From positions 3,348,001-3,412,000 of the forward strand of contig NZ_CP095187.1 of assembly GCF_022965755.1 (NCBI RefSeq): a DNA stretch of 64,000 bases, in the 5' to 3' direction. A program made the translations under genes and the position numbers. The notes under the pieces are model-generated. The model saw only the letters and a list, made by a program, of their open reading frames with translations, did no database searches and was not told the DNA's origin. The stretch is from Pseudoxanthomonas sp. F37. GTDB taxonomy: Bacteria; Pseudomonadota; Gammaproteobacteria; Xanthomonadales; Xanthomonadaceae. Of the stretch, positions 1 to 64,000 are shown one piece after another. Positions within the stretch are counted from its first letter, which is position 1, and every line of letters starts with the position of its first letter.

Positions 1-792
1 TGCGGCGGCGATGCAGCGATGGCGATCCGCACGCCCGTCGCAGGCGTCGGCGATGGCCACCATCGCATCGATCTGTTCGTACAGCGACTGCGCCAGGCGC
101 GGCACGTCGGATACGGGCCCGTAATGGGTGAGGTACATCGCCTCGGGCGCACGCTCCACCATGCGCGCGATGCTGGCCTTCAGCGCCTCGGGTTCGAACT
201 GCACCGGCGTGGTCGTGGGCAGGATGAAGGCACCCTGCGGCCCGTCCAGCTCGCGATACGAAAGCCCGAACGTGTCCCCGGTGAACCAGCTGCGGCTGCG
301 CGCGTCCCAGATGCAGTGATGGTGGCGCGCATGGCCCGGCGTATCGATGCACTCCAGCGCGCGACCCGCCAGCATGACCGTCTCGCCGTCCTCCACCACG
401 CGCACGCGCGCCTCCGGCACGGGTAGGAGGGTGCCGTAGCTGCGCTGCATTTCCTCTTCGCCATAGACGGCGGTGGCGCCGGCGATCAGTTTCGCCGGAT
501 CTATGAGGTGCGGCGCCGCGCGCGGATGCGCGACCAGCGTGGCGTTCGGCAGCTGCTGCATCAGCAGGCCGGCGCCGCCGGCATGGTCCAGGTGCACGTG
601 GGTGACGATCAGCAGATCGATGTCCGCCGGCGACAGGCCGGCGCGCTGCGCCGCCGCCAGCAACAACGGCACCGAATGGTGGGTGCCGCAGTCGATGAAG
701 GCGCCGCGACCTTGCTCGACGATCAGGTAGGCGGCGTCGAAGTGGTCGCGCTGGAACGCGGTGTCGATGGTGTGGATGCCGTGGAGGCTCAT
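1..792 (-). CDS. MBL-fold metallo-hydrolase (C-terminus cut by window edge)
   Basis: This is a metallo-beta-lactamase superfamily hydrolase. The reading frame from the ATG at 792 stays open for 264 codons to base 1, so the C-terminus lies outside the window. The zinc-binding signature THVHLDH is at residues 64-70, and later HARHHH and THYGP segments supply further histidines. An N-terminal beta-rich part with FIDCGT (32-37) fits the fold. There is no signal peptide, so it is probably cytoplasmic. The family covers glyoxalase II, lactonases and many unassigned hydrolases, so the substrate cannot be named. It sits 94 bases downstream of a small membrane protein gene on the same strand. Confidence 0.85.
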   Translation of the reverse strand, partial: MSLHGIHTIDTAFQRDHFDAAYLIVEQGRGAFIDCGTHHSVPLLLAAAQRAGLSPADIDLLIVTHVHLDHAGGAGLLMQQLPNATLVAHPRAAPHLIDPAKLIAGATAVYGEEEMQRSYGTLLPVPEARVRVVEDGETVMLAGRALECIDTPGHARHHHCIWDARSRSWFTGDTFGLSYRELDGPQGAFILPTTTPVQFEPEALKASIARMVERAPEAMYLTHYGPVSDVPRLAQSLYEQIDAMVAIADACDGRADRHRCIAAA

Positions 793-886
793 CCGCGGAC
801 CTGTGTGGGGACGGATGGCCCGATTCTAGTCCGCCCTCCGCAACCGCACGACCCGCCTTTGGTGGAACACACCTTCCGCGCGCGGC

Positions 887-1186
887 TCAACCGCGCGACA
901 GCCACCAGCCGCGCACCGGCACCGCCAGCGTCAGCACGAACAGGAAGGCGCCGTACGCCACCAGTGTGGCCAGCACCTGCTTCCAGATGGCGCCGGTGCC
1001 GACGTCGGCCGCGCCCAGCGCATAGCCCCACTGCATGCCGATGAAGCTGGTCACGAACGCCACCGCCAGCACCGCGAGATCGAAACCCTTGCGGCGCGCA
1101 TTGCGCGGCTGGCGCGGGAACAGCCAGTACAGCGAGCCCAGCAGCAGGAACCAGGGCAGGAACAGGATCACCGCCAGGTACGGCAT
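887..1186 (-). CDS. Small inner-membrane protein of unknown function
   Basis: The 99-residue product has three hydrophobic stretches (about residues 3-21, 35-58 and 75-93) and little else, so it is probably a three-pass inner-membrane protein. I do not recognise the family. A longer frame starts at 1279, but that extension overlaps the end of trpS and is Arg/Cys-rich like an antisense shadow. The ATG at 1186, four bases after the trpS stop, is the likely start. The tight spacing suggests co-transcription with trpS. Confidence 0.65.
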   Translation of the reverse strand: MPYLAVILFLPWFLLLGSLYWLFPRQPRNARRKGFDLAVLAVAFVTSFIGMQWGYALGAADVGTGAIWKQVLATLVAYGAFLFVLTLAVPVRGWWLSRG

Positions 1187-1190
1187 GGCC

Positions 1191-2486
1191 TCAGGCCTCC
1201 GCCGCGCGCAGCGCGGCCAGCGCCGCCAGCACCTCGCCTGCAGGCACCTGCAGCACGATCTCCGGCGTTTCCATGGCATCGGCCTGCTCGGCCTGCTTCA
1301 GCACGCCGATCAACCTGCCGGCGTCCTTGGGCGAATCGAAGCCGTTGCTCTGCACCAGCACGTTGCCTTCCGCGTCGACCAGCTTGAAGTAGAAGCGGCC
1401 GTCGCTGTCGCGATACTGCTTGAACACCGGCAGTGCCGCCTTCGAGGCCCCGGCCTTCGCTTCGGCGACCGCCTGTTGCGACAGGTCGCGCAGGCCCACG
1501 GCATGGCGCAGTTCGGCCAGCAGCGGGGTGGCGTAGCGCTCGCGCAGGCGGCGGGCGCCATCGCGCAGGATGGCCTCGATGTCGGCGGGTCGGGCCATCA
1601 GCGCCTGGTACTTCTCGCGCAGCGGGGCGATCTCGGCGTCGATCCGCTCGAACAGCTGCTGCTTCGCATCGCCCCAGCCGATGCCATCGGCGAACTTCTG
1701 CGCGAACGCGCGCGTTTCCTCGGCGCTGGCGAAGGCCTGGTACAGCTGGAACAGGGCCGAGCCCTCGGTGTCCTTCGGCTCGCCCGGGCCGCGCGAGTCG
1801 GTGAGGATGGAGAACACCAGCTTCTTCAGCTCTTCGCGCGGCACGAACAGCGGGATGGTGTTGTTGTAGCTCTTGCTCATCTTGCGCCCGTCCAGGCCGG
1901 GCAGCGTGGCCACGTTGTCGTCGATCAGCGCTTCCGGCAGGGTGAAATACGCCTTGCCGTAGACATGGTTGAAGCGCTGGCCGAAGTCGCGCGCCATCTC
2001 GATGTGCTGGATCTGGTCGCGGCCCACCGGCACCTGGTGTGCGTTGAAGATCAGGATGTCGGCCGCCATCAGCACCGGGTACATGAACAGGCCCGCGCTG
2101 ACGCCGGCATCGGGGTCTTCGCCCTCGGCGACGTTCTTGTCCACGGCGGCCTTGTAGGCGTGCGCGCGGTTGAGGATGCCCTTGCCGGCCACGCAGGTCA
2201 GGAACCAGGTCAGCTCGGTGATTTCCGGCACGTCGCTCTGGCGATAGAACCACACCTTCTCCGGGTCCAGCCCGCAGGCCAGCCAGGTGGCGGCGATCTC
2301 CAGCGTGGAACGCTGGGTGCGCGCGGGATCCTGCGCCTTGATCAGGCTGTGCAGGTCGGCCAGGAAGTAGAAGCTCTCCGTGCCTTCGGCGCGACTGGCC
2401 GCCACGGCCGGGCGCACGGCGCCGACGTAGTTGCCCAGGTGCGGGGTGCCCGAGGTGGTGATGCCGGTAAGGACGCGCGTGGTCAT
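1191..2486 (-). CDS. trpS: Tryptophan--tRNA ligase with C-terminal extension
   Basis: Class I aminoacyl-tRNA synthetase that charges tRNA-Trp with tryptophan in the cytoplasm. The HIGH-type motif appears as TSGTPHLGNY near residues 11-20 and the KMSKS loop as GRKMSKS near residue 203. The catalytic and anticodon-binding parts occupy roughly residues 1-335. The protein is 431 residues, about 95 longer than the common bacterial TrpS. The extra C-terminal part contains GRFYFKLVDAEGN followed by a G-F-x-S-x-x-x-A pattern, which resembles the small DUF1508/YegP fold. A small membrane protein gene follows four bases downstream. Confidence 0.97.
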   Translation of the reverse strand: MTTRVLTGITTSGTPHLGNYVGAVRPAVAASRAEGTESFYFLADLHSLIKAQDPARTQRSTLEIAATWLACGLDPEKVWFYRQSDVPEITELTWFLTCVAGKGILNRAHAYKAAVDKNVAEGEDPDAGVSAGLFMYPVLMAADILIFNAHQVPVGRDQIQHIEMARDFGQRFNHVYGKAYFTLPEALIDDNVATLPGLDGRKMSKSYNNTIPLFVPREELKKLVFSILTDSRGPGEPKDTEGSALFQLYQAFASAEETRAFAQKFADGIGWGDAKQQLFERIDAEIAPLREKYQALMARPADIEAILRDGARRLRERYATPLLAELRHAVGLRDLSQQAVAEAKAGASKAALPVFKQYRDSDGRFYFKLVDAEGNVLVQSNGFDSPKDAGRLIGVLKQAEQADAMETPEIVLQVPAGEVLAALAALRAAEA

Positions 2487-2678
2487 GAGCGAAGCGGGGG
2501 AATGCGGGAAAGCGGCCAGTTTACCGGCTGGGGCCTGGCGATGCGGCGCGCGGCGCCGCGACAGTACGTCACAGGCGCACCCTGCTGGCGGCTAAACCGG
2601 CGCCCGCCTCGCCCTGCGGGACAACCCCACTGCCGGCGGCCGCACGTTTCCAGCCTCGTCCCCACCTGGAGAACGGAC

Positions 2679-3476
2679 ATGCCGCATCGCTTCTTCGCTT
2701 CCCTGGCCACGCTGGCGCTGCTGGCCGCGTGCGTTCCCGCCCAAGCCCGGCCCCTGGTCGATGTCAGCGTGGTCGACCGCGACAGTGGCCAATGGCTGCC
2801 GCAGCATCCCCATCGGGGCGAGGTGTGGGTGGCCGGTACGCCCGGCCATCGCTACAGCGTCCGCCTGGCCAATACCACCGGCGAGCGCGTGCTCGTGGTG
2901 CTGTCGGTGGACGGCATCAATGCCGTCACCGGCCAGACCGCGCACCCGTCGCAGACCGGCTACGTGCTGGAGCCCTGGCAGACCACCGAGATCAGCGGCT
3001 GGCGCAAGTCGCTGGACGAGGTGGCGCAGTTCGTGTTCACCGACCTCGGCGACAGCTACGCCGCGCGCACGGGACGGCCGCGCAATGTGGGCGTCATCGG
3101 CGTGGCCGCGTTCCGCGAGGCCCTCCCATACCGGTATCCGACCCATCCAGCGCCGCCCATCGCCCGTGGCAGCAGGGAGCAGCGCGCCACATCCGCCGCG
3201 CCCGCCGCGTCTGCAGGGAACATCGCTGCGGACGGATCCGTCCGCGAGCAGAGCATCGGTACCGGTCACGGAAGCCGTGAGTGGTCGCAAACCTCACGCA
3301 CCGGATTCGAGCGCGCCACCCGCCAACCGGAGCAGGTCAGCGAATTGCGTTACGACGAACACCGTCGCCTGGTCGCGATGGGCATCCTGCCGCATCGCAT
3401 CGGCCCGGCCTGGCGTGACGGCGCACCACGCGCGTTTCCCGGCGGGTTCGTCGCCGATCCGCCGCGCCGACGCTGA
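2679..3476 (+). CDS. Secreted protein of unknown function
   Basis: A 265-residue protein starting MPHRFFASLATLALLAACVP, a signal peptide (a lipobox-like LAAC occurs at residues 13-16, so it may be a lipoprotein). The mature N-terminal half (about 25-150) looks like a compact beta-rich domain. The C-terminal half (150-265) is low-complexity, rich in Ala, Arg, Ser and Pro, with a last conserved-looking segment (YDEHRRLVAMGILP). I do not recognise a named family. The frame is open upstream to 1035, but that part is antisense to trpS; the ATG at 2679, with GGAG a few bases before it, gives the signal peptide. It converges with the CsbD gene. Confidence 0.75.
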   Translation: MPHRFFASLATLALLAACVPAQARPLVDVSVVDRDSGQWLPQHPHRGEVWVAGTPGHRYSVRLANTTGERVLVVLSVDGINAVTGQTAHPSQTGYVLEPWQTTEISGWRKSLDEVAQFVFTDLGDSYAARTGRPRNVGVIGVAAFREALPYRYPTHPAPPIARGSREQRATSAAPAASAGNIAADGSVREQSIGTGHGSREWSQTSRTGFERATRQPEQVSELRYDEHRRLVAMGILPHRIGPAWRDGAPRAFPGGFVADPPRRR

Positions 3477-3484
3477 TGCCGCAC

Positions 3485-3516
3485 GCAGACAGGCCGCCCG
3501 AAGGCGGCCCGTCTGC
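3485..3516. terminator. Strong hairpin between convergent genes
   Basis: GCAGAC-A-GGCCGCC, loop CGAA, GGCGGCC-C-GTCTGC forms a 13-pair stem with one internal A/C mismatch. It lies just after the stop of the secreted-protein gene and before the end of the convergent CsbD gene. No T-run follows on either strand, so it is at best a partial or bidirectional terminator. Confidence 0.5.
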
Positions 3517-3559
3517 CCGGTCGGCTGCGCGCCCGCGCGGCCGCCGTGTAGCGGAAGGT

Positions 3560-3781
3560 TCAATGCCTGAAGGTGGTGTCGGAGCGGAGGGAACGCTGGA
3601 AATCCTCCACCTCGGTATGCGCGCGATCACGATCGTAGCCGTAGCGTTCCTGCAACCTGCCTTCCAGATATTCGGCGTTGCCCTCGGCCACCTTGAAATC
3701 GTCGTCGGTCAGATCGCCCCACTTGGCCTGGATCTTGCCCTTCAGCTGCTTCCAGTTGCCGGCGATGATGTCCTGGTTCAT
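3560..3781 (-). CDS. CsbD family stress-response protein
   Basis: The 73-residue protein has the CsbD layout: [18 protein letters not shown], then [10 protein letters not shown], then a charged helix with [12 protein letters not shown]. CsbD-like proteins are small, acidic, soluble and usually induced by general stress or stationary phase; their biochemical role is unknown. It lies next to two entericidin-like lipoprotein genes on the same strand, a common stress-gene setting in this family. Confidence 0.92.
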
Positions 3782-3930
3782 GGCGTTTCCTCATTGTGTT
3801 CCGCGGCAGGGGGTTGCCGCACGCACAGCTTCGCAGACGGTGCGTTCCCGTCCGATCAACCGCGCGTCAACACGCCATTAGCAAACGCGTGGGATTCAGC
3901 GGCGTGACGATCGGCGCGTGGCCGTGCACG

Positions 3931-3960
3931 GAAAAAAAACGGGCCGCAAGGCGGCCCGTC
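3931..3960 (-). terminator. Rho-independent terminator after the first entericidin-like gene
   Basis: Read on the minus strand, the perfect 9-bp stem ACGGGCCGC / GCGGCCCGT with a 3-base loop runs straight into eight T residues (plus-strand A-run 3932-3939). It lies 20 bases after the stop of the lipoprotein gene at 3980-4114, as expected for intrinsic termination. Confidence 0.92.
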
Positions 3961-3979
3961 CGTTTGCGGAACCCACAGG

Positions 3980-4114
3980 TCACTTGCCCGAGGATTCCTC
4001 GACCTTCTCGCCGACCTTCTGCACGTCCTTGCCGAACCCCTTGACGGTGTTGCAGCCGGACAGCACGGCGATGGAGAACAGGGACAACAGCATCAACGCG
4101 ACGACACGCTTCAT
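3980..4114 (-). CDS. Entericidin A/B-like small lipoprotein
   Basis: A 44-residue protein starting MKRVVALMLLSLFSIAVLSGC. The lipobox LSGC places the lipidated Cys at position 21, leaving a 24-residue mature peptide with the family pattern NTVKGFGKDVQKVGEKVEE. Entericidins are membrane-anchored small lipoproteins tied to stationary-phase or osmotic stress. The frame is open to 4213, but the ATG at 4114 is preceded by AGGAG and gives the signal peptide. A paralogue lies just upstream on the same strand, and a clear terminator follows. Confidence 0.93.
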   Translation of the reverse strand: MKRVVALMLLSLFSIAVLSGCNTVKGFGKDVQKVGEKVEESSGK

Positions 4115-4221
4115 GGGCGACTCCTGTGGACGGTATTCACGGCCTGCGGCCGGCGGTCCGCACCGGACCGGCCGCGCAGTCTGATTCAACCATACTGGCT
4201 GGCGGCTGACCATGCAGGAAC

Positions 4222-4256
4222 GAGGAAGGGCCGGGGACAGCCCCCGGCCCTTCCTC
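4222..4256. terminator. 15-bp perfect hairpin after the second entericidin-like gene
   Basis: GAGGAAGGGCCGGGG and its exact reverse complement are separated by a 5-base loop, 34 bases after the stop of the gene at 4291-4443. No T-run follows on the minus strand, so it is a strong RNA stem that may slow polymerase or protect the 3' end. Confidence 0.6.
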
Positions 4257-4290
4257 AGGCTGGCGCGGATGACGCGTCAGGCCGACCGGT

Positions 4291-4443
4291 TCAGCACTTG
4301 CCGTCCTTGCAGTCCTGCGCCTTGTCCTCGACCTTCTCGCCGACCTTCTGCACGTCCTTGCCGGCGCCGGCCATGGTGTTGCAACCGGACAGGACGGCCG
4401 TCGAGAACAGGGCCAGCATCAGCAGGGTCATCGCACGCTTCAT
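4291..4443 (-). CDS. Entericidin-like small lipoprotein with Cys-containing tail
   Basis: A 50-residue product read directly from the ATG at 4443: MKRAMTLLMLALFSTAVLSGC, then NTMAGAGKDVQKVGEKVEDK, ending DCKDGKC. The lipobox LSGC and the KDVQKVGEKVE core match the neighbouring 44-residue paralogue. It differs by a tail with two extra cysteines that could form a disulfide in the periplasm. GGAGAAG precedes the start. The two copies are probably a tandem duplication: they are adjacent, on the same strand, and nearly identical over the central 14 residues, yet each has its own downstream hairpin. Confidence 0.9.
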   Translation of the reverse strand: MKRAMTLLMLALFSTAVLSGCNTMAGAGKDVQKVGEKVEDKAQDCKDGKC

Positions 4444-4589
4444 GGGTCTTCTCCTTGGTGGATAGCGGTGCCGTCGCGGGTGCGTCCCACTCCGCGGCGG
4501 CGTGTGCGTCCACCTTCGACGCCGCGCCGTATAGGGCGCGTGAAGCCCGAAGCGACCCGTTCAGTCGCAGTTTTCCCGCCCCGCCCGCC

Positions 4590-5513
4590 TCAGTCGCGCA
4601 TCAGGGTGGACTTGCCGAACAGGCTTTCCACCAGGTCCACGGTGAGCTTGGCGGTGCGGTTGCGCCGGTCCAGCACGGGGTTGAGTTCGACGATGTCCAG
4701 CGAGCCCATCAGGCCGGTGTCGGCGATCATCTCCATCACCAGCTGCGCCTCGCGGTAGTTGGGGCCGCCCGGCACGGTGGTGCCCACGCCCGGGGCGATG
4801 CTGGGGTCGAGGAAATCCACGTCGAAGCTGACGTGCAGGTGGGTATCGGCCGCAATGCCCTCCAATGCGGCTTCCACGGTGCGCTTCATGCCGACCTCAT
4901 CGATGTAGCGCATGTCGTACACGTCGACCCTGTGGTCCTTGATCAGCTTCTTCTCTTCCGGATCGACCGAACGGATGCCGATCTGCCGGACCATGGACGG
5001 GGTGATCGCGGGAGACTCGCCGCCGAGTTTCGTCAGCGCATCCGGGCCGATGCCGCACAGGCAGGCCACGGGCATCCCGTGGATGTTGCCCGACGGGGTC
5101 ACTTCGCTGGTGTTGAAATCCGAGTGCGCGTCCAGCCACAGCACGCGCAGCTTTTTGCCGGCCTGGCGGCAGTGCCGGGCCACGGCGGTGATCGAGCCCA
5201 TCGCCAGGCAGTGGTCGCCGCCCATCATGATCGGCAGGCGTCCGCGCGCCAGTTCGGCCGCGGTCGCGTCCATGACGGCGCGGTTCCAGGCCACCACTTC
5301 CTCCAGGTGGCGGTAGCCGTCGACCGGCCCGGTCCACGGGTTGGCCGGCCCCTGCACGTTGCCCGTATCGATCACGTCCACGCCGCGCGCCGCCAGCGCC
5401 TCGCCCAGGCCGGCGATGCGCAGTGCATCCGGCCCCATGCGCGCACCGCGATGGCCGGCACCGACGTCGGTAGGGACGCCGATCAGGGACACGGGCGGAA
5501 AGGTTCGACTCAT
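4590..5513 (-). CDS. rocF: Arginase
   Basis: Ureohydrolase that splits L-arginine to L-ornithine and urea using a two-manganese centre. The 307-residue protein carries all three metal-binding signatures: GGDH at 98-101, DAHSD at 128-132 and DVDFLDP at 231-237. The length is normal for bacterial arginase. Agmatinase is a less likely alternative; the overall pattern (IGVPTDVGAGHRGARMGP at the start, SLDIVELNP near the end) is that of RocF-type arginase. The frame is open upstream to 5666, but the ATG at 5513 (MSRTF) is the natural start. No arginine transporter is adjacent. Confidence 0.93.
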   Translation of the reverse strand: MSRTFPPVSLIGVPTDVGAGHRGARMGPDALRIAGLGEALAARGVDVIDTGNVQGPANPWTGPVDGYRHLEEVVAWNRAVMDATAAELARGRLPIMMGGDHCLAMGSITAVARHCRQAGKKLRVLWLDAHSDFNTSEVTPSGNIHGMPVACLCGIGPDALTKLGGESPAITPSMVRQIGIRSVDPEEKKLIKDHRVDVYDMRYIDEVGMKRTVEAALEGIAADTHLHVSFDVDFLDPSIAPGVGTTVPGGPNYREAQLVMEMIADTGLMGSLDIVELNPVLDRRNRTAKLTVDLVESLFGKSTLMRD

Positions 5514-5672
5514 GGACACGTCCTGCGGAAAACAGGGGCATAGTCTAAGCCGTGGGCGATGACGGCCCTGTGGCATCGCAGCACGCGCACGGCGTGGCAG
5601 GGCTGGAGGCCCCCCTCGAAAGCCGATCCCAAATATAAGCTGAACTGGCCTTGCGGGTTTGCGCACGAAAGT

Positions 5673-6440
5673 ATGCCCCTAGACGAAGAATTCGGCGACG
5701 TGTCCATGCTTGCCAGTTGATGGGCGACTACCGCGATTCGTTCTACGAGATCAAGCGCGCCTTCCAGACCGGCGGCGTTGCCGCCCTCGTAGAACAGCGG
5801 CGCGGCCCGCGGGGTCCGCACCCAATCGCGTCCCGTCCGACGTCGAGCAAGTCATCCCCGACCTCTGCCCAAGCTTCCCCACCGAGGGCTCGAGGTTCGT
5901 CGCCAACCAGTTGCGCCTGCAAGGCACGGAATTCAGCCCTCCGGCGTGCGTGGCGTGTGGCGACGCCACGACCTCATCACCCACCGCCAGCGCCCGCTGC
6001 GTCTTGAGGCCCACGCTCGCGACATCACCTTCGTTTTTTCCTAAGCGCAATTGCGCCTGCTCGAAAAAAAGCCGAAAGCGAAGTCATTCCGCAACAGCAC
6101 GTCGAGTCTCCCGCACCAGGCGAATAATCTGCCAGGACACGTTCTACTTGGGCATACTCAGAGGCGGCGGCAATATCTACGTGCAGGTCGTTGTCGATAC
6201 ATTCTGCTCGCTGGCCTTCGCCAGATCCACACCAGCAAGATGCCCGTCACCGCCGCCGAAAAGCTCTACGGGCGCGTGCCGCGTTCTACAAGGCCATCGG
6301 CCTTCCAGCAAAAGTCGTGCTCACCGACATGGCCGGGGGTTCTACGGCGTGGAAGAGCATCATCCCTCCGAGTTGCTGCTGGTGATGGAAGGTATCGAGC
6401 ACCGTACCACCAGGATCGCCACCCCGAGCACCCCGCCGTG
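5673..6440 (+). pseudogene. Decayed DDE transposase (IS481-like) remnant
   Basis: Pieces of one transposase are spread over all three forward frames. In order: MPLDEEFGDVSML (5673), a shift, then LMGDYRDSFYEIKRAF and GGVAALVEQRRGPRG (from 5715), a shift near 5822, FVANQLRLQGTEF, a shift near 5940, SGVRGVWRRHDL, a stop near 6043, AQLRLLEKK, then QDTFYLGILRGGGNIYVQVV, a shift, FYKAIGLPAKVVLTD, and finally EGIEHRTTR. The order and wording follow an integrase-core transposase of the type with GYSRDSFYRFKELY and GAQDTFYVGTLKGVG. At least five frameshifts or stops show long inactivity. The 3' part overlaps, antisense, the last codons of the exoprotein gene. I saw no intact terminal inverted repeats. 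Confidence 0.8.
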
Positions 6441-9400
6441 ACGCGCCCGCCCAGGTTGCGGATGTTGTCCGCGGTGATCTGCACGGCGGTACGGCCGGCG
6501 ATGGTACCGCCGTTGACCAGGTCGCCATCCAAATCCAGGCCGATGGCATCGGCCGCGATCAGCACGCCGTTGCCGTTCAGATCACCGGCACGCGGACGCA
6601 GATATACACGCGGCACCAATGCGGTGGTCAACGTGCCATCGGGCAGGTGCACGGTTTCTTCCACCAGCCAGACGATATCGCTGGTCAATTGCGCGATCTG
6701 CGCCGCGGTCAGGCCAATTCCCGGCCGCAGGTTCCATTGCTGGGCGAAAGTCGCGCCGTTCTGCAGCAGCGCCCGGTACTGCTCTTCATCCGAGGCATAG
6801 CCGTCGAGGAAGCGCAAACCCGTGAGCTGGGCGACCTGGTCGCGAATCAGGCGCTGCTCGTAAAAGCCGTCGCCCAACCGCTTGTGCATATTCGCCGGGT
6901 CCAGCCCCAGCAGGCCCAACATATAGTCCGAACTGAGCCAGTTGCGATAGTTGGCAAAGCGCGGATCGGTCTCGATCAGATAGCCGCCGGGACCGGTGTT
7001 CGTGCGGAACAGGCTGCTGGTGGGCAGGTCCCACAGGTTGCCGGCCACGGTGACCGAACCCGGGGCGGTCGATGTCGCCGCGGTGGCCGACGTACCGCCC
7101 GACGCGGCAGGCCCGGTCGGCACATCGGCTCCCGATCCGGCATCGATCCCACCCGAAGCGGCGGCCGGGTCGATGGTCGTCGATGCCGTTGCCACCGCGC
7201 GGGGTGTGGCGCTGCCATCCAGATCGGCGGTGCCGCCCGCCACCGTACCTCCAACGGTACCTCCGGTCAGGGAAGCCACCTGGTACCCGCTGCCGGCCGC
7301 ATTGGTGCTCTGTTGCACGCCCACGATATTTAGCGAGGTCGTGGTGATCTGGTCGGCCGGGGTGTAGGCCACCTTGGCATCCCAATTGCGCTCGTACAGA
7401 CCGCGCCAGGGCGGAATGGTGTCTTGGTGGCTGTATTGACTCGTGCCGTCCTGATGCACCCGGTTCTGGCCGGTGGCATCGATGTTCTGCAGGTTGTTCA
7501 GATCGCCCAGCAACGCCCCGCCGGCGATGATCTGGCTCTTGTCGTTGATCAGCGTATCGCCGAATAACCACATGTTGCCGCCGGAGCGGATCAGCGCCGG
7601 TTCGCTTTGTGTGACCTGCGTTCCCGTCTCCGTCTGCGTCACTTCATATTGCGTCCAGTTCACGATGCTGCGACTGGCGAAGTCATTGTTGTAGGACGCG
7701 ATTTTCGCATCCAGATCCGCGTAGCGCTGATCGGTTTGCGTTTGCCAGGCGGCATGCGCCACGTCGAAGCTGGCTTGATCAGGGTAGTCGCCGGCGGCGG
7801 GCTCCGGATCGGGTTCGGTGACACCGAAGTACGACCAGGTCGGATCACCCGCCGGATAATCCCGACCGACGGGCCGCGTGCAGGTGCTACCGCTGCACGT
7901 CAGCGTCCCGACACGGGGCAGAGTGGTCACGCCGAGTTCGGTCGACTCGTTGGGCACCGGGTCCAGGTTCCACACGTAGCGACCGGAATGGGTCAACGGC
8001 ACCGGGTCTTCCCAGACGAAGTTCTCGCCCAGGTACATGTTCGGATCGCCTTTGGGCTGGATGTAGAACAAGTCGGTGGGCTTGCCCGTCTGCCCTACCG
8101 TGACCACGAAATGCTCGTTGGTATTGCGTAGCGCCGTCGTGCTGATGGCCAGGCTCCCCAACGATTCGATGATGGCACTGGCGTTGTGCACGAGGTCCGC
8201 ACGGCCAGCCGCCAAACCGTCGGCATCGAGCGAACCTCCAATGTTCAAGGCGTCGTCGGTGCTGCCGGCACTGAAGATCAGCGCATCCTCGCGGTTGATG
8301 ACGGTACCCGCCCCGATGTCCAAGCGGCCTCGCGCCGCAATCGTGCCCGCCGAAGTCGTGCCGTTGACGCTCTCCTCGCGATTGGTGACGGTCCCCGCAC
8401 CGATCGACAGATGATCGCCATAGATGCGACCGGTGCCGACATTGTCGACCGTGTATGCGTAGATACGGGTCACCGCGCCGTCGATCAGGCCGCGGTTGGT
8501 GACCGAGTCGACGGCAACCACGCGCGTGCGATCCCCGCTGATTTCGCCACTCGCGGTGTTGTCGATGTGGGTCGCCGTGACGGTGAGGTCGTTGGCCCGG
8601 ATCGTCCCCTGGTTGATCAGGTCTCCCGCCGTGCCCAGCTGGGCCGTCCCGTTGGCGATGATCTCGCCGGTATTAGTGAAGTCTTGCTGCAAAGCGATGG
8701 TCAGATCGCCCTGCGACAGCACGCGGCCATCGCCGGTCATGGTGTCGGCGGTGATCGTCTCGGCTGTGCCGGCCAACAAGGTGCCGCCGGTATGGGTGAG
8801 GGCATTTACGGTGACATCGACCGTGCCGGCCGAGGAAACCGTGCCCTGGGTATTGTCGAGTGCGCTGCCCGTGCCGGTGCCGGCGATCGCAATCGCGCTG
8901 TCGGTGGCGATCAGACCCGCCGTGTTGTCGATACGATTCGCGTTGAGAGTGGCGGTATCGGCCTGCAGACCCATCGGCATGGCCGGATCGGTCGAGTTCG
9001 TGTCCCGATTGACGAGGGTCTGTGCCGTGACCGTCAGTTCGCCGCTGGCCAGCACCAGGCCGGCCGTGTTATCCAGCGTCGTCGCGACCGCAGCCGTGAG
9101 ATTGCGCCCGGCCTGCAGCGTACCGCCGGTGTTTCGCGCAACGGCGCTGTCGAGTTGAAGGTCGGCGGCCCCGGCGAACAGACCGCCATTAGTGTTGTCG
9201 AGTGCGGCCGTGCGTGCAGTGACCGTGCCCTGTCCATAGACAACGCCCGCGCGATTGTCGAGGTCACCCGTGGCCAGATCCAGAGTGCTTGCGCTGATGA
9301 TGCCCCCGGCAGTACCGGCGTTGGTGTTCGTGAGCGTTTGTCCGGCGGTGTCCACCGTCATGACCCCTGCCGACTGCAGCAGGCCGGCATCGTTGTTCAA

Positions 9401-12400
9401 TGCACCGCTGCGCACCTCCAGCACGCCGGCTGTCGAGGCAATCGTGCCACCTGCATTGTCGAGCGCTTGCTGGCGCGTATCGACGCGCGTCGTGGCGCCG
9501 ACGATGGTACCCGCAGCATTACCGAGGCCACTGCTGGTGACGGTGGTTATACCGGCCGATTGCACGATACCGCCGGCATTGCCGGCGCGGCCTACCGTGG
9601 TGATGGACGCGTTCCCCTCAATCGAGGCGATGACGCCACCATTGGTATTGGTCAACGTATCGGCCTGCGCGACGAGATTGCCCGTGCTGGCCAGCACGCC
9701 GGCCGCATTGTCGAGGCCTTGGGCCACGCTGACATCCAGCCTGCCGCCGGCATTCACGGTACCGCCGCGATTGTCGAGCGTATCGGCCTGGAGGCGGCCA
9801 TTGCCGCCAGAGGCGACCAGGCCCGCCTGGTTATCCATGTCGCCTGCCACTGTCAGTTGCAGCGCGTCGGCGGTTTGGATCGTGCCACTGGCGTTCGTCA
9901 GCGCAGCGGCCTGGACGTTTGTGATGCCGTTGGTCAGCAATACGCCGCGGGTATTGTCGAAGGCGCCCGTCACGGAGACCTGCGATGGCGCAATGCCAGC
10001 GGCTTGCACCGTGCCGTCGCGGTTGATCAGTTGGTCTGCCGTCAGCGCCAAGGCACCGTTGGTGCCAATCTCACCGGCGGTATTGTCCAGAACCTGGCGC
10101 ACCGTCAGTGTCAACGCGTCGGTGCCGGTTGCATTCAACGTCCCCCCGGCCGTGGTCAGCGACCCGGTGTCTATGACGATGCGCTGCGCGAGGGTGGTTG
10201 CATTGCGCAGATCGATGGTCTCGCCGATCAGCGCGAGCGCCCCGTTGCTCGCGATGGTGCCGCCCGTTCCGTTGACGGTTGCGGCGTTGATGGCGAGGAC
10301 ACCATCGCCAGCCTGCTGAATCGTGCCGTCGGTGTTGTCCAGCACGGGCGTGGTGAGCGTGAGGTCGTCACCGGACGCAATCGTACCGCTCGCACTGTTG
10401 TCCAGGTGCCCATCCGCGGTGAGCGTCAATGTGCCGGCGCTTTGCAGCGTGCCGCCTTGGTTGATCAGATCCTGCGTCGTCACGGCCAGCGCACCGCTCG
10501 TCGCCAGCGTACCGCCGGTGTTGTCGAGCGTGGTGGCAATTGCGATATTCGAGGGCGCCGTGCCCGCTGCGGTCATGGTGCCATCGCGATTGATGAGGGA
10601 ATCCGCTGTGAGCGCGAGTGCTCCGTTGGTACCGATGGCGCCTGCCGTGTTGTCGAAGGTACCGCGCACCTGTAGCTGCAAGGCATCGGTACCGGTTGCC
10701 GTCAGCGATCCACCGGCGGTGGTGAGGCTCCCTGCGCCTATCGTGATGGCCTGTGCCTGCGTCGTGCCGTCACGCAGGTTTACCGTCTCGCCGGTGACCG
10801 TGAGCGTACCGTTGCTGTCCAGCGTGCCGCCCGTCCCCTCGAGGGTCGTCGCGGTGACCGCCAGCGTGCCAACACCCGCATGCTGCACGCTACCTGCTTC
10901 ATTCTTGAACGTACTGGCGTTCAGCGCGAGATCGCCATTGCTGGCGATCGTGCCGCCGCTGCCATTGTCGAGCGTCCCAGCGACCGTCACCGTATTTGCG
11001 CCCGTGCCCGTCACGGTGATCGAACCGCCACGGCTGTCGAAGCCGTTGGCCGTGATCGCCACTTGCGTCGCGTTCAGCGTTGCGCCCTGGTGATCGACCT
11101 GGCCTGCACGGAGCGTCAGCGCTCCCGCCGTCGCAATCGTGCCGCCCGCTCCCGACAGCGCATCAGTCCGCACCGCCATACCGCCCGTACCGGCCTGCTC
11201 CAGGCGGCCGTTGGCATTGAGGATCGTTCCAGCCATGATCGCAAGCGTGTCGGCATTGGTGGAGAAACGACCGTCGGTGTTATCAAAGGTACCGGCGACT
11301 TGCACCGCGGTCGGGGTGGTACCGCTATGCAGTACCTCACCTCCACGGTTGGAAAAGGCTTGTGCGCTCAAACCCAGCGCACCGCCTACCGTAAAGTGGC
11401 CCGCGTCATTGCGGACCTGGTTCACGTCGATCTGCGCATCGCCGATCACATCGAGCGTGCCGCCGACGTTGCTCAGGTCGTTGCCATTGAGCGTCAGGTG
11501 AGCCAGACCCATCTGGCCGCTGTCGTTGTTCAAGCCACGGGTGGTGTCCAGGGCGATACCGCCGCCCGCGATGATGCGGCCACCATCGTTGTCGAGCAGG
11601 CCGGTGATGTTCAACGCGCCATCGGCCAGTGGGACGACTGGCGTACCGCCCGTACTGCCGCTTGTTCCGCTGCCATCGGTCGTTCCGCCCGTGGAACCGC
11701 CGGTGGAGCCTCCACTGCCGCTCCCGCCGGCGCTTCCGCCCGAGGTCGGTTCGGCCACACCGATACGGCCGCCATCGCGATTGGACAGCGCGCCGGCATT
11801 GAGTGCGAGGGCTTGCGTACCCGTCTGCTGGATGGCACCCCCGCGATTGCGAAGCGAGGCCGCATTGACCTCGATGCGCTGGGCGTTGAGGGTACCGCCG
11901 GCGTTGTCGACATCCAGGGGCGTGTCGATCGTCAGTTCGCGGGTCGCGCTGATGGTGCCAGCGTTGACAACGCCGCCCGCAGCGGACACGTGCGTGTTCG
12001 CGCTGGACTGCAGTGCACCGGTGTTCTCGATGCGGCCATTCACGGTGACGACCAGGTCGCCCGCTTGCGCGCCGAGCGTGCCGGCATTGCGCGCGCCGAC
12101 ACCGTGCTCGGTGCCGACAAGCGTGATCTTGTTGGCGTACATTCCGCCTAAGGCACTGGCATCGAGCGCGAACGTGGGCACGGTGCCGGTAGACGTGGTC
12201 GCCGTCACTTGGCTGTGATCGGCACTGACGACACTCGTGCCGAGCGTGGCCTGCAACTGGTTGGCCCAGAGGCCACCGTTAAGCTGCAGCGAACGCGCGA
12301 TCAGATCGGTGTAATCGGCGCCGGTCGTATCCAGACCCGCGCCGTCAATCACGATCGCGCCGCCCTGCACTCGGTAGTCCTCGAGCGTACCGCCCGAGAG

Positions 12401-12997
12401 CATGGGGGCGCCAGTCGTCAGTGTCACCCGACTGGCATTGATGAAGCCACCGCCATTGGCCTGAATACCGGCCGGGTTGGCGATCACGACGGCGGCACGT
12501 GTGCCCGCGACTTCAATGTAGCCGTTGAGGTAGCTCGGGCTCGACGAATTCACCTCATTGAGGATCACCTTCGCAGTACCCGTCGCCAGCCACGGGTTGC
12601 CCTGGACCCAACCGCTCAGTTGAGTTTGCGCATTGGTGCGCGAGTTGTTGAGGATCAGACCTTGGCGATCGACATCGAACTGCGAGTAAGTATTGCGGGA
12701 CACGCCTGCGGTGCTGGGCGTCTGAATGTTGACCAACGGAACCCCATTCGGGGCCGTGATTACCGTTGGCTGCTGGTTGCCTGGTGCCGTACGATCACCC
12801 ACGACTTGCGGCAATGCCACCGGAATCACCGACACGAAACCCAGCATCGTCCACAGCGCAAAGCTGAGCGGACGCAGTGAGGCAACCGATGTGCCGCCCG
12901 CGTTCGATCCCTTGCCGCCGCTACCTTTCGCGATCTCGGCGACGACTTGGATCAGGCCAAGGCTGCGATTGAAAACCAGACGGTAGATGCGATTCAT
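6266..12997 (-). CDS. Filamentous haemagglutinin/CdiA-like exoprotein, 3'-truncated
   Basis: Secreted partner of a two-partner (type Vb) system, 2243 residues. It begins with an extended signal peptide region (MNRIYRLVFNRSLGLIQVV). A TPS/haemagglutination domain follows (about residues 80-250), containing the conserved ANPAGI. A Gly/Ser/Thr linker lies at about 417-452. Then come over a thousand residues of haemagglutinin repeats of the type LDNxGGTLxxxGAL, including an imperfect tandem duplication of about 188 residues (DNA near 10.25 and 10.82 kb). A pre-C-terminal block typical of CdiA-like proteins (YLIETDPRF, WLSSDYML, GDGFYEQRL, LTSDIVWLVE) lies at about 2003-2130. After NIRNLGGRVTAG (about residue 2184) the frame runs through the antisense of a transposase remnant and stops. 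The usual later repeats and any toxin tip are therefore gone. The transporter gene lies 47 bases upstream. The product may still be exported as a blunt adhesin, or be non-functional. Confidence 0.88.
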   Translation of the reverse strand: MNRIYRLVFNRSLGLIQVVAEIAKGSGGKGSNAGGTSVASLRPLSFALWTMLGFVSVIPVALPQVVGDRTAPGNQQPTVITAPNGVPLVNIQTPSTAGVSRNTYSQFDVDRQGLILNNSRTNAQTQLSGWVQGNPWLATGTAKVILNEVNSSSPSYLNGYIEVAGTRAAVVIANPAGIQANGGGFINASRVTLTTGAPMLSGGTLEDYRVQGGAIVIDGAGLDTTGADYTDLIARSLQLNGGLWANQLQATLGTSVVSADHSQVTATTSTGTVPTFALDASALGGMYANKITLVGTEHGVGARNAGTLGAQAGDLVVTVNGRIENTGALQSSANTHVSAAGGVVNAGTISATRELTIDTPLDVDNAGGTLNAQRIEVNAASLRNRGGAIQQTGTQALALNAGALSNRDGGRIGVAEPTSGGSAGGSGSGGSTGGSTGGTTDGSGTSGSTGGTPVVPLADGALNITGLLDNDGGRIIAGGGIALDTTRGLNNDSGQMGLAHLTLNGNDLSNVGGTLDVIGDAQIDVNQVRNDAGHFTVGGALGLSAQAFSNRGGEVLHSGTTPTAVQVAGTFDNTDGRFSTNADTLAIMAGTILNANGRLEQAGTGGMAVRTDALSGAGGTIATAGALTLRAGQVDHQGATLNATQVAITANGFDSRGGSITVTGTGANTVTVAGTLDNGSGGTIASNGDLALNASTFKNEAGSVQHAGVGTLAVTATTLEGTGGTLDSNGTLTVTGETVNLRDGTTQAQAITIGAGSLTTAGGSLTATGTDALQLQVRGTFDNTAGAIGTNGALALTADSLINRDGTMTAAGTAPSNIAIATTLDNTGGTLATSGALAVTTQDLINQGGTLQSAGTLTLTADGHLDNSASGTIASGDDLTLTTPVLDNTDGTIQQAGDGVLAINAATVNGTGGTIASNGALALIGETIDLRNATTLAQRIVIDTGSLTTAGGTLNATGTDALTLTVRQVLDNTAGEIGTNGALALTADQLINRDGTVQAAGIAPSQVSVTGAFDNTRGVLLTNGITNVQAAALTNASGTIQTADALQLTVAGDMDNQAGLVASGGNGRLQADTLDNRGGTVNAGGRLDVSVAQGLDNAAGVLASTGNLVAQADTLTNTNGGVIASIEGNASITTVGRAGNAGGIVQSAGITTVTSSGLGNAAGTIVGATTRVDTRQQALDNAGGTIASTAGVLEVRSGALNNDAGLLQSAGVMTVDTAGQTLTNTNAGTAGGIISASTLDLATGDLDNRAGVVYGQGTVTARTAALDNTNGGLFAGAADLQLDSAVARNTGGTLQAGRNLTAAVATTLDNTAGLVLASGELTVTAQTLVNRDTNSTDPAMPMGLQADTATLNANRIDNTAGLIATDSAIAIAGTGTGSALDNTQGTVSSAGTVDVTVNALTHTGGTLLAGTAETITADTMTGDGRVLSQGDLTIALQQDFTNTGEIIANGTAQLGTAGDLINQGTIRANDLTVTATHIDNTASGEISGDRTRVVAVDSVTNRGLIDGAVTRIYAYTVDNVGTGRIYGDHLSIGAGTVTNREESVNGTTSAGTIAARGRLDIGAGTVINREDALIFSAGSTDDALNIGGSLDADGLAAGRADLVHNASAIIESLGSLAISTTALRNTNEHFVVTVGQTGKPTDLFYIQPKGDPNMYLGENFVWEDPVPLTHSGRYVWNLDPVPNESTELGVTTLPRVGTLTCSGSTCTRPVGRDYPAGDPTWSYFGVTEPDPEPAAGDYPDQASFDVAHAAWQTQTDQRYADLDAKIASYNNDFASRSIVNWTQYEVTQTETGTQVTQSEPALIRSGGNMWLFGDTLINDKSQIIAGGALLGDLNNLQNIDATGQNRVHQDGTSQYSHQDTIPPWRGLYERNWDAKVAYTPADQITTTSLNIVGVQQSTNAAGSGYQVASLTGGTVGGTVAGGTADLDGSATPRAVATASTTIDPAAASGGIDAGSGADVPTGPAASGGTSATAATSTAPGSVTVAGNLWDLPTSSLFRTNTGPGGYLIETDPRFANYRNWLSSDYMLGLLGLDPANMHKRLGDGFYEQRLIRDQVAQLTGLRFLDGYASDEEQYRALLQNGATFAQQWNLRPGIGLTAAQIAQLTSDIVWLVEETVHLPDGTLTTALVPRVYLRPRAGDLNGNGVLIAADAIGLDLDGDLVNGGTIAGRTAVQITADNIRNLGGRVTAGCSGWRSWWYGARYLPSPAATRRDDALPRRRTPGHVGEHDFCWKADGLVERGTRP

Positions 12998-13044
12998 GTC
13001 GTTGCTTCCTTACGGAAAGAAAAGGGCGCCCTGAGCACCCATGG

Positions 13045-14757
13045 TCAAAACGACCAACTGAGATTGAAGCCTGTCGTCGTGTAGGCCGTCGGAAACCCTT
13101 CCGGCTTCTCGATGGGCGCACCGACGAATGCGTCCCAGGTCAATCCGCGCCAACCGCCGCGCAGGCCAACCACCGCGCCCGCCAAACCGCCGCCCAACTG
13201 CCATCGCGTCGAAGGCCCGCGTACATGACCAACATCGGCGCCGAGGTACAGCTCCTGGCCGCCGCCCAAAGCCAGACCGAGATCGTTGCGCCATAGCCAA
13301 CCGCTCTCGCCGCTGAGCGACGCTTCGCCATCAAAGCCGCGCACGGTGTAGCGTCCGCCGATGGCGAATCGGTCCTGCGGCACCAGCGGGGTCCGGTGCC
13401 ACTGCCCACGCCAGCTTCCGGTGTAGCGGAAGGATTGCCTGCCAAGGCGAAAGGGGACCGTCAGTTGCGCATCGGCGGCGACCAACTTGAAACGCGAGGT
13501 CCCCTCACCGAAAAGTTCTTCCGGCGCCGGCAGCGCATCGAACGCGCCGGTGCCATGGCGCAGGGCCACGCTGGCATCCAGCGTCACCGGACCGAAGAAT
13601 TGGCGATGGGTCGCGCCAATCTCCCAGCCCGCAGTACGGCGGCGCTGCACGAGAATCTCGGCGTCGTCGATGAAGTTGTCCGATTTTCGCCACCAGCCGC
13701 GGCCATAGACCCCGGTCTTCATCGTGGCGTTGCGGAACACGAGCCGGGCCAGGCGCAGTTCGGCATTGCGGCTGGATCCGCTGTAGACGTAGGACTGGCT
13801 CGCGCCGGGGACGGTCTGGTGGTACTCGTAACCACTGGCCGTGGCGCCCGCCAGCCAGTAACCGGCCGGTACGTCGTAGTGCGCGGTCCAACTGCGCGTG
13901 CCTTGGCCTTCGCGATTGAAGGCATCGTGGCCGATGTTCACGTAGAACAAGTCGTTGGCGTGCAACAAGTGATCCAGCGACAGTGTTGCCGAGGCCTGCA
14001 GCTTGCCGGTGGCCTGGCTGCCGCTGTCGTCCAGCGACAAATTCGCTCGCCAACGCTTATGCTGCTGCCAAGCAATGACCAGATCGCTCTCGCCCGGCTG
14101 CGTGCCCTCACCTTCGCTGGGCGCGATCTGGATGTCGGCCGTCACGGTCGGCACACGCTGCAGGTTCTCCAACCCGTGCTCGATGTCGCGCAGATTGAGC
14201 AGATCGCCGGAACGCGCCGGCAATGCCTTGCTCCAGGTGGCGCGCGGATCGGTGCCCTCGGCGAAGCGTACAGCGTGCAGACGGCCAGGCACGACCGTAA
14301 CGGTGAGCACGCCCGACTTGAGATCCTGCGGCGCAGCAAGCGCGCGGGTGGTGACGTAGCCCCGACCGATGATCGCGTTCTGGATGCGCTTGAGCACGAC
14401 ATTGATGCCGTTCGCGCCCAGGCACTGGCCCGTTGCCGGATCATCGGCCGGGTGGACTGCCTTCAACGCCCAATCGAAGCGCCTTGCATCTTCGCCATCA
14501 AGGCGGATCTCGCGAATCGGGAAGCACGGCGTCTCGTCTCGCGGAATGTGTTCGGGAATGACGACCGGTTGCGAGAGGCGCGTATCGGGCCGTGTTTCCT
14601 GCTGCTCGCGCAGCGCACGCTCGCGCTCCTGCTGGCGACGCAATTCTTGTTCCGCCGACTGTGCCTGCGCGACCAGTGGCGCCAGAGCAGCGCACATGTA
14701 TATGGGCAAACATCTATTGCGCACGCGCGCAGTGGCTTTACACCTGTCCTTAGTCAT
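13045..14757 (-). CDS. ShlB/FhaC/CdiB-family outer-membrane transporter
   Basis: TpsB partner that exports the adjacent exoprotein across the outer membrane. The 570-residue protein has an N-terminal signal segment (about 16-34, cleavage near AQAQS). An alpha-helical Gln/Arg/Glu-rich plug follows (about 36-60), then POTRA-like modules (about 70-215, with CFPIREIRLDG and GYVTTRALAAPQ). The rest is a beta-barrel ending NLSWSF, the terminal Phe expected for BAM-mediated insertion. No frameshift is seen. Gene order transporter then exoprotein, 47 bases apart, is standard for type Vb loci. Because the exoprotein has lost its C-terminal part, this transporter may now have only a shortened cargo. 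Confidence 0.93.
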   Translation of the reverse strand: MTKDRCKATARVRNRCLPIYMCAALAPLVAQAQSAEQELRRQQERERALREQQETRPDTRLSQPVVIPEHIPRDETPCFPIREIRLDGEDARRFDWALKAVHPADDPATGQCLGANGINVVLKRIQNAIIGRGYVTTRALAAPQDLKSGVLTVTVVPGRLHAVRFAEGTDPRATWSKALPARSGDLLNLRDIEHGLENLQRVPTVTADIQIAPSEGEGTQPGESDLVIAWQQHKRWRANLSLDDSGSQATGKLQASATLSLDHLLHANDLFYVNIGHDAFNREGQGTRSWTAHYDVPAGYWLAGATASGYEYHQTVPGASQSYVYSGSSRNAELRLARLVFRNATMKTGVYGRGWWRKSDNFIDDAEILVQRRRTAGWEIGATHRQFFGPVTLDASVALRHGTGAFDALPAPEELFGEGTSRFKLVAADAQLTVPFRLGRQSFRYTGSWRGQWHRTPLVPQDRFAIGGRYTVRGFDGEASLSGESGWLWRNDLGLALGGGQELYLGADVGHVRGPSTRWQLGGGLAGAVVGLRGGWRGLTWDAFVGAPIEKPEGFPTAYTTTGFNLSWSF

Positions 14758-15074
14758 ACCCTTTCACAAATCCTTTTAGCCAAACGCCTTCATGGCCAAA
14801 TGTACAAAGCCACGCCTCCAAAACTTCAACGTGAAAGTAGTCACATTTTTGCTTCGTTTAGGCTGGCGCGCTTGTGTAAAACGGATCACACGAAATACAA
14901 CGCGACAGTGTGTCGACAGGAGAGGTACGCACAGGTCAGATTTGCGCAATCCATTGTTCGCAAATGAGCAACACCCACGTAATGCGTGGCGAGCTGCTCC
15001 AGGCTTCAGCTCTCTAGGCAGCGCCTGAGCTAAGGATCGGAAATCGGAGCGATTGTTAAGCGGCTTGTGGATCG
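14758..15074. other. Intergenic region upstream of the two-partner secretion operon
   Basis: 317 bases without a supported gene. It is visibly poorer in GC than its surroundings and should contain the promoter for the minus-strand transporter gene and perhaps one for the small plus-strand gene at 15075. A TGTG...CACA pair occurs near 14874-14893, but its spacing does not fit a CRP/Clp site. I could not assign -35/-10 boxes with confidence. Confidence 0.5.
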
Positions 15075-15302
15075 ATGTCGCCCCAACCAGATGCGGATGC
15101 GCCATCGCCTACCGGCTCTGAAGCCGGCTTGGCAGCTTCGCCAACGAAGATGTCTCAGGCAGTGGATGTCTACCGCCGAATGAGTCGAAAGAAGGGCACG
15201 AGGAGGAAAGAGATCGTGGCAGCCTTCATTGAAGAAGTCGGACTGATGAAGGCAGGCGCCGCCACCTACTACCAAATCATCAAGAAGGGGCGCAGCTCAT
15301 GA
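15075..15302 (+). CDS. Small basic protein of unknown function
   Basis: 75 residues. The first 25 are Pro/Ser/Ala-rich. From MSQAVDVYRRMS (residue 26, ATG at 15150) the sequence is basic and helical, with RRKEIVAAFIEEVGL and GAATYYQIIKKG. The pattern resembles small proteins found in phages and genomic islands in which a predicted helical pair ends in STYYQxxKK, possibly DNA-binding. No function can be named. The true start may be the internal ATG at 15150. Its position between a two-partner secretion locus and a tRNA gene fits accessory DNA. Confidence 0.5.
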   Translation: MSPQPDADAPSPTGSEAGLAASPTKMSQAVDVYRRMSRKKGTRRKEIVAAFIEEVGLMKAGAATYYQIIKKGRSS

Positions 15303-15384
15303 CTGAGGCGCCTGAGTCACAGGAGAGCCACGTCCGATGCCCCCCCCTACCTGCGTCGGTCACCCCGCCTTGAAATGGGGGTAG

Positions 15385-15460
15385 TGGTGCCGCTTATCCG
15401 AATCGAACGGATGACCTACCGCTTACAAGGCGGTTGCTCTACCAGCTGAGCTAAAGCGGC
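15385..15460 (-). tRNA. tRNA-Thr(UGU)
   Basis: Read on the minus strand, the 76-base gene has acceptor stem GCCGCTT/AAGCGGC, D-arm TAGCTCAGCTGGTAGAGCA, anticodon stem ACCGC/GCGGT with loop CTTGTAA (anticodon TGT), T-arm ATCCG-TTCGATT-CGGAT, and an encoded 3' ACCA. All stems pair, so it should be functional. It reads ACA threonine codons. Confidence 0.96.
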
Positions 15461-15473
15461 GTGGGCGCCAATT

Positions 15474-16136
15474 CTAGCGCAGCGCGGCGCAGTCGAGCGG
15501 TTGCGGCGCGCCGCTGGATACGCGCCGGGCCAGGGCGACGGCGTCCGCGTCCTCGGCGGCACCGGCATCCAGCCACCAGAGGCTGGGACCTGCGCGCCCC
15601 ACCGGTTGGAGCAGCGCCGCGAAACCGGCCGCCTGCAGGTCGGCGAGGCGCCGCTCGGCCGCTTCGCGACTGCGATAACGGCCAAGCGCGATGCCGTGGG
15701 CCTGTTCGCCCTGGCGCACGACCAGGAAATCGTCGAAGCCCGCCGCACCGATGCGGGCGGCGGTGGCCTGCGCCTCCTCCAGCGAGGCGGCAGGCAGCAT
15801 CACCACCTGATAGCCGCTGGCGCTGGTGCCCGGCGCTTCGCGCAGTTGCACACGCAACAGCTCGGCGCCGAGCGTCTCGCGCGCCAGGTGGGCCGCAGCC
15901 TCGCTGGTGAACGGCCCCAGGCTGAAACAGACCGCCGGCACGCGCGCCGCCACGACGGCGCCGGCCGCGGCCACGCCCGCCGCGGGCACGGACGCTTCGT
16001 CGACCAGCTGCAGGCGGGCGACACCGGCGGGCAGGACCGGCGGGGGTTCGGGTGCGGGTGAAGGCCGGGTCAGCCACCAGGCGGCGGCGCCCAGGTTCAG
16101 CACCACCAGCAGGACGATCAGGGCGCGGGTCAGCAT
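15474..16136 (-). CDS. SPOR-domain membrane protein
   Basis: A 220-residue protein with one N-terminal membrane helix (about residues 4-24, ALIVLLVVLNLGAAAWWL), a Pro-rich linker, and a periplasmic part containing a SPOR-like repeat domain (about 70-170: CFSLGPFTSEAAAHLARETL, then GRYRSREAAERRLADLQAAGF). SPOR domains bind glycan strands lacking stem peptides and often localise proteins to the division septum. It is the last gene of the plsY-birA-coaX operon, 23 bases after coaX, and just upstream of tRNA-Thr. Confidence 0.85.
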   Translation of the reverse strand: MLTRALIVLLVVLNLGAAAWWLTRPSPAPEPPPVLPAGVARLQLVDEASVPAAGVAAAGAVVAARVPAVCFSLGPFTSEAAAHLARETLGAELLRVQLREAPGTSASGYQVVMLPAASLEEAQATAARIGAAGFDDFLVVRQGEQAHGIALGRYRSREAAERRLADLQAAGFAALLQPVGRAGPSLWWLDAGAAEDADAVALARRVSSGAPQPLDCAALR

Positions 16137-16159
16137 GCGTCGATTCTAGCCAGCCCGGG

Positions 16160-16909
16160 TCAGCCGTCGATACCGGCACGTGCCCAGCGCGCCAGGCCTT
16201 CCAGCACCAGCGCGGGTGCATGCACCGCGTCCGGCAGCCACGGCCGCAGCGCGTCGGAGCCGCCGCCATGCAACAGCAAGGCGGGCATCGCACCCAGCAG
16301 GTCGCGCGCCTGTGCGCGGCTGCGTTCGATCAGGCCCAGCGCCGCACCGTCGCAGCCGGATGCGAGCGCATCGCGCGTATCGGTGGCGAATTCGGCATAG
16401 CGACCGCCCTGCGCCGGCAGTTGCGCGGCAGCCCGCTCGAGCGCGGCACGCATCAGCGTCGGGGACGGGGCGATGCGGCCACCGCGGTGCAGGCCGTCCG
16501 CATCCAGCAGGTCCACCGTCACCGCCGTGCCCACGCCCACCACCAGCCAGGCCTGGACAGCGCGCGCGCGCGCTGCGAGCAACGCTAGGAAACGGTCCAC
16601 GCCCAGGCGCGAAGGATCGGCATAGGCGATGCGCACGCCGGCCAGCGCCGGTTGCGTGCGGGCGATCGAAATGCAGCCGAACCGGCGCGTCAACGCATCC
16701 ACGACGGCGGCCGTGCGGGCGGCAGAGGCCACGCTGGCCAGCGCAGCCGATGCCGTGCGCGTGATGGTCTGCGGCAGCGCCGCATCGAGCGCGGCGGCCA
16801 CGTCGACTTCGTCGTGGGGAATCGCCAGACCTTCGCCAAGACTGCCATCGGCATGCACCGGCGCCGCCTTCAGGCGGCTATTGCCCACATCGAAAACCCA
16901 TTGCGTCAT
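16160..16909 (-). CDS. coaX: Type III pantothenate kinase
   Basis: Phosphorylates pantothenate, the first step of coenzyme A synthesis. The 249-residue protein has the ASKHA-type motifs of the family: FDVGNSRLK (5-13) for phosphate binding, a DPSRLGVDRF segment, and GVGTAVTVDLLDADG, with LHGGGSDAL near the end. Its start codon overlaps the birA stop (ATGA), so the two are translationally coupled. The frame is open far upstream, but that portion is the shadow of birA and plsY. Confidence 0.94.
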   Translation of the reverse strand: MTQWVFDVGNSRLKAAPVHADGSLGEGLAIPHDEVDVAAALDAALPQTITRTASAALASVASAARTAAVVDALTRRFGCISIARTQPALAGVRIAYADPSRLGVDRFLALLAARARAVQAWLVVGVGTAVTVDLLDADGLHRGGRIAPSPTLMRAALERAAAQLPAQGGRYAEFATDTRDALASGCDGAALGLIERSRAQARDLLGAMPALLLHGGGSDALRPWLPDAVHAPALVLEGLARWARAGIDG

Positions 16910-17868
16910 GTCGCCCTCACGCTGACATCCCCGGCGTGCACCTGCCGCCGCTGCGCACCGATCCTCACCTGCAGGGCGCCATCGTCGCCGATACCGTCGG
17001 CGATGCCGTGCGCGTCGCCCTGCGGCCCATGCACGGTGATGGCGCGACCGGCCAGTACGTCCAGCGCGGCATAGCGCGCCAGGAACGGCGGAAGACCCTC
17101 GGCATCGAACAGGTCCAGCGCCGGCAGCAGCGCGTCCAGCAGGTCCGCGGCGAGCGCGTTGCGCGACGGCGCCGCGCCCGCCAGCGCGGCCAGATCGGTC
17201 CATGCCTGATCGATGCTTCCGGCGGCGGCGTCCGGCATGCGCACGTTGATGCCGATGCCGATGACGGCACGTACCGGCCCGCCGTGTTCGCCGCCCCCTT
17301 CCACCAGGATGCCGCCGAGCTTGCGATCGTCCGCCAGCAGGTCGTTGGGCCATTTGACGCCCACGCGGGCGAAACCGGCCTGGCGGAGGGCTTCGGCGAT
17401 GGCCACGCCCACCACCAGGCTCAGGCCGCCCAATCGAGCGAGGCCGCCAGAGAACTGGCGCGACACCGACAGGTACAGGTTCGCCGCGATCGGCGACGCC
17501 CAGTGCCGGCCGCGGCGTCCACGTCCACCGGTCTGCTGCTCGGCCAGCAACACCTCGGCACCCTGCGCGGGCGCCTTGCGGCGCAGGAGTTCGCTGTTGG
17601 TCGAGTCCAGCGACCATGCCACTTCGAGGGCCGACACCGAACCGGCCCGCTGCATCCGCGCGAGGATCCGTTGCGCCTCCAGCAACTCGACCGGCGCCGC
17701 GAGGGCATAGCCCCGTCCCGGTTGCGCATCGATGCGTACGCCCCCTTCGCGCAGCGTTTCGATGCGCTTCCACACCGCCGCGCGCGTCTGGCCGACGGCG
17801 CGTGCGAGCGCATCGCCGGAGACCGGCCCTTGCGCAAGACGCACCAGCAGGTCGCGCTCGCCGCTCAT
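16906..17868 (-). CDS. birA: Bifunctional biotin--[acetyl-CoA-carboxylase] ligase / biotin repressor
   Basis: Activates biotin to biotinyl-AMP and transfers it to the biotin carboxyl carrier protein. The 320-residue protein has an N-terminal winged-helix part (about 1-60: ALARAVGQTRAAVWKRIETL), so it may also repress biotin genes. The ligase domain follows, with the adenylate-binding GGRGRRGRHW, then VKWPNDLL and GGILVE, and a small C-terminal domain. The ATG at 17868 overlaps the plsY stop (ATGA), and the stop overlaps coaX in the same way. Confidence 0.94.
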   Translation of the reverse strand: MSGERDLLVRLAQGPVSGDALARAVGQTRAAVWKRIETLREGGVRIDAQPGRGYALAAPVELLEAQRILARMQRAGSVSALEVAWSLDSTNSELLRRKAPAQGAEVLLAEQQTGGRGRRGRHWASPIAANLYLSVSRQFSGGLARLGGLSLVVGVAIAEALRQAGFARVGVKWPNDLLADDRKLGGILVEGGGEHGGPVRAVIGIGINVRMPDAAAGSIDQAWTDLAALAGAAPSRNALAADLLDALLPALDLFDAEGLPPFLARYAALDVLAGRAITVHGPQGDAHGIADGIGDDGALQVRIGAQRRQVHAGDVSVRAT

Positions 17869-18491
17869 GCGCGACGGCGCCAGAAACGCACGCGCTCGAA
17901 GCGCGATTCGGTGCCCGCGCGCAGGCGCCGCACGTTGGCGCGATGGGTGAACAGCACCAGCAGCGCCGCCGCGCCCGCGAAGATCTGCGTGGCGCCGTCG
18001 GCGCGCAGCCACATGGCCAGCGGCAGCAGGCAGGCCGTGGCGACGATGGAGGCGAGCCCCACGTAACCGCTGGCGACCAGCACGGACACCCACACCAGGA
18101 ACAACGGCAACAATGCGACCGGCCAGAGGACCGCCACGCCACCCAACAGCGTGCCCACGCCCTTGCCGCCCCGGAACCCGTGCCACAGCGGCCACACGTG
18201 GCCCAGCGCGGCCGCGAACACGGCCAGCCACGCGACCGTGCGCCCCGGCCACACACCGCCCAACGGGGCAAGGCGCAGCGCGAGCCACGCCGCCAGCGCC
18301 CCCTTGCCGATGTCGATCAGCACCACGCCCAGCGCGAACTTCGCGCCTTGCGTACGGAAGGCGTTGGTGCCGCCGGCATTGCCGCTGCCCTGCGTGCGGA
18401 TGTCGACGCCGCGGAGCCGCCCCAGCGCGAGGCTGCCGGACACCGAACCCAGCAGGTAGGCCAAGACGATCAGGAAGGCGACGACGAGCAT
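17865..18491 (-). CDS. plsY: Glycerol-3-phosphate acyltransferase PlsY
   Basis: Inner-membrane enzyme that moves an acyl group from acyl-phosphate to glycerol-3-phosphate, the first step of phospholipid synthesis. The 208-residue protein has five hydrophobic segments and the three family motifs: LGSVSGSL near the N-terminus, GSGNAGGTNAFR, and HGFRGGKGVGTLLG. The ATG at 18491 is the only start giving the normal length. It heads a four-gene operon with ATGA overlaps to birA and then coaX. It lies next to a predicted fatty-acid-kinase-like fusion gene, which would produce its acyl-phosphate substrate. Confidence 0.95.
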   Translation of the reverse strand: MLVVAFLIVLAYLLGSVSGSLALGRLRGVDIRTQGSGNAGGTNAFRTQGAKFALGVVLIDIGKGALAAWLALRLAPLGGVWPGRTVAWLAVFAAALGHVWPLWHGFRGGKGVGTLLGGVAVLWPVALLPLFLVWVSVLVASGYVGLASIVATACLLPLAMWLRADGATQIFAGAAALLVLFTHRANVRRLRAGTESRFERVRFWRRRA

Positions 18492-18505
18492 GGCCCCATT
18501 ATGGG

Positions 18506-20362
18506 CTACCGGGGCCGCGAGGCTCCGTCGGCGGGCGCGGGCTGGACGGCCACGATCAAGGCCCCCCGACCGGCATGCGCACCGATGGCCGCGCCGGTCT
18601 CCACCAGGCGATCCTCGTGGACATCCAGACGCGTGCGCAGCGCGGCCAGCAGACGCTCCGCATCCGCGCGCGCATCGCAGTGGCCGACGATCAGCCGCCA
18701 GCGCCGGTGGCCCGGCAACGCCCGCGCGACACGCCGCGCGAAGGCCTCCGGGGCATTGGCGCGCGTCAGCAGCAGCCCCGCCACGACCATCCGGCCGTCC
18801 GCGCTCATCTTCGCCATCGGGGTCAGCGCCGTCAGTCGTGCGATCGGCGCGGCCCAGCGCGGGATGCGGCCGCCGCGCACCGCGTGCGAGATGTCCGGCG
18901 CGATCGCCCACATCCGCGTCAGCGGCCGCAAGCGCTCCAGTTCGGCCACCACCCCGGTCTCGTCCTGCCCCTGCGCCACAAGCTCCGCCGCGCGCCATAC
19001 CAGCAGCGCCTGCCCGCACGCGGCATTGACCGTATCGAAGACGCGTACCCGGCCGGCCGGATCGCGGGCGGCCGCATGCTCGCCCGACTGCAGCGTGCCG
19101 GACAGCGCACGCGACAGGCCCACGTACAGCACGCGCGCGTGGTGTGCGAGCGACAGCTCGAACTGCCGCCGGAAATCCCCCGGTGGCGGCTGGCTGGTGC
19201 GGGGCAGCTGGCGCGAGGCCGCCATGCGCCGGTAGAACTCGGCCGTGGACAGGCCCACCTTGTCCAGATAGTCGCGTCCGTCCAGGTCCACGCGCGCCGG
19301 CACCACGCCGATGGCGTAACGCTCGCCGATGTCCTCCGGCAGGTCGGCCGCACTGTCGGTGACGATCACCAGCGGCTGGGGCAAGGCCGCGGCGGTCTGC
19401 TGGCGGACCATGTCGTCGGCCTTCATGCCTTCGACCTGGCCCTGCCTCGCGCAGGCGTCGAACAATGCCTGCGGCGAGCCCGTATGCGCATGCACGCGCA
19501 ACCGCGACGCGCCGCCTGCGATGACGATGGAATCGGCACCGGTCGCCTCCAGTGCCAGGCGGAGGCGATGCCGGTCCAATCCTTCCCCCAGCAGCAGGCA
19601 TTCGGTGCACCAGCGGCGGGCCGGATCGATGTCATGCTCGTGGCTGAGCGGATCGGTGCCGTCGTTGGCCGCAACCGGCGCGGTGGCGCGCATGCGGACC
19701 GCGCGCGGCCCGCCCTCCACGAACTCGGCGATGCCTTCCAGCAGATCGACGAAGCCCTGCGCGCCCGCGTCCACCACCCCCGCCTTCTGCAGCAGTGCCA
19801 TCTGGCGAGGCGTGTCGGCCAGCGCCCGGCGCGCGCGCGCCAGCGCGCGGGCGAAGCCGCTGCGCGCGTCGGCGGGCGCATGGTCGTCGGCCGCCGCGGC
19901 ATCCAGCTCATCGGCGAACGCGGTGATGACACTGAGAATGGTGCCCTCCACTGGCTGCGCCAGCGCCTGGCGGGCGCTCTGCGCGCCCTGGCGCACGGCG
20001 GCGGCGAGCGAGCGGGCATCGAGTTCCGGCAGCGGGCGCACCCGCTCGGCGACGCCGTAGAGGAACTGCGCCAGGATCGCCCCGGAGTTCCCGCGCGCAC
20101 CATCGATGGCATCGTTGCCGACGCGGCTGAGCAGGTCGCCGGCGTGCTGGCTGGGTTGGCTGAGCGCACCGTTCAGCACGCTGCCCAAGGTCGACGCGAG
20201 ATTGTTGCCGGTATCGCCGTCGGCCACGGGGAACACATTGATCCGGTTCAGTCCATCGCGCGCGGCGATGACCCGCCGGGCCCCGGCGATCAGCGCCAGG
20301 CGCAGGGCGGGGGCGGTCAGGGGGCGGCTCTGGGGTGCGGGCATGGGCGCAGTCTGCCGCAA
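18506..20362 (-). CDS. Fused DAK2-domain and DegV-domain protein (fatty acid kinase-like)
   Basis: The 618-residue protein joins two parts that are usually separate. Residues about 10-210 are a DAK2/FakA-type kinase domain: INVFPVADGDTGNN is the nucleotide/Mg motif, and GARGNSGAILAQF follows. A middle FakA-like segment (about 215-340) contains WCTECLLLGEG. Residues about 345-610 are a DegV/FakB fatty-acid-binding domain (VIVTDSAADLPEDIGE, then RTSQPPPGDF). In the separate systems FakB presents a fatty acid to FakA, which makes acyl-phosphate. This protein could do both steps and feed PlsY, whose gene starts 14 bases downstream. An alternative start is the ATG at 20344. Fatty acid specificity cannot be told. 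Confidence 0.88.
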   Translation of the reverse strand: MRQTAPMPAPQSRPLTAPALRLALIAGARRVIAARDGLNRINVFPVADGDTGNNLASTLGSVLNGALSQPSQHAGDLLSRVGNDAIDGARGNSGAILAQFLYGVAERVRPLPELDARSLAAAVRQGAQSARQALAQPVEGTILSVITAFADELDAAAADDHAPADARSGFARALARARRALADTPRQMALLQKAGVVDAGAQGFVDLLEGIAEFVEGGPRAVRMRATAPVAANDGTDPLSHEHDIDPARRWCTECLLLGEGLDRHRLRLALEATGADSIVIAGGASRLRVHAHTGSPQALFDACARQGQVEGMKADDMVRQQTAAALPQPLVIVTDSAADLPEDIGERYAIGVVPARVDLDGRDYLDKVGLSTAEFYRRMAASRQLPRTSQPPPGDFRRQFELSLAHHARVLYVGLSRALSGTLQSGEHAAARDPAGRVRVFDTVNAACGQALLVWRAAELVAQGQDETGVVAELERLRPLTRMWAIAPDISHAVRGGRIPRWAAPIARLTALTPMAKMSADGRMVVAGLLLTRANAPEAFARRVARALPGHRRWRLIVGHCDARADAERLLAALRTRLDVHEDRLVETGAAIGAHAGRGALIVAVQPAPADGASRPR

Positions 20363-20536
20363 GCGGCCCCGCCCACCTGCTGCGTCGCAGCAGCCGATGG
20401 GGGCTATTCCTCGATCCGTCGCCGCAGGCCCGCGTTTCGTCGCATGGCACGGTCGGATTCGTGCCGGCCGGGACCATTCAGGCTATAGTCGGCGGTGTTC
20501 CCTGGCCGCTGTACCCGACCGACAGGAGTCCTTCCG

Positions 20537-20860
20537 ATGCTTCGCGCCAGCCTTGCCCTGCTGCTTCTCGGTGCCTCGGCGGCCGTGCTCGCCCAGAACG
20601 GCCGCAGCATCGCCAACGACACCTCCACCAGTTGCCAGGACGTCGGCGACCGCGCGGTCGCCGAGCGCCCGGCCGAGGCCATGCCGGCCGCGCCGGATGC
20701 GCGCCGGGCGCGTGCCACGGCGGTCCGCAACAAGTACGCCGCCCCGGCCGCCGCCGTGCTGCCCCCGGCCTCGCGCGGGGGTGGCGACGACGACGACACG
20801 CCGCTGCCGCGCAGTCGTGGTTCGAAGTGGCACAGTTTCCTGCCGGGCATGTTCCGCTGA
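20537..20860 (+). CDS. Small secreted protein of unknown function
   Basis: A 107-residue protein with a clear signal peptide (MLRASLALLLLGASAAVLA, cleavage before QNG). The mature part is low-complexity, rich in Ala, Arg and Pro with an Asp run, and ends KWHSFLPGMFR. AGGAG lies ten bases before the ATG at 20537. No family is recognised. It is followed 18 bases later by the MtfA-like gene and may be co-transcribed with it. Confidence 0.65.
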   Translation: MLRASLALLLLGASAAVLAQNGRSIANDTSTSCQDVGDRAVAERPAEAMPAAPDARRARATAVRNKYAAPAAAVLPPASRGGGDDDDTPLPRSRGSKWHSFLPGMFR

Positions 20861-20878
20861 CGCGGACGGCACTACCCG

Positions 20879-21631
20879 GTGATCGGCCTGCTGCGCCGCC
20901 TGCGGCGCCCCGCCCCGTCCATTGACGACACCCTCTGGCGCGCCATGCGCGCCGGTACGCCCTGGGTATCGGCACTCGACGACGCCCGCGCGGATCGCCT
21001 GCGCGGACTGGCGGCGCGCTTCCTGCACCAGAAGACGATCACGCCGCTGGCCGGACTGGACCTGGACGACGGTCAACGCCTGCAGCTGGCGGCGCTGTGC
21101 TGCCTGCCCCTGCTGGAGTTCGGCGAGGCGGGGCTGCGCGGCTGGTCGCAGCTGATCGTCTACCCGGACGCCTTCCGCGTGCAGCGCACGCACACCGATG
21201 CGGCCGGCGTCCTGCACGAATGGGAAGACGACCTGGCCGGCGAAGCCTGGGACCAGGGGCCGCTGATCCTGTCCTGGGCCGACGTGCAGGCCGACCTGGC
21301 CGAGCCCGATGCGGGCTTCTGCGTGGCCGTGCACGAGATGGCGCACAAGCTGGACGTGCTGGATGGCGAACTGGACGGCACGCCGCCGCTGCCGGATGCG
21401 TGGCACGGCCGTTGGGCGCGCGACTTCCAGCGCGCCTACGACGACTTCTGCATGCAGGTGGACCTGGGGCGCGAGACCGCGATCGATCCGTACGCCGCCG
21501 AAGCGCCGGAGGAGTTCTTCGCGGTGGTCACCGAGTACCACTTCTCGGCCCCGGGCATACTCGCCGCATCGATGCCGACGGTGGCCGAGCACCTGCGCAG
21601 GTTCTACGGGCCGTCGCCGTTCGCCGGCTGA
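20879..21631 (+). CDS. mtfA: MtfA-like zinc-dependent peptidase
   Basis: A 250-residue protein of the MtfA (Mlc titration factor A, DUF980) family. The zinc-binding HEMAH is at residues 152-156, followed by KLD as in the family, and a downstream acidic segment (APEEFFAVVTEYHF) supplies the third ligand. In E. coli MtfA binds the glucose repressor Mlc and has aminopeptidase activity; whether that applies here is unknown. The start is GTG at 20879. There is no signal peptide. Confidence 0.9.
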   Translation: MIGLLRRLRRPAPSIDDTLWRAMRAGTPWVSALDDARADRLRGLAARFLHQKTITPLAGLDLDDGQRLQLAALCCLPLLEFGEAGLRGWSQLIVYPDAFRVQRTHTDAAGVLHEWEDDLAGEAWDQGPLILSWADVQADLAEPDAGFCVAVHEMAHKLDVLDGELDGTPPLPDAWHGRWARDFQRAYDDFCMQVDLGRETAIDPYAAEAPEEFFAVVTEYHFSAPGILAASMPTVAEHLRRFYGPSPFAG

Positions 21632-21656
21632 CCGCCGGCATCCTTCGGGCGACCGG

Positions 21657-23111
21657 TTACAGGCCCGGCGGCAGGCGCACTTCGAAGCGGGCGCCACCCA
21701 GCTCTTGCGAACGCTTCACCTGCAGCTCGCCGCGGTAGTCGCGGATCAGGTCCTGCACGATCGACAGGCCGATGCCGTGCCCCTGCACGCGTTCGTCGCC
21801 GCGCACGCCACGCTGCAGCACCTTGGCCACATCCTCCTCGGCGATGCCGGGACCGTCATCGTCCACCGCCAGGAACAGTCCCGGGCGCCGCTGCGGCGCC
21901 ACCGCGCCCACCTCCACCGTCAGCAGCACCCGCGAGCGCGCCCACTTGAAGGCGTTCTCCAGCAGGTTGCCGATCAGTTCTTGCAAGTCGCCGGTCTCGC
22001 CGTGGAAGCGCGCGCGCGGGTCGATCTCGAACTCGCAGATCACGCCCTTGGACGCATAGACCTTCTCCAGCCCGCGCACGATCTCTTCGGCGTGGGGCTC
22101 GATCTCCACCGCCGCCGAAAACAGCTTGTGGCCGCTGGAAGCCGCGCGTGCCAGCTGGTAGGACACCAGGTTGTTCATGCGCTTGAGCTGCACGTCCAGT
22201 TCCTGGCGCAGCGCATCCGGATCGGTACTGTTGTCCAGCTGCGTGCGCAGCACCGCGATGGGCGTCTTCAGGCTGTGCGCCAGGTCGGCCAGGGTGTTGC
22301 GCTGGCGCTCCAGGTTCTCGCGTTCGCTCTCGATGAAGGCGTTGATGCTGTCGGTCAGCGGCTCCAGTTCGCGCGGATGGCTTTCGGTCATCCCGGACAG
22401 CTCGCCGCGCTGCACGCGGCTGAGTTCGAAGATGACGCGCCGCAGCGGGCGCAGGCTCCACCGCAGCACCAGCATCTGCAGCAGCAGCAGGATCACGCCC
22501 GCGCCGCCCAGATAGACCCACAGCGAGCCGCGGAACACGCGGATCTGCGCGCTCAGCGCCTGGGCGTCCTCCAGGATGTAGATGCTGTAGGGGATCTCGG
22601 CGTGCTGGTGGGTGGCGGGCCATGCGTATCCCACGCCGTAGCGGTAGGCCTGGCTCTCGCTGCCGTCGGCGCGGCGGATCGGCAGCGGCCCCTCGAACGA
22701 CTCCTCCAGCGCACCCAGCAGCTGAGGCACCGGCAGCTCGGGGCCGAGCGTGGAATTCGACCCCCACGGCGGCACGCCCTGCAGCACCACCTGCGCGTAC
22801 ATGCCGCTGTCGGGCATGTCGAAGCGCGGATCGGGCGTGTTGTACGGCGGAATGAGCGTGCCGTTGCGGCCGAACTCCACCTTGTCGGTGTAGTACAGCG
22901 CGTAACTCTTCAGGCGTTGCCGCAGGTTGTCTTCGGCGGTGTCGACGAAGGCACGGTCCAGCGCGTAACCGGCCAGGGCCAGGAACGCGAGCAGCGCCAG
23001 GCTGGCGGCCAGCAGCTGGCGCGCACGCAACGAACGCGGCCGCCACCCGTCGAACCGGTCACGGCCGACGGGGGCGGGAGGTGCGGCGCCGGAGGGGGGC
23101 GCGGGCATCAA
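21657..23111 (-). CDS. phoQ: Sensor histidine kinase, PhoQ-type
   Basis: A 484-residue membrane kinase. An N-terminal membrane helix lies at about residues 30-50, a periplasmic sensor region at about 52-190, a second helix near 200-220, then HAMP, a phospho-acceptor helix (LADLAHSLKTPIAVL), and an ATPase domain (NLLENAFKWARS, DDGPGIAEEDV, GHGIGLSIVQDL). It follows its response regulator by 25 bases. The periplasmic part is rich in acidic residues, as in magnesium or peptide sensors. The name is based on similarity of the pair to xanthomonad PhoPQ; the signal is unproven. Confidence 0.87.
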   Translation of the reverse strand: MMPAPPSGAAPPAPVGRDRFDGWRPRSLRARQLLAASLALLAFLALAGYALDRAFVDTAEDNLRQRLKSYALYYTDKVEFGRNGTLIPPYNTPDPRFDMPDSGMYAQVVLQGVPPWGSNSTLGPELPVPQLLGALEESFEGPLPIRRADGSESQAYRYGVGYAWPATHQHAEIPYSIYILEDAQALSAQIRVFRGSLWVYLGGAGVILLLLQMLVLRWSLRPLRRVIFELSRVQRGELSGMTESHPRELEPLTDSINAFIESERENLERQRNTLADLAHSLKTPIAVLRTQLDNSTDPDALRQELDVQLKRMNNLVSYQLARAASSGHKLFSAAVEIEPHAEEIVRGLEKVYASKGVICEFEIDPRARFHGETGDLQELIGNLLENAFKWARSRVLLTVEVGAVAPQRRPGLFLAVDDDGPGIAEEDVAKVLQRGVRGDERVQGHGIGLSIVQDLIRDYRGELQVKRSQELGGARFEVRLPPGL

Positions 23112-23136
23112 GTGCAGGCGATGCCGGCGCGATGCA

Positions 23137-23823
23137 TCAGCCTTCGCCGCTGCGCGGGATGGCGAAACGGTAGCCGCGGCCGCGCACGGTCTCGATGGGC
23201 TTCAGCTCGCCATCCGGGTCCAGCTTCTTGCGCAGGCGGCCGATGAAGACTTCCAGCACGTTGGAATCGCGGTCGAAGTCCTGCTGGTAGATGTGCTCGG
23301 TCAGGTCCGCCTTCGAGACCAGTTCGCCGGCATGCATCATCAGGTATTCGAGCACCTTGTACTCGTAGCTGGTCAGGTCCACGTTGCTGCCGTTGACGCT
23401 GACGGTCTGCGCCGCCAGGTCGAGCGCGACCGGGCCGCATTCCAGCGTGGGCTTGCTCCAGCCGGCGGCGCGCCGCAGCAGCGCGTTGACGCGCGCCAGC
23501 AGTTCCTCGACATGGAACGGCTTGACCAAGTAGTCGTCGGCGCCCTGCTTCAGGCCCTCGACCTTGTCCTGCCAGCTCGAACGCGCGGTCAGGATGAGCA
23601 CCGGGAACTTCTTGCCCTCGTCCCGCAGGGCCTTGATCAGTTCCATGCCCGACATCTTCGGCAGGCCCAGGTCGATGATGCCCACGTCGAACGGCACTTC
23701 GCGACCCATGTACAGGCCTTCCTCGCCATCCTGGGCCGCGTCCACCGCGAAGCCTTCGCGCTTCAGGCGCGCGGCAAGGGTTTCACGCAGGGGGGCTTCG
23801 TCTTCGACCAGCAGGATACGCAT
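23137..23823 (-). CDS. phoP: OmpR/PhoB-type response regulator, PhoP-like
   Basis: A 228-residue two-domain regulator. The receiver domain (1-115) has acidic residues at 8-9, the phospho-acceptor Asp51 (IIDLGLP), Thr in LTARSS, and Lys in VKPFHVEEL. The C-terminal winged helix (130-222) has TSYEYKVLEYLMMHAGELVS and VRGRGYRFAI. It should bind 11-bp-spaced direct repeats. It is followed by the PhoQ-like kinase gene and preceded by a small PepSY-like secreted protein gene, a three-gene layout probably transcribed together. Confidence 0.92.
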   Translation of the reverse strand: MRILLVEDEAPLRETLAARLKREGFAVDAAQDGEEGLYMGREVPFDVGIIDLGLPKMSGMELIKALRDEGKKFPVLILTARSSWQDKVEGLKQGADDYLVKPFHVEELLARVNALLRRAAGWSKPTLECGPVALDLAAQTVSVNGSNVDLTSYEYKVLEYLMMHAGELVSKADLTEHIYQQDFDRDSNVLEVFIGRLRKKLDPDGELKPIETVRGRGYRFAIPRSGEG

Positions 23824-23898
23824 GGACTCTCCTTGGGAATGCGGCGCGGCGCCAGGCCGCGCGGGACGTGCTCGTGTGAGCCGTGATTCTACGTAAGA

Positions 23899-24294
23899 CT
23901 ACGGGCGCGGGGGGTTATCGCCGCGTGGAGGCTGGGTCATGTCCCGGCGCGGACGCGCGGGCGCATCGGCACCGCGCCGGGCGGGGCCGGCATCGTCCAT
24001 GGTCCGCACCCGGCCACGGTCGTCCACGTACTTCACCCGGTTGATTTCGCGGCCGTCGTACTGCAGCCGTTCGACGCTCAGCACCTGGCCGCCGGTTTCG
24101 TTGCGCACGCGCCGCACCGAGTCCGACATCGACGAACGGTGGGCACGCTCTTCGGCACGCGGGAACGCCCGCTCGCGCGGGGGCGGCCCATCGCCACGGC
24201 CCTGCTCATCCTGCGCCAGCGCCCCCGGGGTTCCGGCGACAGTGGCGAGGGCCGCCAGGGCGGCGGCGGCGAGGATCGGAGTACGGAAGCGCAT
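23899..24294 (-). CDS. Secreted PepSY-like protein upstream of phoPQ
   Basis: A 131-residue protein with a signal peptide (MRFRTPILAAAALAALATV, cleavage after GALA). The central part (about 52-98) reads SDSVRRVRNETGGQVLSVER...VKYVDDRGRVRTM, the pattern of a PepSY-type periplasmic domain. The ends are Arg/Pro/Gly-rich. It lies 75 bases upstream of the PhoP-like gene. PepSY-like proteins in such positions often modulate the sensor or are controlled by it. The region before the ATG holds three TTTCG repeats (24322-24345 on the plus strand), a possible autoregulatory box. The frame is open to 24408, but the ATG at 24294 gives the signal peptide. Confidence 0.75.
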   Translation of the reverse strand: MRFRTPILAAAALAALATVAGTPGALAQDEQGRGDGPPPRERAFPRAEERAHRSSMSDSVRRVRNETGGQVLSVERLQYDGREINRVKYVDDRGRVRTMDDAGPARRGADAPARPRRDMTQPPRGDNPPRP

Positions 24295-24421
24295 AACGGA
24301 ATCGTAACGGAACTGGGGTCGCGAAACTGAACGAAACCCGAAACCGCCTCTGGAGAATGGAAGCGCAGTCTTGGTCCGCAGCAGTGAATCCGTTCTGAAT
24401 TTATCCACAGCGCGACGACGC

Positions 24422-24441
24422 GCATTCAGGCAGCTGAATGC
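24422..24441 (-). terminator. Short hairpin directly after the CtlX-like gene
   Basis: Perfect 8-bp inverted repeat GCATTCAG / CTGAATGC with a 4-base loop, abutting the stop codon at 24442-24444. It lacks a T-run, so it is a weak terminator candidate. Confidence 0.4.
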
Positions 24442-25365
24442 TCAGAAAATCTCGGCCACACAACACCTTAGCGATCCGCCCCCTGCCTCGATGGCCTCCA
24501 GCGGCACGCTGCGGACCGCGAAGGCCGCCCCCGCTTCCAGCTGCGCCAGGGTGGCGGCATGGAGCGCCTCGCGGGCCCGCCGGCTCATCCATACCGACTG
24601 CTCGGTCAGGGCGATCGCATTGCCGGCAAAGGCGGCCTGCTCGGCCGGCGACAGCACCACGACATGCGGCCCATACAGCGCATGCAGGACCCCGGAGACA
24701 TCGCCCTGCAGCGCGTGCGGACAGACCAGGGCCGCCCGGCCGGCCAGCACGGCGAGCAGCACATTGGTGTGGTACTCGCCGGGCGCCAGGTCGAACATCA
24801 GCGTGGCACGCAGCCCGAACGCCGCGTGCATCAGTGCCGCGCCGGCTTCGTCGCAGCGCTCGGACAGGCCGCAGAAGCCGATGCCGCGCGCGCGGTCGAT
24901 GACCAGCGCGCCGGTCAGTTCGCAGGGGTGCGGCTGGCCGGACAGGTCGGTCTCCGCATAGCCCAGCACGTTACGGAAGTACCCGCGGATATCCGGCCGT
25001 GCCGCTTCCCGCTGACGTACGGGGTGGCGCATGCGGCCCACGATCAACCGTGGCTCGCCGCCGACGCGTGCGGTGGCGAACACGTTGTTCGGGAATACCG
25101 CGTCCGGCGTCGCGGGATCGCCGGGGAAACAGACGACGGGCACGTCCTGCGACAGCGCGCGGTGCAACGCCCGGTGCTCGCGCAACGCCGCCTCCGCATC
25201 GAACGCGCCGGCGCCGGCCATGTAGCGGTTGTCCTGCGCGGATTGCTCCGCCCGCATGAAGCCCTCCGGCGAAACCAGGAAGGCCGCGCGTGCCGTCGCC
25301 GCGCCGAAGTCCGGCGCCAGCATGCTGGCATGGGTGGTGAAGGCCGCGATGTCGCGGGTGATCAC
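24442..25365 (-). CDS. ctlX: Amidinotransferase-fold hydrolase (CtlX-like)
   Basis: A 307-residue member of the guanidino-group-modifying superfamily, close to the citrulline-hydrolase CtlX / arginine-deiminase-related group. Visible features are FPNN at 91-94 (substrate Asp/Asn region), GEYHTNV (catalytic His) and a C-terminal SLRCC with Cys301/302 as the nucleophile position. In CtlX the enzyme hydrolyses citrulline to ornithine; here the substrate could also be arginine or another guanidino or ureido compound. It starts three bases after the dusA stop, so the two are co-transcribed. Confidence 0.85.
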   Translation of the reverse strand: MITRDIAAFTTHASMLAPDFGAATARAAFLVSPEGFMRAEQSAQDNRYMAGAGAFDAEAALREHRALHRALSQDVPVVCFPGDPATPDAVFPNNVFATARVGGEPRLIVGRMRHPVRQREAARPDIRGYFRNVLGYAETDLSGQPHPCELTGALVIDRARGIGFCGLSERCDEAGAALMHAAFGLRATLMFDLAPGEYHTNVLLAVLAGRAALVCPHALQGDVSGVLHALYGPHVVVLSPAEQAAFAGNAIALTEQSVWMSRRAREALHAATLAQLEAGAAFAVRSVPLEAIEAGGGSLRCCVAEIF

Positions 25366-25368
25366 GAC

Positions 25369-26412
25369 TCAGGCCGCCGGCCGCAGTTCGCGCGTGGTCG
25401 CTGCCAGCGCCTGCTCCACCAGCGACCAGTCCGCACCGGGCTTGTGCGCGCCTTCGCTGAGGATCTGCCGGAACGCGCGTCCGCCCGGCTGCGCATGGAA
25501 CAGCCCCAGCACGTGCCGGGTCAGGTGCTTCAGCGCCACGCCCTTCGCCAGCTGCGCCTCGACATAGGGCCGCCACGCGCGCAGCAGGTCCGCGCGCGGC
25601 GCGATCCCGCCAGCGAACAGCGCCGCCTGCATTTCATGCAGTACGTAGGGCTCGTGGTACGCCGCACGGCCGATCATCACGCCATCGCTGTGCTGCAGGT
25701 GCTCGTGCACCTGCGCGGTCGTGGTGATGCCGCCGTTGATGGCCACCGTCAGTTCCGGCCGCTCGCGCTTGAGGCGGTAGGCCCAGTCGTAGCGCAGCGG
25801 CGGGATCTCGCGGTTCTCCTTCGGCGACAGCCCCTGCAGCCATGCCTTGCGCGCATGCACGAAGAACACGTTGCAGCCGGTCGCCGCCACGGTATCGATG
25901 AAGGCGCGGAACAGGTCGTAGTCCTCCTGTTCATCCACACCCAGACGGCACTTCACGGTGACGGGAATGTCGACGGCATCGATCATCGCCGCCACGCACG
26001 CGGCCACCAAGGCGGGTTCCTTCATCAGGCAGGCGCCGAACCGCCCTGCCTGCACGCGGTCAGACGGGCAGCCGACGTTGAGGTTCACCTCGTCGTAACC
26101 CCATTCCTGTGCGATGCGCGCCGCCTGCGCCAGGTGCGCCGGTTCGCTGCCGCCCAGCTGCACGGCCACCGGATGCTCGCCGGCATCGAAGCCCAGCAGG
26201 CGGTCGCGGTCGCCATGGATCACCGCCTGCGCATGCACCATCTCGGTATACAGCCGCGCATTGGGCGCCAGCAGCCGGTGGAACACCCGGCAATGCGTGT
26301 CAGTCCAGTCCATCATGGGGGCGACGGACAGGCGCAGGGACGCTTCATAGCGCGATTTTTCGCAAGAATCCAAGGCGTTGTCTCGTTCTTTCTGTTGCTC
26401 TGTTGCGCTCAT
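25369..26412 (-). CDS. dusA: tRNA-dihydrouridine(20/20a) synthase
   Basis: Flavoenzyme that reduces uridines 20/20a in the tRNA D-loop. The 347-residue protein has the DusA start SVAPMMDWTDTHCR (29-42), the catalytic Cys115 in NLNVGCPSDRVQ, KCRLGVDE, and NGGI with GVMIGRAAY for FMN phosphate. The first 25 residues (MSATEQQKERDNAL...) are polar and longer than the usual DusA N-terminus. The gene's 5' end adjoins a dead phage integrase. dusA is an established integration site for prophages and islands, so the extended N-terminus may have been supplied by the element. Confidence 0.95.
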   Translation of the reverse strand: MSATEQQKERDNALDSCEKSRYEASLRLSVAPMMDWTDTHCRVFHRLLAPNARLYTEMVHAQAVIHGDRDRLLGFDAGEHPVAVQLGGSEPAHLAQAARIAQEWGYDEVNLNVGCPSDRVQAGRFGACLMKEPALVAACVAAMIDAVDIPVTVKCRLGVDEQEDYDLFRAFIDTVAATGCNVFFVHARKAWLQGLSPKENREIPPLRYDWAYRLKRERPELTVAINGGITTTAQVHEHLQHSDGVMIGRAAYHEPYVLHEMQAALFAGGIAPRADLLRAWRPYVEAQLAKGVALKHLTRHVLGLFHAQPGGRAFRQILSEGAHKPGADWSLVEQALAATTRELRPAA

Positions 26413-26443
26413 GATCAGTCAATTTCGGCGGTTTTCGGGCTGG

Positions 26444-26466
26444 GATTGCCACGCTGATTGCCACGC
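26444..26466. repeat. Tandem 11-mer beside the dusA/integrase junction
   Basis: GATTGCCACGC occurs twice, 12 bases apart, between the dusA start (26412) and the integrase remnant (26490). It could be part of an attachment or integrase-binding site, or chance. Confidence 0.45.
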
Positions 26467-26489
26467 AGGGCTCAGGTAGCATCGCCCGC

Positions 26490-27062
26490 ATGGGTGCCCT
26501 CGTCAGCCGCCGTCGCCAAGGCGGATCATTAGGGTACACCGCCCCCATCCGTATCCACCGGCAGGGCACGTGCCTCCACTCCGGGTCGGAGAGGCCTGAT
26601 CGCCGCCCGCTGGCCGCCGAATGGATGCCGCGCCGGGAAGCCGAGCTGGACCCGATGCGGGCCAATGGCGAGCCGCGGGGCAAGGGCTGACCCTCGCCGG
26701 GGTGCTGGAGTGGTACGGGAAGAAGATCAAGAGGGTCGGCAATCGCCGCGCGTTCTGCATGCTGTCCGAAGCTTGGGACATCGTCGACCGACAGCCAGGG
26801 TTGCGATCGAAGATGTGGACGGCACGCCGATCCCCGATCCGCGCGTGCTCCCTTACAACCCCAGGCCGGTGGGCGCCAACGCTACCCGTGCCCGCAGGCG
26901 CCGTGTCCGTCGGCATTGCGTTTCCACGAACTCCAACACGAAGCCACCTCGCGCCTGTTCGAACGCGGTTACGACATCCCGGAGGCCGTCCAGTTCACCT
27001 TGCACGCGTGCTGGACGACCCTGAAGCAGCACACGTACGTCCCACCCAAGCATGTCGGGGAA
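26490..27062 (+). pseudogene. Truncated, frameshifted tyrosine integrase
   Basis: The N-terminal part starts at the ATG at 26490: MGALVSRRRQGGSLGYTAPIRI, then AEWMPRREAEL, the start of a phage-type integrase. It stops at 26690, and the sequence continues in another frame with LTLAGVLEWYGKKI and GNRRAFCML. After a large internal loss and another shift, the C-terminal end reads LRFHELQHEATSRLFERGYDIPE and LKQHTYVPPKHVG. Compared with the family, the catalytic HxLRH has become HELQH and the RYTHL tyrosine position is a His. With about 190 codons left of roughly 330, plus these lost residues, it is inactive. It lies 77 bases from the dusA 5' end, pointing away from it. Confidence 0.82.
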
Positions 27063-27100
27063 CGAGCAACAGGACCGTCTCGGCGTAGTCAATTTGCCAT

Positions 27101-27120
27101 TTATATCAATACGGATATAA
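27101..27120 (+). promoter_or_regulatory. Palindromic operator candidate of the toxin-antitoxin pair
   Basis: Perfect 7-bp inverted repeat TTATATC / GATATAA with a 6-base spacer, ending two bases before the toxin GTG. It contains TATAAT (27116-27121) and is AT-rich in a GC-rich region. It is a natural binding site for the XRE antitoxin, giving autoregulation. Confidence 0.65.
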
Positions 27121-27122
27121 TT

Positions 27123-27455
27123 GTGCCCATCAAGCCAGTCGAGTTCCTGGGAGATTCCCTGGATCGCCTCCGGGAATTTCCCGATGACGCGAAGCAGGAC
27201 GTCGGCTACCAACTGGACCGCGTGCAGCACGGGCTGCAGCCGGACGACTTCAAGCCCATGCCCTCGATCGGCAGGGGCGTCGAAGAGATCCGGATATGGG
27301 ACGACGCAGGCACCTATCGCGTCATCTACACCGCTCGTCTGGCCAATGCGGTCTACGTGCTCCATGCCTTTCAGAAGAAGACGCAGGCCACATCGAAACG
27401 CGATATCGAACTGGCGAAGCAACGCTTCGCCCAACTGACCAGGAAGCAGCCATGA
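27123..27455 (+). CDS. RelE/HigB (Gp49-like) family toxin
   Basis: A 110-residue protein of the phage Gp49-like/HigB group of the RelE/ParE superfamily, ribosome-dependent or mRNA-cleaving toxins. The recognisable core is PIKPVEFLGDSLDRL, then VGYQLDRVQHGL, FKPMPSIGRGVEEIRI, and YRVIYTARLANAVYVLHAFQKK, the typical C-terminal strand-and-helix with basic residues. The start is taken as the GTG at 27123; the longer frame from 26916 reads back into integrase remnants. The stop overlaps the antitoxin ATG (ATGA). Confidence 0.88.
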   Translation: MPIKPVEFLGDSLDRLREFPDDAKQDVGYQLDRVQHGLQPDDFKPMPSIGRGVEEIRIWDDAGTYRVIYTARLANAVYVLHAFQKKTQATSKRDIELAKQRFAQLTRKQP

Positions 27456-27739
27456 CCAAGACGAAGAACGAGCGGTACGCCAGCGTCTGGGATGCGCTGG
27501 CCGACACCGCCGAGGAAGCCGCCAACCTCAAGGTGCGCGCCGAGTTGATGCGCAAGATCGCTTCGCTGATCCAGGAAAGTGGCTGGACGCAGGCCGCGGC
27601 GGCGGAGCGTTGCGGCATCACCCAGCCGCGCATCAATGATCTGCTGCGTGGTCGCATTTCGCGGTTCTCGCTCGATGCGCTGGTGAACATCGCTTTTGCC
27701 CTGGGTCAGCAAGTTCATATCGAACTTGAGGCCGCCTAG
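27452..27739 (+). CDS. XRE-family antitoxin (HigA-like)
   Basis: A 95-residue protein with a helix-turn-helix of the HTH_37 type: LIQESGWTQAAAAERCGITQPRINDLLRGR (about 45-74), followed by FSLDALVNIAFALGQ. The N-terminal 35 residues are charged and helical and probably bind the toxin. It follows the toxin with an ATGA overlap, the toxin-first order of HigBA-type modules. It should repress the pair by binding the palindrome upstream of the toxin gene. Confidence 0.9.
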   Translation: MTKTKNERYASVWDALADTAEEAANLKVRAELMRKIASLIQESGWTQAAAAERCGITQPRINDLLRGRISRFSLDALVNIAFALGQQVHIELEAA

Positions 27740-28035
27740 ACACGGACATTGGCTTTCATAGGGATTTTGAAGCAATCATCCCTCTCTCGTCACCGCCATA
27801 ACAGCCGCCCTTGGCATTCCCTGTGCTTGGCGGCAAGCGCGGCCCTTTCAGGGCTTCCGCTCTAACAGCGATTTCAATTTGGAAGCTCGACGCTCCGGAG
27901 AGCTGCCATCTGCTGGGATCTGAAAGGCCATCGAAAGCGATCCGTCCATTCACGCCTGGGAAGGAACCCTTGCGGTTTTTCGATGGCGTCCCTCGTGGGG
28001 ACGTCATGCCGTCGTTGTAGAGTGCGTCCCCGTGC

Positions 28036-28758
28036 TCACTCCCGCGCCACGAACCTCAACCCCACCCCAGGCTCGGTCGCGATGTAGCGCGGCGCAGTGG
28101 CGTCGTCGCGCAGCTTCTGGCGCAGCTTGCCCACCAGGATGCGCAGGTAGTGGGTGTCGTCCTGGTGATCGGGGCCCCAGAGTTCGCGCAGCAGCTGCGG
28201 CTGGGTGACCACGCGACCGGCGTGCTGCAGCAGCAGCGCCAGCAGGGCGAACTCCTTGCGGCTCAGCGCCAACGGTTCGCCGTCCAGCGTCACTTCGCGG
28301 CGGCCCAGGTCCACATGCAGGCGGCCGTCGTCGAACACCGGCATCGCCGCGTCCGCGGGGGCGATGCGCGCGCGCAGCAGGCTGCGGATGCGCGCCATCA
28401 GTTCCTGTACGCCGAAGGGCTTGGTGACGTAGTCGTTGGCGCCGCCGTCGAGTGCGGCCACCTTCTCCGCCTCGCCGTCGCGCACGGTCAACATGATCAC
28501 CGGCACCTGCGACCACTGGCGCAGTTCGCTCAACACACCGTGGCCGTCCAGGTCCGGCAGGCCGATGTCCAGCACCACCAGGTCGGCGCCGTGCGCGGCC
28601 AGCTCGGCCAGGCCGGCGCGCCCGCTTCCGGCCGTCGCCACCACGTAACCCTGCGCACGCAGGCTGATGTCGAGGAAGCGCCGGATCTGCGGCTCGTCGT
28701 CGATCACCAGGATGCGCGGCGGCGGTGCGGATGCGGGCGGTGGCGCGGTGTACGTCAA
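28036..28758 (-). CDS. kdpE: Potassium-responsive response regulator KdpE
   Basis: A 240-residue OmpR-type regulator: receiver domain (ILVIDDEPQIRRFLDISL, VVLDIGLPDLDG with the phospho-acceptor Asp, MLTVRDGE, TKPFGVQEL) and a winged helix (LSRKEFALLALLLQHAGRVVTQ, HYLRILVGKLRQKL). It activates the kdp operon when phosphorylated by KdpD. The start is a TTG at 28758 overlapping the kdpD stop. AGGAG lies five bases before it, so I accept the rare start; no ATG or well-placed GTG is available before the receiver domain. Confidence 0.93.
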   Translation of the reverse strand: MTYTAPPPASAPPPRILVIDDEPQIRRFLDISLRAQGYVVATAGSGRAGLAELAAHGADLVVLDIGLPDLDGHGVLSELRQWSQVPVIMLTVRDGEAEKVAALDGGANDYVTKPFGVQELMARIRSLLRARIAPADAAMPVFDDGRLHVDLGRREVTLDGEPLALSRKEFALLALLLQHAGRVVTQPQLLRELWGPDHQDDTHYLRILVGKLRQKLRDDATAPRYIATEPGVGLRFVARE

Positions 28759-31397
28759 ACCGGCTCCTGGGCGGGGGTGAGCAGCGGCAGGGTAATCCGG
28801 ATCACGGTGCCGCGGCCATCGGCCCCCGGCAATGCCTGCACGCTGCCGCCGTGGGCGCCCACCATGCCCTGGCAGATCGCCAGCCCCAGGCCGGTGCCCT
28901 GCCGGCCGCGGTCGCCACGCTCCACGCTGTAGAACATGTCGAAGATGCGCGCGCGTTCGTCTTCCGGAATACCGGGCCCGCGGTCGCGCACGTCGATGCG
29001 CAGCGCGCCGTCGACGAGCTTTGCGTCGATCCGCACCGGTTCGCCCGGCGGAGAGAACTTCGCCGCGTTCTCCAGCACGTTGAACACCGCCTGCTCGATC
29101 AGCGCCGGGTGCACCCAGATCGCCGGCAGGTCCGGCGCCACCGTGGTCTGCACATGGACGCCCGGCTGGTAGCGCTGCAGGCGCTGCACCGCCGAACCGA
29201 GCAGTTCGTCCACGCCGATCCAGTCGCGGTTGAGCGTCAATCCGCTATGGCCGAGGCGTGTCATGTCCAGCAGGTTCTGGATGTAGCGGTCCAGGCGCTC
29301 GCCTTCCTGCTGGATGGTCTCCAGCAGCGCGCGCCGGTCCTCGCCCCCCATTGCGTCCCAGTAACTGGCCAGGCTGCTGGCCGAACCGATCATCGACGCC
29401 AGCGGCGAGCGTAGGTCGTGCGACACCGAAGACAGCAGCGCCGACCGCAGGCGTTCGGTCTCGCCGCTGACGCGCGCGTCTTCCAGTTCGGCGACCAGGC
29501 GCGTGCGCACGACCGCCTGCGCGATGTCCTCGGCCATCGCCTCGGCCAGCCGGCGCTGTTCCGGCAGCAGGCGCACGTCGTGGTCGAAGCGCAGCCCCAG
29601 CACGCCCAGGCTGCCGCGATCGCCGCGCAGCGGCAGGAACCAGCGCCCCGCGCCGGCCAGCGTGTCGGTGTGGCGCCCGGTAGGCTGGCCATGCTGTTGC
29701 GCCCAGTCCGCGGCGGCGCGATCAATCTCGCTAAGCGCGACGCCGTCCGGCTCCTCCCGTCCCTGCACACGCAGCCACGCTTCGGCCGACAACGCGCGCG
29801 CCAGCGCCTTGCGACCCGCGGCCAGCACCTGCCCCAGGTCCGCCGCACCGGCCAGGTCGCGGGCGAGCGCCTGTAGCGCGGTGGCCTGCGCGTTCGCCGC
29901 GCGCAGGGCCACCACCTGCATGCGCAGGCGCGAGGCCAGGCGCCCGGCGACCAGCGCCGCCACCAGGAACAGGAACACCGTGGTCACGCCCTGGCGCGCG
30001 CCGATGTTGAAGGTGAAGCGCGGCTCGATGAAGAAGAAGTTGTAGGCCAGGAAACTCAACAGCGCGGCCACCACCGAGGCGGTCATCCGCGTGCGCGCCG
30101 CCACCAGCACCACCGCGACGATGAACACCATCGACAGATCGTCCAGGCCCACCCAGCGCTCCGCGACGGCCGCCACGCCGACCGCCAGCACCGACGCCAT
30201 GACGGCGAAAGCCAGGTCGTGCCGGCCCAGCAGGTCCCAGGGCCGCGGGCCTCCACGGCGCGCCCGTGCGCGGGCCTCCGGCGTGCTGATGATGACCAGT
30301 TCGTAGTGCGCGCCACGCTGCAGCAGTTGCTGGGTCAGCGTACGGTTGAACATGCGCGCCACCGGCCGCTCCCGCGTGCGCCCGAGCACCAGGGTGGAAG
30401 CACCGTTCTGGGTGGCGTGGTCGAGCAGCGCGTCGGCGATGCGCGTGCCGCGCAGTACGTCGGTCTCCGCGCCCAGCCGGCGCGCCAGCGCGAACGCCTG
30501 GTCGATCTCGCGCTGGCGCACCTCGTCCACCGTATCGGACACCTGCACGGTCACCACGCTCCACGGTGCGTCGCGACGCTCGGCGATGCGGCGTGCCGCG
30601 CGCACCAGGTACTCGGACTGGCCCAGGCCGTCGATCGCCACCAGCACGCGCCGGCGCAGCGGCATGCCCGGCAGGCCGCGCGCCGCCTGGTCTTCGCGCA
30701 GGTCGGCGTCGACGCGGTCGGCCGCGGTCTGCATGGCCAGTTCGCGCAGCGCGATCAGGTTGGACGGCGAGAAGAACGCCTGCAGCGCCTGCGATGCCTG
30801 TTCCGGCAGATAGACCTTGCCTTGGTGCAGGCGCTCGATCAGTTCGCGCGGCGGCAGATCGACCAGCACGATGTCGCGCAGGCGGTCGAACACCGCATCC
30901 GGCACGGTCTCGCTGACGCGTACGCCGGTGATCCGGTGGACGACGTCGTTGAGGCTCTCCAGGTGCTGGATGTTGATGGTGGTGTGCACGTCGATGCCGG
31001 CATCGAGCAGTTCGATGACGTCCTGCCAGCGCCGCTCGTGGCGGCTGCCGGGTGCATTGCGGTGGGCCAGCTCGTCCACCAGTGCGATCTGCGGGCGCCG
31101 CGCCAGCAGCGCGTCCAGGTCCATCTCCTCCAGCCAGCGGCCCTGGTAGGCCACGCGCCTGCGCGGCAGGATCTCCAGCCCCTCGGTCAGAGCGGCGGTC
31201 TCCCCGCGCCCGTGGGTCTCGACGATGCCGACCACCACGTCCCGTCCCTGCCGCCGCAGTTCGCGGGCGCGCGACAGCATGGTGTAGGTCTTGCCCACGC
31301 CGGGCGCGGCGCCCAGGAAGATCGTCAGCCGCCCGCTCCGTTCGCGCTGCAGGTGGTCGATCAGGGCATCGGCCTGGCGGTGTCGGGCATCGGTCAT
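28755..31397 (-). CDS. kdpD: Potassium-responsive sensor kinase KdpD
   Basis: An 880-residue sensor kinase. The N-terminal KdpD domain has a Walker A (GAAPGVGKTYTM) and DELAHRNAPGSRH. A universal-stress-like domain (about 245-365) contains TLVLGRTRERP. Four membrane helices follow at about 400-500, then a GAF-like region, a histidine phospho-acceptor segment (SSVSHDLRSPLASM), and an ATPase domain (NVLENAAKFS, DRGPGIPEDE, GTGLGLAICQGM). Length and order are normal for KdpD. It senses low potassium or its consequences and works with KdpE encoded just downstream. Confidence 0.96.
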   Translation of the reverse strand: MTDARHRQADALIDHLQRERSGRLTIFLGAAPGVGKTYTMLSRARELRRQGRDVVVGIVETHGRGETAALTEGLEILPRRRVAYQGRWLEEMDLDALLARRPQIALVDELAHRNAPGSRHERRWQDVIELLDAGIDVHTTINIQHLESLNDVVHRITGVRVSETVPDAVFDRLRDIVLVDLPPRELIERLHQGKVYLPEQASQALQAFFSPSNLIALRELAMQTAADRVDADLREDQAARGLPGMPLRRRVLVAIDGLGQSEYLVRAARRIAERRDAPWSVVTVQVSDTVDEVRQREIDQAFALARRLGAETDVLRGTRIADALLDHATQNGASTLVLGRTRERPVARMFNRTLTQQLLQRGAHYELVIISTPEARARARRGGPRPWDLLGRHDLAFAVMASVLAVGVAAVAERWVGLDDLSMVFIVAVVLVAARTRMTASVVAALLSFLAYNFFFIEPRFTFNIGARQGVTTVFLFLVAALVAGRLASRLRMQVVALRAANAQATALQALARDLAGAADLGQVLAAGRKALARALSAEAWLRVQGREEPDGVALSEIDRAAADWAQQHGQPTGRHTDTLAGAGRWFLPLRGDRGSLGVLGLRFDHDVRLLPEQRRLAEAMAEDIAQAVVRTRLVAELEDARVSGETERLRSALLSSVSHDLRSPLASMIGSASSLASYWDAMGGEDRRALLETIQQEGERLDRYIQNLLDMTRLGHSGLTLNRDWIGVDELLGSAVQRLQRYQPGVHVQTTVAPDLPAIWVHPALIEQAVFNVLENAAKFSPPGEPVRIDAKLVDGALRIDVRDRGPGIPEDERARIFDMFYSVERGDRGRQGTGLGLAICQGMVGAHGGSVQALPGADGRGTVIRITLPLLTPAQEPV

Positions 31398-31454
31398 GGG
31401 CCTATTCTGCCTGTTGTCGTGGTGCGCCCATCGCGTGCCGCATCCGGAATGCGG

Positions 31455-31610
31455 TCAGCGCAGTGGCATATGGTGGGCCAGCGCCATGACCACCAAGGCA
31501 TAGCCGATGGCGGCCATCAAGAGGGCGGCCCGGAACGCCAGCTCGCGGCGCCAGGCGCCGAGGCGCCGCCTGCGGCCGGCCAGCCCCTTCTGACATCGAT
31601 CATGTTCCAT
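31455..31610 (-). CDS. Small single-pass membrane protein between kdpC and kdpD
   Basis: A 51-residue frame starting at the ATG at 31610, six bases after the kdpC stop and 57 bases before kdpD. The first 24 residues are basic (MEHDRCQKGLAGRRRR...), followed by one hydrophobic helix (FRAALLMAAIGYALVVMALA) and a short tail HHMPLR. The shape is that of a type II membrane micropeptide with a positive cytoplasmic side. No family is recognised. Its place within a tight operon suggests it is expressed with Kdp, perhaps as an accessory or regulator peptide. Confidence 0.6.
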   Translation of the reverse strand: MEHDRCQKGLAGRRRRLGAWRRELAFRAALLMAAIGYALVVMALAHHMPLR

Positions 31611-31616
31611 GGTGCA

Positions 31617-32219
31617 TCACTCCGGTTCTCGCGCCCCGTCCAGGGCCAGGTTGAGTTCCAGCACATTGATGCGCGGCGCGCCGAGCAGGCCGAACTGCGG
31701 GGACTCGGTGTGGGTCGCGACCCGTCGTTCGACCTCGTCCACCGGCAGGCCGCGCGCGCGGGCCACGCGGGCAACCTGGATCTGCACCGCGGCCGGTGAG
31801 AGATGCGGGTCGATGCCGCCGCCGGACTGGGTCACAAGGTCGCTGGGTACCGCGTCGGGCGCCACGCCCTCGCGCGCAGCGACCGCGGCCCGCGCTTCAT
31901 CGATACGGCTGCGCAGGTCGGGGTTGGTACGGGCCTGGTTGCTGCCGGCCAGCGCCATCACGTCGTACTTCGCCGCGGAGGGACGCGACTGGAAGTAGCG
32001 GTCGTCGGCGAACGGCTGGGCGACCAGCGAGGAACCGACCACCTTGCCGTCGCGTTCGATCAGGCTGCCGGTGGCCTGGTGCGGGAACAGCATGCGGCCC
32101 AGGCCGGCGCCGGCCAGGGAGTACAGCAGACCGAAACCGAGCAGGGTCACGCCGGCCAGCACGAGGGCCGGGCGCCAGACCGGCGCTGCGGCGGTGGAAG
32201 AAGGAGAAGAGGTGGTCAT
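31617..32219 (-). CDS. kdpC: Potassium-transporting ATPase subunit KdpC
   Basis: A 200-residue subunit with one N-terminal membrane helix (about 15-38) and a periplasmic or outer domain. The family signature TQSGGGIDPHLSPAA is present, with DDRYFQSRPSAA before it. KdpC stabilises the KdpFABC complex and raises ATP affinity. It follows kdpB by nine bases. Confidence 0.96.
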   Translation of the reverse strand: MTTSSPSSTAAAPVWRPALVLAGVTLLGFGLLYSLAGAGLGRMLFPHQATGSLIERDGKVVGSSLVAQPFADDRYFQSRPSAAKYDVMALAGSNQARTNPDLRSRIDEARAAVAAREGVAPDAVPSDLVTQSGGGIDPHLSPAAVQIQVARVARARGLPVDEVERRVATHTESPQFGLLGAPRINVLELNLALDGAREPE

Positions 32220-32228
32220 GGGAAGTCC

Positions 32229-34295
32229 TCAGGCGCCGATGACGGCGGCCAGCAACAGGTCGATGAGCTTGATCGCAGCGAACGGCAGCAGCACGCCGCC
32301 CACGCCGTAGACCAGCATGTTCCGGCGCAGCAGCGCGGTGGCGCCGGCCGGGCGGAAGCGCACGCCGCGCAGCGCCAGCGGGATCAGCAGCGGGATGATG
32401 ATGGCGTTGAAGATCAGCGCCGCCAGCACGGCATTCGTCGGGCTGGAAAGCCGCATCACGTCGAGCGCGCCCATCGACGGGATGGCGGCGGCGAACAGCG
32501 CCGGCAGGATGGCGAAATACTTCGACACATCGTTGGCCAGCGAGAACGTGGTCAGCGCGCCGCGCGTGATCAGCTGCTGCTTGCCGACTTCCACGACCTC
32601 CAGCAGCTTGGCCGGATCGGAGTCCAGGTCGACCATGTTGCCGGCTTCCTTCGCCGCCTGTGTGCCGGAGTTCATCGCCAGGCCCACGTCGGCCTGCGCC
32701 AGTGCGGGCGCGTCGTTGGTGCCGTCGCCGACCATGGCGACCAGCCGGCCGCCGGCCTGTTCCTGGCGGATGCGCGCCAGCTTGTCCTCGGGGCGGGCCT
32801 GGGCGATGTAGTCGTCCACGCCCGCCTCGGCGGCGATGGCGGCGGCGGTCAGCGGGTTGTCGCCGGTGATCATCACCGTGCGGATGCCCATGGCGCGCAT
32901 GTGGGCGAACTTCTCCTTGATGCCGTGCTTGACCACGTCGGACAGTTCCACCACGCCCAGCACGTGGTGGCCGTCGCTGACGACCAGCGGGGTGGCGCCA
33001 TTGCGGGCGACCTGTTCGACCCCTGCGGCGAGTTCGGCCGGTGCGGTTCCGCCATTGGCCTGCACGTGTTCGAGGATGGCGTCGGCTGCGCCCTTGCGGA
33101 TGCGGCGCGCACGGCCGGGGCCGGTACCCGCCAGGTCCACGCCGGACATGCGGGTCTGCGCGGTGAAGGCGACGAAGTGCGCATGGGCCGGCTCCACCAG
33201 CGTCGCGCCCTGCTCGCGCGCCAGCCGCACGATGGACTTGCCTTCCGGCGTGGGGTCGGCCAGCGAGGACAGCATGGCGGCATCGCGCAGCTGCTCATGG
33301 TCGATGCCGGCCAGCGGGTGGAACAACGTGGCCTGACGGTCGCCGTGGGTGATGGTGCCGGTCTTGTCCAGCAGCAGCACGTCGACGTCGCCCGCCACTT
33401 CGACCGCCTTGCCCGACTTGGCCAGCACGTTGGCGGCCAGCGCGCGGTTCATGCCGGCGATGCCGATGGCAGGAAGCAGGCCGCCGATGGTGGTCGGAAT
33501 CAGGCAGACCAGCAGCGCGACCAGCAGCAGCGGATCGAGCCTGGCGCCGACGAAGCCGGCGATGAAGGGCAGCGTGACCACGACGATGAGGAAGGTCAGC
33601 GTCATCGTCAGCAGCAGCAGGCCGAGTGCGATCTCGTTCGGGGTCTTCTGCCGGTTGGCGCCTTCGACCAGCGAGATCATGCGGTCCAGGAAGCTGTGGC
33701 CGGGCTCGGCGGTGATCTTCACCACGATCTCGTCGGACAGCACCTGGGTGCCGCCGATCACGCCGCTGCGGTCGGTGCCGGCTTCGCGCAATACCGGCGC
33801 GGACTCGCCGGTGACGGCGGATTCGTTGATCGTGGCCAGGCCCTTGACGATCTCGCCGTCGGCCGGGATCTGTTCGCCCGCGGAGACGATGACGTAGTCG
33901 CCCGGCTTCAGTTCGGCCGCGGGCAGGCGGCGCTCGGCGCCGCCCAGCGGGGTGTCGATGCGGCGCGCCACCAGGTCCTTGCGGGCGCGGCGCAGCGAGG
34001 CCGCCTGGCCGCGGCCGCGTGCCTCGGCCACGGCCTCGGCGAAGTTGGCGAACAGGACGGTGATGAACAGCAGCGCGGTCACCGCCCAGCCGATGCCCGG
34101 GCGGGTGCTGCCGGCCAGGGTGAGGCCGGCGGTCAGCAGCGTGCCCAGCCAGACCACGGCCATCACCGGGTTCTTGAAGGCATGCTGCGGGGCCAGTTTG
34201 GTGAAGGAGCCGATGACGGCGGCGCGGAAACCCGCACTGTCGAGTAGGGCCGGCGTACGGCCGGCGTGGCGTGGGGAAGAGGCGGAATGCGTCAT
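32229..34295 (-). CDS. kdpB: Potassium-transporting P-type ATPase subunit KdpB
   Basis: A 688-residue P-type ATPase, the energy-coupling subunit of the KdpFABC pump. Motifs: TGESAPV (actuator domain), DKTGTIT (phosphorylated Asp), KGAADAI, and [12 protein letters not shown] (hinge). Hydrophobic segments are at about 30-80, 210-275 and 575-685. Length is normal. It lies ten bases after kdpA and nine before kdpC. Confidence 0.97.
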
Positions 34296-34305
34296 GTCGG
34301 TGTTC

Positions 34306-36120
34306 TCAGAGCGCGCTCAGGGCCAGGTGGTCGGCGACGGGGCCGAGGACCAGCACGGGCATGAACTGCAGCAGGGTCAGGATGACGACCACGGCGATCA
34401 GGGTGAGCGCGAAGGTCGGGGTTTCCGCCTTGAGGGTGCCGGGGCCTTCGGGCGTGGCGCGCTTGCGCGCCAGCGAACCGGCGATGGCCAGCGGGATGAT
34501 CAGCGCGGGATAGCGACCCAGCGCCAGCATCAGCGACGCGCTGAGGTTCCACCAGTACGTCGCATCGCCCAGGCCTTCGAAGCCGGAACCGTTGTTGGCG
34601 AATGCTGAAACGTATTCGTAGAACACCTGGCTGATGCCGTGGAACGACGGGTTGGAGTTACCGGTGATCGCCGGCACCGCCAGCGTGATGGCGGTGAAGG
34701 CCAGCAGCGCCAGCGGCTGCAGCAGCACCAGCGCGGCCAGCAGCTTCACTTCATGCGCTTCGATCTTGCGGCCGAACAGTTCCGGCGTGCGGCCGGTCAT
34801 CAGGCCGGCGAGGAACACGCTGAGCAGCAGATAGACAAGGAACTGCTGCAGGCCGCAGCCGATGCCGCCCCAGATGGCGTTCACCAGCATGTTGCTGATC
34901 GTCACCAGGCCGGTCAGCGGCGCCAGCGAGTCGTGCATCGCATTGACCGAGCCGTTCGAGGTCTGCGTCGTGAAGGCCGCCCACAGCGCGGACGGGGCGG
35001 CACCGAAGCGCACTTCCTTGCCCTCCATCAGCGCGATGTCGCTGGACGTGCCCGACAGGCTTTCGGACCACACGGCCGCGCCCGCGGACACCAGCGACAT
35101 CGTCAGCATGGTGCCGAACACCAGCGCGGTGAACTTCCTGCGCCCGGTGAAGCTGCCCACCATGAAGGCGATGCTGACGGGGATGAGGATCAGGGCCAGC
35201 GTTTCCAGCAGGTTGGAGAACGGGGTGGGATTCTCCAGCGGCACGGCGCTGTTGGGGCCGTACCAGCCGCCACCGTTGGTGCCCAGTTGCTTCACCGCGA
35301 CCATCGGAGCCACCGGACCCAGCGCGATCTTCTGCTCGGCCATGCCGGCGGAAGCGTCGATGGGCGTGGCGACGGGGCCGCCGTCCAGCGTGGCCGGCAC
35401 GCCCTGGCTGGTCAGCGCCAGCGACCACACCAGGCACAGCGGCAGCAGGAAGCGCACGGTGGGACGGATGACGTCGGCCCAGTAGTTGCCGACATCGGCG
35501 TCGCCGCGACCCTGCTTCGGCATGTCGCGCGGCTGCCGTCCATGGCGGGACAGTACCTGTTCTGGAGCGTCCTGCCCGGCCATCCCTGCCCGGGCGCTCA
35601 CGGTCGCGTCCGATGCCGACAGGGCATCGGACGAGCCTGCGCCCGCTCGCCCACCGAACAGGCCGCGCAACGTGGCGGCGACCAGGGCCAGGCCCATCAT
35701 CGGCGTGACCACCTGCAGGCCGACGATCGCGCTGGCGTGCGCCAGGTACGACAGCTGCGCCTGGCCGGAGTAGTGCTGCTGGTTGGTGTTGGTGAGGAAC
35801 GACACCATGGTGTGCAGCGCCAGGTCCCAGCGCATGTTGGGGATGCCATTGGGATTGAGCGGCAGCCAGGCCTGGGTCATCAGCACGACCCAGACGATCA
35901 CGCCCAGCACCACGTTGCTCAGCAGGAAGGCCTTGGCGTAGCCCTTCCAGCCCATGCCCTGCGAAGGATCGACGCCGAGCAGGCGGTACAGGGGACGTTC
36001 GATGAAGCCGAACAGCCGGTCGCCGCGCATCGGGGCGCCGCGCATCACTGCGGCCAGGTAGCGGCCCAATGGCCAGCCCAGCGCGATCGCCAGCGCGAAA
36101 ACAAGGAGGAATTCAGTCAT
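34306..36120 (-). CDS. kdpA: Potassium-transporting ATPase subunit KdpA
   Basis: A 604-residue, multi-pass inner-membrane protein forming the potassium-selective channel of the pump. Recognisable segments include [13 protein letters not shown] near the first pore loop, [19 protein letters not shown], and [11 protein letters not shown], which carry Gly-containing selectivity-filter positions. A Gly/Ala/Ser/Asp-rich cytoplasmic insertion near residues 170-215 is longer than in E. coli KdpA. The ATG at 36120 overlaps the end of kdpF by eight bases. A longer frame to 36147 has no support. Confidence 0.95.
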
Positions 36121-36232
36121 GGGAGTCGTCCATCGGCGTGCGTGCACGCCGCGTGATCAGCAGGAACAGAAGACCGGCGCCGGCGAGCAGGCCCGCCAGC
36201 CCCAGCAACAGGTAGAGGAAGGACGCGAGCAC
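36113..36232 (-). CDS. kdpF: Small subunit KdpF
   Basis: A 39-residue single-helix peptide. Read from a GTG at 36232: LASFLYLLLGLAGLLAGAG, then LLFLLITRRARTP and a short charged tail. KdpF stabilises the Kdp complex in the membrane and is normally about 30 residues. It lies eight bases after the torF-like gene and overlaps kdpA by eight bases. The start codon is inferred; no ATG fits the length. Confidence 0.78.
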   Translation of the reverse strand: MLASFLYLLLGLAGLLAGAGLLFLLITRRARTPMDDSHD

Positions 36233-36240
36233 GGCCGCCG

Positions 36241-36966
36241 TCAGAACGAGGCCTGCAGCGCCGCTTCCACGCGCGAGCCGGCCAGGCCGGGGAACAGCGT
36301 CTTGGCGCTGCTGTCGGTGGCGTGCGCGGTGACGCGCAGCTCGAACGGTGCCTTGAACGCCCACACCGCGCCCAGCTGTGCGTGCGCGTAGCTGTCGTCG
36401 TAGGCGTCGTCCAGCCAGTAGTATCCGGCGGCGGCTTCCAGGCGGAGCTGGTCGCTCAGCGGAAACTTGGCGCCCAGCTGCGCGTAGGCGCCGGTTTCGT
36501 CGGTGGCGAGCGCTTCGGTGGAGTACGCCAGCTGCGCCCAGTAGTTCTGCTTCCAGGTCAGCGTGCCGATGGCCTCGGTCCAGTCGAGGTCGACGGTGGT
36601 GGACGGGTAGCGGTAGTGGGTCAGGTTGACATCAAGCGCCCAGTCGTCCGACAGCGTGCCGCCCCAGCCCACGGTGACGTCCAGCTCGCTGCTGGCCTCG
36701 GTTTCCGGGGCGAACTCGACGTTCGAGCCCCACACCGCGCCGTACAGGCCGCTGTCGGCCGTGGCCTTGAATCCCGCCTGCACGGCCGGGTCGCCCTGGG
36801 TCTGGGTGGTGCCGCGCCAGACGTAGTCGGTGGTGAGCGCACCGGAACCGTTGAAGGTGGCGGCTTGCGCGGTGCACGCCGTCGCCAGCAGCAGGCCGGC
36901 GGCGGCAGCGGAAACGACAGGACGCGCAGGCAACGCGCTGCGCGGGAGGAACGACGAGCAAGACAT
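36241..36966 (-). CDS. TorF family putative outer-membrane porin
   Basis: A 241-residue protein with a signal peptide (cleavage after TAQA, about residue 35) followed by repeated amphipathic beta-strands, starting with FNGSGALTTDYVWRG, a pattern typical of the TorF/TIGR02001 group. It ends with ALQASF, the C-terminal Phe used for outer-membrane insertion. It begins the kdp operon: kdpF starts eight bases after its stop. This suggests a specific outer-membrane route for potassium or for another low-potassium function. The upstream region carries direct repeats that may bind KdpE. Confidence 0.87.
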   Translation of the reverse strand: MSCSSFLPRSALPARPVVSAAAAGLLLATACTAQAATFNGSGALTTDYVWRGTTQTQGDPAVQAGFKATADSGLYGAVWGSNVEFAPETEASSELDVTVGWGGTLSDDWALDVNLTHYRYPSTTVDLDWTEAIGTLTWKQNYWAQLAYSTEALATDETGAYAQLGAKFPLSDQLRLEAAAGYYWLDDAYDDSYAHAQLGAVWAFKAPFELRVTAHATDSSAKTLFPGLAGSRVEAALQASF

Positions 36967-37020
36967 GGACGCGATCCTGGCGGGAGGAGTTCCGCCGACC
37001 GCGAAAGTCTGGTCCTGCCC

Positions 37021-37072
37021 CGCGTAAAGCCGCCATGCGCTTCCCGCGAACCGCCGTAAATTCGGCGTAAAA
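37021..37072 (-). promoter_or_regulatory. Candidate KdpE-type direct repeats upstream of torF-kdp
   Basis: On the minus strand, TTTTACGCCGA is followed directly by ATTTACGGCGG (37051-37072): two 11-base units sharing TTTACG. A third TTTACG lies at 37022-37028. OmpR/PhoB-type regulators such as KdpE bind 11-bp-spaced direct repeats. The unit lies 85-106 bases before the torF-like start codon. Confidence 0.5.
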
Positions 37073-37086
37073 CCGCGCGCCCTGCC

Positions 37087-38274
37087 TCAGCCGGCCGTGC
37101 GCGCCTGCGGTGACGGCGTGCCGAGCACGTGCTCGGCATCCTGGTCGAACACGGGCGCGGCGAACGGCGCCGGACCCGGCGTGCGGCCGAAGGCGATCGG
37201 CCGGGTGACGCCGCGGTAGCTGCCGACGACGGGATGGGCGATCTCGGCCACCATGTCCTCGGCCAGCACCTGCGGGTGCTCGAACATGTCCTCCACGCGG
37301 CGTGCGGCCGCGCAGGGCACTTCGTCGCCGAAATGCGCCTCCCATTCCATCGCGGTGCGCGCCTGCAGCGCAGCATGCAGCTGCGGCACGATCTCCGCGG
37401 CCTGTGCCGCACGTTTGCGCACACTGTCGTAGCGCGGATCGTCGGCCAGCGCATCCAGGCCGGTCAGCCGGCACAGCGCCTTCCAGAAGCGCGGCGTGTT
37501 GGCGGACAGGTACAGGTAGCCCTCGCGCGCCGGATGGATGCCGGTGACGCCGCCGGAGCGCATGTCGCGGCCGATGTCGAGCGCCTCGCCTTCGGCCCAG
37601 ATCATCCGCGCGGACTGCATGGTCAGCGCACTGCGCAGCAGCGAGATACCGACGAACTGCCCGCGCCCGCTGCGTTCGCGCTCGTACAGCGCCGACGACA
37701 CGCCGGCGGCGAGCAACGCCGCCGCGTAGTAGTCCACCACCGAGCCGTAGATGATTTCCGGTGCGCCGCCGCGCTTGCCCTGCAGCGTGCACATGCCGGT
37801 CATGGCCTGCAGCACCTGGTCGTAGCCGGCCTTGTCCTTCATCGGTCCGTGTTCGCCGTAGCCGGTCACCGCGCAGTAGATCAGGCGCGGATTGATCAGC
37901 GCCATGCGGTCGAAATCGATGCCCAGCCGCTTCGGCACGCTGGGGCGGAAGTTGTGCACCAGCACGTCGGCCTCGCGCACCAGGCGCAGCAGCGCCGCAT
38001 GGTCGGCCGGCCGCTTGAGGTCCAGCGCGATGCCCTGCTTGCTGCGGTTCACGCCGAGAAAGGCGCGGCTCTCGCGCTCCAGCGTGGACGGGTACTGGCG
38101 CAGGTTGTCGCCATCGGGCGGTTCGACCTTGATGACGTCGGCGCCCTGGTCGGCCAGCAGCGTGCAGCCGTAGGGCCCGGCGATGTAGGCGCTCAGGTCC
38201 AGCACCTTTACGCCGGTCAACGGACCGGCAGGGCCGGTGCGCAGCCGCGAGCGGAAGGGAGACGGATTGTCCAT
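37087..38274 (-). CDS. CaiB/BaiF family CoA-transferase
   Basis: A 395-residue family III CoA-transferase. The N-terminal part has GVKVLDLSAYIAGPYGCTLLADQGADVIKVEPPDGD, with the Asp-containing start of the fold and the catalytic acid expected near SVPKRLG/DFD further on. GEHGPMKDKAGYDQVLQAMTG and DIGRDMRSGG match the family. It transfers CoA between organic acids without a free intermediate. The start is the ATG at 38274. It lies 121 bases downstream of the GH127 gene and may be the last gene of that operon. With the CitE-like lyase at 50.6 kb it could activate and cleave a dicarboxylic or hydroxy acid. Confidence 0.88.
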   Translation of the reverse strand: MDNPSPFRSRLRTGPAGPLTGVKVLDLSAYIAGPYGCTLLADQGADVIKVEPPDGDNLRQYPSTLERESRAFLGVNRSKQGIALDLKRPADHAALLRLVREADVLVHNFRPSVPKRLGIDFDRMALINPRLIYCAVTGYGEHGPMKDKAGYDQVLQAMTGMCTLQGKRGGAPEIIYGSVVDYYAAALLAAGVSSALYERERSGRGQFVGISLLRSALTMQSARMIWAEGEALDIGRDMRSGGVTGIHPAREGYLYLSANTPRFWKALCRLTGLDALADDPRYDSVRKRAAQAAEIVPQLHAALQARTAMEWEAHFGDEVPCAAARRVEDMFEHPQVLAEDMVAEIAHPVVGSYRGVTRPIAFGRTPGPAPFAAPVFDQDAEHVLGTPSPQARTAG

Positions 38275-38395
38275 GGGAAGAGGCTCCTTCAGCCGTCGCC
38301 GCAACGGCGGTGGCCAGTCTGTGCCACGTGGCGGGCGCGATACAGCCAGCGGCCGTAACTTCTGCTGCCACAAATTCTTGCGAGCGCACGCGCGC

Positions 38396-40243
38396 TCATG
38401 GCGGCGGCAGCGACAGCCAGGTCAGCCGCCACGCGCCATCATGCCGTCCCCCGGCGCGGTAGTAGGGCCAGAACAGCAGCGGGGGCCGGCTGGCCGGCTG
38501 CAGCGAGATGGCCGCGCCCTCCTCGCCGTCGGTCACCGGGAGCACCTGCAGCCAGTCGTCCTGCGGACCGTCGGGCAAGCGGAGGGTCTCTTCGGTCTTG
38601 AAGCCGTCGATCAGGCCGGTGGCGTACGCCAGCGGGCCGCGCGTGAGGCCCACGTAGTGCAGGTCCAGCACCTGCTGGTGGACCTCCGATCCGTCCGGCG
38701 CGCGCGATTCCTGCACGTTGCGCAACACCTGCCGGTGCAGCACCGGCCGCAACGGGAACGCCAGCTGCACGTGGTCGTCGCGGCGCCACAGGCGGCGCAC
38801 GGCCAGGAAGGTACCCGGCACCACCGTCGCATCGACCGCTTCGCCATTGACCGACACCGTGGCGCCTTCGGCCCAGGACGGGATGCGCAGGTGCAGGTCG
38901 AAGACGGCCTCGTGTTCGGGGCGCACGTCCAGCGACACCTCGCCGTCGAACGGATACCCGGTGCGCTGGCGCAGCGCCAGCGTCCCGGCCTGGGGGTGCG
39001 CCAGCCGCGCTTGGCCCGGACCGTACAGCTGCACGCGGACCGCTTCGCCCTCCACGGCATAGGCCAGCGCCGGCAGTTCCTCGAGCGCCATCGCACCGCT
39101 GGACTTGCAGCAGCGCCAGTAGGTGGTATGCACGCGCCGCCCGTTCGGGAACGAGTAGTAGCACCAGTCCTCGCCATCCGGCGCCTGCGCGCCGAGCAGG
39201 TCGTTGTAGGCGGTGCGCTCGATCTCTTCGGCGAAGCGCGCCTCGCCGGTCAGCCGCAGCAGTTCGCGGTTGAACTGGATCCACGACAGCAGGGAACAGG
39301 TTTCCACGTAGGCGTTGGGACTGAAGCTGCCGCGCGCATTGAAGACCTCGCGCGAGCGATGGGCCACGCCGCCCCACGGACCGCCACCCAAGGTCAGGTG
39401 GTGTTCGCGGATGTTGTGCCAGATGCGCTCCAGCGCATCGCGCAGGCCGGCATCGCCGGCAAGGCGGCACAGCTTCACCAGCGCCACCAGGTTCCACAGC
39501 AACTGGTAGGCCTTGCCGGTGGCGATCTCCGATGCATCGGCGCCGGCTTCCAGCGCGGGCAGCAGGCGCAGCGCGGGGTGCGCATTGGCCTGCTCCAGCA
39601 CGCGCTGCGCCAGGACGAGGAAGCGCGGCTCGCCGGTTTCCTCATGCAGCTCCAGCGCGGCATCCATCAGCACGGTGGCGGACATGCCGTGATGGTTGCC
39701 CAGCGTGGTGATGTCGATGCCCGACGCCAGCGCCTGCGCGCACAGGTCGGCGATGCGTCCGGCGGCCTGCGTGTAGCGCGCGTCATGCAGGGCGCGGGCG
39801 GTTTCGACCAGGCCGAGGACCAGGTAGGCGTGCACCCAGATGTCCCAGGTGCGCAGCGCGGGCGCACCGTCCCAGCTCGGCGGCCTGGGCGGCTGCGGAT
39901 GCACGAAGCGCCGCGCGTCCGCGTAGGTGCCCAGGTAGCCATCGGCTTCCTGCACCGAGAGCAGATAGTCCGCGACACGCCTCAGGTTATCGCCCAGCAC
40001 GGCATAGCCACTGCGGACGAACGCGCGCGCAGCGGCCGACAGCCACTTCCCCGCATGTTCGCCGTACCAGTCGCCTTCGGTGTTGTACGCACGGTGTTCC
40101 GGTGAGAACAGCGCGATGGCCGGGCTGTCCGGCGCGGTGATGAAGTGCGTCAGGCGGCCGCGCAGGTTGGCATCGAGGGCTGCGCCCAGGACACCGCCAA
40201 GCACGACCGACGGCGACGCGCCGGAACGGGCGGTCGCGCTCAT
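38396..40243 (-). CDS. GH127 family glycoside hydrolase (beta-L-arabinofuranosidase type)
   Basis: A 615-residue enzyme of the DUF1680/GH127 family. The conserved zinc-thiolate centre is visible: Glu314-Thr-Cys316 (ETCSLLSW) and Cys378-Cys379 (WRCCKSSG). One of these cysteines is the nucleophile in characterised beta-L-arabinofuranosidases. The (alpha/alpha)6 barrel covers about 1-420 and a beta-sandwich with EVSLDVRPEHE follows. There is no signal peptide, so substrate must be taken into the cell first. Its ATG overlaps the upstream TIM-barrel/FGE-like gene (ATGA), so the two are made together. The aglycone is unknown. Confidence 0.92.
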   Translation of the reverse strand: MSATARSGASPSVVLGGVLGAALDANLRGRLTHFITAPDSPAIALFSPEHRAYNTEGDWYGEHAGKWLSAAARAFVRSGYAVLGDNLRRVADYLLSVQEADGYLGTYADARRFVHPQPPRPPSWDGAPALRTWDIWVHAYLVLGLVETARALHDARYTQAAGRIADLCAQALASGIDITTLGNHHGMSATVLMDAALELHEETGEPRFLVLAQRVLEQANAHPALRLLPALEAGADASEIATGKAYQLLWNLVALVKLCRLAGDAGLRDALERIWHNIREHHLTLGGGPWGGVAHRSREVFNARGSFSPNAYVETCSLLSWIQFNRELLRLTGEARFAEEIERTAYNDLLGAQAPDGEDWCYYSFPNGRRVHTTYWRCCKSSGAMALEELPALAYAVEGEAVRVQLYGPGQARLAHPQAGTLALRQRTGYPFDGEVSLDVRPEHEAVFDLHLRIPSWAEGATVSVNGEAVDATVVPGTFLAVRRLWRRDDHVQLAFPLRPVLHRQVLRNVQESRAPDGSEVHQQVLDLHYVGLTRGPLAYATGLIDGFKTEETLRLPDGPQDDWLQVLPVTDGEEGAAISLQPASRPPLLFWPYYRAGGRHDGAWRLTWLSLPPP

Positions 40244-42429
40244 GCGGCGTCCACCACGCAACGGAAGCCGATGCGTCCGGACCGGTCCTTGGCCGGCGCC
40301 ATCAGCAGCAGCTTGCCGTGCTGGTCCAGCCGCCGGGTCTGGGGGAAGTACCAGTGCGAGGTGCGCGGCTCGTAGTCGCTGCCGCCGCGCACGATGGCCG
40401 CACGCGTGTGCGCGTCGTGGAACTCGTCCGTCCATTGCCAGACATGGCCGACCAGATCCTGCACGCCGAACGGGCTGGCCCCTGCCGGGTGCATGCCCAC
40501 ATCGGCCGGCGGCGGCAACGTGCGGCCGCGGAACACCGGCGGCGCGGCGTCGTCGCGCCACGCATCGCCCCATGGATACAGCCGGCCATCGGTTCCCTGC
40601 GCGGCGTATTGCCATTCCCACCCGTGCGGCAGGCGCTTGCCGGCCCAGGCGGCGTAGGCGCGTGCGTCCTCCAGCGACACCCAGGTGACCGGCTTGTTCT
40701 CCCAGCCGGGCTGCGGCGCACCGTCGCGCCAGTCGCGGAGGAAGTTCAGCGCATCGCGCGGCGCATAGCCGGTGGCATCGACGAACGCCTTGAACTGCGC
40801 GTTCGTCACCGGATGGCGGTCGATGTGGAAGGCCGCCACCTGCATGCGGTGGCGATGGTGGCGCCGCGCGGTCGGTTCCCACGGGAACTGCACGTCCACG
40901 CCTTCCCACACCTGCCCTTCTATCTCGATGCCCTGCACGGCGAACAGGAACTCGCCCGCCGGGATGGTCACCATGCCGTCCGGCGCGATGGCCTGCGGCG
41001 CGGTCGGCGCTATCGGAAGCAGCGTCTGCGGCAGGGCTTTCCACTGCGCGGACAGCGATGCCAGCGGCGTGGCGGCATGAGCGGCCATCTGCGCCAGGAA
41101 CGCCTGCAGGCCTTCTTCCTGCGCGCCTTCGCGCAACGCCAGCAGCGCGCCGAAGCCTCGACCCTCCAGTGTCGTCTCCAGGATCGCCTGGCCGTCGATG
41201 ATGCGCGGCTGCAGGACACCGCCGTTCCACAGGTCGATGTAGCGCGTGCCATCCACGTGCGGTATCGCCAGCTGCTCGCCGGCGATCGCGTATTCATGGC
41301 GGTTGACCAGCGTCCACAGCGTGCGGCCCTCGCCCGGGAAGCGGCTGGCGAAGATGCCGGCCTGCAGCGTGCGCTCGTACGGGCGCCAGTCCAGGCTGAC
41401 CAGCAGCGGTGCGAAGCGGCGGTATATCGCGGCGATGCGACGCAGCGCTTCGGCGTCGCGCGGGGTCAGCTGGTTCCACAGGCCCCAGACGTTCTCCCAC
41501 GCGTTGTAGCCCACGCCGTTGAAGAAGATGTACTGCAGGTCGTGGGTGCGGTCGCGGCCCCAGCGGTTCTCGTAGTTGATCATGTGGCGCGGTTCCAGCC
41601 ACTTGAACTTCGCCACCGGCGGCACGACTTCGTTCGGTGCCTTCTTGCCCCAGCTCTGCACGTTCCAGATCAGGTGTTCCTCGGCGCTGATCGTGGACTC
41701 CGGCTGCACCACCACCGGATGGCCCAGCGCATCGCAGGCGTCGAAGAAGGCGCGCGGCACGCCGTTGTAGGTGTCGCCGTTGATGCCGTCCGCGCCGACC
41801 GCCTTGACGATCTTCGCGACGGCCTGCCAGTCGGGTTCGCCCTCGTCGCGGGTGCCGTTGTCCCACGGCATGGTGGTGAGGAACACGCGCACGCCGCGGC
41901 GGTGGAAGTCGTCGATCGCACCCCGCAGGCCCTCCAACCCGCCGGGCAGGCTGCGGGCCAGGTCGAACTGGTTGCGGTCGTCCACGCCGATGTTGGGGTA
42001 CACACACCACAGCAGCACGCTGTCCAGGCCGCCGAAGCGGGCTTCCAGGTCGTCGAGATAGCGATCGACCGTGTAGCGGCCGGCGACGGGGTCGTAGAGG
42101 TAGCGGTCCTCCACCATCACCTGCGCATGCACGAAGTTGCGCTGCGCCCACTGCAGTTCCGGCCTGCGGTAGTGGGCGTCGTCGTAGCCGATGCGGGTGA
42201 GATGCTCGCGCCGCCAGTCCTTCAGCTCGGCGACCCAGTCGTCGGCCGAGGCGTTGGCATCGATCTTCCACTGGCCGATGTCGGCGAACGGCCAGCCCGG
42301 CGCCTTGCCCGGCGTGGGCAGGTAGCGCTGGGTGGTGACGTGCGAGAACTTGTATTCGGTCTTCACCACGTGCGGTGACCCGTCGAGCTCGGAGGCTTCG
42401 TGGGAGCCGGGGAAAGCGGGGGTATTCAT
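40240..42429 (-). CDS. Fusion: glycosidase-like TIM barrel with FGE/SUMF1-like domain
   Basis: A 729-residue protein with two parts. Residues about 40-440 look like a TIM-barrel glycoside hydrolase: VRVFLTTMPWDN, GADGINGDTYNGVP (about 213, a beta4-type Asp) and VVVQPESTIS (about 241, a beta5-type Glu) are good nucleophile and acid candidates. Residues about 485-727 are a formylglycine-generating-enzyme/EgtB-like fold (MVTIPAGEFLF, HRMQVAAFHIDRHPVTNAQF, PVTWVSLEDARAYAAWAGKRLP, GHVWQWTDEF, GRIGFRCV). The CxxxxC pair of true FGE is absent (the region reads RGGSDYEPRTSHWYF), so sulfatase activation is unlikely and the domain may bind substrate. No signal peptide. The gene is 20 bases after the ribokinase-like gene. 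I cannot place the barrel in a numbered GH family. Confidence 0.72.
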   Translation of the reverse strand: MNTPAFPGSHEASELDGSPHVVKTEYKFSHVTTQRYLPTPGKAPGWPFADIGQWKIDANASADDWVAELKDWRREHLTRIGYDDAHYRRPELQWAQRNFVHAQVMVEDRYLYDPVAGRYTVDRYLDDLEARFGGLDSVLLWCVYPNIGVDDRNQFDLARSLPGGLEGLRGAIDDFHRRGVRVFLTTMPWDNGTRDEGEPDWQAVAKIVKAVGADGINGDTYNGVPRAFFDACDALGHPVVVQPESTISAEEHLIWNVQSWGKKAPNEVVPPVAKFKWLEPRHMINYENRWGRDRTHDLQYIFFNGVGYNAWENVWGLWNQLTPRDAEALRRIAAIYRRFAPLLVSLDWRPYERTLQAGIFASRFPGEGRTLWTLVNRHEYAIAGEQLAIPHVDGTRYIDLWNGGVLQPRIIDGQAILETTLEGRGFGALLALREGAQEEGLQAFLAQMAAHAATPLASLSAQWKALPQTLLPIAPTAPQAIAPDGMVTIPAGEFLFAVQGIEIEGQVWEGVDVQFPWEPTARRHHRHRMQVAAFHIDRHPVTNAQFKAFVDATGYAPRDALNFLRDWRDGAPQPGWENKPVTWVSLEDARAYAAWAGKRLPHGWEWQYAAQGTDGRLYPWGDAWRDDAAPPVFRGRTLPPPADVGMHPAGASPFGVQDLVGHVWQWTDEFHDAHTRAAIVRGGSDYEPRTSHWYFPQTRRLDQHGKLLLMAPAKDRSGRIGFRCVVDAA

Positions 42430-42449
42430 GGGTGGGGTCTTGATCGTGA

Positions 42450-43394
42450 TCAGGAAAGGCCGCAGTAGGCCGCCAGGACGCTGCGCCGCGCGGGTTCGTC
42501 GGCATGCCCGGCCAGCCAGGCCTCGACCTCTGCGCGCATCGGGATGCTGGCCTGCGCGCCCAGGCGGGTGCAGGCCAGCGCGGACGCCGCACTGGCGAAG
42601 CGTAGCGCGTCCTCCAGTCCTGCTTGCTCGGCCAGCCGCGCCGCCAGTGCGCCGCAGAAGGTGTCGCCCGCCGCGGTGGTGTCGACGGCATCGATGGGGA
42701 ACGCGGGCTGCAGAAAGACCTCCGCACCCCGCCGCGCGAAGCAGCCGCGCGCGCCCAGCGTGACCACCACGCAGGGCACCGGCAGGCGCGCCGCCTGGGT
42801 GGACACGTTGCCCTCGCCGGCCAGCGTGGCCAGCTCGCCTTCGTTCACGACCAGCACGTCGACGCTGTCCAGCAGGCCCGGCGGCAGCGCGGCGGCGGGT
42901 GCGGCGTTCAGCACCACGCGCACGCCGGCCTCGTGGGCGAGTCGCGCATAGCTGGCCACGCTGTCCAGCGGCGTTTCCAGCTGCAGCAGCAGATGGCCGA
43001 TGCCGCGCAACGACGGCAGGTGGTGCGGCCGCAGGCCCGTGTTGGCGCCGGGCGCCACCGTGATCGCATTCTCCGCGTCGTCGGACAGGCAGATGAAGGC
43101 CGTGCCGCTGGCGGCGTCCGGCACACGCACGATGTGCAGCGCGACACCGGCATCGGCCAGCGCGGCTTCCAGCACCCCGGCGTAGGGATCTTCGCCCAGC
43201 GCCAGCAGCATGCGCGTGGGCACGCCGCCGGCACGCGCGCTGGCCACGGCCTGGTTGGCGCCCTTGCCGCCAGGGAAGGTGGCGAAGCCGCGCCCGAGTA
43301 CGGTCTCGCCCGGCGCCGGCACATGGTGCGCGCGCACCACGAAGTCCAGGTTGGCCGATCCCGCGACGAGCACGCCGTCATGACCGCGGCTCAT
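42450..43394 (-). CDS. rbsK: PfkB-family carbohydrate kinase (ribokinase type)
   Basis: A 314-residue sugar kinase. Signatures: GSANLDFVV near the start, FPGGKGANQAVASARAG (sugar-binding), ECxNEGEL-like VVNEGELATLAG, and the anion-hole/catalytic DTTAAGDTFCGAL. This fits ribokinase more than fructokinase. The ATG overlaps the end of the serine hydrolase gene (ATGA). In this operon it probably phosphorylates the pentose freed by the glycosidases; arabinofuranose or ribose are both possible. Confidence 0.88.
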   Translation of the reverse strand: MSRGHDGVLVAGSANLDFVVRAHHVPAPGETVLGRGFATFPGGKGANQAVASARAGGVPTRMLLALGEDPYAGVLEAALADAGVALHIVRVPDAASGTAFICLSDDAENAITVAPGANTGLRPHHLPSLRGIGHLLLQLETPLDSVASYARLAHEAGVRVVLNAAPAAALPPGLLDSVDVLVVNEGELATLAGEGNVSTQAARLPVPCVVVTLGARGCFARRGAEVFLQPAFPIDAVDTTAAGDTFCGALAARLAEQAGLEDALRFASAASALACTRLGAQASIPMRAEVEAWLAGHADEPARRSVLAAYCGLS

Positions 43395-44617
43395 GGCGAC
43401 ACCGCCGTGTAGGCCGCTCGATAGAACGGCCCGGCGAGCTTGGGCAGCGCGGGCGTGTCGTCGCCGGGCAGGTGCTGCGACAGCAGCAGGATCACCAGGC
43501 CGCGCTCCCGATCGATGGTGAAGTAGGTGGAGGCGGCCCCGGACCAGCCGAACTGGCCGCGCGATCCCGGCCGTGCGGCGACGGCCGGATCGGTGACGAC
43601 ATAGCCGCCCAGGCCGAAGCCCTCGCCCGGTTCGGGCGCGGGCACGGCCGGGTCGAAGCGGCCCAGCTGGTCGGACATCATCATCGCCACGGTATCCTCG
43701 CGCAGCAGGCGCACGCCCTCCAGCCTGCCGCCTTCGGCCAGCATCCGCGCGAAGCGCAGGTAGTCGGCCGCGGTGGAGTACAGGCCGCCCGCACCGCTGG
43801 TGTAGGCGCGCAGGCGGATGCCGGGCTGGCGCGCAGAGGGTGTATCGGCCAGCACGCGCCGACCGCCGGCATCGCGCGTGGTGAGCGCCATCACGCGGCC
43901 ACGTTGGGCGAGAGGCACCTCGAATCCGGTGTCGCGCATCCGCAGCGGCTGGAAGATGCGCGTGCGCAGGAAGACCTCCAGCGGCTGCCCGCTGGCGACT
44001 TCGATCACGCGGGCGAGGACCTCGGTGTTGACGCCGTCGTAGCGGAAACGCGTGCCCGGCTCGCTGGCGAGCGGTGCGCGGGCGACGCGCTCGGCATAGC
44101 CGGCAAGATCCGAGGCGTCCTCCGGCGCCTGGGCCTGCAGCAGGGCGGAGGCCACGCGGATGTCGTCTCCGCCGGTGGCGAAACCGGCGGTGTGCGTCAG
44201 CAGGTGGCGTACGGTGGGCACGCGCCGCACCGGCACGAGCACGGGCGCCTCGACGCTGCCGCCGGCGACGCGCCGCAGGCCGGCGAACGCCGGCAGGTAG
44301 GTGGCGACGGGGGCATCGAGCTGCAGCCTGCCCTCTTCCACCAGCATCAATGCCGCCACCGAGGCGACGGGTTTGGTCATCGAGTAGATGCGGAAGATCG
44401 CGTCTTCGCGCAGCGGCTGCCGCGCTTGCAGGTCCGCATGGCCGGCCACACCGCGGTAGACCACGGCCCCCCGCTCGGCGACCAGGGCAACGGCGCCCAG
44501 GTAGCCATCAGGGCCCACGGACTGCGCCAGCACCGCATCCATCGGCGCACGCGGCAACGCCGCCGGGGGGAGCCGGCCGTCGCGCAGGCGGCGAGCCAGA
44601 GCATCGGGACCATCCAC
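43391..44617 (-). CDS. Serine hydrolase, beta-lactamase/esterase family (N-terminus frameshifted)
   Basis: A class C beta-lactamase-fold hydrolase/esterase. Motifs: SMTK (nucleophile Ser, about residue 79), FRYDGVNTEVLARVIE with the YxN-type Tyr, and a C-terminal FGWSGAAST near the KTG position. The listed start is a GTG at 44617, giving 408 residues without a signal. In the neighbouring frame, starting at ATG 44679, lies a lipoprotein signal ending MLWLAACATAGSP. Adding one G in the G6 run at 44565-44570 (plus strand) would join that signal to this protein. So the native product may be an outer-membrane or periplasmic lipoprotein, broken here by a one-base deletion or error. It follows the TonB receptor by 76 bases. 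Confidence 0.85.
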   Translation of the reverse strand: MDGPDALARRLRDGRLPPAALPRAPMDAVLAQSVGPDGYLGAVALVAERGAVVYRGVAGHADLQARQPLREDAIFRIYSMTKPVASVAALMLVEEGRLQLDAPVATYLPAFAGLRRVAGGSVEAPVLVPVRRVPTVRHLLTHTAGFATGGDDIRVASALLQAQAPEDASDLAGYAERVARAPLASEPGTRFRYDGVNTEVLARVIEVASGQPLEVFLRTRIFQPLRMRDTGFEVPLAQRGRVMALTTRDAGGRRVLADTPSARQPGIRLRAYTSGAGGLYSTAADYLRFARMLAEGGRLEGVRLLREDTVAMMMSDQLGRFDPAVPAPEPGEGFGLGGYVVTDPAVAARPGSRGQFGWSGAASTYFTIDRERGLVILLLSQHLPGDDTPALPKLAGPFYRAAYTAVSP

Positions 44618-44693
44618 AGCCCGCGCCGCCCTGGAGAGGGGACGGCGCGGGTGGATGCAAGGTGGGAGAGTGCCGGCATCCGCGGATGGTGGA

Positions 44694-46985
44694 TCAGAAC
44701 GTGTACTCGTAGGTGAAGGAGTACATGCGGCCGCGACCGGCCCAGTAGTTGCGCCAGCCCGGTACCTGCGACCAGGTCAGGATGTACTGCTTGTTGGTGA
44801 GGTTCTCGATGCCCAGCGAGAAGCGTCCCCACTTTTCCACCCGATAGTTGACGCCCAGGTCGAACAGCGTGTAGCCGGTGGTGTGCTCTTCGTAACTGTA
44901 GTCGCGGCCGTCGTATTCCCGCGTGTCGCTGCCGTACAGGTCGCGCGAGAGCAACGTGGTTGACCCCAGCGTCGCGTCGCCGGCATCGGAGAACTTCCAC
45001 CTGACGGACAGCGCGATCTTGTCCGGATTCACGTCCAGCGCGCCCATCGGCTTGGTCAGCGGTCCCGCGCTCCAGCGTCCTTCCGGATCTTCGGTCCAGA
45101 ACGAAGTCTTGCCGCGGATGCGCGAGTACAGGCCGCTGAGCTTCCAGGCCTCGTTGATGGTCCAGTCGCCGGAGAATTCGAAGCCCTTGATCCGCGTGGG
45201 CGCGCGGAACAGCACGTAGTCCTCGGTGATCGGATCGATCACGTACGACGAGCCGAACTTGGAGCGCGAGTCGTAATACGAGGCGCTGAAGGACGTCCTT
45301 TCACCGCGCCAGTTGACGCCGACCTCGCGATTGTCGACCACGACCGCCTTCAGCTCGCGGAACGTCGAATCGACGGTTGCCGGCGGATCGCCGGGGCAGC
45401 CGTCCGGCTTGGTGTCGTCGGGATCGTCCGGGCAGGAGATGTTGCGCAGCGGAATGCCGACGTTGGGCAGGCCGAAGCCTTCGCCGTAGGCGCCGAACAC
45501 GGACCACTGGTCGGTGATGCGCCAGATGGCGCCGAAGTTCACCAGGTTCTCCTGGTAGCTCAGCTTGCCGCCCTGCACGAAGCGGCGGTCCCGATACCAG
45601 GTGGTGGTGTAGTCGTTGACCGACAGTTCGCCGTCTTCTCGACGGAAGCCTCCGCTCAGGGTCACCGGACCGATGTCCCAGCTCAGCTGGGCGTAGGGCG
45701 CGATGCTCTCGTACTCCATCGGCGGCACCCATACGCGGTCGGTCAGCGCCAGGCGCTGGTCCGCCTTGTCGCGTACCCAGTCCACGCCGGTACGCAGTTC
45801 CAGACCGGGCACGCCGAACAGCTCGCCGCGCACCCAGGAAGGACGGAAACCGATCTTGTCGGAATTGATCTCCGACTGGTCCCAGATCGTGCCGTCGGGT
45901 CCGTTCGGCGGGATCAGCGGGTCCTGGCGGTCGCTGCCGTTCTCGGGCGGGTAGCGCATGGCCTGGTCGGCCCAATAGGCGTTGAGGTTCAGCGTGCCGC
46001 CGAAGAAGTCGCCATCGGTGTACTGCAGGTTGACCTGGCGGAAATCGTTGAACTCGGCCTTGGTGCCGAAGATGTGGCCACGCTCGGAGGTGTTCGGGCG
46101 CGGGTCCTCGCACCAGCCCGGCTCGTAGCGGCAGCCGTCGACCTGGATGTAGTTGCCGTTGCCTTCGATCTTGAACTGGCTGTAGCTCAGCTGCAGGCGC
46201 TTTTCCAGGTCCTCGCCGAAATTGACGCCGCCCTTGACGAAGAGGTTGCGCGCCACCGAATCGTTGACCGAACCGCTGGTGTTCATGCCCAGGCGCACGC
46301 CGTCGGCGTCGTAGCCCATGCCGCGGTCGATCTGCGCCACGCCCGCGATCAGGTCGTAGGCGTCCTGCTTGTAAGCGTAGTTCAGGCCCAGCTTCCAGCC
46401 CGCGCTGTCGTCCTTGAACTGGGTGGAATAGCGCGACAGGAAACGGAACTCGCTGCCTTCCTTGGTCGGCACGGCGGAGATGTAGTTGATGATGCCGCCG
46501 GCCGCACCGATGCCCTCGGACGCGGACGGACCGTTGATCACCTCCACGCGGCCCACGATGCCCATGTCGGTGAAGGTCGCGTTGCGGCTGCCGTCGCGCA
46601 GCGGCGAACCCTGCGGCACGCCGTCGAACAGGCGCAGCGCCACGCGGCCGCGCAGGGTTTCGCCGCTGTTGCTCATGGCCTGCGAAGCCTCCGCATAGCC
46701 GGGCACGGTGCGTGCCAGCACGGCGGTGGCATCCTCGGTGACCAGCAACGTGTGGGCGATCTCCTCCTTGCTGACCAGCGATACCGCGCCCGGGATCCTG
46801 TCCACGGCTTTCGGCGCGCGCACGCCGGTGACGATCACCTGGTCCAGGTCGACGGCGTCCTTTGCCCGTTCTTCTTCGGCCGCCGCGTCCTGCGGCGGCA
46901 GCGGGGTGTTCTGTTGGGCCTTGACGCTGGCGCTCACGGCGGCGGCCAGCAGGAAAACGCCGAACGCGGCGGGTACCTGTTTCAT
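44694..46985 (-). CDS. TonB-dependent outer-membrane receptor
   Basis: A 763-residue receptor. Signal peptide MKQVPAAFGVFLLAAAVSA with cleavage near KAQ; plug domain (about 45-165) with VIVTGVRAPKAVDRIPG (TonB-box-like start) and GRVEVINGPSASEGIGAAGGIINYI. A 22-strand barrel follows and ends SFTYEYTF, the C-terminal Phe. It should import a large or scarce substrate across the outer membrane. The frame is open far upstream, but the ATG at 46985 is the natural start. It heads the serine hydrolase-ribokinase-GH operon and its upstream region carries the LysR-type motif. Confidence 0.95.
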   Translation of the reverse strand: MKQVPAAFGVFLLAAAVSASVKAQQNTPLPPQDAAAEEERAKDAVDLDQVIVTGVRAPKAVDRIPGAVSLVSKEEIAHTLLVTEDATAVLARTVPGYAEASQAMSNSGETLRGRVALRLFDGVPQGSPLRDGSRNATFTDMGIVGRVEVINGPSASEGIGAAGGIINYISAVPTKEGSEFRFLSRYSTQFKDDSAGWKLGLNYAYKQDAYDLIAGVAQIDRGMGYDADGVRLGMNTSGSVNDSVARNLFVKGGVNFGEDLEKRLQLSYSQFKIEGNGNYIQVDGCRYEPGWCEDPRPNTSERGHIFGTKAEFNDFRQVNLQYTDGDFFGGTLNLNAYWADQAMRYPPENGSDRQDPLIPPNGPDGTIWDQSEINSDKIGFRPSWVRGELFGVPGLELRTGVDWVRDKADQRLALTDRVWVPPMEYESIAPYAQLSWDIGPVTLSGGFRREDGELSVNDYTTTWYRDRRFVQGGKLSYQENLVNFGAIWRITDQWSVFGAYGEGFGLPNVGIPLRNISCPDDPDDTKPDGCPGDPPATVDSTFRELKAVVVDNREVGVNWRGERTSFSASYYDSRSKFGSSYVIDPITEDYVLFRAPTRIKGFEFSGDWTINEAWKLSGLYSRIRGKTSFWTEDPEGRWSAGPLTKPMGALDVNPDKIALSVRWKFSDAGDATLGSTTLLSRDLYGSDTREYDGRDYSYEEHTTGYTLFDLGVNYRVEKWGRFSLGIENLTNKQYILTWSQVPGWRNYWAGRGRMYSFTYEYTF

Positions 46986-47173
46986 GATCGGTTCTCGGAA
47001 TGCTTCGGTGGACGGTGCGGTCGCGCACCACGCGCCCGCTCCGCTGACAAGGATGTGTATGCGAGATGGCCGCGATGACGGCCGGCGTGCCCAGCGTTCC
47101 TCCCAGACGCTCGAACCCGACGATGGCCACAGCCTAGGCAAGCGCACGTCGCGGAGGAATCGCCCGCGGATAT

Positions 47174-47191
47174 GTTCACAGGCTAGTTTTT
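47174..47191 (-). promoter_or_regulatory. Candidate LysR-type site upstream of the TonB receptor
   Basis: GTTCACAGGCTAGTTTTT on the plus strand matches the 18-base site at 51529-51546 (ATTCAAACGATAGTTTTT) at 14 of 18 positions. It lies about 190 bases before the receptor start and between it and the LysR gene. Both copies precede minus-strand operons. Confidence 0.5.
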
Positions 47192-47227
47192 GTAGCGTGC
47201 ACTGCAACATCGCCACCGCCCGAAGGC

Positions 47228-48103
47228 TCATGCCTGGCCGGTGGCGGCACGGCTCTCCTGCAGCAGCACGGTGACCAGGCGGATGCGCACGGTCGAACGC
47301 GACCACACCATGCCGATCCGGCGCGGCTCGCTGGGCAGCGGCAGCGGAATGCGCACCAGGTCCAGGCCTTCCGGCCAGGGCCGGGCCCAGTCGGGCACCA
47401 GCGAAACGCCCAGGCCGCGGTCCACCATCACCGCGATGGCGTTGAGTCCGTTCAATTCGAAACGCTCGCGCGGCACGATGCCCGCGCGGCGCAGGTAATC
47501 GTCCGCCACCCGCCCGCCCCACTGGTTGCGGTCGTAGCGGATCAGCGGCTCGCTGCGCAGCAGCGCGTGCGGATCGCGCCCGGCCAGGCGCGCCGGCGCG
47601 ATCATCACCAGCGGCTCCTCGCGCAGCAGCTGCCAGTCGCAGGTCTTGGGCAGGTTGTACGGCGCCTGCAGCACCACGGCGGCGTCCAGTTCGCCCGTTT
47701 CGACCGCGCGGTAGAGCTCGGCCGAGTAGCCGGGCCGGATGTAGACGTTGATCTGCGGAAATGCATCCACCATCCGCGCCAGGATGTCCGGCAGCATCCC
47801 GGCCAGCGCGGTGGGGCAGGCGCCCAGGCGGAGCTCGCCGGAGACCTCGCTGTCGTTGGCCACGCTGCGCATGTCGGCCACGTCGCGCAGCAGGTCGCGG
47901 GCGCGCTGCAGGATGCGCGAGCCCTCCTCGGTCAGGCTGACGGTGCGGCCGGCGCGCGCGATCAGCGGCGCGCCGAGTTCGCGTTCCAGCGTGCGGATCT
48001 GCTGCGCCACCGCGGCCGGCGTGATGTTCAGCACGCGCGCGGCCGCGGCCATCGAGCCGCGGTCGGCCACCACCACGAAGGTATTCAGGAACTGGGTATC
48101 CAC
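47228..48103 (-). CDS. LysR family transcriptional regulator
   Basis: A 291-residue regulator. The N-terminal winged helix (1-60) reads FLNTFVVVADRGSMAAAARVLNITPAAVAQQIRTLE. The effector-binding part (about 90-290) has GELRLGACPTALAGMLPDIL and a typical two-lobe layout. It lies between the CitE-symporter operon and the TonB receptor operon, all on one strand. Both flanking promoters carry a similar 18-base motif, so it probably controls both. The inducer is unknown. Confidence 0.93.
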   Translation of the reverse strand: MDTQFLNTFVVVADRGSMAAAARVLNITPAAVAQQIRTLERELGAPLIARAGRTVSLTEEGSRILQRARDLLRDVADMRSVANDSEVSGELRLGACPTALAGMLPDILARMVDAFPQINVYIRPGYSAELYRAVETGELDAAVVLQAPYNLPKTCDWQLLREEPLVMIAPARLAGRDPHALLRSEPLIRYDRNQWGGRVADDYLRRAGIVPRERFELNGLNAIAVMVDRGLGVSLVPDWARPWPEGLDLVRIPLPLPSEPRRIGMVWSRSTVRIRLVTVLLQESRAATGQA

Positions 48104-48173
48104 GCGCCTCCCCTGCCGCCCTCAGGCTACACGAGCCGGCCGGCGGCGACGACAGGACCGATGGCCCATGCGC

Positions 48174-50618
48174 TCACTCCGCCGGGGCCACCGCGTCCTG
48201 GCGGTGGATGGTCAGGCCCTGCAGCGATTGCGCGGGCGGCGGGAACAGCCAGCTGGCGGCATAGCCGATGACGATGCACAGCAGGATGGAGATGCCCAGG
48301 TAGAAGTACGGATGCACCAGCCCCATCGACCACACCAGCAGGGTCAGCGCGATGCTGCCGCCGATGCCGATGGCCACGCCCTGCGCGTTCGCCCGGCGGG
48401 TGAACATGCCCAGCGTGTAGGCGCCGGCGAAGCCGCCGCCCAGCAGGCCCGCCAGTTCGATGGAAACGTCGAACAGGGAATGGATGTCGTAGCGCGACAG
48501 CAGCAGCGCGATGCCGATGCCCGCCAGGCCGACCAGCACGCCCATGATCTCGGCGAACAGCACGCTCTTCTTCGGCGTCGGGTTCCTGGCCAGTTTCTCG
48601 TAGAAATCGACCGAGGCCAGGGTCGACACGCTGTTGATGATGCTGGACAGCGTGGACATGGCGGCGGCGAAGATGCCGGCGATGATCAGGCCGGTGACGC
48701 CCATCGGCAGTTCCGCGGCGATGAACAGCGGGAACGTGGCGTCGATGGGCAGCAACGGATTCATCCGTTCCGGGTGCGACTGGTAGTACACGTACAGCGC
48801 GGTGCCGATGGCGTAGAAGAAGAACCCGCCGGGTATCATGATGGCGGCGAAGGTCCAGATGGAACGGCCGGCCTCCCTGTCGGACTTGGTGGACAGCACC
48901 CGCTGCATCAGCACCTGGTCCTTCGGGAACGTCAGCACCACGTCGAACAGCACCAGGAAGATGAAGCCCCAGACGGTGGCCTTGGTCAGGTCGAAGCTGA
49001 AATCGAACAGCCGGGTCTTGTCCTCGGCCATCGCCACCTGGACGAACTCGGGCATGCCGCCGTTGAGGTGGTAGATGATGAAGCCGATGGCGAAGATCGC
49101 CCCGCCGAACATCACGAAGACCTGTACGAAATCCGTCCAGATGACCGCCTTCATGCCGCCCAGCGTGGTGTAGAGGATGGTGAACACCCCCATGATGAGG
49201 ATGCTCCACACCACGTCGATGCCGGTGATGGTGGCGATGGCCAGCGCCGGCAGGAACAGGATCACGCTCATCCGGCTGCCGATCTGCATGGCGATGCACA
49301 GCGCGCTGGCCAGCATGCGGATGGCCGGATGGAAGCGCTTCTCCAGGTAGGAGAACACCGACATCAGGTCCAGCCGGCGCAGCAGCGGCACGATCCACAC
49401 CGCGACGAACATCAGGCCGAGCACCGCGATCAGGTTGTTGGTGAGGTACTGCCAGTTGGTCTCGAACGCCTTGGCCGGAATGGCGATGAAACTGATGGAA
49501 CTGGTGTTGGTGGCGTACAGGCTGACGCCCGCGGCCCAGAACGGGATGCTGCGTCCGCCGACGAAGAAGTCGGCCGTGGAGGCCCGTTTCTCCTGCAGGT
49601 AGAAGTACAAGCCGATGCCGACCATGGCCGCCAGGTAGACCACGATGACCAGCCAGTCCAGCCACTTGAGCAGGTAGGTGCCGCCGACCAGTGCCACCGT
49701 GCGCAGCGCGCCGGTGCGGGCGTCCACGCCGGCCACGCCATCGCCCCACGCCGTCATCGATGCGGGCAGTCCCCCGGCGGGCGTATCCAGTTCGGCCCAG
49801 GCGCCGGTGATGGTGTGGAAGGTGGCGAGGCGGGCCGCCGCCGGATCGTCGTGGGATTGCAACGCATAGAGCACGTGCGCCTGGCCGACCGCACGCGCCG
49901 GGCCATCCGCGACGAGCTTCCCCGGTACCGGCGGCAACGCGCGCCAGCCGCCGTCGCGCGACCAGCGCCACAGATGATCGGCCGCTTGTCCGGGCACGGT
50001 GACCACCAGTTCGCCGCGCTGCGCGACCAGCGACCCGGGTACGCCCGTACCCGGCCACGAGGGCAATATCTGCCACGGCGCGGTGTCCTCGGCCACCGCG
50101 CGACGCAGGAACAGCACCTGTCCTGCGCCGTCCTGTCCGGACGCATACAGGGTGTCTGCGCTTTCGGCGAGTTCCACGTGCCGCAGTTGTCGTGGAAAAG
50201 GAGGCAGCGCGCGCCAGGCCAGTGTGTCGCCGCTCCGCGATGCGCGCGCCAGGCCGGCGATGTCCGTGCCGTCGCGCGTGCGCTGCAGTCGATAGAGCCG
50301 CCCCTGCGCAGCGTTGCGCCATGCGCCGTCTGCCGCGGCCGCGGGCGGCACCCGCAGCGGATGCCAGCGCGAACTGGAAGGGTCCCACCAGGATGCGCCG
50401 GCGTCGCCCGCGGCCAGCAGCGTTCCCTCCAGTGTGTACAGGCCGCGCACCGGCTCGGGCGGCGCGGGCAGCGTGGAGGTGGTCAGCCGGGTCAGGCTTT
50501 CCGCCATCGCAGGACGGCATGCCATGGCCAGCACGACCAGCACCAGCAGACACACCGCTTCCGACGAGCGCCGCCAACGCCCCCGTACCCAGGTACGACC
50601 CGCTCCGCCGCGCATCAC
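48174..50618 (-). CDS. Kelch-like beta-propeller fused to sodium:solute symporter
   Basis: An 814-residue fusion. After a signal-like helix (about 20-38), residues 40-315 form repeated beta-motifs of the kelch/NanM type (GLYTLEGTLLAAGD, AWRNAAQGRLYRL, WQILPSWPGTG, WRALPPVPGKL, GAWAELDTPAGGLP). From about 320 a symporter of the SSS family begins: WLDWLVIVVYLAAMVGIGLY, STADFFVGGRSIPFW, GGMKAVIWTDFVQ, about 13 helices. The propeller would face the periplasm and may bind or process the sugar before uptake, as with NanM-type epimerases. Its start overlaps the CitE-like gene (ATGA). Related fusions are associated with sugar acids or sialic acids, but the substrate here is unknown. Confidence 0.85.
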   Translation of the reverse strand: MMRGGAGRTWVRGRWRRSSEAVCLLVLVVLAMACRPAMAESLTRLTTSTLPAPPEPVRGLYTLEGTLLAAGDAGASWWDPSSSRWHPLRVPPAAAADGAWRNAAQGRLYRLQRTRDGTDIAGLARASRSGDTLAWRALPPFPRQLRHVELAESADTLYASGQDGAGQVLFLRRAVAEDTAPWQILPSWPGTGVPGSLVAQRGELVVTVPGQAADHLWRWSRDGGWRALPPVPGKLVADGPARAVGQAHVLYALQSHDDPAAARLATFHTITGAWAELDTPAGGLPASMTAWGDGVAGVDARTGALRTVALVGGTYLLKWLDWLVIVVYLAAMVGIGLYFYLQEKRASTADFFVGGRSIPFWAAGVSLYATNTSSISFIAIPAKAFETNWQYLTNNLIAVLGLMFVAVWIVPLLRRLDLMSVFSYLEKRFHPAIRMLASALCIAMQIGSRMSVILFLPALAIATITGIDVVWSILIMGVFTILYTTLGGMKAVIWTDFVQVFVMFGGAIFAIGFIIYHLNGGMPEFVQVAMAEDKTRLFDFSFDLTKATVWGFIFLVLFDVVLTFPKDQVLMQRVLSTKSDREAGRSIWTFAAIMIPGGFFFYAIGTALYVYYQSHPERMNPLLPIDATFPLFIAAELPMGVTGLIIAGIFAAAMSTLSSIINSVSTLASVDFYEKLARNPTPKKSVLFAEIMGVLVGLAGIGIALLLSRYDIHSLFDVSIELAGLLGGGFAGAYTLGMFTRRANAQGVAIGIGGSIALTLLVWSMGLVHPYFYLGISILLCIVIGYAASWLFPPPAQSLQGLTIHRQDAVAPAE

Positions 50619-51472
50619 CGGTGCTCCCGTTCCAGCATGGCCAGGATCGCCCGCGCGCGCGCCAGGAAGGGTGCATCCACCATCCGGCCATCGACGGCGA
50701 ACGCGCTTCCGTCCATCGTCGCCGCGCCGACGATGCGACGGGCCGCTTCGATCTCTTCTTCCGACGGCGAGAATGCGGCGTTGGCCCAGGCCACCTGGCG
50801 CGGATGCACGCAGCTCTTGCCCGCAAAGCCCAGCGCACGCGCCGAATCGGCCTCGGCCATGAAGCCCGCTTCGTCGTGCAGCCCGGGGAATGCGGCGTCG
50901 TAGGCGAACACGCCCGCCTCCGCCGCGGCCATCCGCAGCGCGTACTGCGCGGCGTGCACGTTGCGCAGGTCCGAGCGGCGGATGCCGTGGGGTTCGAACA
51001 GGTCGCCCAGGCCCAGTTGCAGGCCGCGAACGCGCGGATGCGCCCGGGCGATCTGCGCGGCGTGACGCAGAGCGCGCGGTGTCTCGATGTTGACCAGCAG
51101 GCCGACGGCCCGGCGCACCCCCGCCTGCAGCTCGACCGCTTCGATCTCGCCGATCGCCTGGCGGAGCTGTTCCACCGACTCGATCTTGGGCAGGTTCAGC
51201 AGGTCGATATCCAGGGGCAGGACGGCGCGCAGATCGTCCTCCCAGCCGGAGGTGTGCCAGGCGTTCACCCGTACCACGACCTGCTTGTCCGCGGTGCGGT
51301 GCGGTGCGCCGCGCAGGAAGGCGGCGACCTGCGCGCGCGCCTCGCCCTTGTCGCCGCCGGCCACCGCATCTTCCAGGTCGAGGGACAGCATGTCGGTCGC
51401 GCTCGCCAGCGCCTTGGCGAACAACGCGGGCCGGTTCCCGGGGACGAACAGCTTGCTACGCATGGGCGGCAC
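50615..51472 (-). CDS. CitE-like (HpcH/HpaI family) CoA-ester lyase
   Basis: A 285-residue TIM-barrel lyase: MRSKLFVPGNRPALFAKAL, LSLDLEDAV (magnesium ligands), GLLVNIETPRALRHA, LQLGLGDLFEPHGI, and GKSCVHPRQV. The family cleaves malyl-, citramalyl-, beta-methylmalyl- or citryl-CoA to acetyl-CoA or glyoxylate-type products. No citrate lyase partners (CitD, CitF) are nearby, so a citramalyl/malyl-CoA-lyase role is more likely. It is the first gene of a two-gene operon with the symporter fusion, and the only other CoA enzyme here is the CaiB/BaiF protein at 37 kb. Confidence 0.88.
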   Translation of the reverse strand: MPPMRSKLFVPGNRPALFAKALASATDMLSLDLEDAVAGGDKGEARAQVAAFLRGAPHRTADKQVVVRVNAWHTSGWEDDLRAVLPLDIDLLNLPKIESVEQLRQAIGEIEAVELQAGVRRAVGLLVNIETPRALRHAAQIARAHPRVRGLQLGLGDLFEPHGIRRSDLRNVHAAQYALRMAAAEAGVFAYDAAFPGLHDEAGFMAEADSARALGFAGKSCVHPRQVAWANAAFSPSEEEIEAARRIVGAATMDGSAFAVDGRMVDAPFLARARAILAMLEREHR

Positions 51473-51528
51473 TCTTCATGCCGCGCAGTCTGCGGGAATC
51501 GCGCGGAGGGCAAAGCCCGCGCGGGCAT

Positions 51529-51546
51529 ATTCAAACGATAGTTTTT
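51529..51546 (-). promoter_or_regulatory. Candidate LysR-type site upstream of the CitE-like gene
   Basis: ATTCAAACGATAGTTTTT, 57-74 bases before the CitE-like start, closely matches the site at 47174-47191. On the minus strand the core reads AACTATCGTTTGAAT, compatible with a T-N11-A LysR site. Confidence 0.5.
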
Positions 51547-51595
51547 CCTGCGTCCGGAGATGCCGCAACGCAGCATTCCCTGCATTCCGGTGCGA

Positions 51596-52612
51596 TCAGC
51601 GCTTCACGTCCAGGGCGTTTTCGCCCAGCAGGGCGTGTACGTCGGCTGCACCCACCAGATTGAAGTCGCCCGGCAGGGAGTGCTTGAGGCAGGCCGCCGC
51701 CACCCCGAAGTCCAGCGCTGCCTGCGCCGACAGGCCGGCCAGGCCGCCATGCAGCACGCCCGCCGCGAACGCATCGCCGGTGCCGATGCGGTCGACGATC
51801 GGCGAGACGTCCCGCGCCGCCGTGGTGTGCAGCGCGCCATCGCGCAGGGCCGTGATGGCGGAGATGACGTGGTGGTCCACGCTGCGCTGCACGCGCACGG
51901 TGGCCGCCATCTGGCGCAGGTGCGGGAACGCCTGGAACGCCGCGGCCGCGCCGGCAGCGAACCGCTCCTGCGGCGTCGCCTGCGGGAACTCCAGGCCCAG
52001 CACCACCTGCAGGTCGCGGTGGCTGGCGAACAGCAGGTCGGCTTCGGCCATCAGTCCGCGCAGGATCGTGGGCGCGTCGCCGCCCCAGGCTTCCCACAAC
52101 TTCGGCCGGAAGTTGCCGTCGAAGGACACCTTCGTCCCGGCGGCGCGCGCGGCCCTGACCGCCATCAGCACGCCGTCCGCCGCCCTCTGGCCCAGCGCGG
52201 GCGTCACGCCGGAGACATGCAACCAGTCCGCGCCCGCCAGCAGCGCAGGCCAGTCGTGGGTGCCGCCGCCGATGCGCGCGAAAGCCGAGTCCGCGCGGTC
52301 GTAGAGCACCTCGCTCGGTCGCTGGATGGCGCCGGGCGTGAGGAAGTACAGCCCCATGCGTCCCGCGGCCTGCTGCACCGCGCGCGTATCGACACGATGC
52401 CGGCGCAGTTCGCCGAGCGCGGCCTCGCCCAGCGCATTGTCGGCGACCACGCCGACCATGCGCGCGTCATGGCCGAAGCGCGCCAGCGACACGGCCACGT
52501 TCGCTTCCGCGCCCCCGACGTGGACCTCCAGCACCGGCGACTGCAACAGCATCTGGCGGCCAGGCGCGCCCAGCCGCAGCAGCAGCTCACCAAAGCAGAC
52601 GATCGTTCCCAT
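51596..52612 (-). CDS. kdgK: 2-dehydro-3-deoxygluconokinase (KDG kinase)
   Basis: A 338-residue PfkB-family kinase: MGTIVCFGELLLRL at the start, VHVGGAEANVAVSLARFG, VSFDGNFRPKLW, and IGTGDAFAAGVLHGGLAG (anion hole and catalytic Asp). The NFRPKLW pattern and locus fit KDG kinase, which makes 2-keto-3-deoxy-6-phosphogluconate, the last specific step of galacturonate/pectin catabolism. The ATG at 52612 is preceded by GGAGGAGAGGGG. The gene is divergent from the pectin-locus TonB receptor and shares a 234-base intergenic region with it. Confidence 0.9.
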   Translation of the reverse strand: MGTIVCFGELLLRLGAPGRQMLLQSPVLEVHVGGAEANVAVSLARFGHDARMVGVVADNALGEAALGELRRHRVDTRAVQQAAGRMGLYFLTPGAIQRPSEVLYDRADSAFARIGGGTHDWPALLAGADWLHVSGVTPALGQRAADGVLMAVRAARAAGTKVSFDGNFRPKLWEAWGGDAPTILRGLMAEADLLFASHRDLQVVLGLEFPQATPQERFAAGAAAAFQAFPHLRQMAATVRVQRSVDHHVISAITALRDGALHTTAARDVSPIVDRIGTGDAFAAGVLHGGLAGLSAQAALDFGVAAACLKHSLPGDFNLVGAADVHALLGENALDVKR

Positions 52613-52733
52613 TTCCCCTCTCCTCCCGTGCATGGATGCCGCGCGCGCCACTGGCCGGACCTTGTCCATGGGACAAGATAAACCCGCTCATCCGACAGTT
52701 GTTGTTGCAGCGCACACTCTGTTAGCGTTGGTT

Positions 52734-52751
52734 TTGACCATCGGTGTCATT
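52734..52751 (+). promoter_or_regulatory. Candidate LacI-type operator between kdgK and the TonB receptor
   Basis: CGGTGTCATT (52742-52751) is the exact reverse complement of AATGACACCG, found in the site at 57934-57951. The other half is degenerate. LacI-type operators in sugar loci are often CG-centred palindromes of this size. Both sites lie in divergent promoter regions of the same pectin locus. Confidence 0.45.
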
Positions 52752-52846
52752 TTACCAGCCGACACGGTCTGGAAGGGAAGAAACAGCGGTTTTTGCCAAC
52801 AAAACAGTCGCAACACGCGGCCATGGTCCCTTGAGGAGGGGAGAAC

Positions 52847-55627
52847 ATGCCAGTCAGTCATCAGAACCGGAAGACACCGGTTACCTTGCTTGCCGTTTCC
52901 ATCGGTCTGGCGCTGCAGATGAGCGCAGCGGCATACGCCCAGGAAGCGGCGCAGACCACCGACTCCGGTCAGGCCACGCCGGCGGAAAACACCGTCGACA
53001 CGCTCGATACCGTCAGCGTCACCGGCTACCGCGCCAGCGTGGAGCGGGCGCTGGACATCAAGCGCGGCGAGGCCGGCGTGGTCGATGCCATCGTCGCCGA
53101 GGACATCGGCAAGTTCCCCGACCTCAACCTGGCCGAGTCGCTGCAGCGCATTCCGGGCGTGGTGATCACCCGTGATGCCGGCGAGGGCCGCAACATCTCG
53201 GTGCGCGGCCTGGGGCCGGACTTCACCCGCGTGCGCATCAACGGCATGGAGGCGCTGACCACGGTCGGATCGACCGACCAGAACGGCGGCTCCAACCGTG
53301 GCCGCGGCTTCGACTTCAACGTGTTCGCCTCGGATCTGTTCTCGCAACTGATCGTGCGCAAGACGGCGCAGGCGGATGTCGAAGAGGGTTCGCTCGGCGC
53401 CACCGTCGACCTTCGCACCGCGCGTCCGTTCGACTATGACGGCTTCACGCTGGTGGCCAGCGGCCAGGCCAGCTATGCCGACATGGGCGACACGACCGAT
53501 CCGCGCGTGGCCGGGCTGATCGCCAATACGTGGGCCGACGGCAAGTTCGGCGCGCTGCTGTCGGTGGCCTACTCGGAACGGCGGGCGCTGGAAGAAGGCA
53601 GCGGCAGCGGACGCTGGGCCCGCGGCACCAGCAACAACGGCTTCAATCCTGCCTCCCCGTACACGCCGGCCCTGTCCGCCGACACCTTCCACCCGCGCTT
53701 CCCGCGCTACACGCTGATGGAACACGACCAGAAACGCACGGGCGTGACGGCGTCGTTCCAGTTCAACCCGACCGATCGCACCCAGTTCGCGCTGGACGCG
53801 CTGTACTCCAAGATCGATGCCGTGCGCGACGAGAAGTACATCGAGGCGATCTCCTTCAGCCGCGGCGCCTCCCAGAACGGCAAGCCGCAGACCATCGTGC
53901 GCGACGGCGTAGTGGAGAACGGCGCCCTGGTCTACGGCCTGTTCGACGACGTCGACATCCGCTCGGAGAGCCGTCACGACGAGTGGAATACGGTCTTCAC
54001 CCAGCTGGGCCTGGAAGGCGAGCACGAGTTCACCGACAACTTCAAGATCTCGGGCAAGCTGGGTACGTCGAAATCGGAGCATGAGAATCCGATCCAGACG
54101 ACCATCATCATGGACAAGCTGAACGTCGACAACTACAGCTACGACTACCGCGGCAACCCGTACAGCCCGGTGATCGACTATGGCATCGACCCGACCGACC
54201 CGAACGGCTGGACGCTGGCCGAGATCCGCATCCGCCCGCAGTACGTCGAGAACGATTTCGATGTCGCCCAGCTGGATTTCAACTGGAACATCAGCCCGGG
54301 CTTCCGCCTGAAGGGTGGCGTGCAGGCGAAGGACTACAGCTTCTCCACACGTGAACTGCGCCGCTCCACCGAGGGTCTGACCGGCGTGCCGATGTTCACC
54401 GACGGCACCCGCATCGTGCCGGCGGACCTGACCGACCAGGCCAGCCTGAGCGGCGTGAGCGGTTCCCCCGGCACGTGGGTGATTCCGGACTACCAGGGTA
54501 TCGCCGACTTCTACGACATCTACAGCAACACCGGCCCGTTCGCGCTCAGCGAGCGTGCGGTGAACACCCGCAGCGTCGAGGAAGAGGACCGAGGCGTCTA
54601 TCTGATGGGCGAGTTCTCGGCCGATCTCGGTGCGATTCCGGTATCCGGCAACGTCGGTGTCCGGTATGTGCGCACCAAGCAGTCGTCGACGGGCATCGCC
54701 ACCGCCAGCGGCATGCCGGTCGCCACGACGGTCTCGCGCGAGTACAGCGACACGCTGCCCTCGATGAACCTGGTGGCCGAGATCACGCCGGACTTCCTGA
54801 TCCGGCTGGGTGCCGCCAAGGTGATGACGCGCCCGGGCCTGGGCAGCCTGACGCCCGGCGTCACCGTCAATGTCAGTGGCGGCGCGCGCACGGTCAGCGG
54901 CGGCAATCCGAATCTGGATCCGATCCGCGCCAAGACGGTGGACCTGGGCTTCGAGTGGTACTTCGACGAAGGCGCGATGCTGGGCCTGGGCCTGTTCTAC
55001 AAGGACATCGAGAGCTTCATCCAGACCACCCGCGTGGTGCAGCCCTACTCCGCCAGCGGCCTGCCTGCCAGCCTGCTGGACGGCACCGGGGCCGGCGTGA
55101 ACGACGACTTCGTGTTCAGCGTGCCGCTCAACACCCCGGGTGGCGAGCTGACCGGCTTTGAGGCCAACTACACGCAGCCCTTCACCTTCCTGCCCGGCAA
55201 GTTCGCCAATCTGGGCGTGCAGCTGAACTACACCTACGTCGATTCGCAGATCCAGTACCTGACCTCGACCGGTGCCAACTCGTTCAAGACCGACCTGACC
55301 GGGCTGTCCAAGCATTCGTGGAACGCCACGCTGTACTACGAGGGCGAGCGGTTCTCGGGCCGCGTCTCGGCGACGAATCGCGACGACTTCCTGCTGCAGG
55401 TGCCTGCCACGGAGTCCGGTTTCGACGTGCATGGCCAGACTGGCACCACCACCGTCGATGCGTCGGTCCGTTACAAGATCAACGACAAGCTGGAACTCAG
55501 CCTGGAAGGCATCAACCTGACCGACGAGCCGCAGGAGTCGTGGGTACAGAACGCCAACGGCCAGCTCCCGCTGGACTACAGCGAGACCGGCCGCCAGTAC
55601 CTGCTGGGCCTGCGCTACAAGTTCTGA
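52847..55627 (+). CDS. TonB-dependent receptor (sugar-uptake type)
   Basis: A 926-residue receptor. Signal peptide about 1-31 (cleavage near AYAQE), TonB box-like DTLDTVSVTGYRASVERAL, plug with FPDLNLAESLQRIPGVVITRDAGEGRNISVRGLGP, and a long barrel ending LLGLRYKF. This plug wording is typical of the large carbohydrate receptors of xanthomonads and caulobacters. It is divergent from kdgK and near pectate lyases, so it probably takes up pectic oligosaccharides. GAGGAGGGGAG precedes the ATG at 52847. A strong terminator follows the stop. Confidence 0.95.
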   Translation: MPVSHQNRKTPVTLLAVSIGLALQMSAAAYAQEAAQTTDSGQATPAENTVDTLDTVSVTGYRASVERALDIKRGEAGVVDAIVAEDIGKFPDLNLAESLQRIPGVVITRDAGEGRNISVRGLGPDFTRVRINGMEALTTVGSTDQNGGSNRGRGFDFNVFASDLFSQLIVRKTAQADVEEGSLGATVDLRTARPFDYDGFTLVASGQASYADMGDTTDPRVAGLIANTWADGKFGALLSVAYSERRALEEGSGSGRWARGTSNNGFNPASPYTPALSADTFHPRFPRYTLMEHDQKRTGVTASFQFNPTDRTQFALDALYSKIDAVRDEKYIEAISFSRGASQNGKPQTIVRDGVVENGALVYGLFDDVDIRSESRHDEWNTVFTQLGLEGEHEFTDNFKISGKLGTSKSEHENPIQTTIIMDKLNVDNYSYDYRGNPYSPVIDYGIDPTDPNGWTLAEIRIRPQYVENDFDVAQLDFNWNISPGFRLKGGVQAKDYSFSTRELRRSTEGLTGVPMFTDGTRIVPADLTDQASLSGVSGSPGTWVIPDYQGIADFYDIYSNTGPFALSERAVNTRSVEEEDRGVYLMGEFSADLGAIPVSGNVGVRYVRTKQSSTGIATASGMPVATTVSREYSDTLPSMNLVAEITPDFLIRLGAAKVMTRPGLGSLTPGVTVNVSGGARTVSGGNPNLDPIRAKTVDLGFEWYFDEGAMLGLGLFYKDIESFIQTTRVVQPYSASGLPASLLDGTGAGVNDDFVFSVPLNTPGGELTGFEANYTQPFTFLPGKFANLGVQLNYTYVDSQIQYLTSTGANSFKTDLTGLSKHSWNATLYYEGERFSGRVSATNRDDFLLQVPATESGFDVHGQTGTTTVDASVRYKINDKLELSLEGINLTDEPQESWVQNANGQLPLDYSETGRQYLLGLRYKF

Positions 55628-55663
55628 GGTCACGATGTACCGCGCCCCTGTCGGGGCGCACCC

Positions 55664-55702
55664 GAAGCCCGGCCGCCTCTCCCGGCCGGGCTTCATTTTT
55701 TT
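55664..55702 (+). terminator. Rho-independent terminator after the pectin TonB receptor
   Basis: Perfect 12-bp stem GAAGCCCGGCCG / CGGCCGGGCTTC with a 7-base loop, followed by A and seven T residues, 37 bases after the receptor stop. Confidence 0.95.
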
Positions 55703-56505
55703 CGGGCGTGGAGCGCTGGCGTGGCCAAACGTGGTGTCACGCCCGAACTGCACGCGCGCTGCGGCTGTGGAGATGCGGGCGGGAGGAGTCGAGAAGCGAT
55801 CCGTCACCCCTGCAGCATCGATGCAGACGAGGGAAGCTTGCCGACCCAGGGCAAGAGGGAGCGCGCGGCATGCGAATGAGGGGCCTGATGCGTGTGCCGT
55901 ACGCCGCTGCCGGTTGCCCCTCCGGGCTACGCCGTCCCTTGGACGCCAGGCGCGAGGTGTCGACGCCGCCGCATGCATGCCGGGCACTCGAGCGGGAACC
56001 CCCTGCCCTTGTCCGTCTGTGCGACCGTACGCCTGTCATGCGCATTCCCTGTCGCCGGGACGTGGCCGGGGCGCGTACGGGACGCCATGGCGGAGCCACG
56101 CATCGCGCCGACGCCCCATGCCGGTATCCGCGCTCGGCAACCTGACGAGAGAAGATTGCAGCAGATCGGCCACCGTCTTGTCGCGGCAAGCAGCTGGGTA
56201 CCGGGACCCACTTCCGTCGCAGCCTGCGGATCGCAGTGCGGTTTGCGCACGGATTCCGCGCAGACGCGCGACGGATCGCCGCCGTCCCACCGCTCCGCGC
56301 CGACAGCACGTGACACGTTCGGCCACCCGCGCGGAAGGCCACGAACATCTGCCCAGCCTCGACAGGTGCGCGCCGGGCAGGAAGCTACCTGCCCACGAGG
56401 TGGCGACAACCGGCGCCGAGCGTGGACGCGACGCAGAGTGGATGCGCCCCGGCCAATGGGGGGGGCGTGCCCGGGTGAAGCCGGAACCTCAGACGCCGCA
56501 GGGTG
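55703..56505. other. About 800 bases without a recognisable gene
   Basis: Between the receptor terminator and the convergent pectate lyase gene. Several open frames exist on both strands (for example 55737-56348 minus and 55892-56533 plus), but all are rich in Arg, Ala, Pro and Cys, lack domains, and have no good ribosome-binding sites. Near the pectate lyase end is a G8 run (56458-56465) within a CGCCCC/GGGGCG pair that could form a hairpin. It may be decayed DNA. Confidence 0.5.
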
Positions 56506-57864
56506 TCACCGCAGCGGTTCACCGCGCGGATAGCTGCCCGACTTCGGCTCCATCACGTCCAGGTTCCATTCGCTCTCGACGAAAGGTTTGCGGGCTTCCT
56601 GGTACTGCGGGTAGCCACCCACCTGTTCCTGGCTGTCGATGATCTCGCCCCGCCCCTCGATGACATCGGCCACGATGCGGCGGTCGATCAGGTCGCGGTT
56701 CCAGGGCGTGGCACCCACGTTCTCGATCACGGCGTCCTGCACCTGGGCGGACGGCAACAGGGTGACGCCGAACGGCAGCGCGGGGGCGACTTTCACGCGG
56801 TTGAGCCTCACCGGCGCGGTCGTGTAGCTGCCGGTTTTCTGGATGCTCGGGTTGCCGATGCGATCCACCACCAGGTTGTCCTGCGCGTACAGGTCGAGGT
56901 CGCCGGAGCCGCCGACCATCAGGAACGCCAGCGGCTCGGTCGACCTGCCGGCGCGCATGACATTGCCGCGCACCACCATCTCGCCTTTCGAATAGGGGTG
57001 GCCCCGCCACTCCTCTGCGATCAGGTTGTAGTGGATCGCGCGCTGTCCGGGGTTGTAGATCAGGTTGTTGATCACCTGCCCGCGCGCGCCGCCCTTGAAC
57101 AGCGGGCTGCGCTCGTAGTTGTGCGCGTACAGGTTGCCGACGATCAGCACGTCGTTGACGTGGTCGTGGATCAGCGAGCCCTTGGAGTGTTCGCCCTTGG
57201 CGTGGATCGAATCGGCCAGGCCTTCGGCGACGATGTTGTTGCTGTAGGTGATCCGGCGCGAGGCATTGGCCATCCATTCGGCCTCGTCCTCGCCGTGGAA
57301 GCGCGTGCTGGACGCGCTCAGGTTCTCGTCGGTGGCCCAGGTGAGCGAGCAGTGATCCACGATCACGTCGTGCGCGCCGCGCACGGTGGTGATGGCGTCG
57401 ATGTCGCCGGAGCGCTTGGGCAGGCCGCCATCGCCCGGCCGGATGCGCAGGTGGCGGATGACCACGTCGTGGGTGGCGACGGTCAGGCCGCCCTTGATGA
57501 TCGTCACCCCGGGATGCGGCGCGGTCTGGCCGGCGATGGTCAGGAACGGCTCATCGATGCGCAGTTCCTTCATGCCCAGGTCGATCACGCCGCCCACTTC
57601 GAATACCACGATGCGAGGCCCCTTGGCCGTGACCGCTTCCTTGAACGAACCGGGGCCGTCGGCCGCCAGCGTGGTGACGCGCACGATCTTGCCGCCACGC
57701 CCACCGGGCGTGTGCGCTGCCGCGCCCTGGGCGCCGGGGAATGCGGTCGGGCGACTTTCGGCGGCCAGGGCCGGCACGGGCGCGATGGCCAGCGCCAGCA
57801 ACGCGGCCAGGCCGCGGCTCAGCCCGCGGGCCCGCGTCCGCGAAGGAAAACGGATATGAAGCAT
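56506..57864 (-). CDS. Pectate lyase, right-handed parallel beta-helix type
   Basis: A 452-residue secreted enzyme. Signal peptide about 1-35 (hydrophobic core GLAALLALAIAPVPALA). The mature start PTAFPGAQGAAAHTPGGRGGKIVRVTTLA and the string of segments LRIDEPFLTIAGQTAPHPGVTIIKGG, DVVIRHLRIRPGD, DVIVDHCSLTWATDENLS and SNNIVAEGL belong to the pectate-lyase beta-helix fold (PL1-like). It should cut polygalacturonate by beta-elimination outside the cytoplasm. The ATG at 57864 with GGGAGGGAG before it is chosen over one at 57927. It is divergent from the hydratase/TRAP operon. Confidence 0.88.
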   Translation of the reverse strand: MLHIRFPSRTRARGLSRGLAALLALAIAPVPALAAESRPTAFPGAQGAAAHTPGGRGGKIVRVTTLAADGPGSFKEAVTAKGPRIVVFEVGGVIDLGMKELRIDEPFLTIAGQTAPHPGVTIIKGGLTVATHDVVIRHLRIRPGDGGLPKRSGDIDAITTVRGAHDVIVDHCSLTWATDENLSASSTRFHGEDEAEWMANASRRITYSNNIVAEGLADSIHAKGEHSKGSLIHDHVNDVLIVGNLYAHNYERSPLFKGGARGQVINNLIYNPGQRAIHYNLIAEEWRGHPYSKGEMVVRGNVMRAGRSTEPLAFLMVGGSGDLDLYAQDNLVVDRIGNPSIQKTGSYTTAPVRLNRVKVAPALPFGVTLLPSAQVQDAVIENVGATPWNRDLIDRRIVADVIEGRGEIIDSQEQVGGYPQYQEARKPFVESEWNLDVMEPKSGSYPRGEPLR

Positions 57865-57933
57865 TGGCTCCCTCCCAGGAGTGGATCGACGCATCGTGGC
57901 ATCGGGATGGGTTTTGCGGCAGTGCACATTGTC

Positions 57934-57951
57934 AATGACACCGGTTTACCA
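57934..57951 (+). promoter_or_regulatory. Candidate LacI-type operator in the pectate lyase/hydratase intergenic region
   Basis: AATGACACCGGTTTACCA, centred on CCGG, lies about 70 bases from the pectate lyase start and 65 before the hydratase start. Its left half, AATGACACCG, is repeated in reverse complement at 52742-52751 near kdgK. Confidence 0.5.
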
Positions 57952-58015
57952 TATACAGGCCATCCATCTGCACTGTCACTCGGCAGTGCAACAAATCGCA
58001 GCGGGGAGAACCCAC

Positions 58016-58873
58016 GTGAGTAACGACCCAAACGCCCTCGCCGACGCGCGTTCCGCGGCGCCCGCACTGGCTGGAATCGCGGACGGTTTCGTCCGCGCGC
58101 GCCGCCAGGGCCGTGCGTTGTCCGGGTTTCCCGGCGATGTCCCCGATGACCTGGCGACGGCGTACCGCGTGCAGGATCTGGCCATTGCGCAGTGGCCCGA
58201 CCGCGTGGTCGGATGGAAGGTGGGCTTCATCGCCCCGGAACGGCGCGACGTGTCCGGCGACGAGCGCCTGCTCGGGCCGATCTTCGCGCGCCAGCTGCAG
58301 TTGACCACCGGTGGCCAGCCCACGTTCGAGGTGTTCGAGGGCGGGTTCGGCGCGGTGGAAGCCGAATACGTGCTGCGCCTGGAGGCCGACGTGCCTGCCG
58401 ACAAGACCGACTGGACGCCGGACGAAGCCGCCGCCGTACCGTCGACCCTGTTCACCGGCATGGAAGTGGCCAGCAGCCCGCTGGCCACGATCAATCAGCT
58501 CGGGCCACGCGTGGTCGTCTCGGACTTCGGCAACAACAACGGCCTGCTGATGGGGAACGAGATCCCCGGCTGGGCCGACCGCAGCGACCTTTCGCTGACC
58601 TGCACCACCTCGATCGACGGATGCCAGGTCGGCCAGGGCGGGGCCGCCACGCTGCCCGGCGGCCTGCGCGCGGCGTTCGCGTTCGCGCTGTCGCGCTCGG
58701 CGCGCCGCGGTCGGCCGCTGAAAGCCGGCGATCTGGTCGCCACCGGCAACGCCACCGGCATCCACGACATCCTGCCGGGACAGCGGGCGCGCATCGAGTT
58801 CGACGGACATGGCAGCATCGAGGCGGTGGCCGCGGCGGCCGCCCCGAGGGACGAAGGAGACTGGCGCGCATGA
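58016..58873 (+). CDS. 2-keto-4-pentenoate hydratase-like protein (FAH superfamily)
   Basis: A 285-residue protein of the MhpD/2-keto-4-pentenoate hydratase group. Key features are KVGFIAPERRD, the metal-binding GAVEAEYVLRLEADVP, FTGMEVASSP, DFGNNNGLLMGNEI, and GDLVATGNATGIHDILPGQ. These enzymes hydrate or dehydrate 2-keto acids in aromatic or sugar-acid pathways. Here it leads a TRAP-pectate lyase-GH43 operon, so it may act on a keto-deoxy sugar acid. The start is GTG at 58016 with GGGGAG seven bases before it. Its stop overlaps the dctP ATG (ATGA). Confidence 0.82.
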   Translation: MSNDPNALADARSAAPALAGIADGFVRARRQGRALSGFPGDVPDDLATAYRVQDLAIAQWPDRVVGWKVGFIAPERRDVSGDERLLGPIFARQLQLTTGGQPTFEVFEGGFGAVEAEYVLRLEADVPADKTDWTPDEAAAVPSTLFTGMEVASSPLATINQLGPRVVVSDFGNNNGLLMGNEIPGWADRSDLSLTCTTSIDGCQVGQGGAATLPGGLRAAFAFALSRSARRGRPLKAGDLVATGNATGIHDILPGQRARIEFDGHGSIEAVAAAAAPRDEGDWRA

Positions 58874-59864
58874 TGAACCGTCGTCGCTTCCTGGCCGCCG
58901 GTGTCGGGGCCGCGGCCACGCTGCCGCTGGCGGGCGGCCGCGCCCTCGCCGACGATGGACGCCGCGTGCTGACCGCCACCGACGTGCACGTGAAGGACTA
59001 TCCCACCGTCGAGGCGGTGTGCTGGATCGGCGAGACGATGGCGCGCGAGACGGACGGCCGGGTGAGGCTGCGCCAGTACCACTCCGGCCAGCTGGGCCGC
59101 GAGTCCGAGGCCATCGACATGGCGCGCTTCGGCGCCATCGACATGACCCGCGTGTACGCGGGCGCACTGAACAATGCCTTCCCCCTGACCCAGGCCCTGT
59201 GCCTGCCCTACGTCTTCGATTCGGTACCGCACATGCGCCGCGCGATGGACGAAGGCGTCGGCCAGGCGGTGCTGGAAGGCTTTTCCCGGCGCGGACTGGT
59301 GGGCCTGGCGATCTACGATTCCGGCGCCCGCTGCTTCTACAACACCCAGCATGCGATCCGGGCGCCCGCCGACCTGCACGGACTGAAGATCCGCGTGCCG
59401 GTCTCGGACATCTTCATCCGCATGCTGCGCCTGTTCGGCGCCAATCCCACCCCCTGTCGCTGGGCGAAGTGTTCTCCGGGCTGGAGACGCGGATGATCGA
59501 CGGGGCCGAGAACAACATCCGCAGCTTCCATTCCAGCCGTCACTTCGAAGCCGCGCGCTACTGGTCGCAGACCAACCATTCCTACGCACCCGATGTGCTG
59601 CTGGTGTCGCAACGCACGCTGGATTCGCTGGAGCCGCGCGACCGCGAACGGCTGGTCGAGACGGCCCGCCAGTCGGTGGGCGTGATGCGCGCGCTGTGGG
59701 ACGCATCCGAAGCGAAGGCGCGGGAAGCGGTCTTCGCCGCGGGCGTGGAGCACAACGAAGCCGACCTTTCCGCGTTCGCGCGCGCCTCGCAGCCGCTGCT
59801 GTCCGAATACCGCAAGGACCCGGCGATCGACGCGCTGTACCGCCGCATCCGCGACCTGGCCTGA
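58870..59864 (+). CDS. dctP: TRAP transporter substrate-binding protein DctP (frameshifted)
   Basis: Periplasmic binding protein of a TRAP transporter. The start MMNRRRFLAAGVGAAATLPL carries a twin-arginine signal. Recognisable parts are VKDYPTVEAVCWIGETMARETDGRV, LHGLKIRVPVSDIFIRMLRLFGANPTP, then SLGEVFSGLETRMIDGAENNI and SYAPDVLLVSQ. The frame breaks after NPTP. The C5 run at 59450-59454 is one base short of that needed for NPTPLSLGEVF, so translation would end early at 59496. With one C added, the product is 331 residues and normal. The hydratase lies upstream with ATGA overlap; dctQ follows nine bases later. Confidence 0.9.
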
Positions 59865-59873
59865 GGATCGACG

Positions 59874-60392
59874 ATGTCAGAAGAAGCCACACTCCCTCCC
59901 GCCACGTCGCTGCAGCGCGGCATGGACGTGCTGTCCAACGCCGCCATCGCCGTCGCGGCCGCGGCCCTGCTGGGCCTGGTGGCGGTACAGGGCTGGCAGG
60001 TCATCGCCCGCTACGTGATCAACGACTCGCCCAGCTGGACCGAACCGGTGACCGTGCTGCTGCTGACCACGGCCATGAGCCTGGGCGCTGCAGCCGGCGT
60101 GCATACGAACCGGCACTTCGGCTTCTTCCTGTTGGCCGATGCGGCGGGTCCCCGCTTGAGTAAGCTGCTGCATGCCGCGTCGCCGCTGGTGATCGCTGCC
60201 ATCGGCGCGGTGATGGCGTACTGGGGCGCGGTGCTGCTGTTCGACGGACTGGACATCCGCATCGCCGGTGCGCCGATGCCGCAGAGCATCGGCTACCTGC
60301 CGCTCTCCCTGGGCGGCGTGCTGATGGTGGTGTTCGCGCTGTACCGCCTGCTCCTGGTGCTGCGCGCGCCGCCGACCCACGAGGCCCGCTGA
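59874..60392 (+). CDS. dctQ: TRAP transporter small permease DctQ
   Basis: A 172-residue, four-helix inner-membrane protein. The hydrophobic segments are at about 22-45, 58-78, 95-120 and 140-163, and the SPSWTEPVTVLLLTTAMSLGAA motif region is that of DctQ proteins. With DctM it forms the membrane part of the transporter. It lies between dctP and dctM with short gaps. Confidence 0.93.
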   Translation: MSEEATLPPATSLQRGMDVLSNAAIAVAAAALLGLVAVQGWQVIARYVINDSPSWTEPVTVLLLTTAMSLGAAAGVHTNRHFGFFLLADAAGPRLSKLLHAASPLVIAAIGAVMAYWGAVLLFDGLDIRIAGAPMPQSIGYLPLSLGGVLMVVFALYRLLLVLRAPPTHEAR

Positions 60393-60395
60393 CCC

Positions 60396-61679
60396 ATGGC
60401 GATCACCCTGCTCTTCTCCCTCTTCGCGATCCTGCTGCTGATCGGCGTGCCGGTCGCCTACGCATTGGCGGCCGCGTCGCTGGCCACGCTGCTGTACCTG
60501 GACCTGCCCAGCATCGTGCTGGTGCAGCAGATTTCCTCGGGCACCGGGTCGGCATCGCTGATCGCCATTCCGCTTTTCATCTTCGCCGGCGAGATCATGC
60601 TGCGCGGTGGCATTTCCGAGCGCCTGATCGCCCTAGCGGCATCGCTCGTGGGTCGCCTGCGCGGCGGCCTGGGCCAGGTCAGCATCCTGTCGTCGCTGTT
60701 CTTCGGCGGCGTGTCCGGCTCGGCCATCGCCGACGTGTCGGCCGTCGGCGGCACCATGATCCCGCAGATGGTCAAGCGCGGCTACGACCGCGATTTCGCT
60801 GTCAACGTCAGCATCACCGCCGCACTGGTGGCGCTGCTGGTGCCGCCCTCGCACAACCTGATCCTGTTCTCGGCCGCGGCCGGCGGTGGCCTGTCCATCG
60901 CCGACCTGTTCGCCGCGGGCATCACGCCCGCCCTGCTGATGACCGTCGTGCTGATGTTCACCGGTTGGGCCGTGGCCCGCAGGCGCGGCTACGGCACCGA
61001 GCCCTTCCCCGGCATGCGCGCGGTGCTGCTGCGTCTGGTCTCCGCCCTGCCCGGCCTGGGACTGGTGGGCCTGATCTTCTTCGGCATCCGTGCCGGCATC
61101 TTCACCGCCGTGGAGAGCGCGGCCATCGCCGTGGTCTACGCCCTGCTGGTCACCAGCGTGCTGTACCGCCAGCTGTCGCTGAAGGAATTCTTCGCCACCG
61201 TGACGCATGCCGCGCGCACCACCGGCGTCATCCTGTTCGTGATCGCCACCGCCGCCGTGTTCGGCTGGCTGCTGGCCTACCTGCAGGTGCCCGCCGCGGC
61301 CGTGGAGGCGCTGCAGTCCATCGCCCACAGCAAGTACACCGTGCTGCTGCTGATCGTGCTGGTGCTGCTGGTGCTGGGCACGTTCATGGACCTGGCGCCG
61401 ATGATCCTGATCTGCACGCCGATCTTCCTGCCGGTGGCGAGGGCCTACGGCATCGATCCGATCCACTTCGGGCTGGTGCTGGTGCTGACCGGCGGCATCG
61501 GCCTGGTGACGCCGCCGGTGGGCTCGGTGCTGTTCATCGGCACCGCCATCGGCAAGATCACCATCGCCCAGAGCATGCGCACGATCTGGCCGTTCTGGCT
61601 GGCGGGGCTGGCGGTGCTGCTGGTGGTGGCGCTGTTCCCCGAGCTCTCGCTGTGGCTGCCGAAGGCGTTGAAGGGATGA
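60396..61679 (+). CDS. dctM: TRAP transporter large permease DctM
   Basis: A 427-residue protein with about twelve hydrophobic helices and the TRAP large-permease motifs: PLFIFAGEIMLRGGISERL, SSLFFGGVSGSAIADVSAVG, LLVPPSHNLILFSAAAGGG, GIGLVTPPVGSVLFIG. It uses a sodium or proton gradient to move the ligand handed over by DctP. The stop overlaps the start of the pectate lyase gene that follows (ATGATG). In this locus it probably carries galacturonate or unsaturated pectic sugars. Confidence 0.95.
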   Translation: MAITLLFSLFAILLLIGVPVAYALAAASLATLLYLDLPSIVLVQQISSGTGSASLIAIPLFIFAGEIMLRGGISERLIALAASLVGRLRGGLGQVSILSSLFFGGVSGSAIADVSAVGGTMIPQMVKRGYDRDFAVNVSITAALVALLVPPSHNLILFSAAAGGGLSIADLFAAGITPALLMTVVLMFTGWAVARRRGYGTEPFPGMRAVLLRLVSALPGLGLVGLIFFGIRAGIFTAVESAAIAVVYALLVTSVLYRQLSLKEFFATVTHAARTTGVILFVIATAAVFGWLLAYLQVPAAAVEALQSIAHSKYTVLLLIVLVLLVLGTFMDLAPMILICTPIFLPVARAYGIDPIHFGLVLVLTGGIGLVTPPVGSVLFIGTAIGKITIAQSMRTIWPFWLAGLAVLLVVALFPELSLWLPKALKG

Positions 61680-62812
61680 TGCACGCGCGCCTCCTCGTGG
61701 CCGGCCTGGCCTGCCTGTTGGCGCCGGTTGCGGGCGCCGAAACCATACCGGCACCCTCGCTCGCCGGTTTCGAGGATGCCATCCATCACTGGCGCAACGT
61801 GCACGGCGATGCCTACCCGCGCTACCTGCCGGAAGACGTTGCGAAGATCGCCGACAACATCCTGCGCTACCAGCGCGTGGACGGTGGCTGGATCGAAAAC
61901 CAGGATCCGGCGCGGATCCTGGACGATGCCGAGAAAGCGCGTTTCGATGCGGAAGCGCGCAAGTCCGGCGGCAGCTTCGACAACCGCAACATCTACACCC
62001 AGCTCGACTACCTGGCCACGGCGTATGCGATCACCGGCGACGTGCGGTATCGCGACGGCAGCCTGAAGGGCCTGCAATTCACGTTGGCGCAGCAGATCCC
62101 CTCGTGCGGGGGCTGGCCGCATACGGTGCCGGCCACGCAGTCCTACCATCCGCACATCACCCTCGCCGACGACGTGACGGCCGGCGTCCTGGGCACGTTG
62201 CGCAAGGTGCTCACCGACCGCCGTCGCTACGCTTTCATCGATGCCCCGTTGCGCGCACGGGTGAAGGCCGCCGTGGATGCCGGCGATGCCTGCCTGCTGC
62301 GCCTGCAGGTGCGCCAGGGCGACACGCTGGCCGGCTGGGCGGGCCAGTACGACGCCAGGACCCTGCACCCCGCGCAGGGACGCGCGTTCGAGCTTCCCTC
62401 GATCACCGGCCAGGAGACCGTCGGAGTGGTCCGCTACCTGATGTCCATCCCCGATCCTTCGCCCGAGGTGGTGAAAGCGGTCGACGGCGCGGTCGCATGG
62501 CTGCGCCGCATGGAGATCACGGGTTGGCGCATCGAAACGTTCGACGCCCCTGCCGAGCAGTTCCAGTACCACAGCAGCGTCCAGGACCGTCGCCTGGTCG
62601 CCGACCCGTCCGCCAGCGGCCTGTGGGCGCGCTTCTACGACGTGAACGACAACAGCGTGGTCCTGGCGACGCGCGACAGCCAGCGCGTCGCACGCTACCA
62701 GGACATCCCCCGCGAGCGCCGCACCGGCTACGAGTGGTACGGCCACTGGCCGGAGCGGCTGCTGTCCACCGAATACCCGCAATGGACCTCGCACCACGCG
62801 TCGTCGAAGTAG
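61676..62812 (+). CDS. pelA: Pectate lyase, PL10 type
   Basis: A 378-residue secreted lyase. Signal peptide MMHARLLVAGLACLLAPVAGA, then an alpha/alpha-toroid-like sequence with NILRYQRVDGGWIENQDP, GGSFDNRNIYTQLDYLATAY, CGGWPHTVP, HITLADDVTAGVL, and GYEWYGHWPERLL near the end. This is the PL10/PelA pattern; it splits polygalacturonate by beta-elimination. The ATG at 61676 overlaps the dctM stop. The GH43 gene follows 10 bases later, so the three belong to one operon. Confidence 0.9.
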   Translation: MMHARLLVAGLACLLAPVAGAETIPAPSLAGFEDAIHHWRNVHGDAYPRYLPEDVAKIADNILRYQRVDGGWIENQDPARILDDAEKARFDAEARKSGGSFDNRNIYTQLDYLATAYAITGDVRYRDGSLKGLQFTLAQQIPSCGGWPHTVPATQSYHPHITLADDVTAGVLGTLRKVLTDRRRYAFIDAPLRARVKAAVDAGDACLLRLQVRQGDTLAGWAGQYDARTLHPAQGRAFELPSITGQETVGVVRYLMSIPDPSPEVVKAVDGAVAWLRRMEITGWRIETFDAPAEQFQYHSSVQDRRLVADPSASGLWARFYDVNDNSVVLATRDSQRVARYQDIPRERRTGYEWYGHWPERLLSTEYPQWTSHHASSK

Positions 62813-62822
62813 AGGACCCCCG

Positions 62823-64000
62823 ATGGCAATGAAATCCCTGCTGGCCGCCGTATGCGTGTTCGTCCCGCTGACGTTGCTGGCGAGTGAGGGCCAGCGCGAA
62901 CCGGCCTGGAAGCGCGGCATCGAGCACCAGCGCCAGGCGGACCTGGGCGATGGCAGCTTCCTCAATCCCGTACTTGCGGGCGACCGCCCGGACCCGTCGG
63001 TGCTGAAGGATGGCGATGACTACTACCTCACGCTGTCCTCGTTCACCGCGTATCCGGGGCTGCCGCTGTGGCATTCGCGCGACCTGGTCAACTGGCAGCC
63101 CATCGGCCATGCGATCACCCGGAACGTCGGTTCGATCTGGGCGCCCGACCTGGTCAAGCACCAGGGCCGCTACTACATCTACTTCCCCGCACGCGTGGGC
63201 GGCACCGAATCGCCGCGACGCAGCAACTTCGTCGTCTGGGCCGATGACATCCGTGGCCCCTGGAGCGAGCCCATCGACATCGGCCTGCCGGGCCATATCG
63301 ACCCCGGCCACGCGGTGGGTGAAGACGGCAAGCGCTACCTGTTCCTCAGCGCGGGCGATTACGTGCAGCTGGCCAACGACGGCCTGAGCACCGCGGGCGA
63401 GGTGAAGCACGTCTACGACGGCTGGCGCTATCCCGAATCGTGGGACGTGGAAGCCTATGCGCAGGAAGGGCCGAAGATCGCCTTCCGCAAGGGCTGGTAC
63501 TACATGGTCACCGCGGTCGGCGGCACGGCGGGCCCCCCTACCGGGCACATGGTGATCGTCGCGCGTTCGCGCTCGATCCATGGGCCGTGGGAGAACGCGC
63601 CCAACAATCCGGTGGTGCGCACCGCCTCGCGCGACCAGTACTGGTGGTCGCGCGGCCACGCCACGCTGGTGGAGGACGCCGCCGGCCAGTGGTGGATGAT
63701 GTACCACGGCTACGAAAACGATTTCTGGACGCTGGGCCGGCAGGCCCTGCTCGACCCCATCGAATGGACGGACGACGGTTGGTTCGTGGCCAAGGGCGGT
63801 GACCTGAGCCGTCCCCTGCGCAAGCCGGCGGGGCAAGCGCTGACACCGCACGGGATGGCGCTGTCGGACGACTTCCGCGGCGGCAGGCTGGGGCCGCAAT
63901 GGGCCTTCTACGATCCGGCGCCGGACGAGTCGCGTCGACTCACCTTCGGCGATGGCGTGATGACGCTGCAGGGCAAGGGCACTTCGCCGCGCGACAGTTC
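62823..64000 (+). CDS. GH43 family glycosidase (cut by window end)
   Basis: Secreted glycosidase, 392 codons visible, with the 3' end beyond base 64000. Signal peptide MAMKSLLAAVCVFVPLTLLA. The five-bladed GH43 catalytic domain shows NPVLAGDRPDPSVLKDGDDYYL (general base Asp), WAPDLVKHQGRYYIYF (second Asp) and YAQEGPKIAFRKGWYYM (acid Glu). From about residue 345 a second domain begins (LSDDFRGGRLGPQWAFYDP), of the concanavalin-like type that follows many GH43 enzymes. It is probably an arabinofuranosidase, xylosidase or galactosidase acting on pectic side chains. GAGGA precedes the ATG. Confidence 0.92.
   Translation, partial: MAMKSLLAAVCVFVPLTLLASEGQREPAWKRGIEHQRQADLGDGSFLNPVLAGDRPDPSVLKDGDDYYLTLSSFTAYPGLPLWHSRDLVNWQPIGHAITRNVGSIWAPDLVKHQGRYYIYFPARVGGTESPRRSNFVVWADDIRGPWSEPIDIGLPGHIDPGHAVGEDGKRYLFLSAGDYVQLANDGLSTAGEVKHVYDGWRYPESWDVEAYAQEGPKIAFRKGWYYMVTAVGGTAGPPTGHMVIVARSRSIHGPWENAPNNPVVRTASRDQYWWSRGHATLVEDAAGQWWMMYHGYENDFWTLGRQALLDPIEWTDDGWFVAKGGDLSRPLRKPAGQALTPHGMALSDDFRGGRLGPQWAFYDPAPDESRRLTFGDGVMTLQGKGTSPRDS

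What the first reader, a model, noticed from the sequence alone, without database searches (positions are those of the whole stretch)
37087..51472. LysR-centred locus that may degrade an acylated pentofuranoside
One strand carries, in order, a CitE-like lyase and a kelch-symporter fusion, a LysR regulator, then a TonB receptor, a serine hydrolase (esterase-like), a ribokinase-type kinase, a TIM-barrel/FGE-like fusion, a GH127 beta-L-arabinofuranosidase and a CaiB/BaiF CoA-transferase. A simple reading: the receptor and symporter import a glycoside, the esterase removes an acid, the glycosidases free a pentose, the kinase phosphorylates it, and the CoA-transferase and lyase handle the acid. I know of no described pathway with exactly this set.
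Basis: partly seen in the sequence, partly recalled or inferred. Interest (0 to 1): 0.7.

Follow-up and report, generated by a model that had tools for sequence, protein, structure and literature searches.

The report
Two-operon acylated ribofuranoside degradation locus
A nine-gene bacterial cluster, kept together in several bacterial groups and apparently switched by one regulator, looks like an undescribed route for taking up an acidic, ester-carrying ribose compound and breaking both its sugar and its acid down to central metabolites.

Summary
Nine same-strand genes (window 37087-51463, Pseudoxanthomonas) form one functional unit in two transcription units: CitE/symporter/LysR and TonB receptor/esterase/kinase/barrel-FGE/GH127/CaiB. 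Of 79 related loci, 50 carry at least eight of the nine families; among 37 congeneric genomes the four genes tested are present or absent together. New: a 19-bp site precedes both units, occurs only twice in this 3.97-Mb genome, and recurs in most LysR-positive loci but in none of the few LysR-negative ones. CitE and CaiB are fused in Massilia, so the acid is probably activated to a CoA ester and cleaved to acetyl-CoA plus a 2-oxo acid. The sugar is more likely ribose than L-arabinose: four of six relatives' kinases pass the ribokinase cut-off, though the window's does not, and ADP-ribosylglycohydrolases stand in for GH127 in seven loci. The symporter keeps the sialic-acid transporter's carboxylate-binding residues. 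The barrel of the FGE fusion resembles GH13/GH129 enzymes and may be an unclassified glycosidase. Substrate and acid remain unknown; my searches listed no paper describing the cluster.

The parts
50615..51463 (-). CitE-type CoA-ester lyase (282 aa; GTG start at 51472 also possible)
   Evidence: PF03328 136.5 bits, cut-off 25; best PDB sequence matches malyl-CoA lyase and citE; D29, E31, D32, E127, D154 in 51/51 relatives of plausible length
48174..50618 (-). NanM-like propeller fused to a SiaT-like sodium:solute symporter (814 aa)
   Evidence: PF00474 151.8 bits; best PDB match SiaT 5nv9, E 2.3e-80; NANM in 4 of 19 relatives scanned; S373, S376, R449 align with SiaT S60, T63, R135 and are kept in 54/54, 53/54, 54/54
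47228..48103 (-). LysR-type regulator, probable controller of both units
   Evidence: PF00126 and PF03466; 52-56% identical to the LysR divergent from CitE in Cupriavidus (L102, L106) and Caballeronia (L107)
44694..46985 (-). TonB-dependent receptor (763 aa from the called start)
   Evidence: PF00593, PF07715; 56 of 79 related loci
43391..44617 (-). family-VIII-type serine esterase, beta-lactamase fold (alternative start 44542)
   Evidence: PF00144 233.5 bits; PDB matches led by esterases 4ivi and 7pp3, with Est-Y29 close behind; SxxK (S79, K82) 44/46, Y193 46/46
42450..43394 (-). ribokinase-like PfkB kinase
   Evidence: PF00294; closest PDB sequences are ribokinases, E 3.1e-72; ribose-site positions (recalled) 53-55 of 55; TIGR02152 259.7 bits, below its 299.65 cut-off
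40240..42429 (-). (beta/alpha)8 barrel fused to FGE-like domain (729 aa): putative unclassified glycosidase
38396..40243 (-). GH127 glycosidase (615 aa)
   Evidence: PF07944 139.2 bits, PF20736; the only PF07944 match at E<=0.001 in the genome; E299, E314, C316, C378, C379 54/54
37087..38274 (-). CaiB/BaiF class III CoA-transferase (395 aa; TTG start at 38373 possible)
   Evidence: PF02515 385.6 bits; D152 in GYDQ 52/52 relatives of plausible length; PDB relatives include succinate-HMG CoA-transferase 9br6
51527..51545 (-). putative regulatory site upstream of the CitE unit, AAAACTATCGTTTGAATAT
47172..47190 (-). putative regulatory site upstream of the TonB-receptor unit, AAAACTAGCCTGTGAACAT
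   Evidence: one of only two genome sites at up to 2 mismatches

Best explanation
A dedicated two-operon catabolic regulon for a small anionic, acylated ribofuranoside. The TonB receptor takes it across the outer membrane; the NanM/SiaT-like symporter moves the carboxylate-bearing molecule into the cytoplasm. There the serine esterase releases an acid, GH127 (in other lineages an ADP-ribosylglycohydrolase) and the GH13/GH129-like barrel cut the glycosidic bonds, and the kinase phosphorylates ribose. CaiB moves CoA (probably from succinyl-CoA) onto the released hydroxy-dicarboxylic acid, and CitE cleaves it to acetyl-CoA and a 2-oxo acid; citramalate or malate are the simplest candidates because no further dedicated enzyme would be needed. 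The LysR, regulator of the acid module elsewhere, switches both operons through a shared 19-bp site. Shown by computation: the unit, its co-inheritance, the shared site, the CitE-CaiB fusion, intact active-site residues. Inferred: every substrate, the direction of each step, the binding of LysR to the site.
For: Unit: 50 of 79 loci hold at least 8 of 9 families; 23 of the 32 complete loci lack the Pseudoxanthomonas flank genes KdgK and Gcw. Co-inheritance in 37 genus genomes, orthologues judged by score: barrel-FGE 26, GH127 the same 26, CitE 25, CaiB 25, none in the other 11 (tallied in 64); the two misses are drafts of 140 and 650 contigs. Regulon: the TBDT-trained matrix finds the site before CitE in 34 of 45 LysR-positive loci, the CitE-trained matrix before TBDT in 37 of 48, against 0 of 2 and 0 of 3 LysR-negative loci; 0 before GH127, symporter, kinase, esterase or FGE genes; two genome hits, reversed control 0. 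Acid step: CitE-CaiB single ORFs in L065 and L067; 48 of the 120 listed homologues carry both domains; LysR-CitE-CaiB with TctC and Amidohydro_2 in Cupriavidus, CaiB and CitE with amidase and isochorismatase in Variovorax. Ribose. Ester: four different hydrolase types at the loci. Carboxylate.
Against: No substrate is known for any member. The window kinase is below the ribokinase cut-off (259.7 against 299.65), as are L068 and L058. CitE and CaiB meet none of the curated specific models, so the acid is open. 11 of 45 and 11 of 48 LysR-positive loci miss the site threshold, and only five LysR-negative regions could be tested. 16 of 79 loci hold the FGE fusion without any other of the nine in the stretch held (four of these stretches are under 8 kb), and the Acidobacteria loci lack CaiB/CitE, so the barrel-FGE protein also works elsewhere. 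34 of 79 loci lack this esterase. NANM similarity is weak. Whether GH127 lies elsewhere in the seven ADP-ribosylglycohydrolase genomes was not tested. The 55 CaiB and 55 CitE loci include distant hits (L068 CaiB 28%, L076 CitE 32%).
Confidence: 0.55

Rival explanations
1. One reading: the pentose is L-arabinose from an acylated beta-L-arabinofuranoside of plant walls (pectin, extensin), GH127 acting as a classical beta-L-arabinofuranosidase.
For: GH127 with the catalytic Glu and Cys residues intact; pectate lyase, KDG kinase and TRAP genes lie beside the cluster in the window.
Against: No arabinose kinase or isomerase in the cluster; the kinase is ribokinase-like with ribose-site positions kept in 53-55 of 55. 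The flank (KdgK or Gcw gene) is kept in only 9 of 79 loci. ADP-ribosylglycohydrolases are present and GH127 absent in 7 loci.
Confidence: 0.15
2. The locus targets a branched or modified acidic sugar (aceric acid of rhamnogalacturonan II, or a 3,6-anhydrogalactose-like unit), GH127 and the GH129-like barrel being alternative exo-hydrolases as in Zobellia.
For: In Zobellia, GH127 and GH129-like enzymes cleave the same 3,6-anhydro-D-galactoside (PMC5698469, passages read); the barrel resembles ZgGH129; GH127 shows distant similarity to aceric acid hydrolase.
Against: Aceric acid hydrolase model 109.6 bits against a cut-off of 950; no sulfatase among the proteins scanned with Pfam; a ribokinase-like kinase is the recurring kinase.
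Confidence: 0.12
3. CitE is an aldolase for a sugar acid (HpcH/HpaI-like) and CaiB serves another, unrelated step.
For: CitE belongs to the HpcH/HpaI superfamily; the symporter looks built for acidic sugars.
Against: CitE and CaiB are one ORF in Massilia and in 48 of 120 listed homologues, and lie close together in Burkholderiales loci where no sugar gene was seen.
Confidence: 0.08
4. Two unrelated pathways (glycoside use and acid use) that sit side by side and share a regulator only because both compounds come from the same decaying material.
For: LysR-CitE-CaiB lives without glycoside genes in Cupriavidus and Caballeronia, and glycoside genes without CaiB/CitE in Acidobacteria.
Against: CaiB is the last gene of the glycoside unit in the window, CitE the first of the other; both units share one site.
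Confidence: 0.1

Closest known systems
[quoted passage not shown]
   Same: CoA-transferase followed by a citramalyl-CoA lyase giving acetyl-CoA and a 2-oxo acid (pathway as drawn in PMC4682846, passages read; CaiB/CitE types recalled)
   Different: There it follows a mesaconase; here the acid would come from an ester of a glycoside, and the genes share control with glycosidases and a sugar kinase
Itaconate degradation (Ict/Ich/Ccl, RipC)
   Same: CoA-transferase, CitE-type lyase and, from recall, a LysR regulator
   Different: No itaconyl-CoA hydratase in the cluster; RipC model 158.3 bits against a cut-off of 375
Sialic acid uptake: NanM mutarotase and SiaT symporter
   Same: Symporter closest to SiaT with its carboxylate residues (PMC5931594, passages read); NANM-like propeller in 4 of 19 relatives scanned
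   Different: Fused in one protein; no sialate lyase, kinase or epimerase genes in the cluster; the positions of SiaT Q82 and T58 are Asn in 49 and 50 of 54
Zobellia carrageenan locus (GH127 DagA, GH129-like DagB)
   Same: GH127 beside a GH129-like barrel enzyme (PMC5698469, passages)
   Different: Different kinase and acid steps, no sulfatases among the genes scanned, barrel fused to an FGE-like domain
SUMF1/EgtB/PvdO (FGE-fold) proteins
   Different: No cysteine pair at the FGE site and a glycosidase-like barrel in front

Membership tests
GH127 | PF07944 catalytic domain above cut-off | tested here: met
   139.2 bits, cut-off 24.9; 142.1 in the genome search
GH127 | Zn-binding Glu/Cys, catalytic Cys and acid/base Glu (roles recalled) | tested here: met
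   ETC and CC align with HypBA1 3wkw; E299, E314, C316, C378, C379 in 54/54; E299 lies one column off HypBA1 E322 in that alignment, so the acid/base is less sure
GH127 | beta-L-arabinofuranosidase activity | not testable with these tools
   needs an assay
aceric acid hydrolase (NF049879) | curated cut-off | tested here: not met
   109.6 against 950 bits
ribokinase (TIGR02152) | curated equivalog cut-off | tested here: not met
   window 259.7 against 299.65; relatives L071, L065, L072, L082 pass, L068 and L058 do not
ribokinase | ribose-contact residues (positions recalled) | tested here: met
   NDGGKNED pattern, 53-55 of 55 at each position
formylglycine-generating enzyme | FGE domain PF03781 | tested here: met
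   122.8 bits; fold matches
formylglycine-generating enzyme | copper-binding cysteine pair after RGGS (recalled) | tested here: not met
   Window has only C724 in this domain, constant in 48/48; two other cysteine-bearing columns (15 and 8 of 48) lie just before C724, not after RGGS
GH13/GH129-type glycosidases | (beta/alpha)8 barrel with Asp after strand 4 and Glu after strand 5 (placement recalled) | tested here: met
GH13/GH129-type glycosidases | sequence-family membership | tested here: inconclusive
   Pfam matches only the FGE part of the protein at E<=0.001
class III CoA-transferase | PF02515 and active-site Asp | tested here: met
   385.6 bits; D152 52/52; equation with the known Asp inferred
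(S)-citramalyl-CoA lyase / RipC | curated cut-offs of RipC_Ccl and citE | tested here: not met
   158.3 against 375 and 170.4 against 443.4
SiaT-type symporter | carboxylate-binding Ser, Thr and Arg | tested here: met
   S373 54/54, S376 (Ser for Thr) 53/54, R449 54/54
SiaT-type symporter | transport of sialic acid | not testable with these tools
   needs uptake assay

The most novel reading that the evidence does not exclude
The cluster reveals an unrecognised, widespread natural product class, an acidic ester of a 1,2-cis ribofuranoside with a hydroxy-dicarboxylic acid, and a complete pathway for it, including a new glycoside hydrolase family (GH13/GH129-like barrel fused to a non-catalytic FGE domain) and an ADP-ribosylglycohydrolase that serves as an ordinary ribofuranosidase for food rather than for ADP-ribose.
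Probability: 0.3. Interest if true: 0.82.

Novelty: new variant of a known kind. Interest (0 to 1): 0.62.

Why it matters
It ties sugar catabolism and CoA-dependent acid catabolism into one regulon of two units and a single site, so the unknown substrate can be hunted directly: a reporter on either promoter would report it. It offers a candidate new glycosidase family hidden under the misleading name 'SUMF1/EgtB/PvdO family nonheme iron enzyme', and a natural test of what ADP-ribosylglycohydrolase-family proteins do in catabolic loci. The breadth (Xanthomonadales, Burkholderiales, sphingomonads, Paraglaciecola, a Verrucomicrobia bin) suggests a common compound in soil and sea.

Tried and rejected
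Frame 48127-50838 as the symporter: no family match, a shadow frame. Rfam elements in window 30000-58000: none at gathering thresholds. A near-perfect palindrome as LysR box: not conserved; the shared 19-mer was then seen by eye in the printed upstream regions. The first matrix was trained and tested on the same sequences; only the cross-trained test is used as evidence, with five sphingomonad loci (L058, L059, L063, L064, L066) left out because one divergent promoter serves both genes there, and upstream regions shorter than 200 bases dropped. CaiB upstreams were scored only (2 of 54 above 13) and not cross-tested. The matrix scores weakly in the stand-alone Burkholderiales intergenic regions (12.1, 6.6, 10.9 and -4.1), so the site was not shown to be shared with them. 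The genome pattern was built from the window's own two sites, so matches in close relatives are partly by descent. Pectin/RG-II reading: flank not conserved. Papers: searches returned none; 47 (9), (20 of 879; 20 of 72; 1; 3) were seen as listings with abstract starts and no listed title or abstract describes such a cluster. These cover open-licence PubMed Central texts only. Fold libraries: absent families are not excluded.
Full report
WHAT IS THERE. The window is G000:C1:3348001-3412000 of a 3.97-Mb genome; the named relatives closest by the FGE fusion are Pseudoxanthomonas. My gene calling and Pfam give nine genes on the minus strand: CitE-type lyase, propeller-SSS symporter, LysR, TonB receptor, beta-lactamase-fold esterase, PfkB kinase, barrel-FGE fusion, GH127, CaiB. 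Gaps are -4, 70, 242, 76, -4, 20, -4 and 121 bases; the widest is after LysR, hence two units. By a crude hydropathy test, signal-like N-termini are usual for the TonB receptor (51 of 56) and the symporter (41 of 54); the window's FGE fusion, kinase, esterase, CitE and CaiB score below the threshold; GH127 scores above it in the window (2.4) but in only 9 of 54 relatives, and 17 of 46 relatives' esterases score above it, so the esterase's place is open.

IS IT A UNIT? A scan of GTDB genomes with the FGE fusion gave 106 candidate stretches, 100 confirmed, 80 kept, 79 distinct loci. At 80 bits or more: TonB receptor 56, kinase 56, CaiB 55, CitE 55, symporter 54, GH127 54, LysR 52, esterase 45 of 79; all nine in 32, eight in 18, FGE alone in 16. 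The flanking KDG-kinase or Gcw gene is kept in 9 of 79, and 23 of the 32 complete loci lack it. Order changes between lineages: sphingomonads have LysR-symporter-CitE divergent from the rest; Massilia and Paraglaciecola are shuffled. Among 37 genomes of the genus the FGE fusion is in 26, GH127 in the same 26, CitE in 25 and CaiB in 25, and no orthologue-level match is in the other 11 (tallied in 64). Distant matches there (CitE 44% in G004 and G015, CaiB 34% in G007, GH127 28% in G011) I did not count. The two misses are G006 (CitE) and G003 (CaiB), drafts of 140 and 650 contigs. In an even sample of the order the FGE fusion is patchy: 14 of 151 genomes.

ONE REGULON. The upstream regions of CitE and of the TonB receptor share AAAACTANCNTNTGAAYAT, which contains a T-N11-A as in LysR sites (recalled). 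A matrix trained on TonB-receptor upstreams exceeds the 99.9% shuffle level in 34 of 45 CitE upstreams of LysR-positive loci and 0 of 2 LysR-negative; the converse gives 37 of 48 and 0 of 3; controls upstream of GH127, symporter, kinase, esterase and FGE give 0. At up to two mismatches the whole genome holds two sites, both here; the reversed control holds none. In the 37 congeners there are 44 sites against 1 reversed-control site; 38 of the 44 lie in the cluster. Of the 26 congeners with the cluster, 15 have two sites in it, 8 have one, G017 and G024 have only a site elsewhere and G006 has none; of the 11 without it one (G004) has a single site. G026 and G033 also have sites elsewhere (2 and 1). 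In the 24 genomes outside the genus the pattern and its reversed control are equal, 33 and 33.

THE ACID STEP. CitE and CaiB form one open reading frame in Massilia loci L065 (717 aa) and L067 (726 aa), and 48 of the 120 listed homologues of that fusion carry both PF02515 and PF03328. CaiB relatives at 55-76% identity occur on six records of the plasmid collection. In Cupriavidus (L102, L106) and Caballeronia (L107) CitE and a LysR 52-56% identical to ours lie beside CaiB, with TctC receptors and an Amidohydro_2 enzyme in L102 and Amidohydro_2 and a short-chain fatty acid transporter in L107 (L106 not scanned). In two Variovorax records CitE and CaiB come with TctC and an isochorismatase-family enzyme, in one also an amidase; their LysR genes are not close relatives (33% in L103). 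The sixth record, Sphingopyxis, carries the glycoside part. So the module probably processes a small di- or tricarboxylic acid that can arrive as ester, amide or perhaps lactone. By analogy with mesaconate use (PMC4682846, passages) citramalate is the simplest candidate, but no specific model is met.

THE SUGAR. The kinase is ribokinase-like. Of six kinases from other loci, four pass the ribokinase equivalog cut-off; the window's does not. Ribose-contact positions (recalled) are kept in 53-55 of 55. In seven loci (L071 and L073 Paraglaciecola, L062 an alphaproteobacterial bin, L070, L074, L076 Neomarinimicrobiota, the last two from one bin, and L072 an unassigned bin) GH127 is absent and ADP_ribosyl_GH-type proteins are present, by Pfam for L062 and L071 and by clustering for the rest. 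GH127 mostly acts on 1,2-cis furanosides and ADP-ribosylglycohydrolases on alpha-ribofuranosides (both recalled), which would fit a 1,2-cis ribofuranoside; the Zobellia GH127 enzymes, which cut an anhydrogalactoside, warn against reading the family name too closely.

ENTRY AND ESTER. The symporter is closest to SiaT, and the residues that bind the carboxylate there (S60, T63, R135; PMC5931594, passages) correspond to S373 (54/54), S376 (53/54) and R449 (54/54). A hemiester of a dicarboxylic acid would supply such a carboxylate. Hydrolases of other families occur at loci of other lineages: COesterase in Sphingomonas L058, PF00756 in Paraglaciecola L071 and a tandem alpha/beta hydrolase in L072.

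THE BARREL-FGE PROTEIN. Whole-model and domain-alone models (mean pLDDT 87.1 and 89.8) match GH13 and GH129-type barrels. D219 follows strand 4 and E244 strand 5, the places of nucleophile and acid/base in such enzymes (recalled); they are 48/48 and 47/48. No Pfam family covers the barrel, and in 61 relatives every match other than the orthologues begins at residue 440 or later, in the FGE half. The FGE part lacks the cysteine pair. I read it as an unclassified retaining glycosidase with a lectin-like appendage.

VERDICT. A real, coherent catabolic regulon for which my searches listed no description. The functional outline is well supported; the compound it eats is not known.

Noticed in passing
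L024:12178-14931, L043, L049, L052, L054, L088: Six loci carry a protein (about 920 aa where complete) next to the FGE fusion, before GH127 where both are held; the L024 copy has ThuA and cytochrome c domains. Perhaps an oxidative step for the same sugar.
   Followed up: partly
L065:5448-7601, L067:5422-7602: CitE and CaiB fused in one reading frame in Massilia; 48 of 120 listed homologues share both domains.
   Followed up: yes
L102, L103, L105, L106, L107: CitE and CaiB without sugar genes in Cupriavidus, Caballeronia and Variovorax; in Cupriavidus and Caballeronia a closely related LysR is divergent from CitE.
   Followed up: partly
L104: Sphingopyxis plasmid pSFD01 carries TonB receptor, ribokinase, FGE fusion, GH127 and CaiB, so the cluster can travel on a plasmid.
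   Followed up: no
window 51596-62812: KDG-kinase-like gene, second TonB receptor, TRAP transporter genes and a pectate lyase beside the cluster; the KDG kinase was found near it only in close relatives.
   Followed up: partly
L070, L072, L074, L076: Three Neomarinimicrobiota loci and one unassigned bin pair the FGE fusion with one or two ADP-ribosylglycohydrolase-type genes, a sugar ABC importer and, in three of four, a ribokinase-like kinase.
   Followed up: partly
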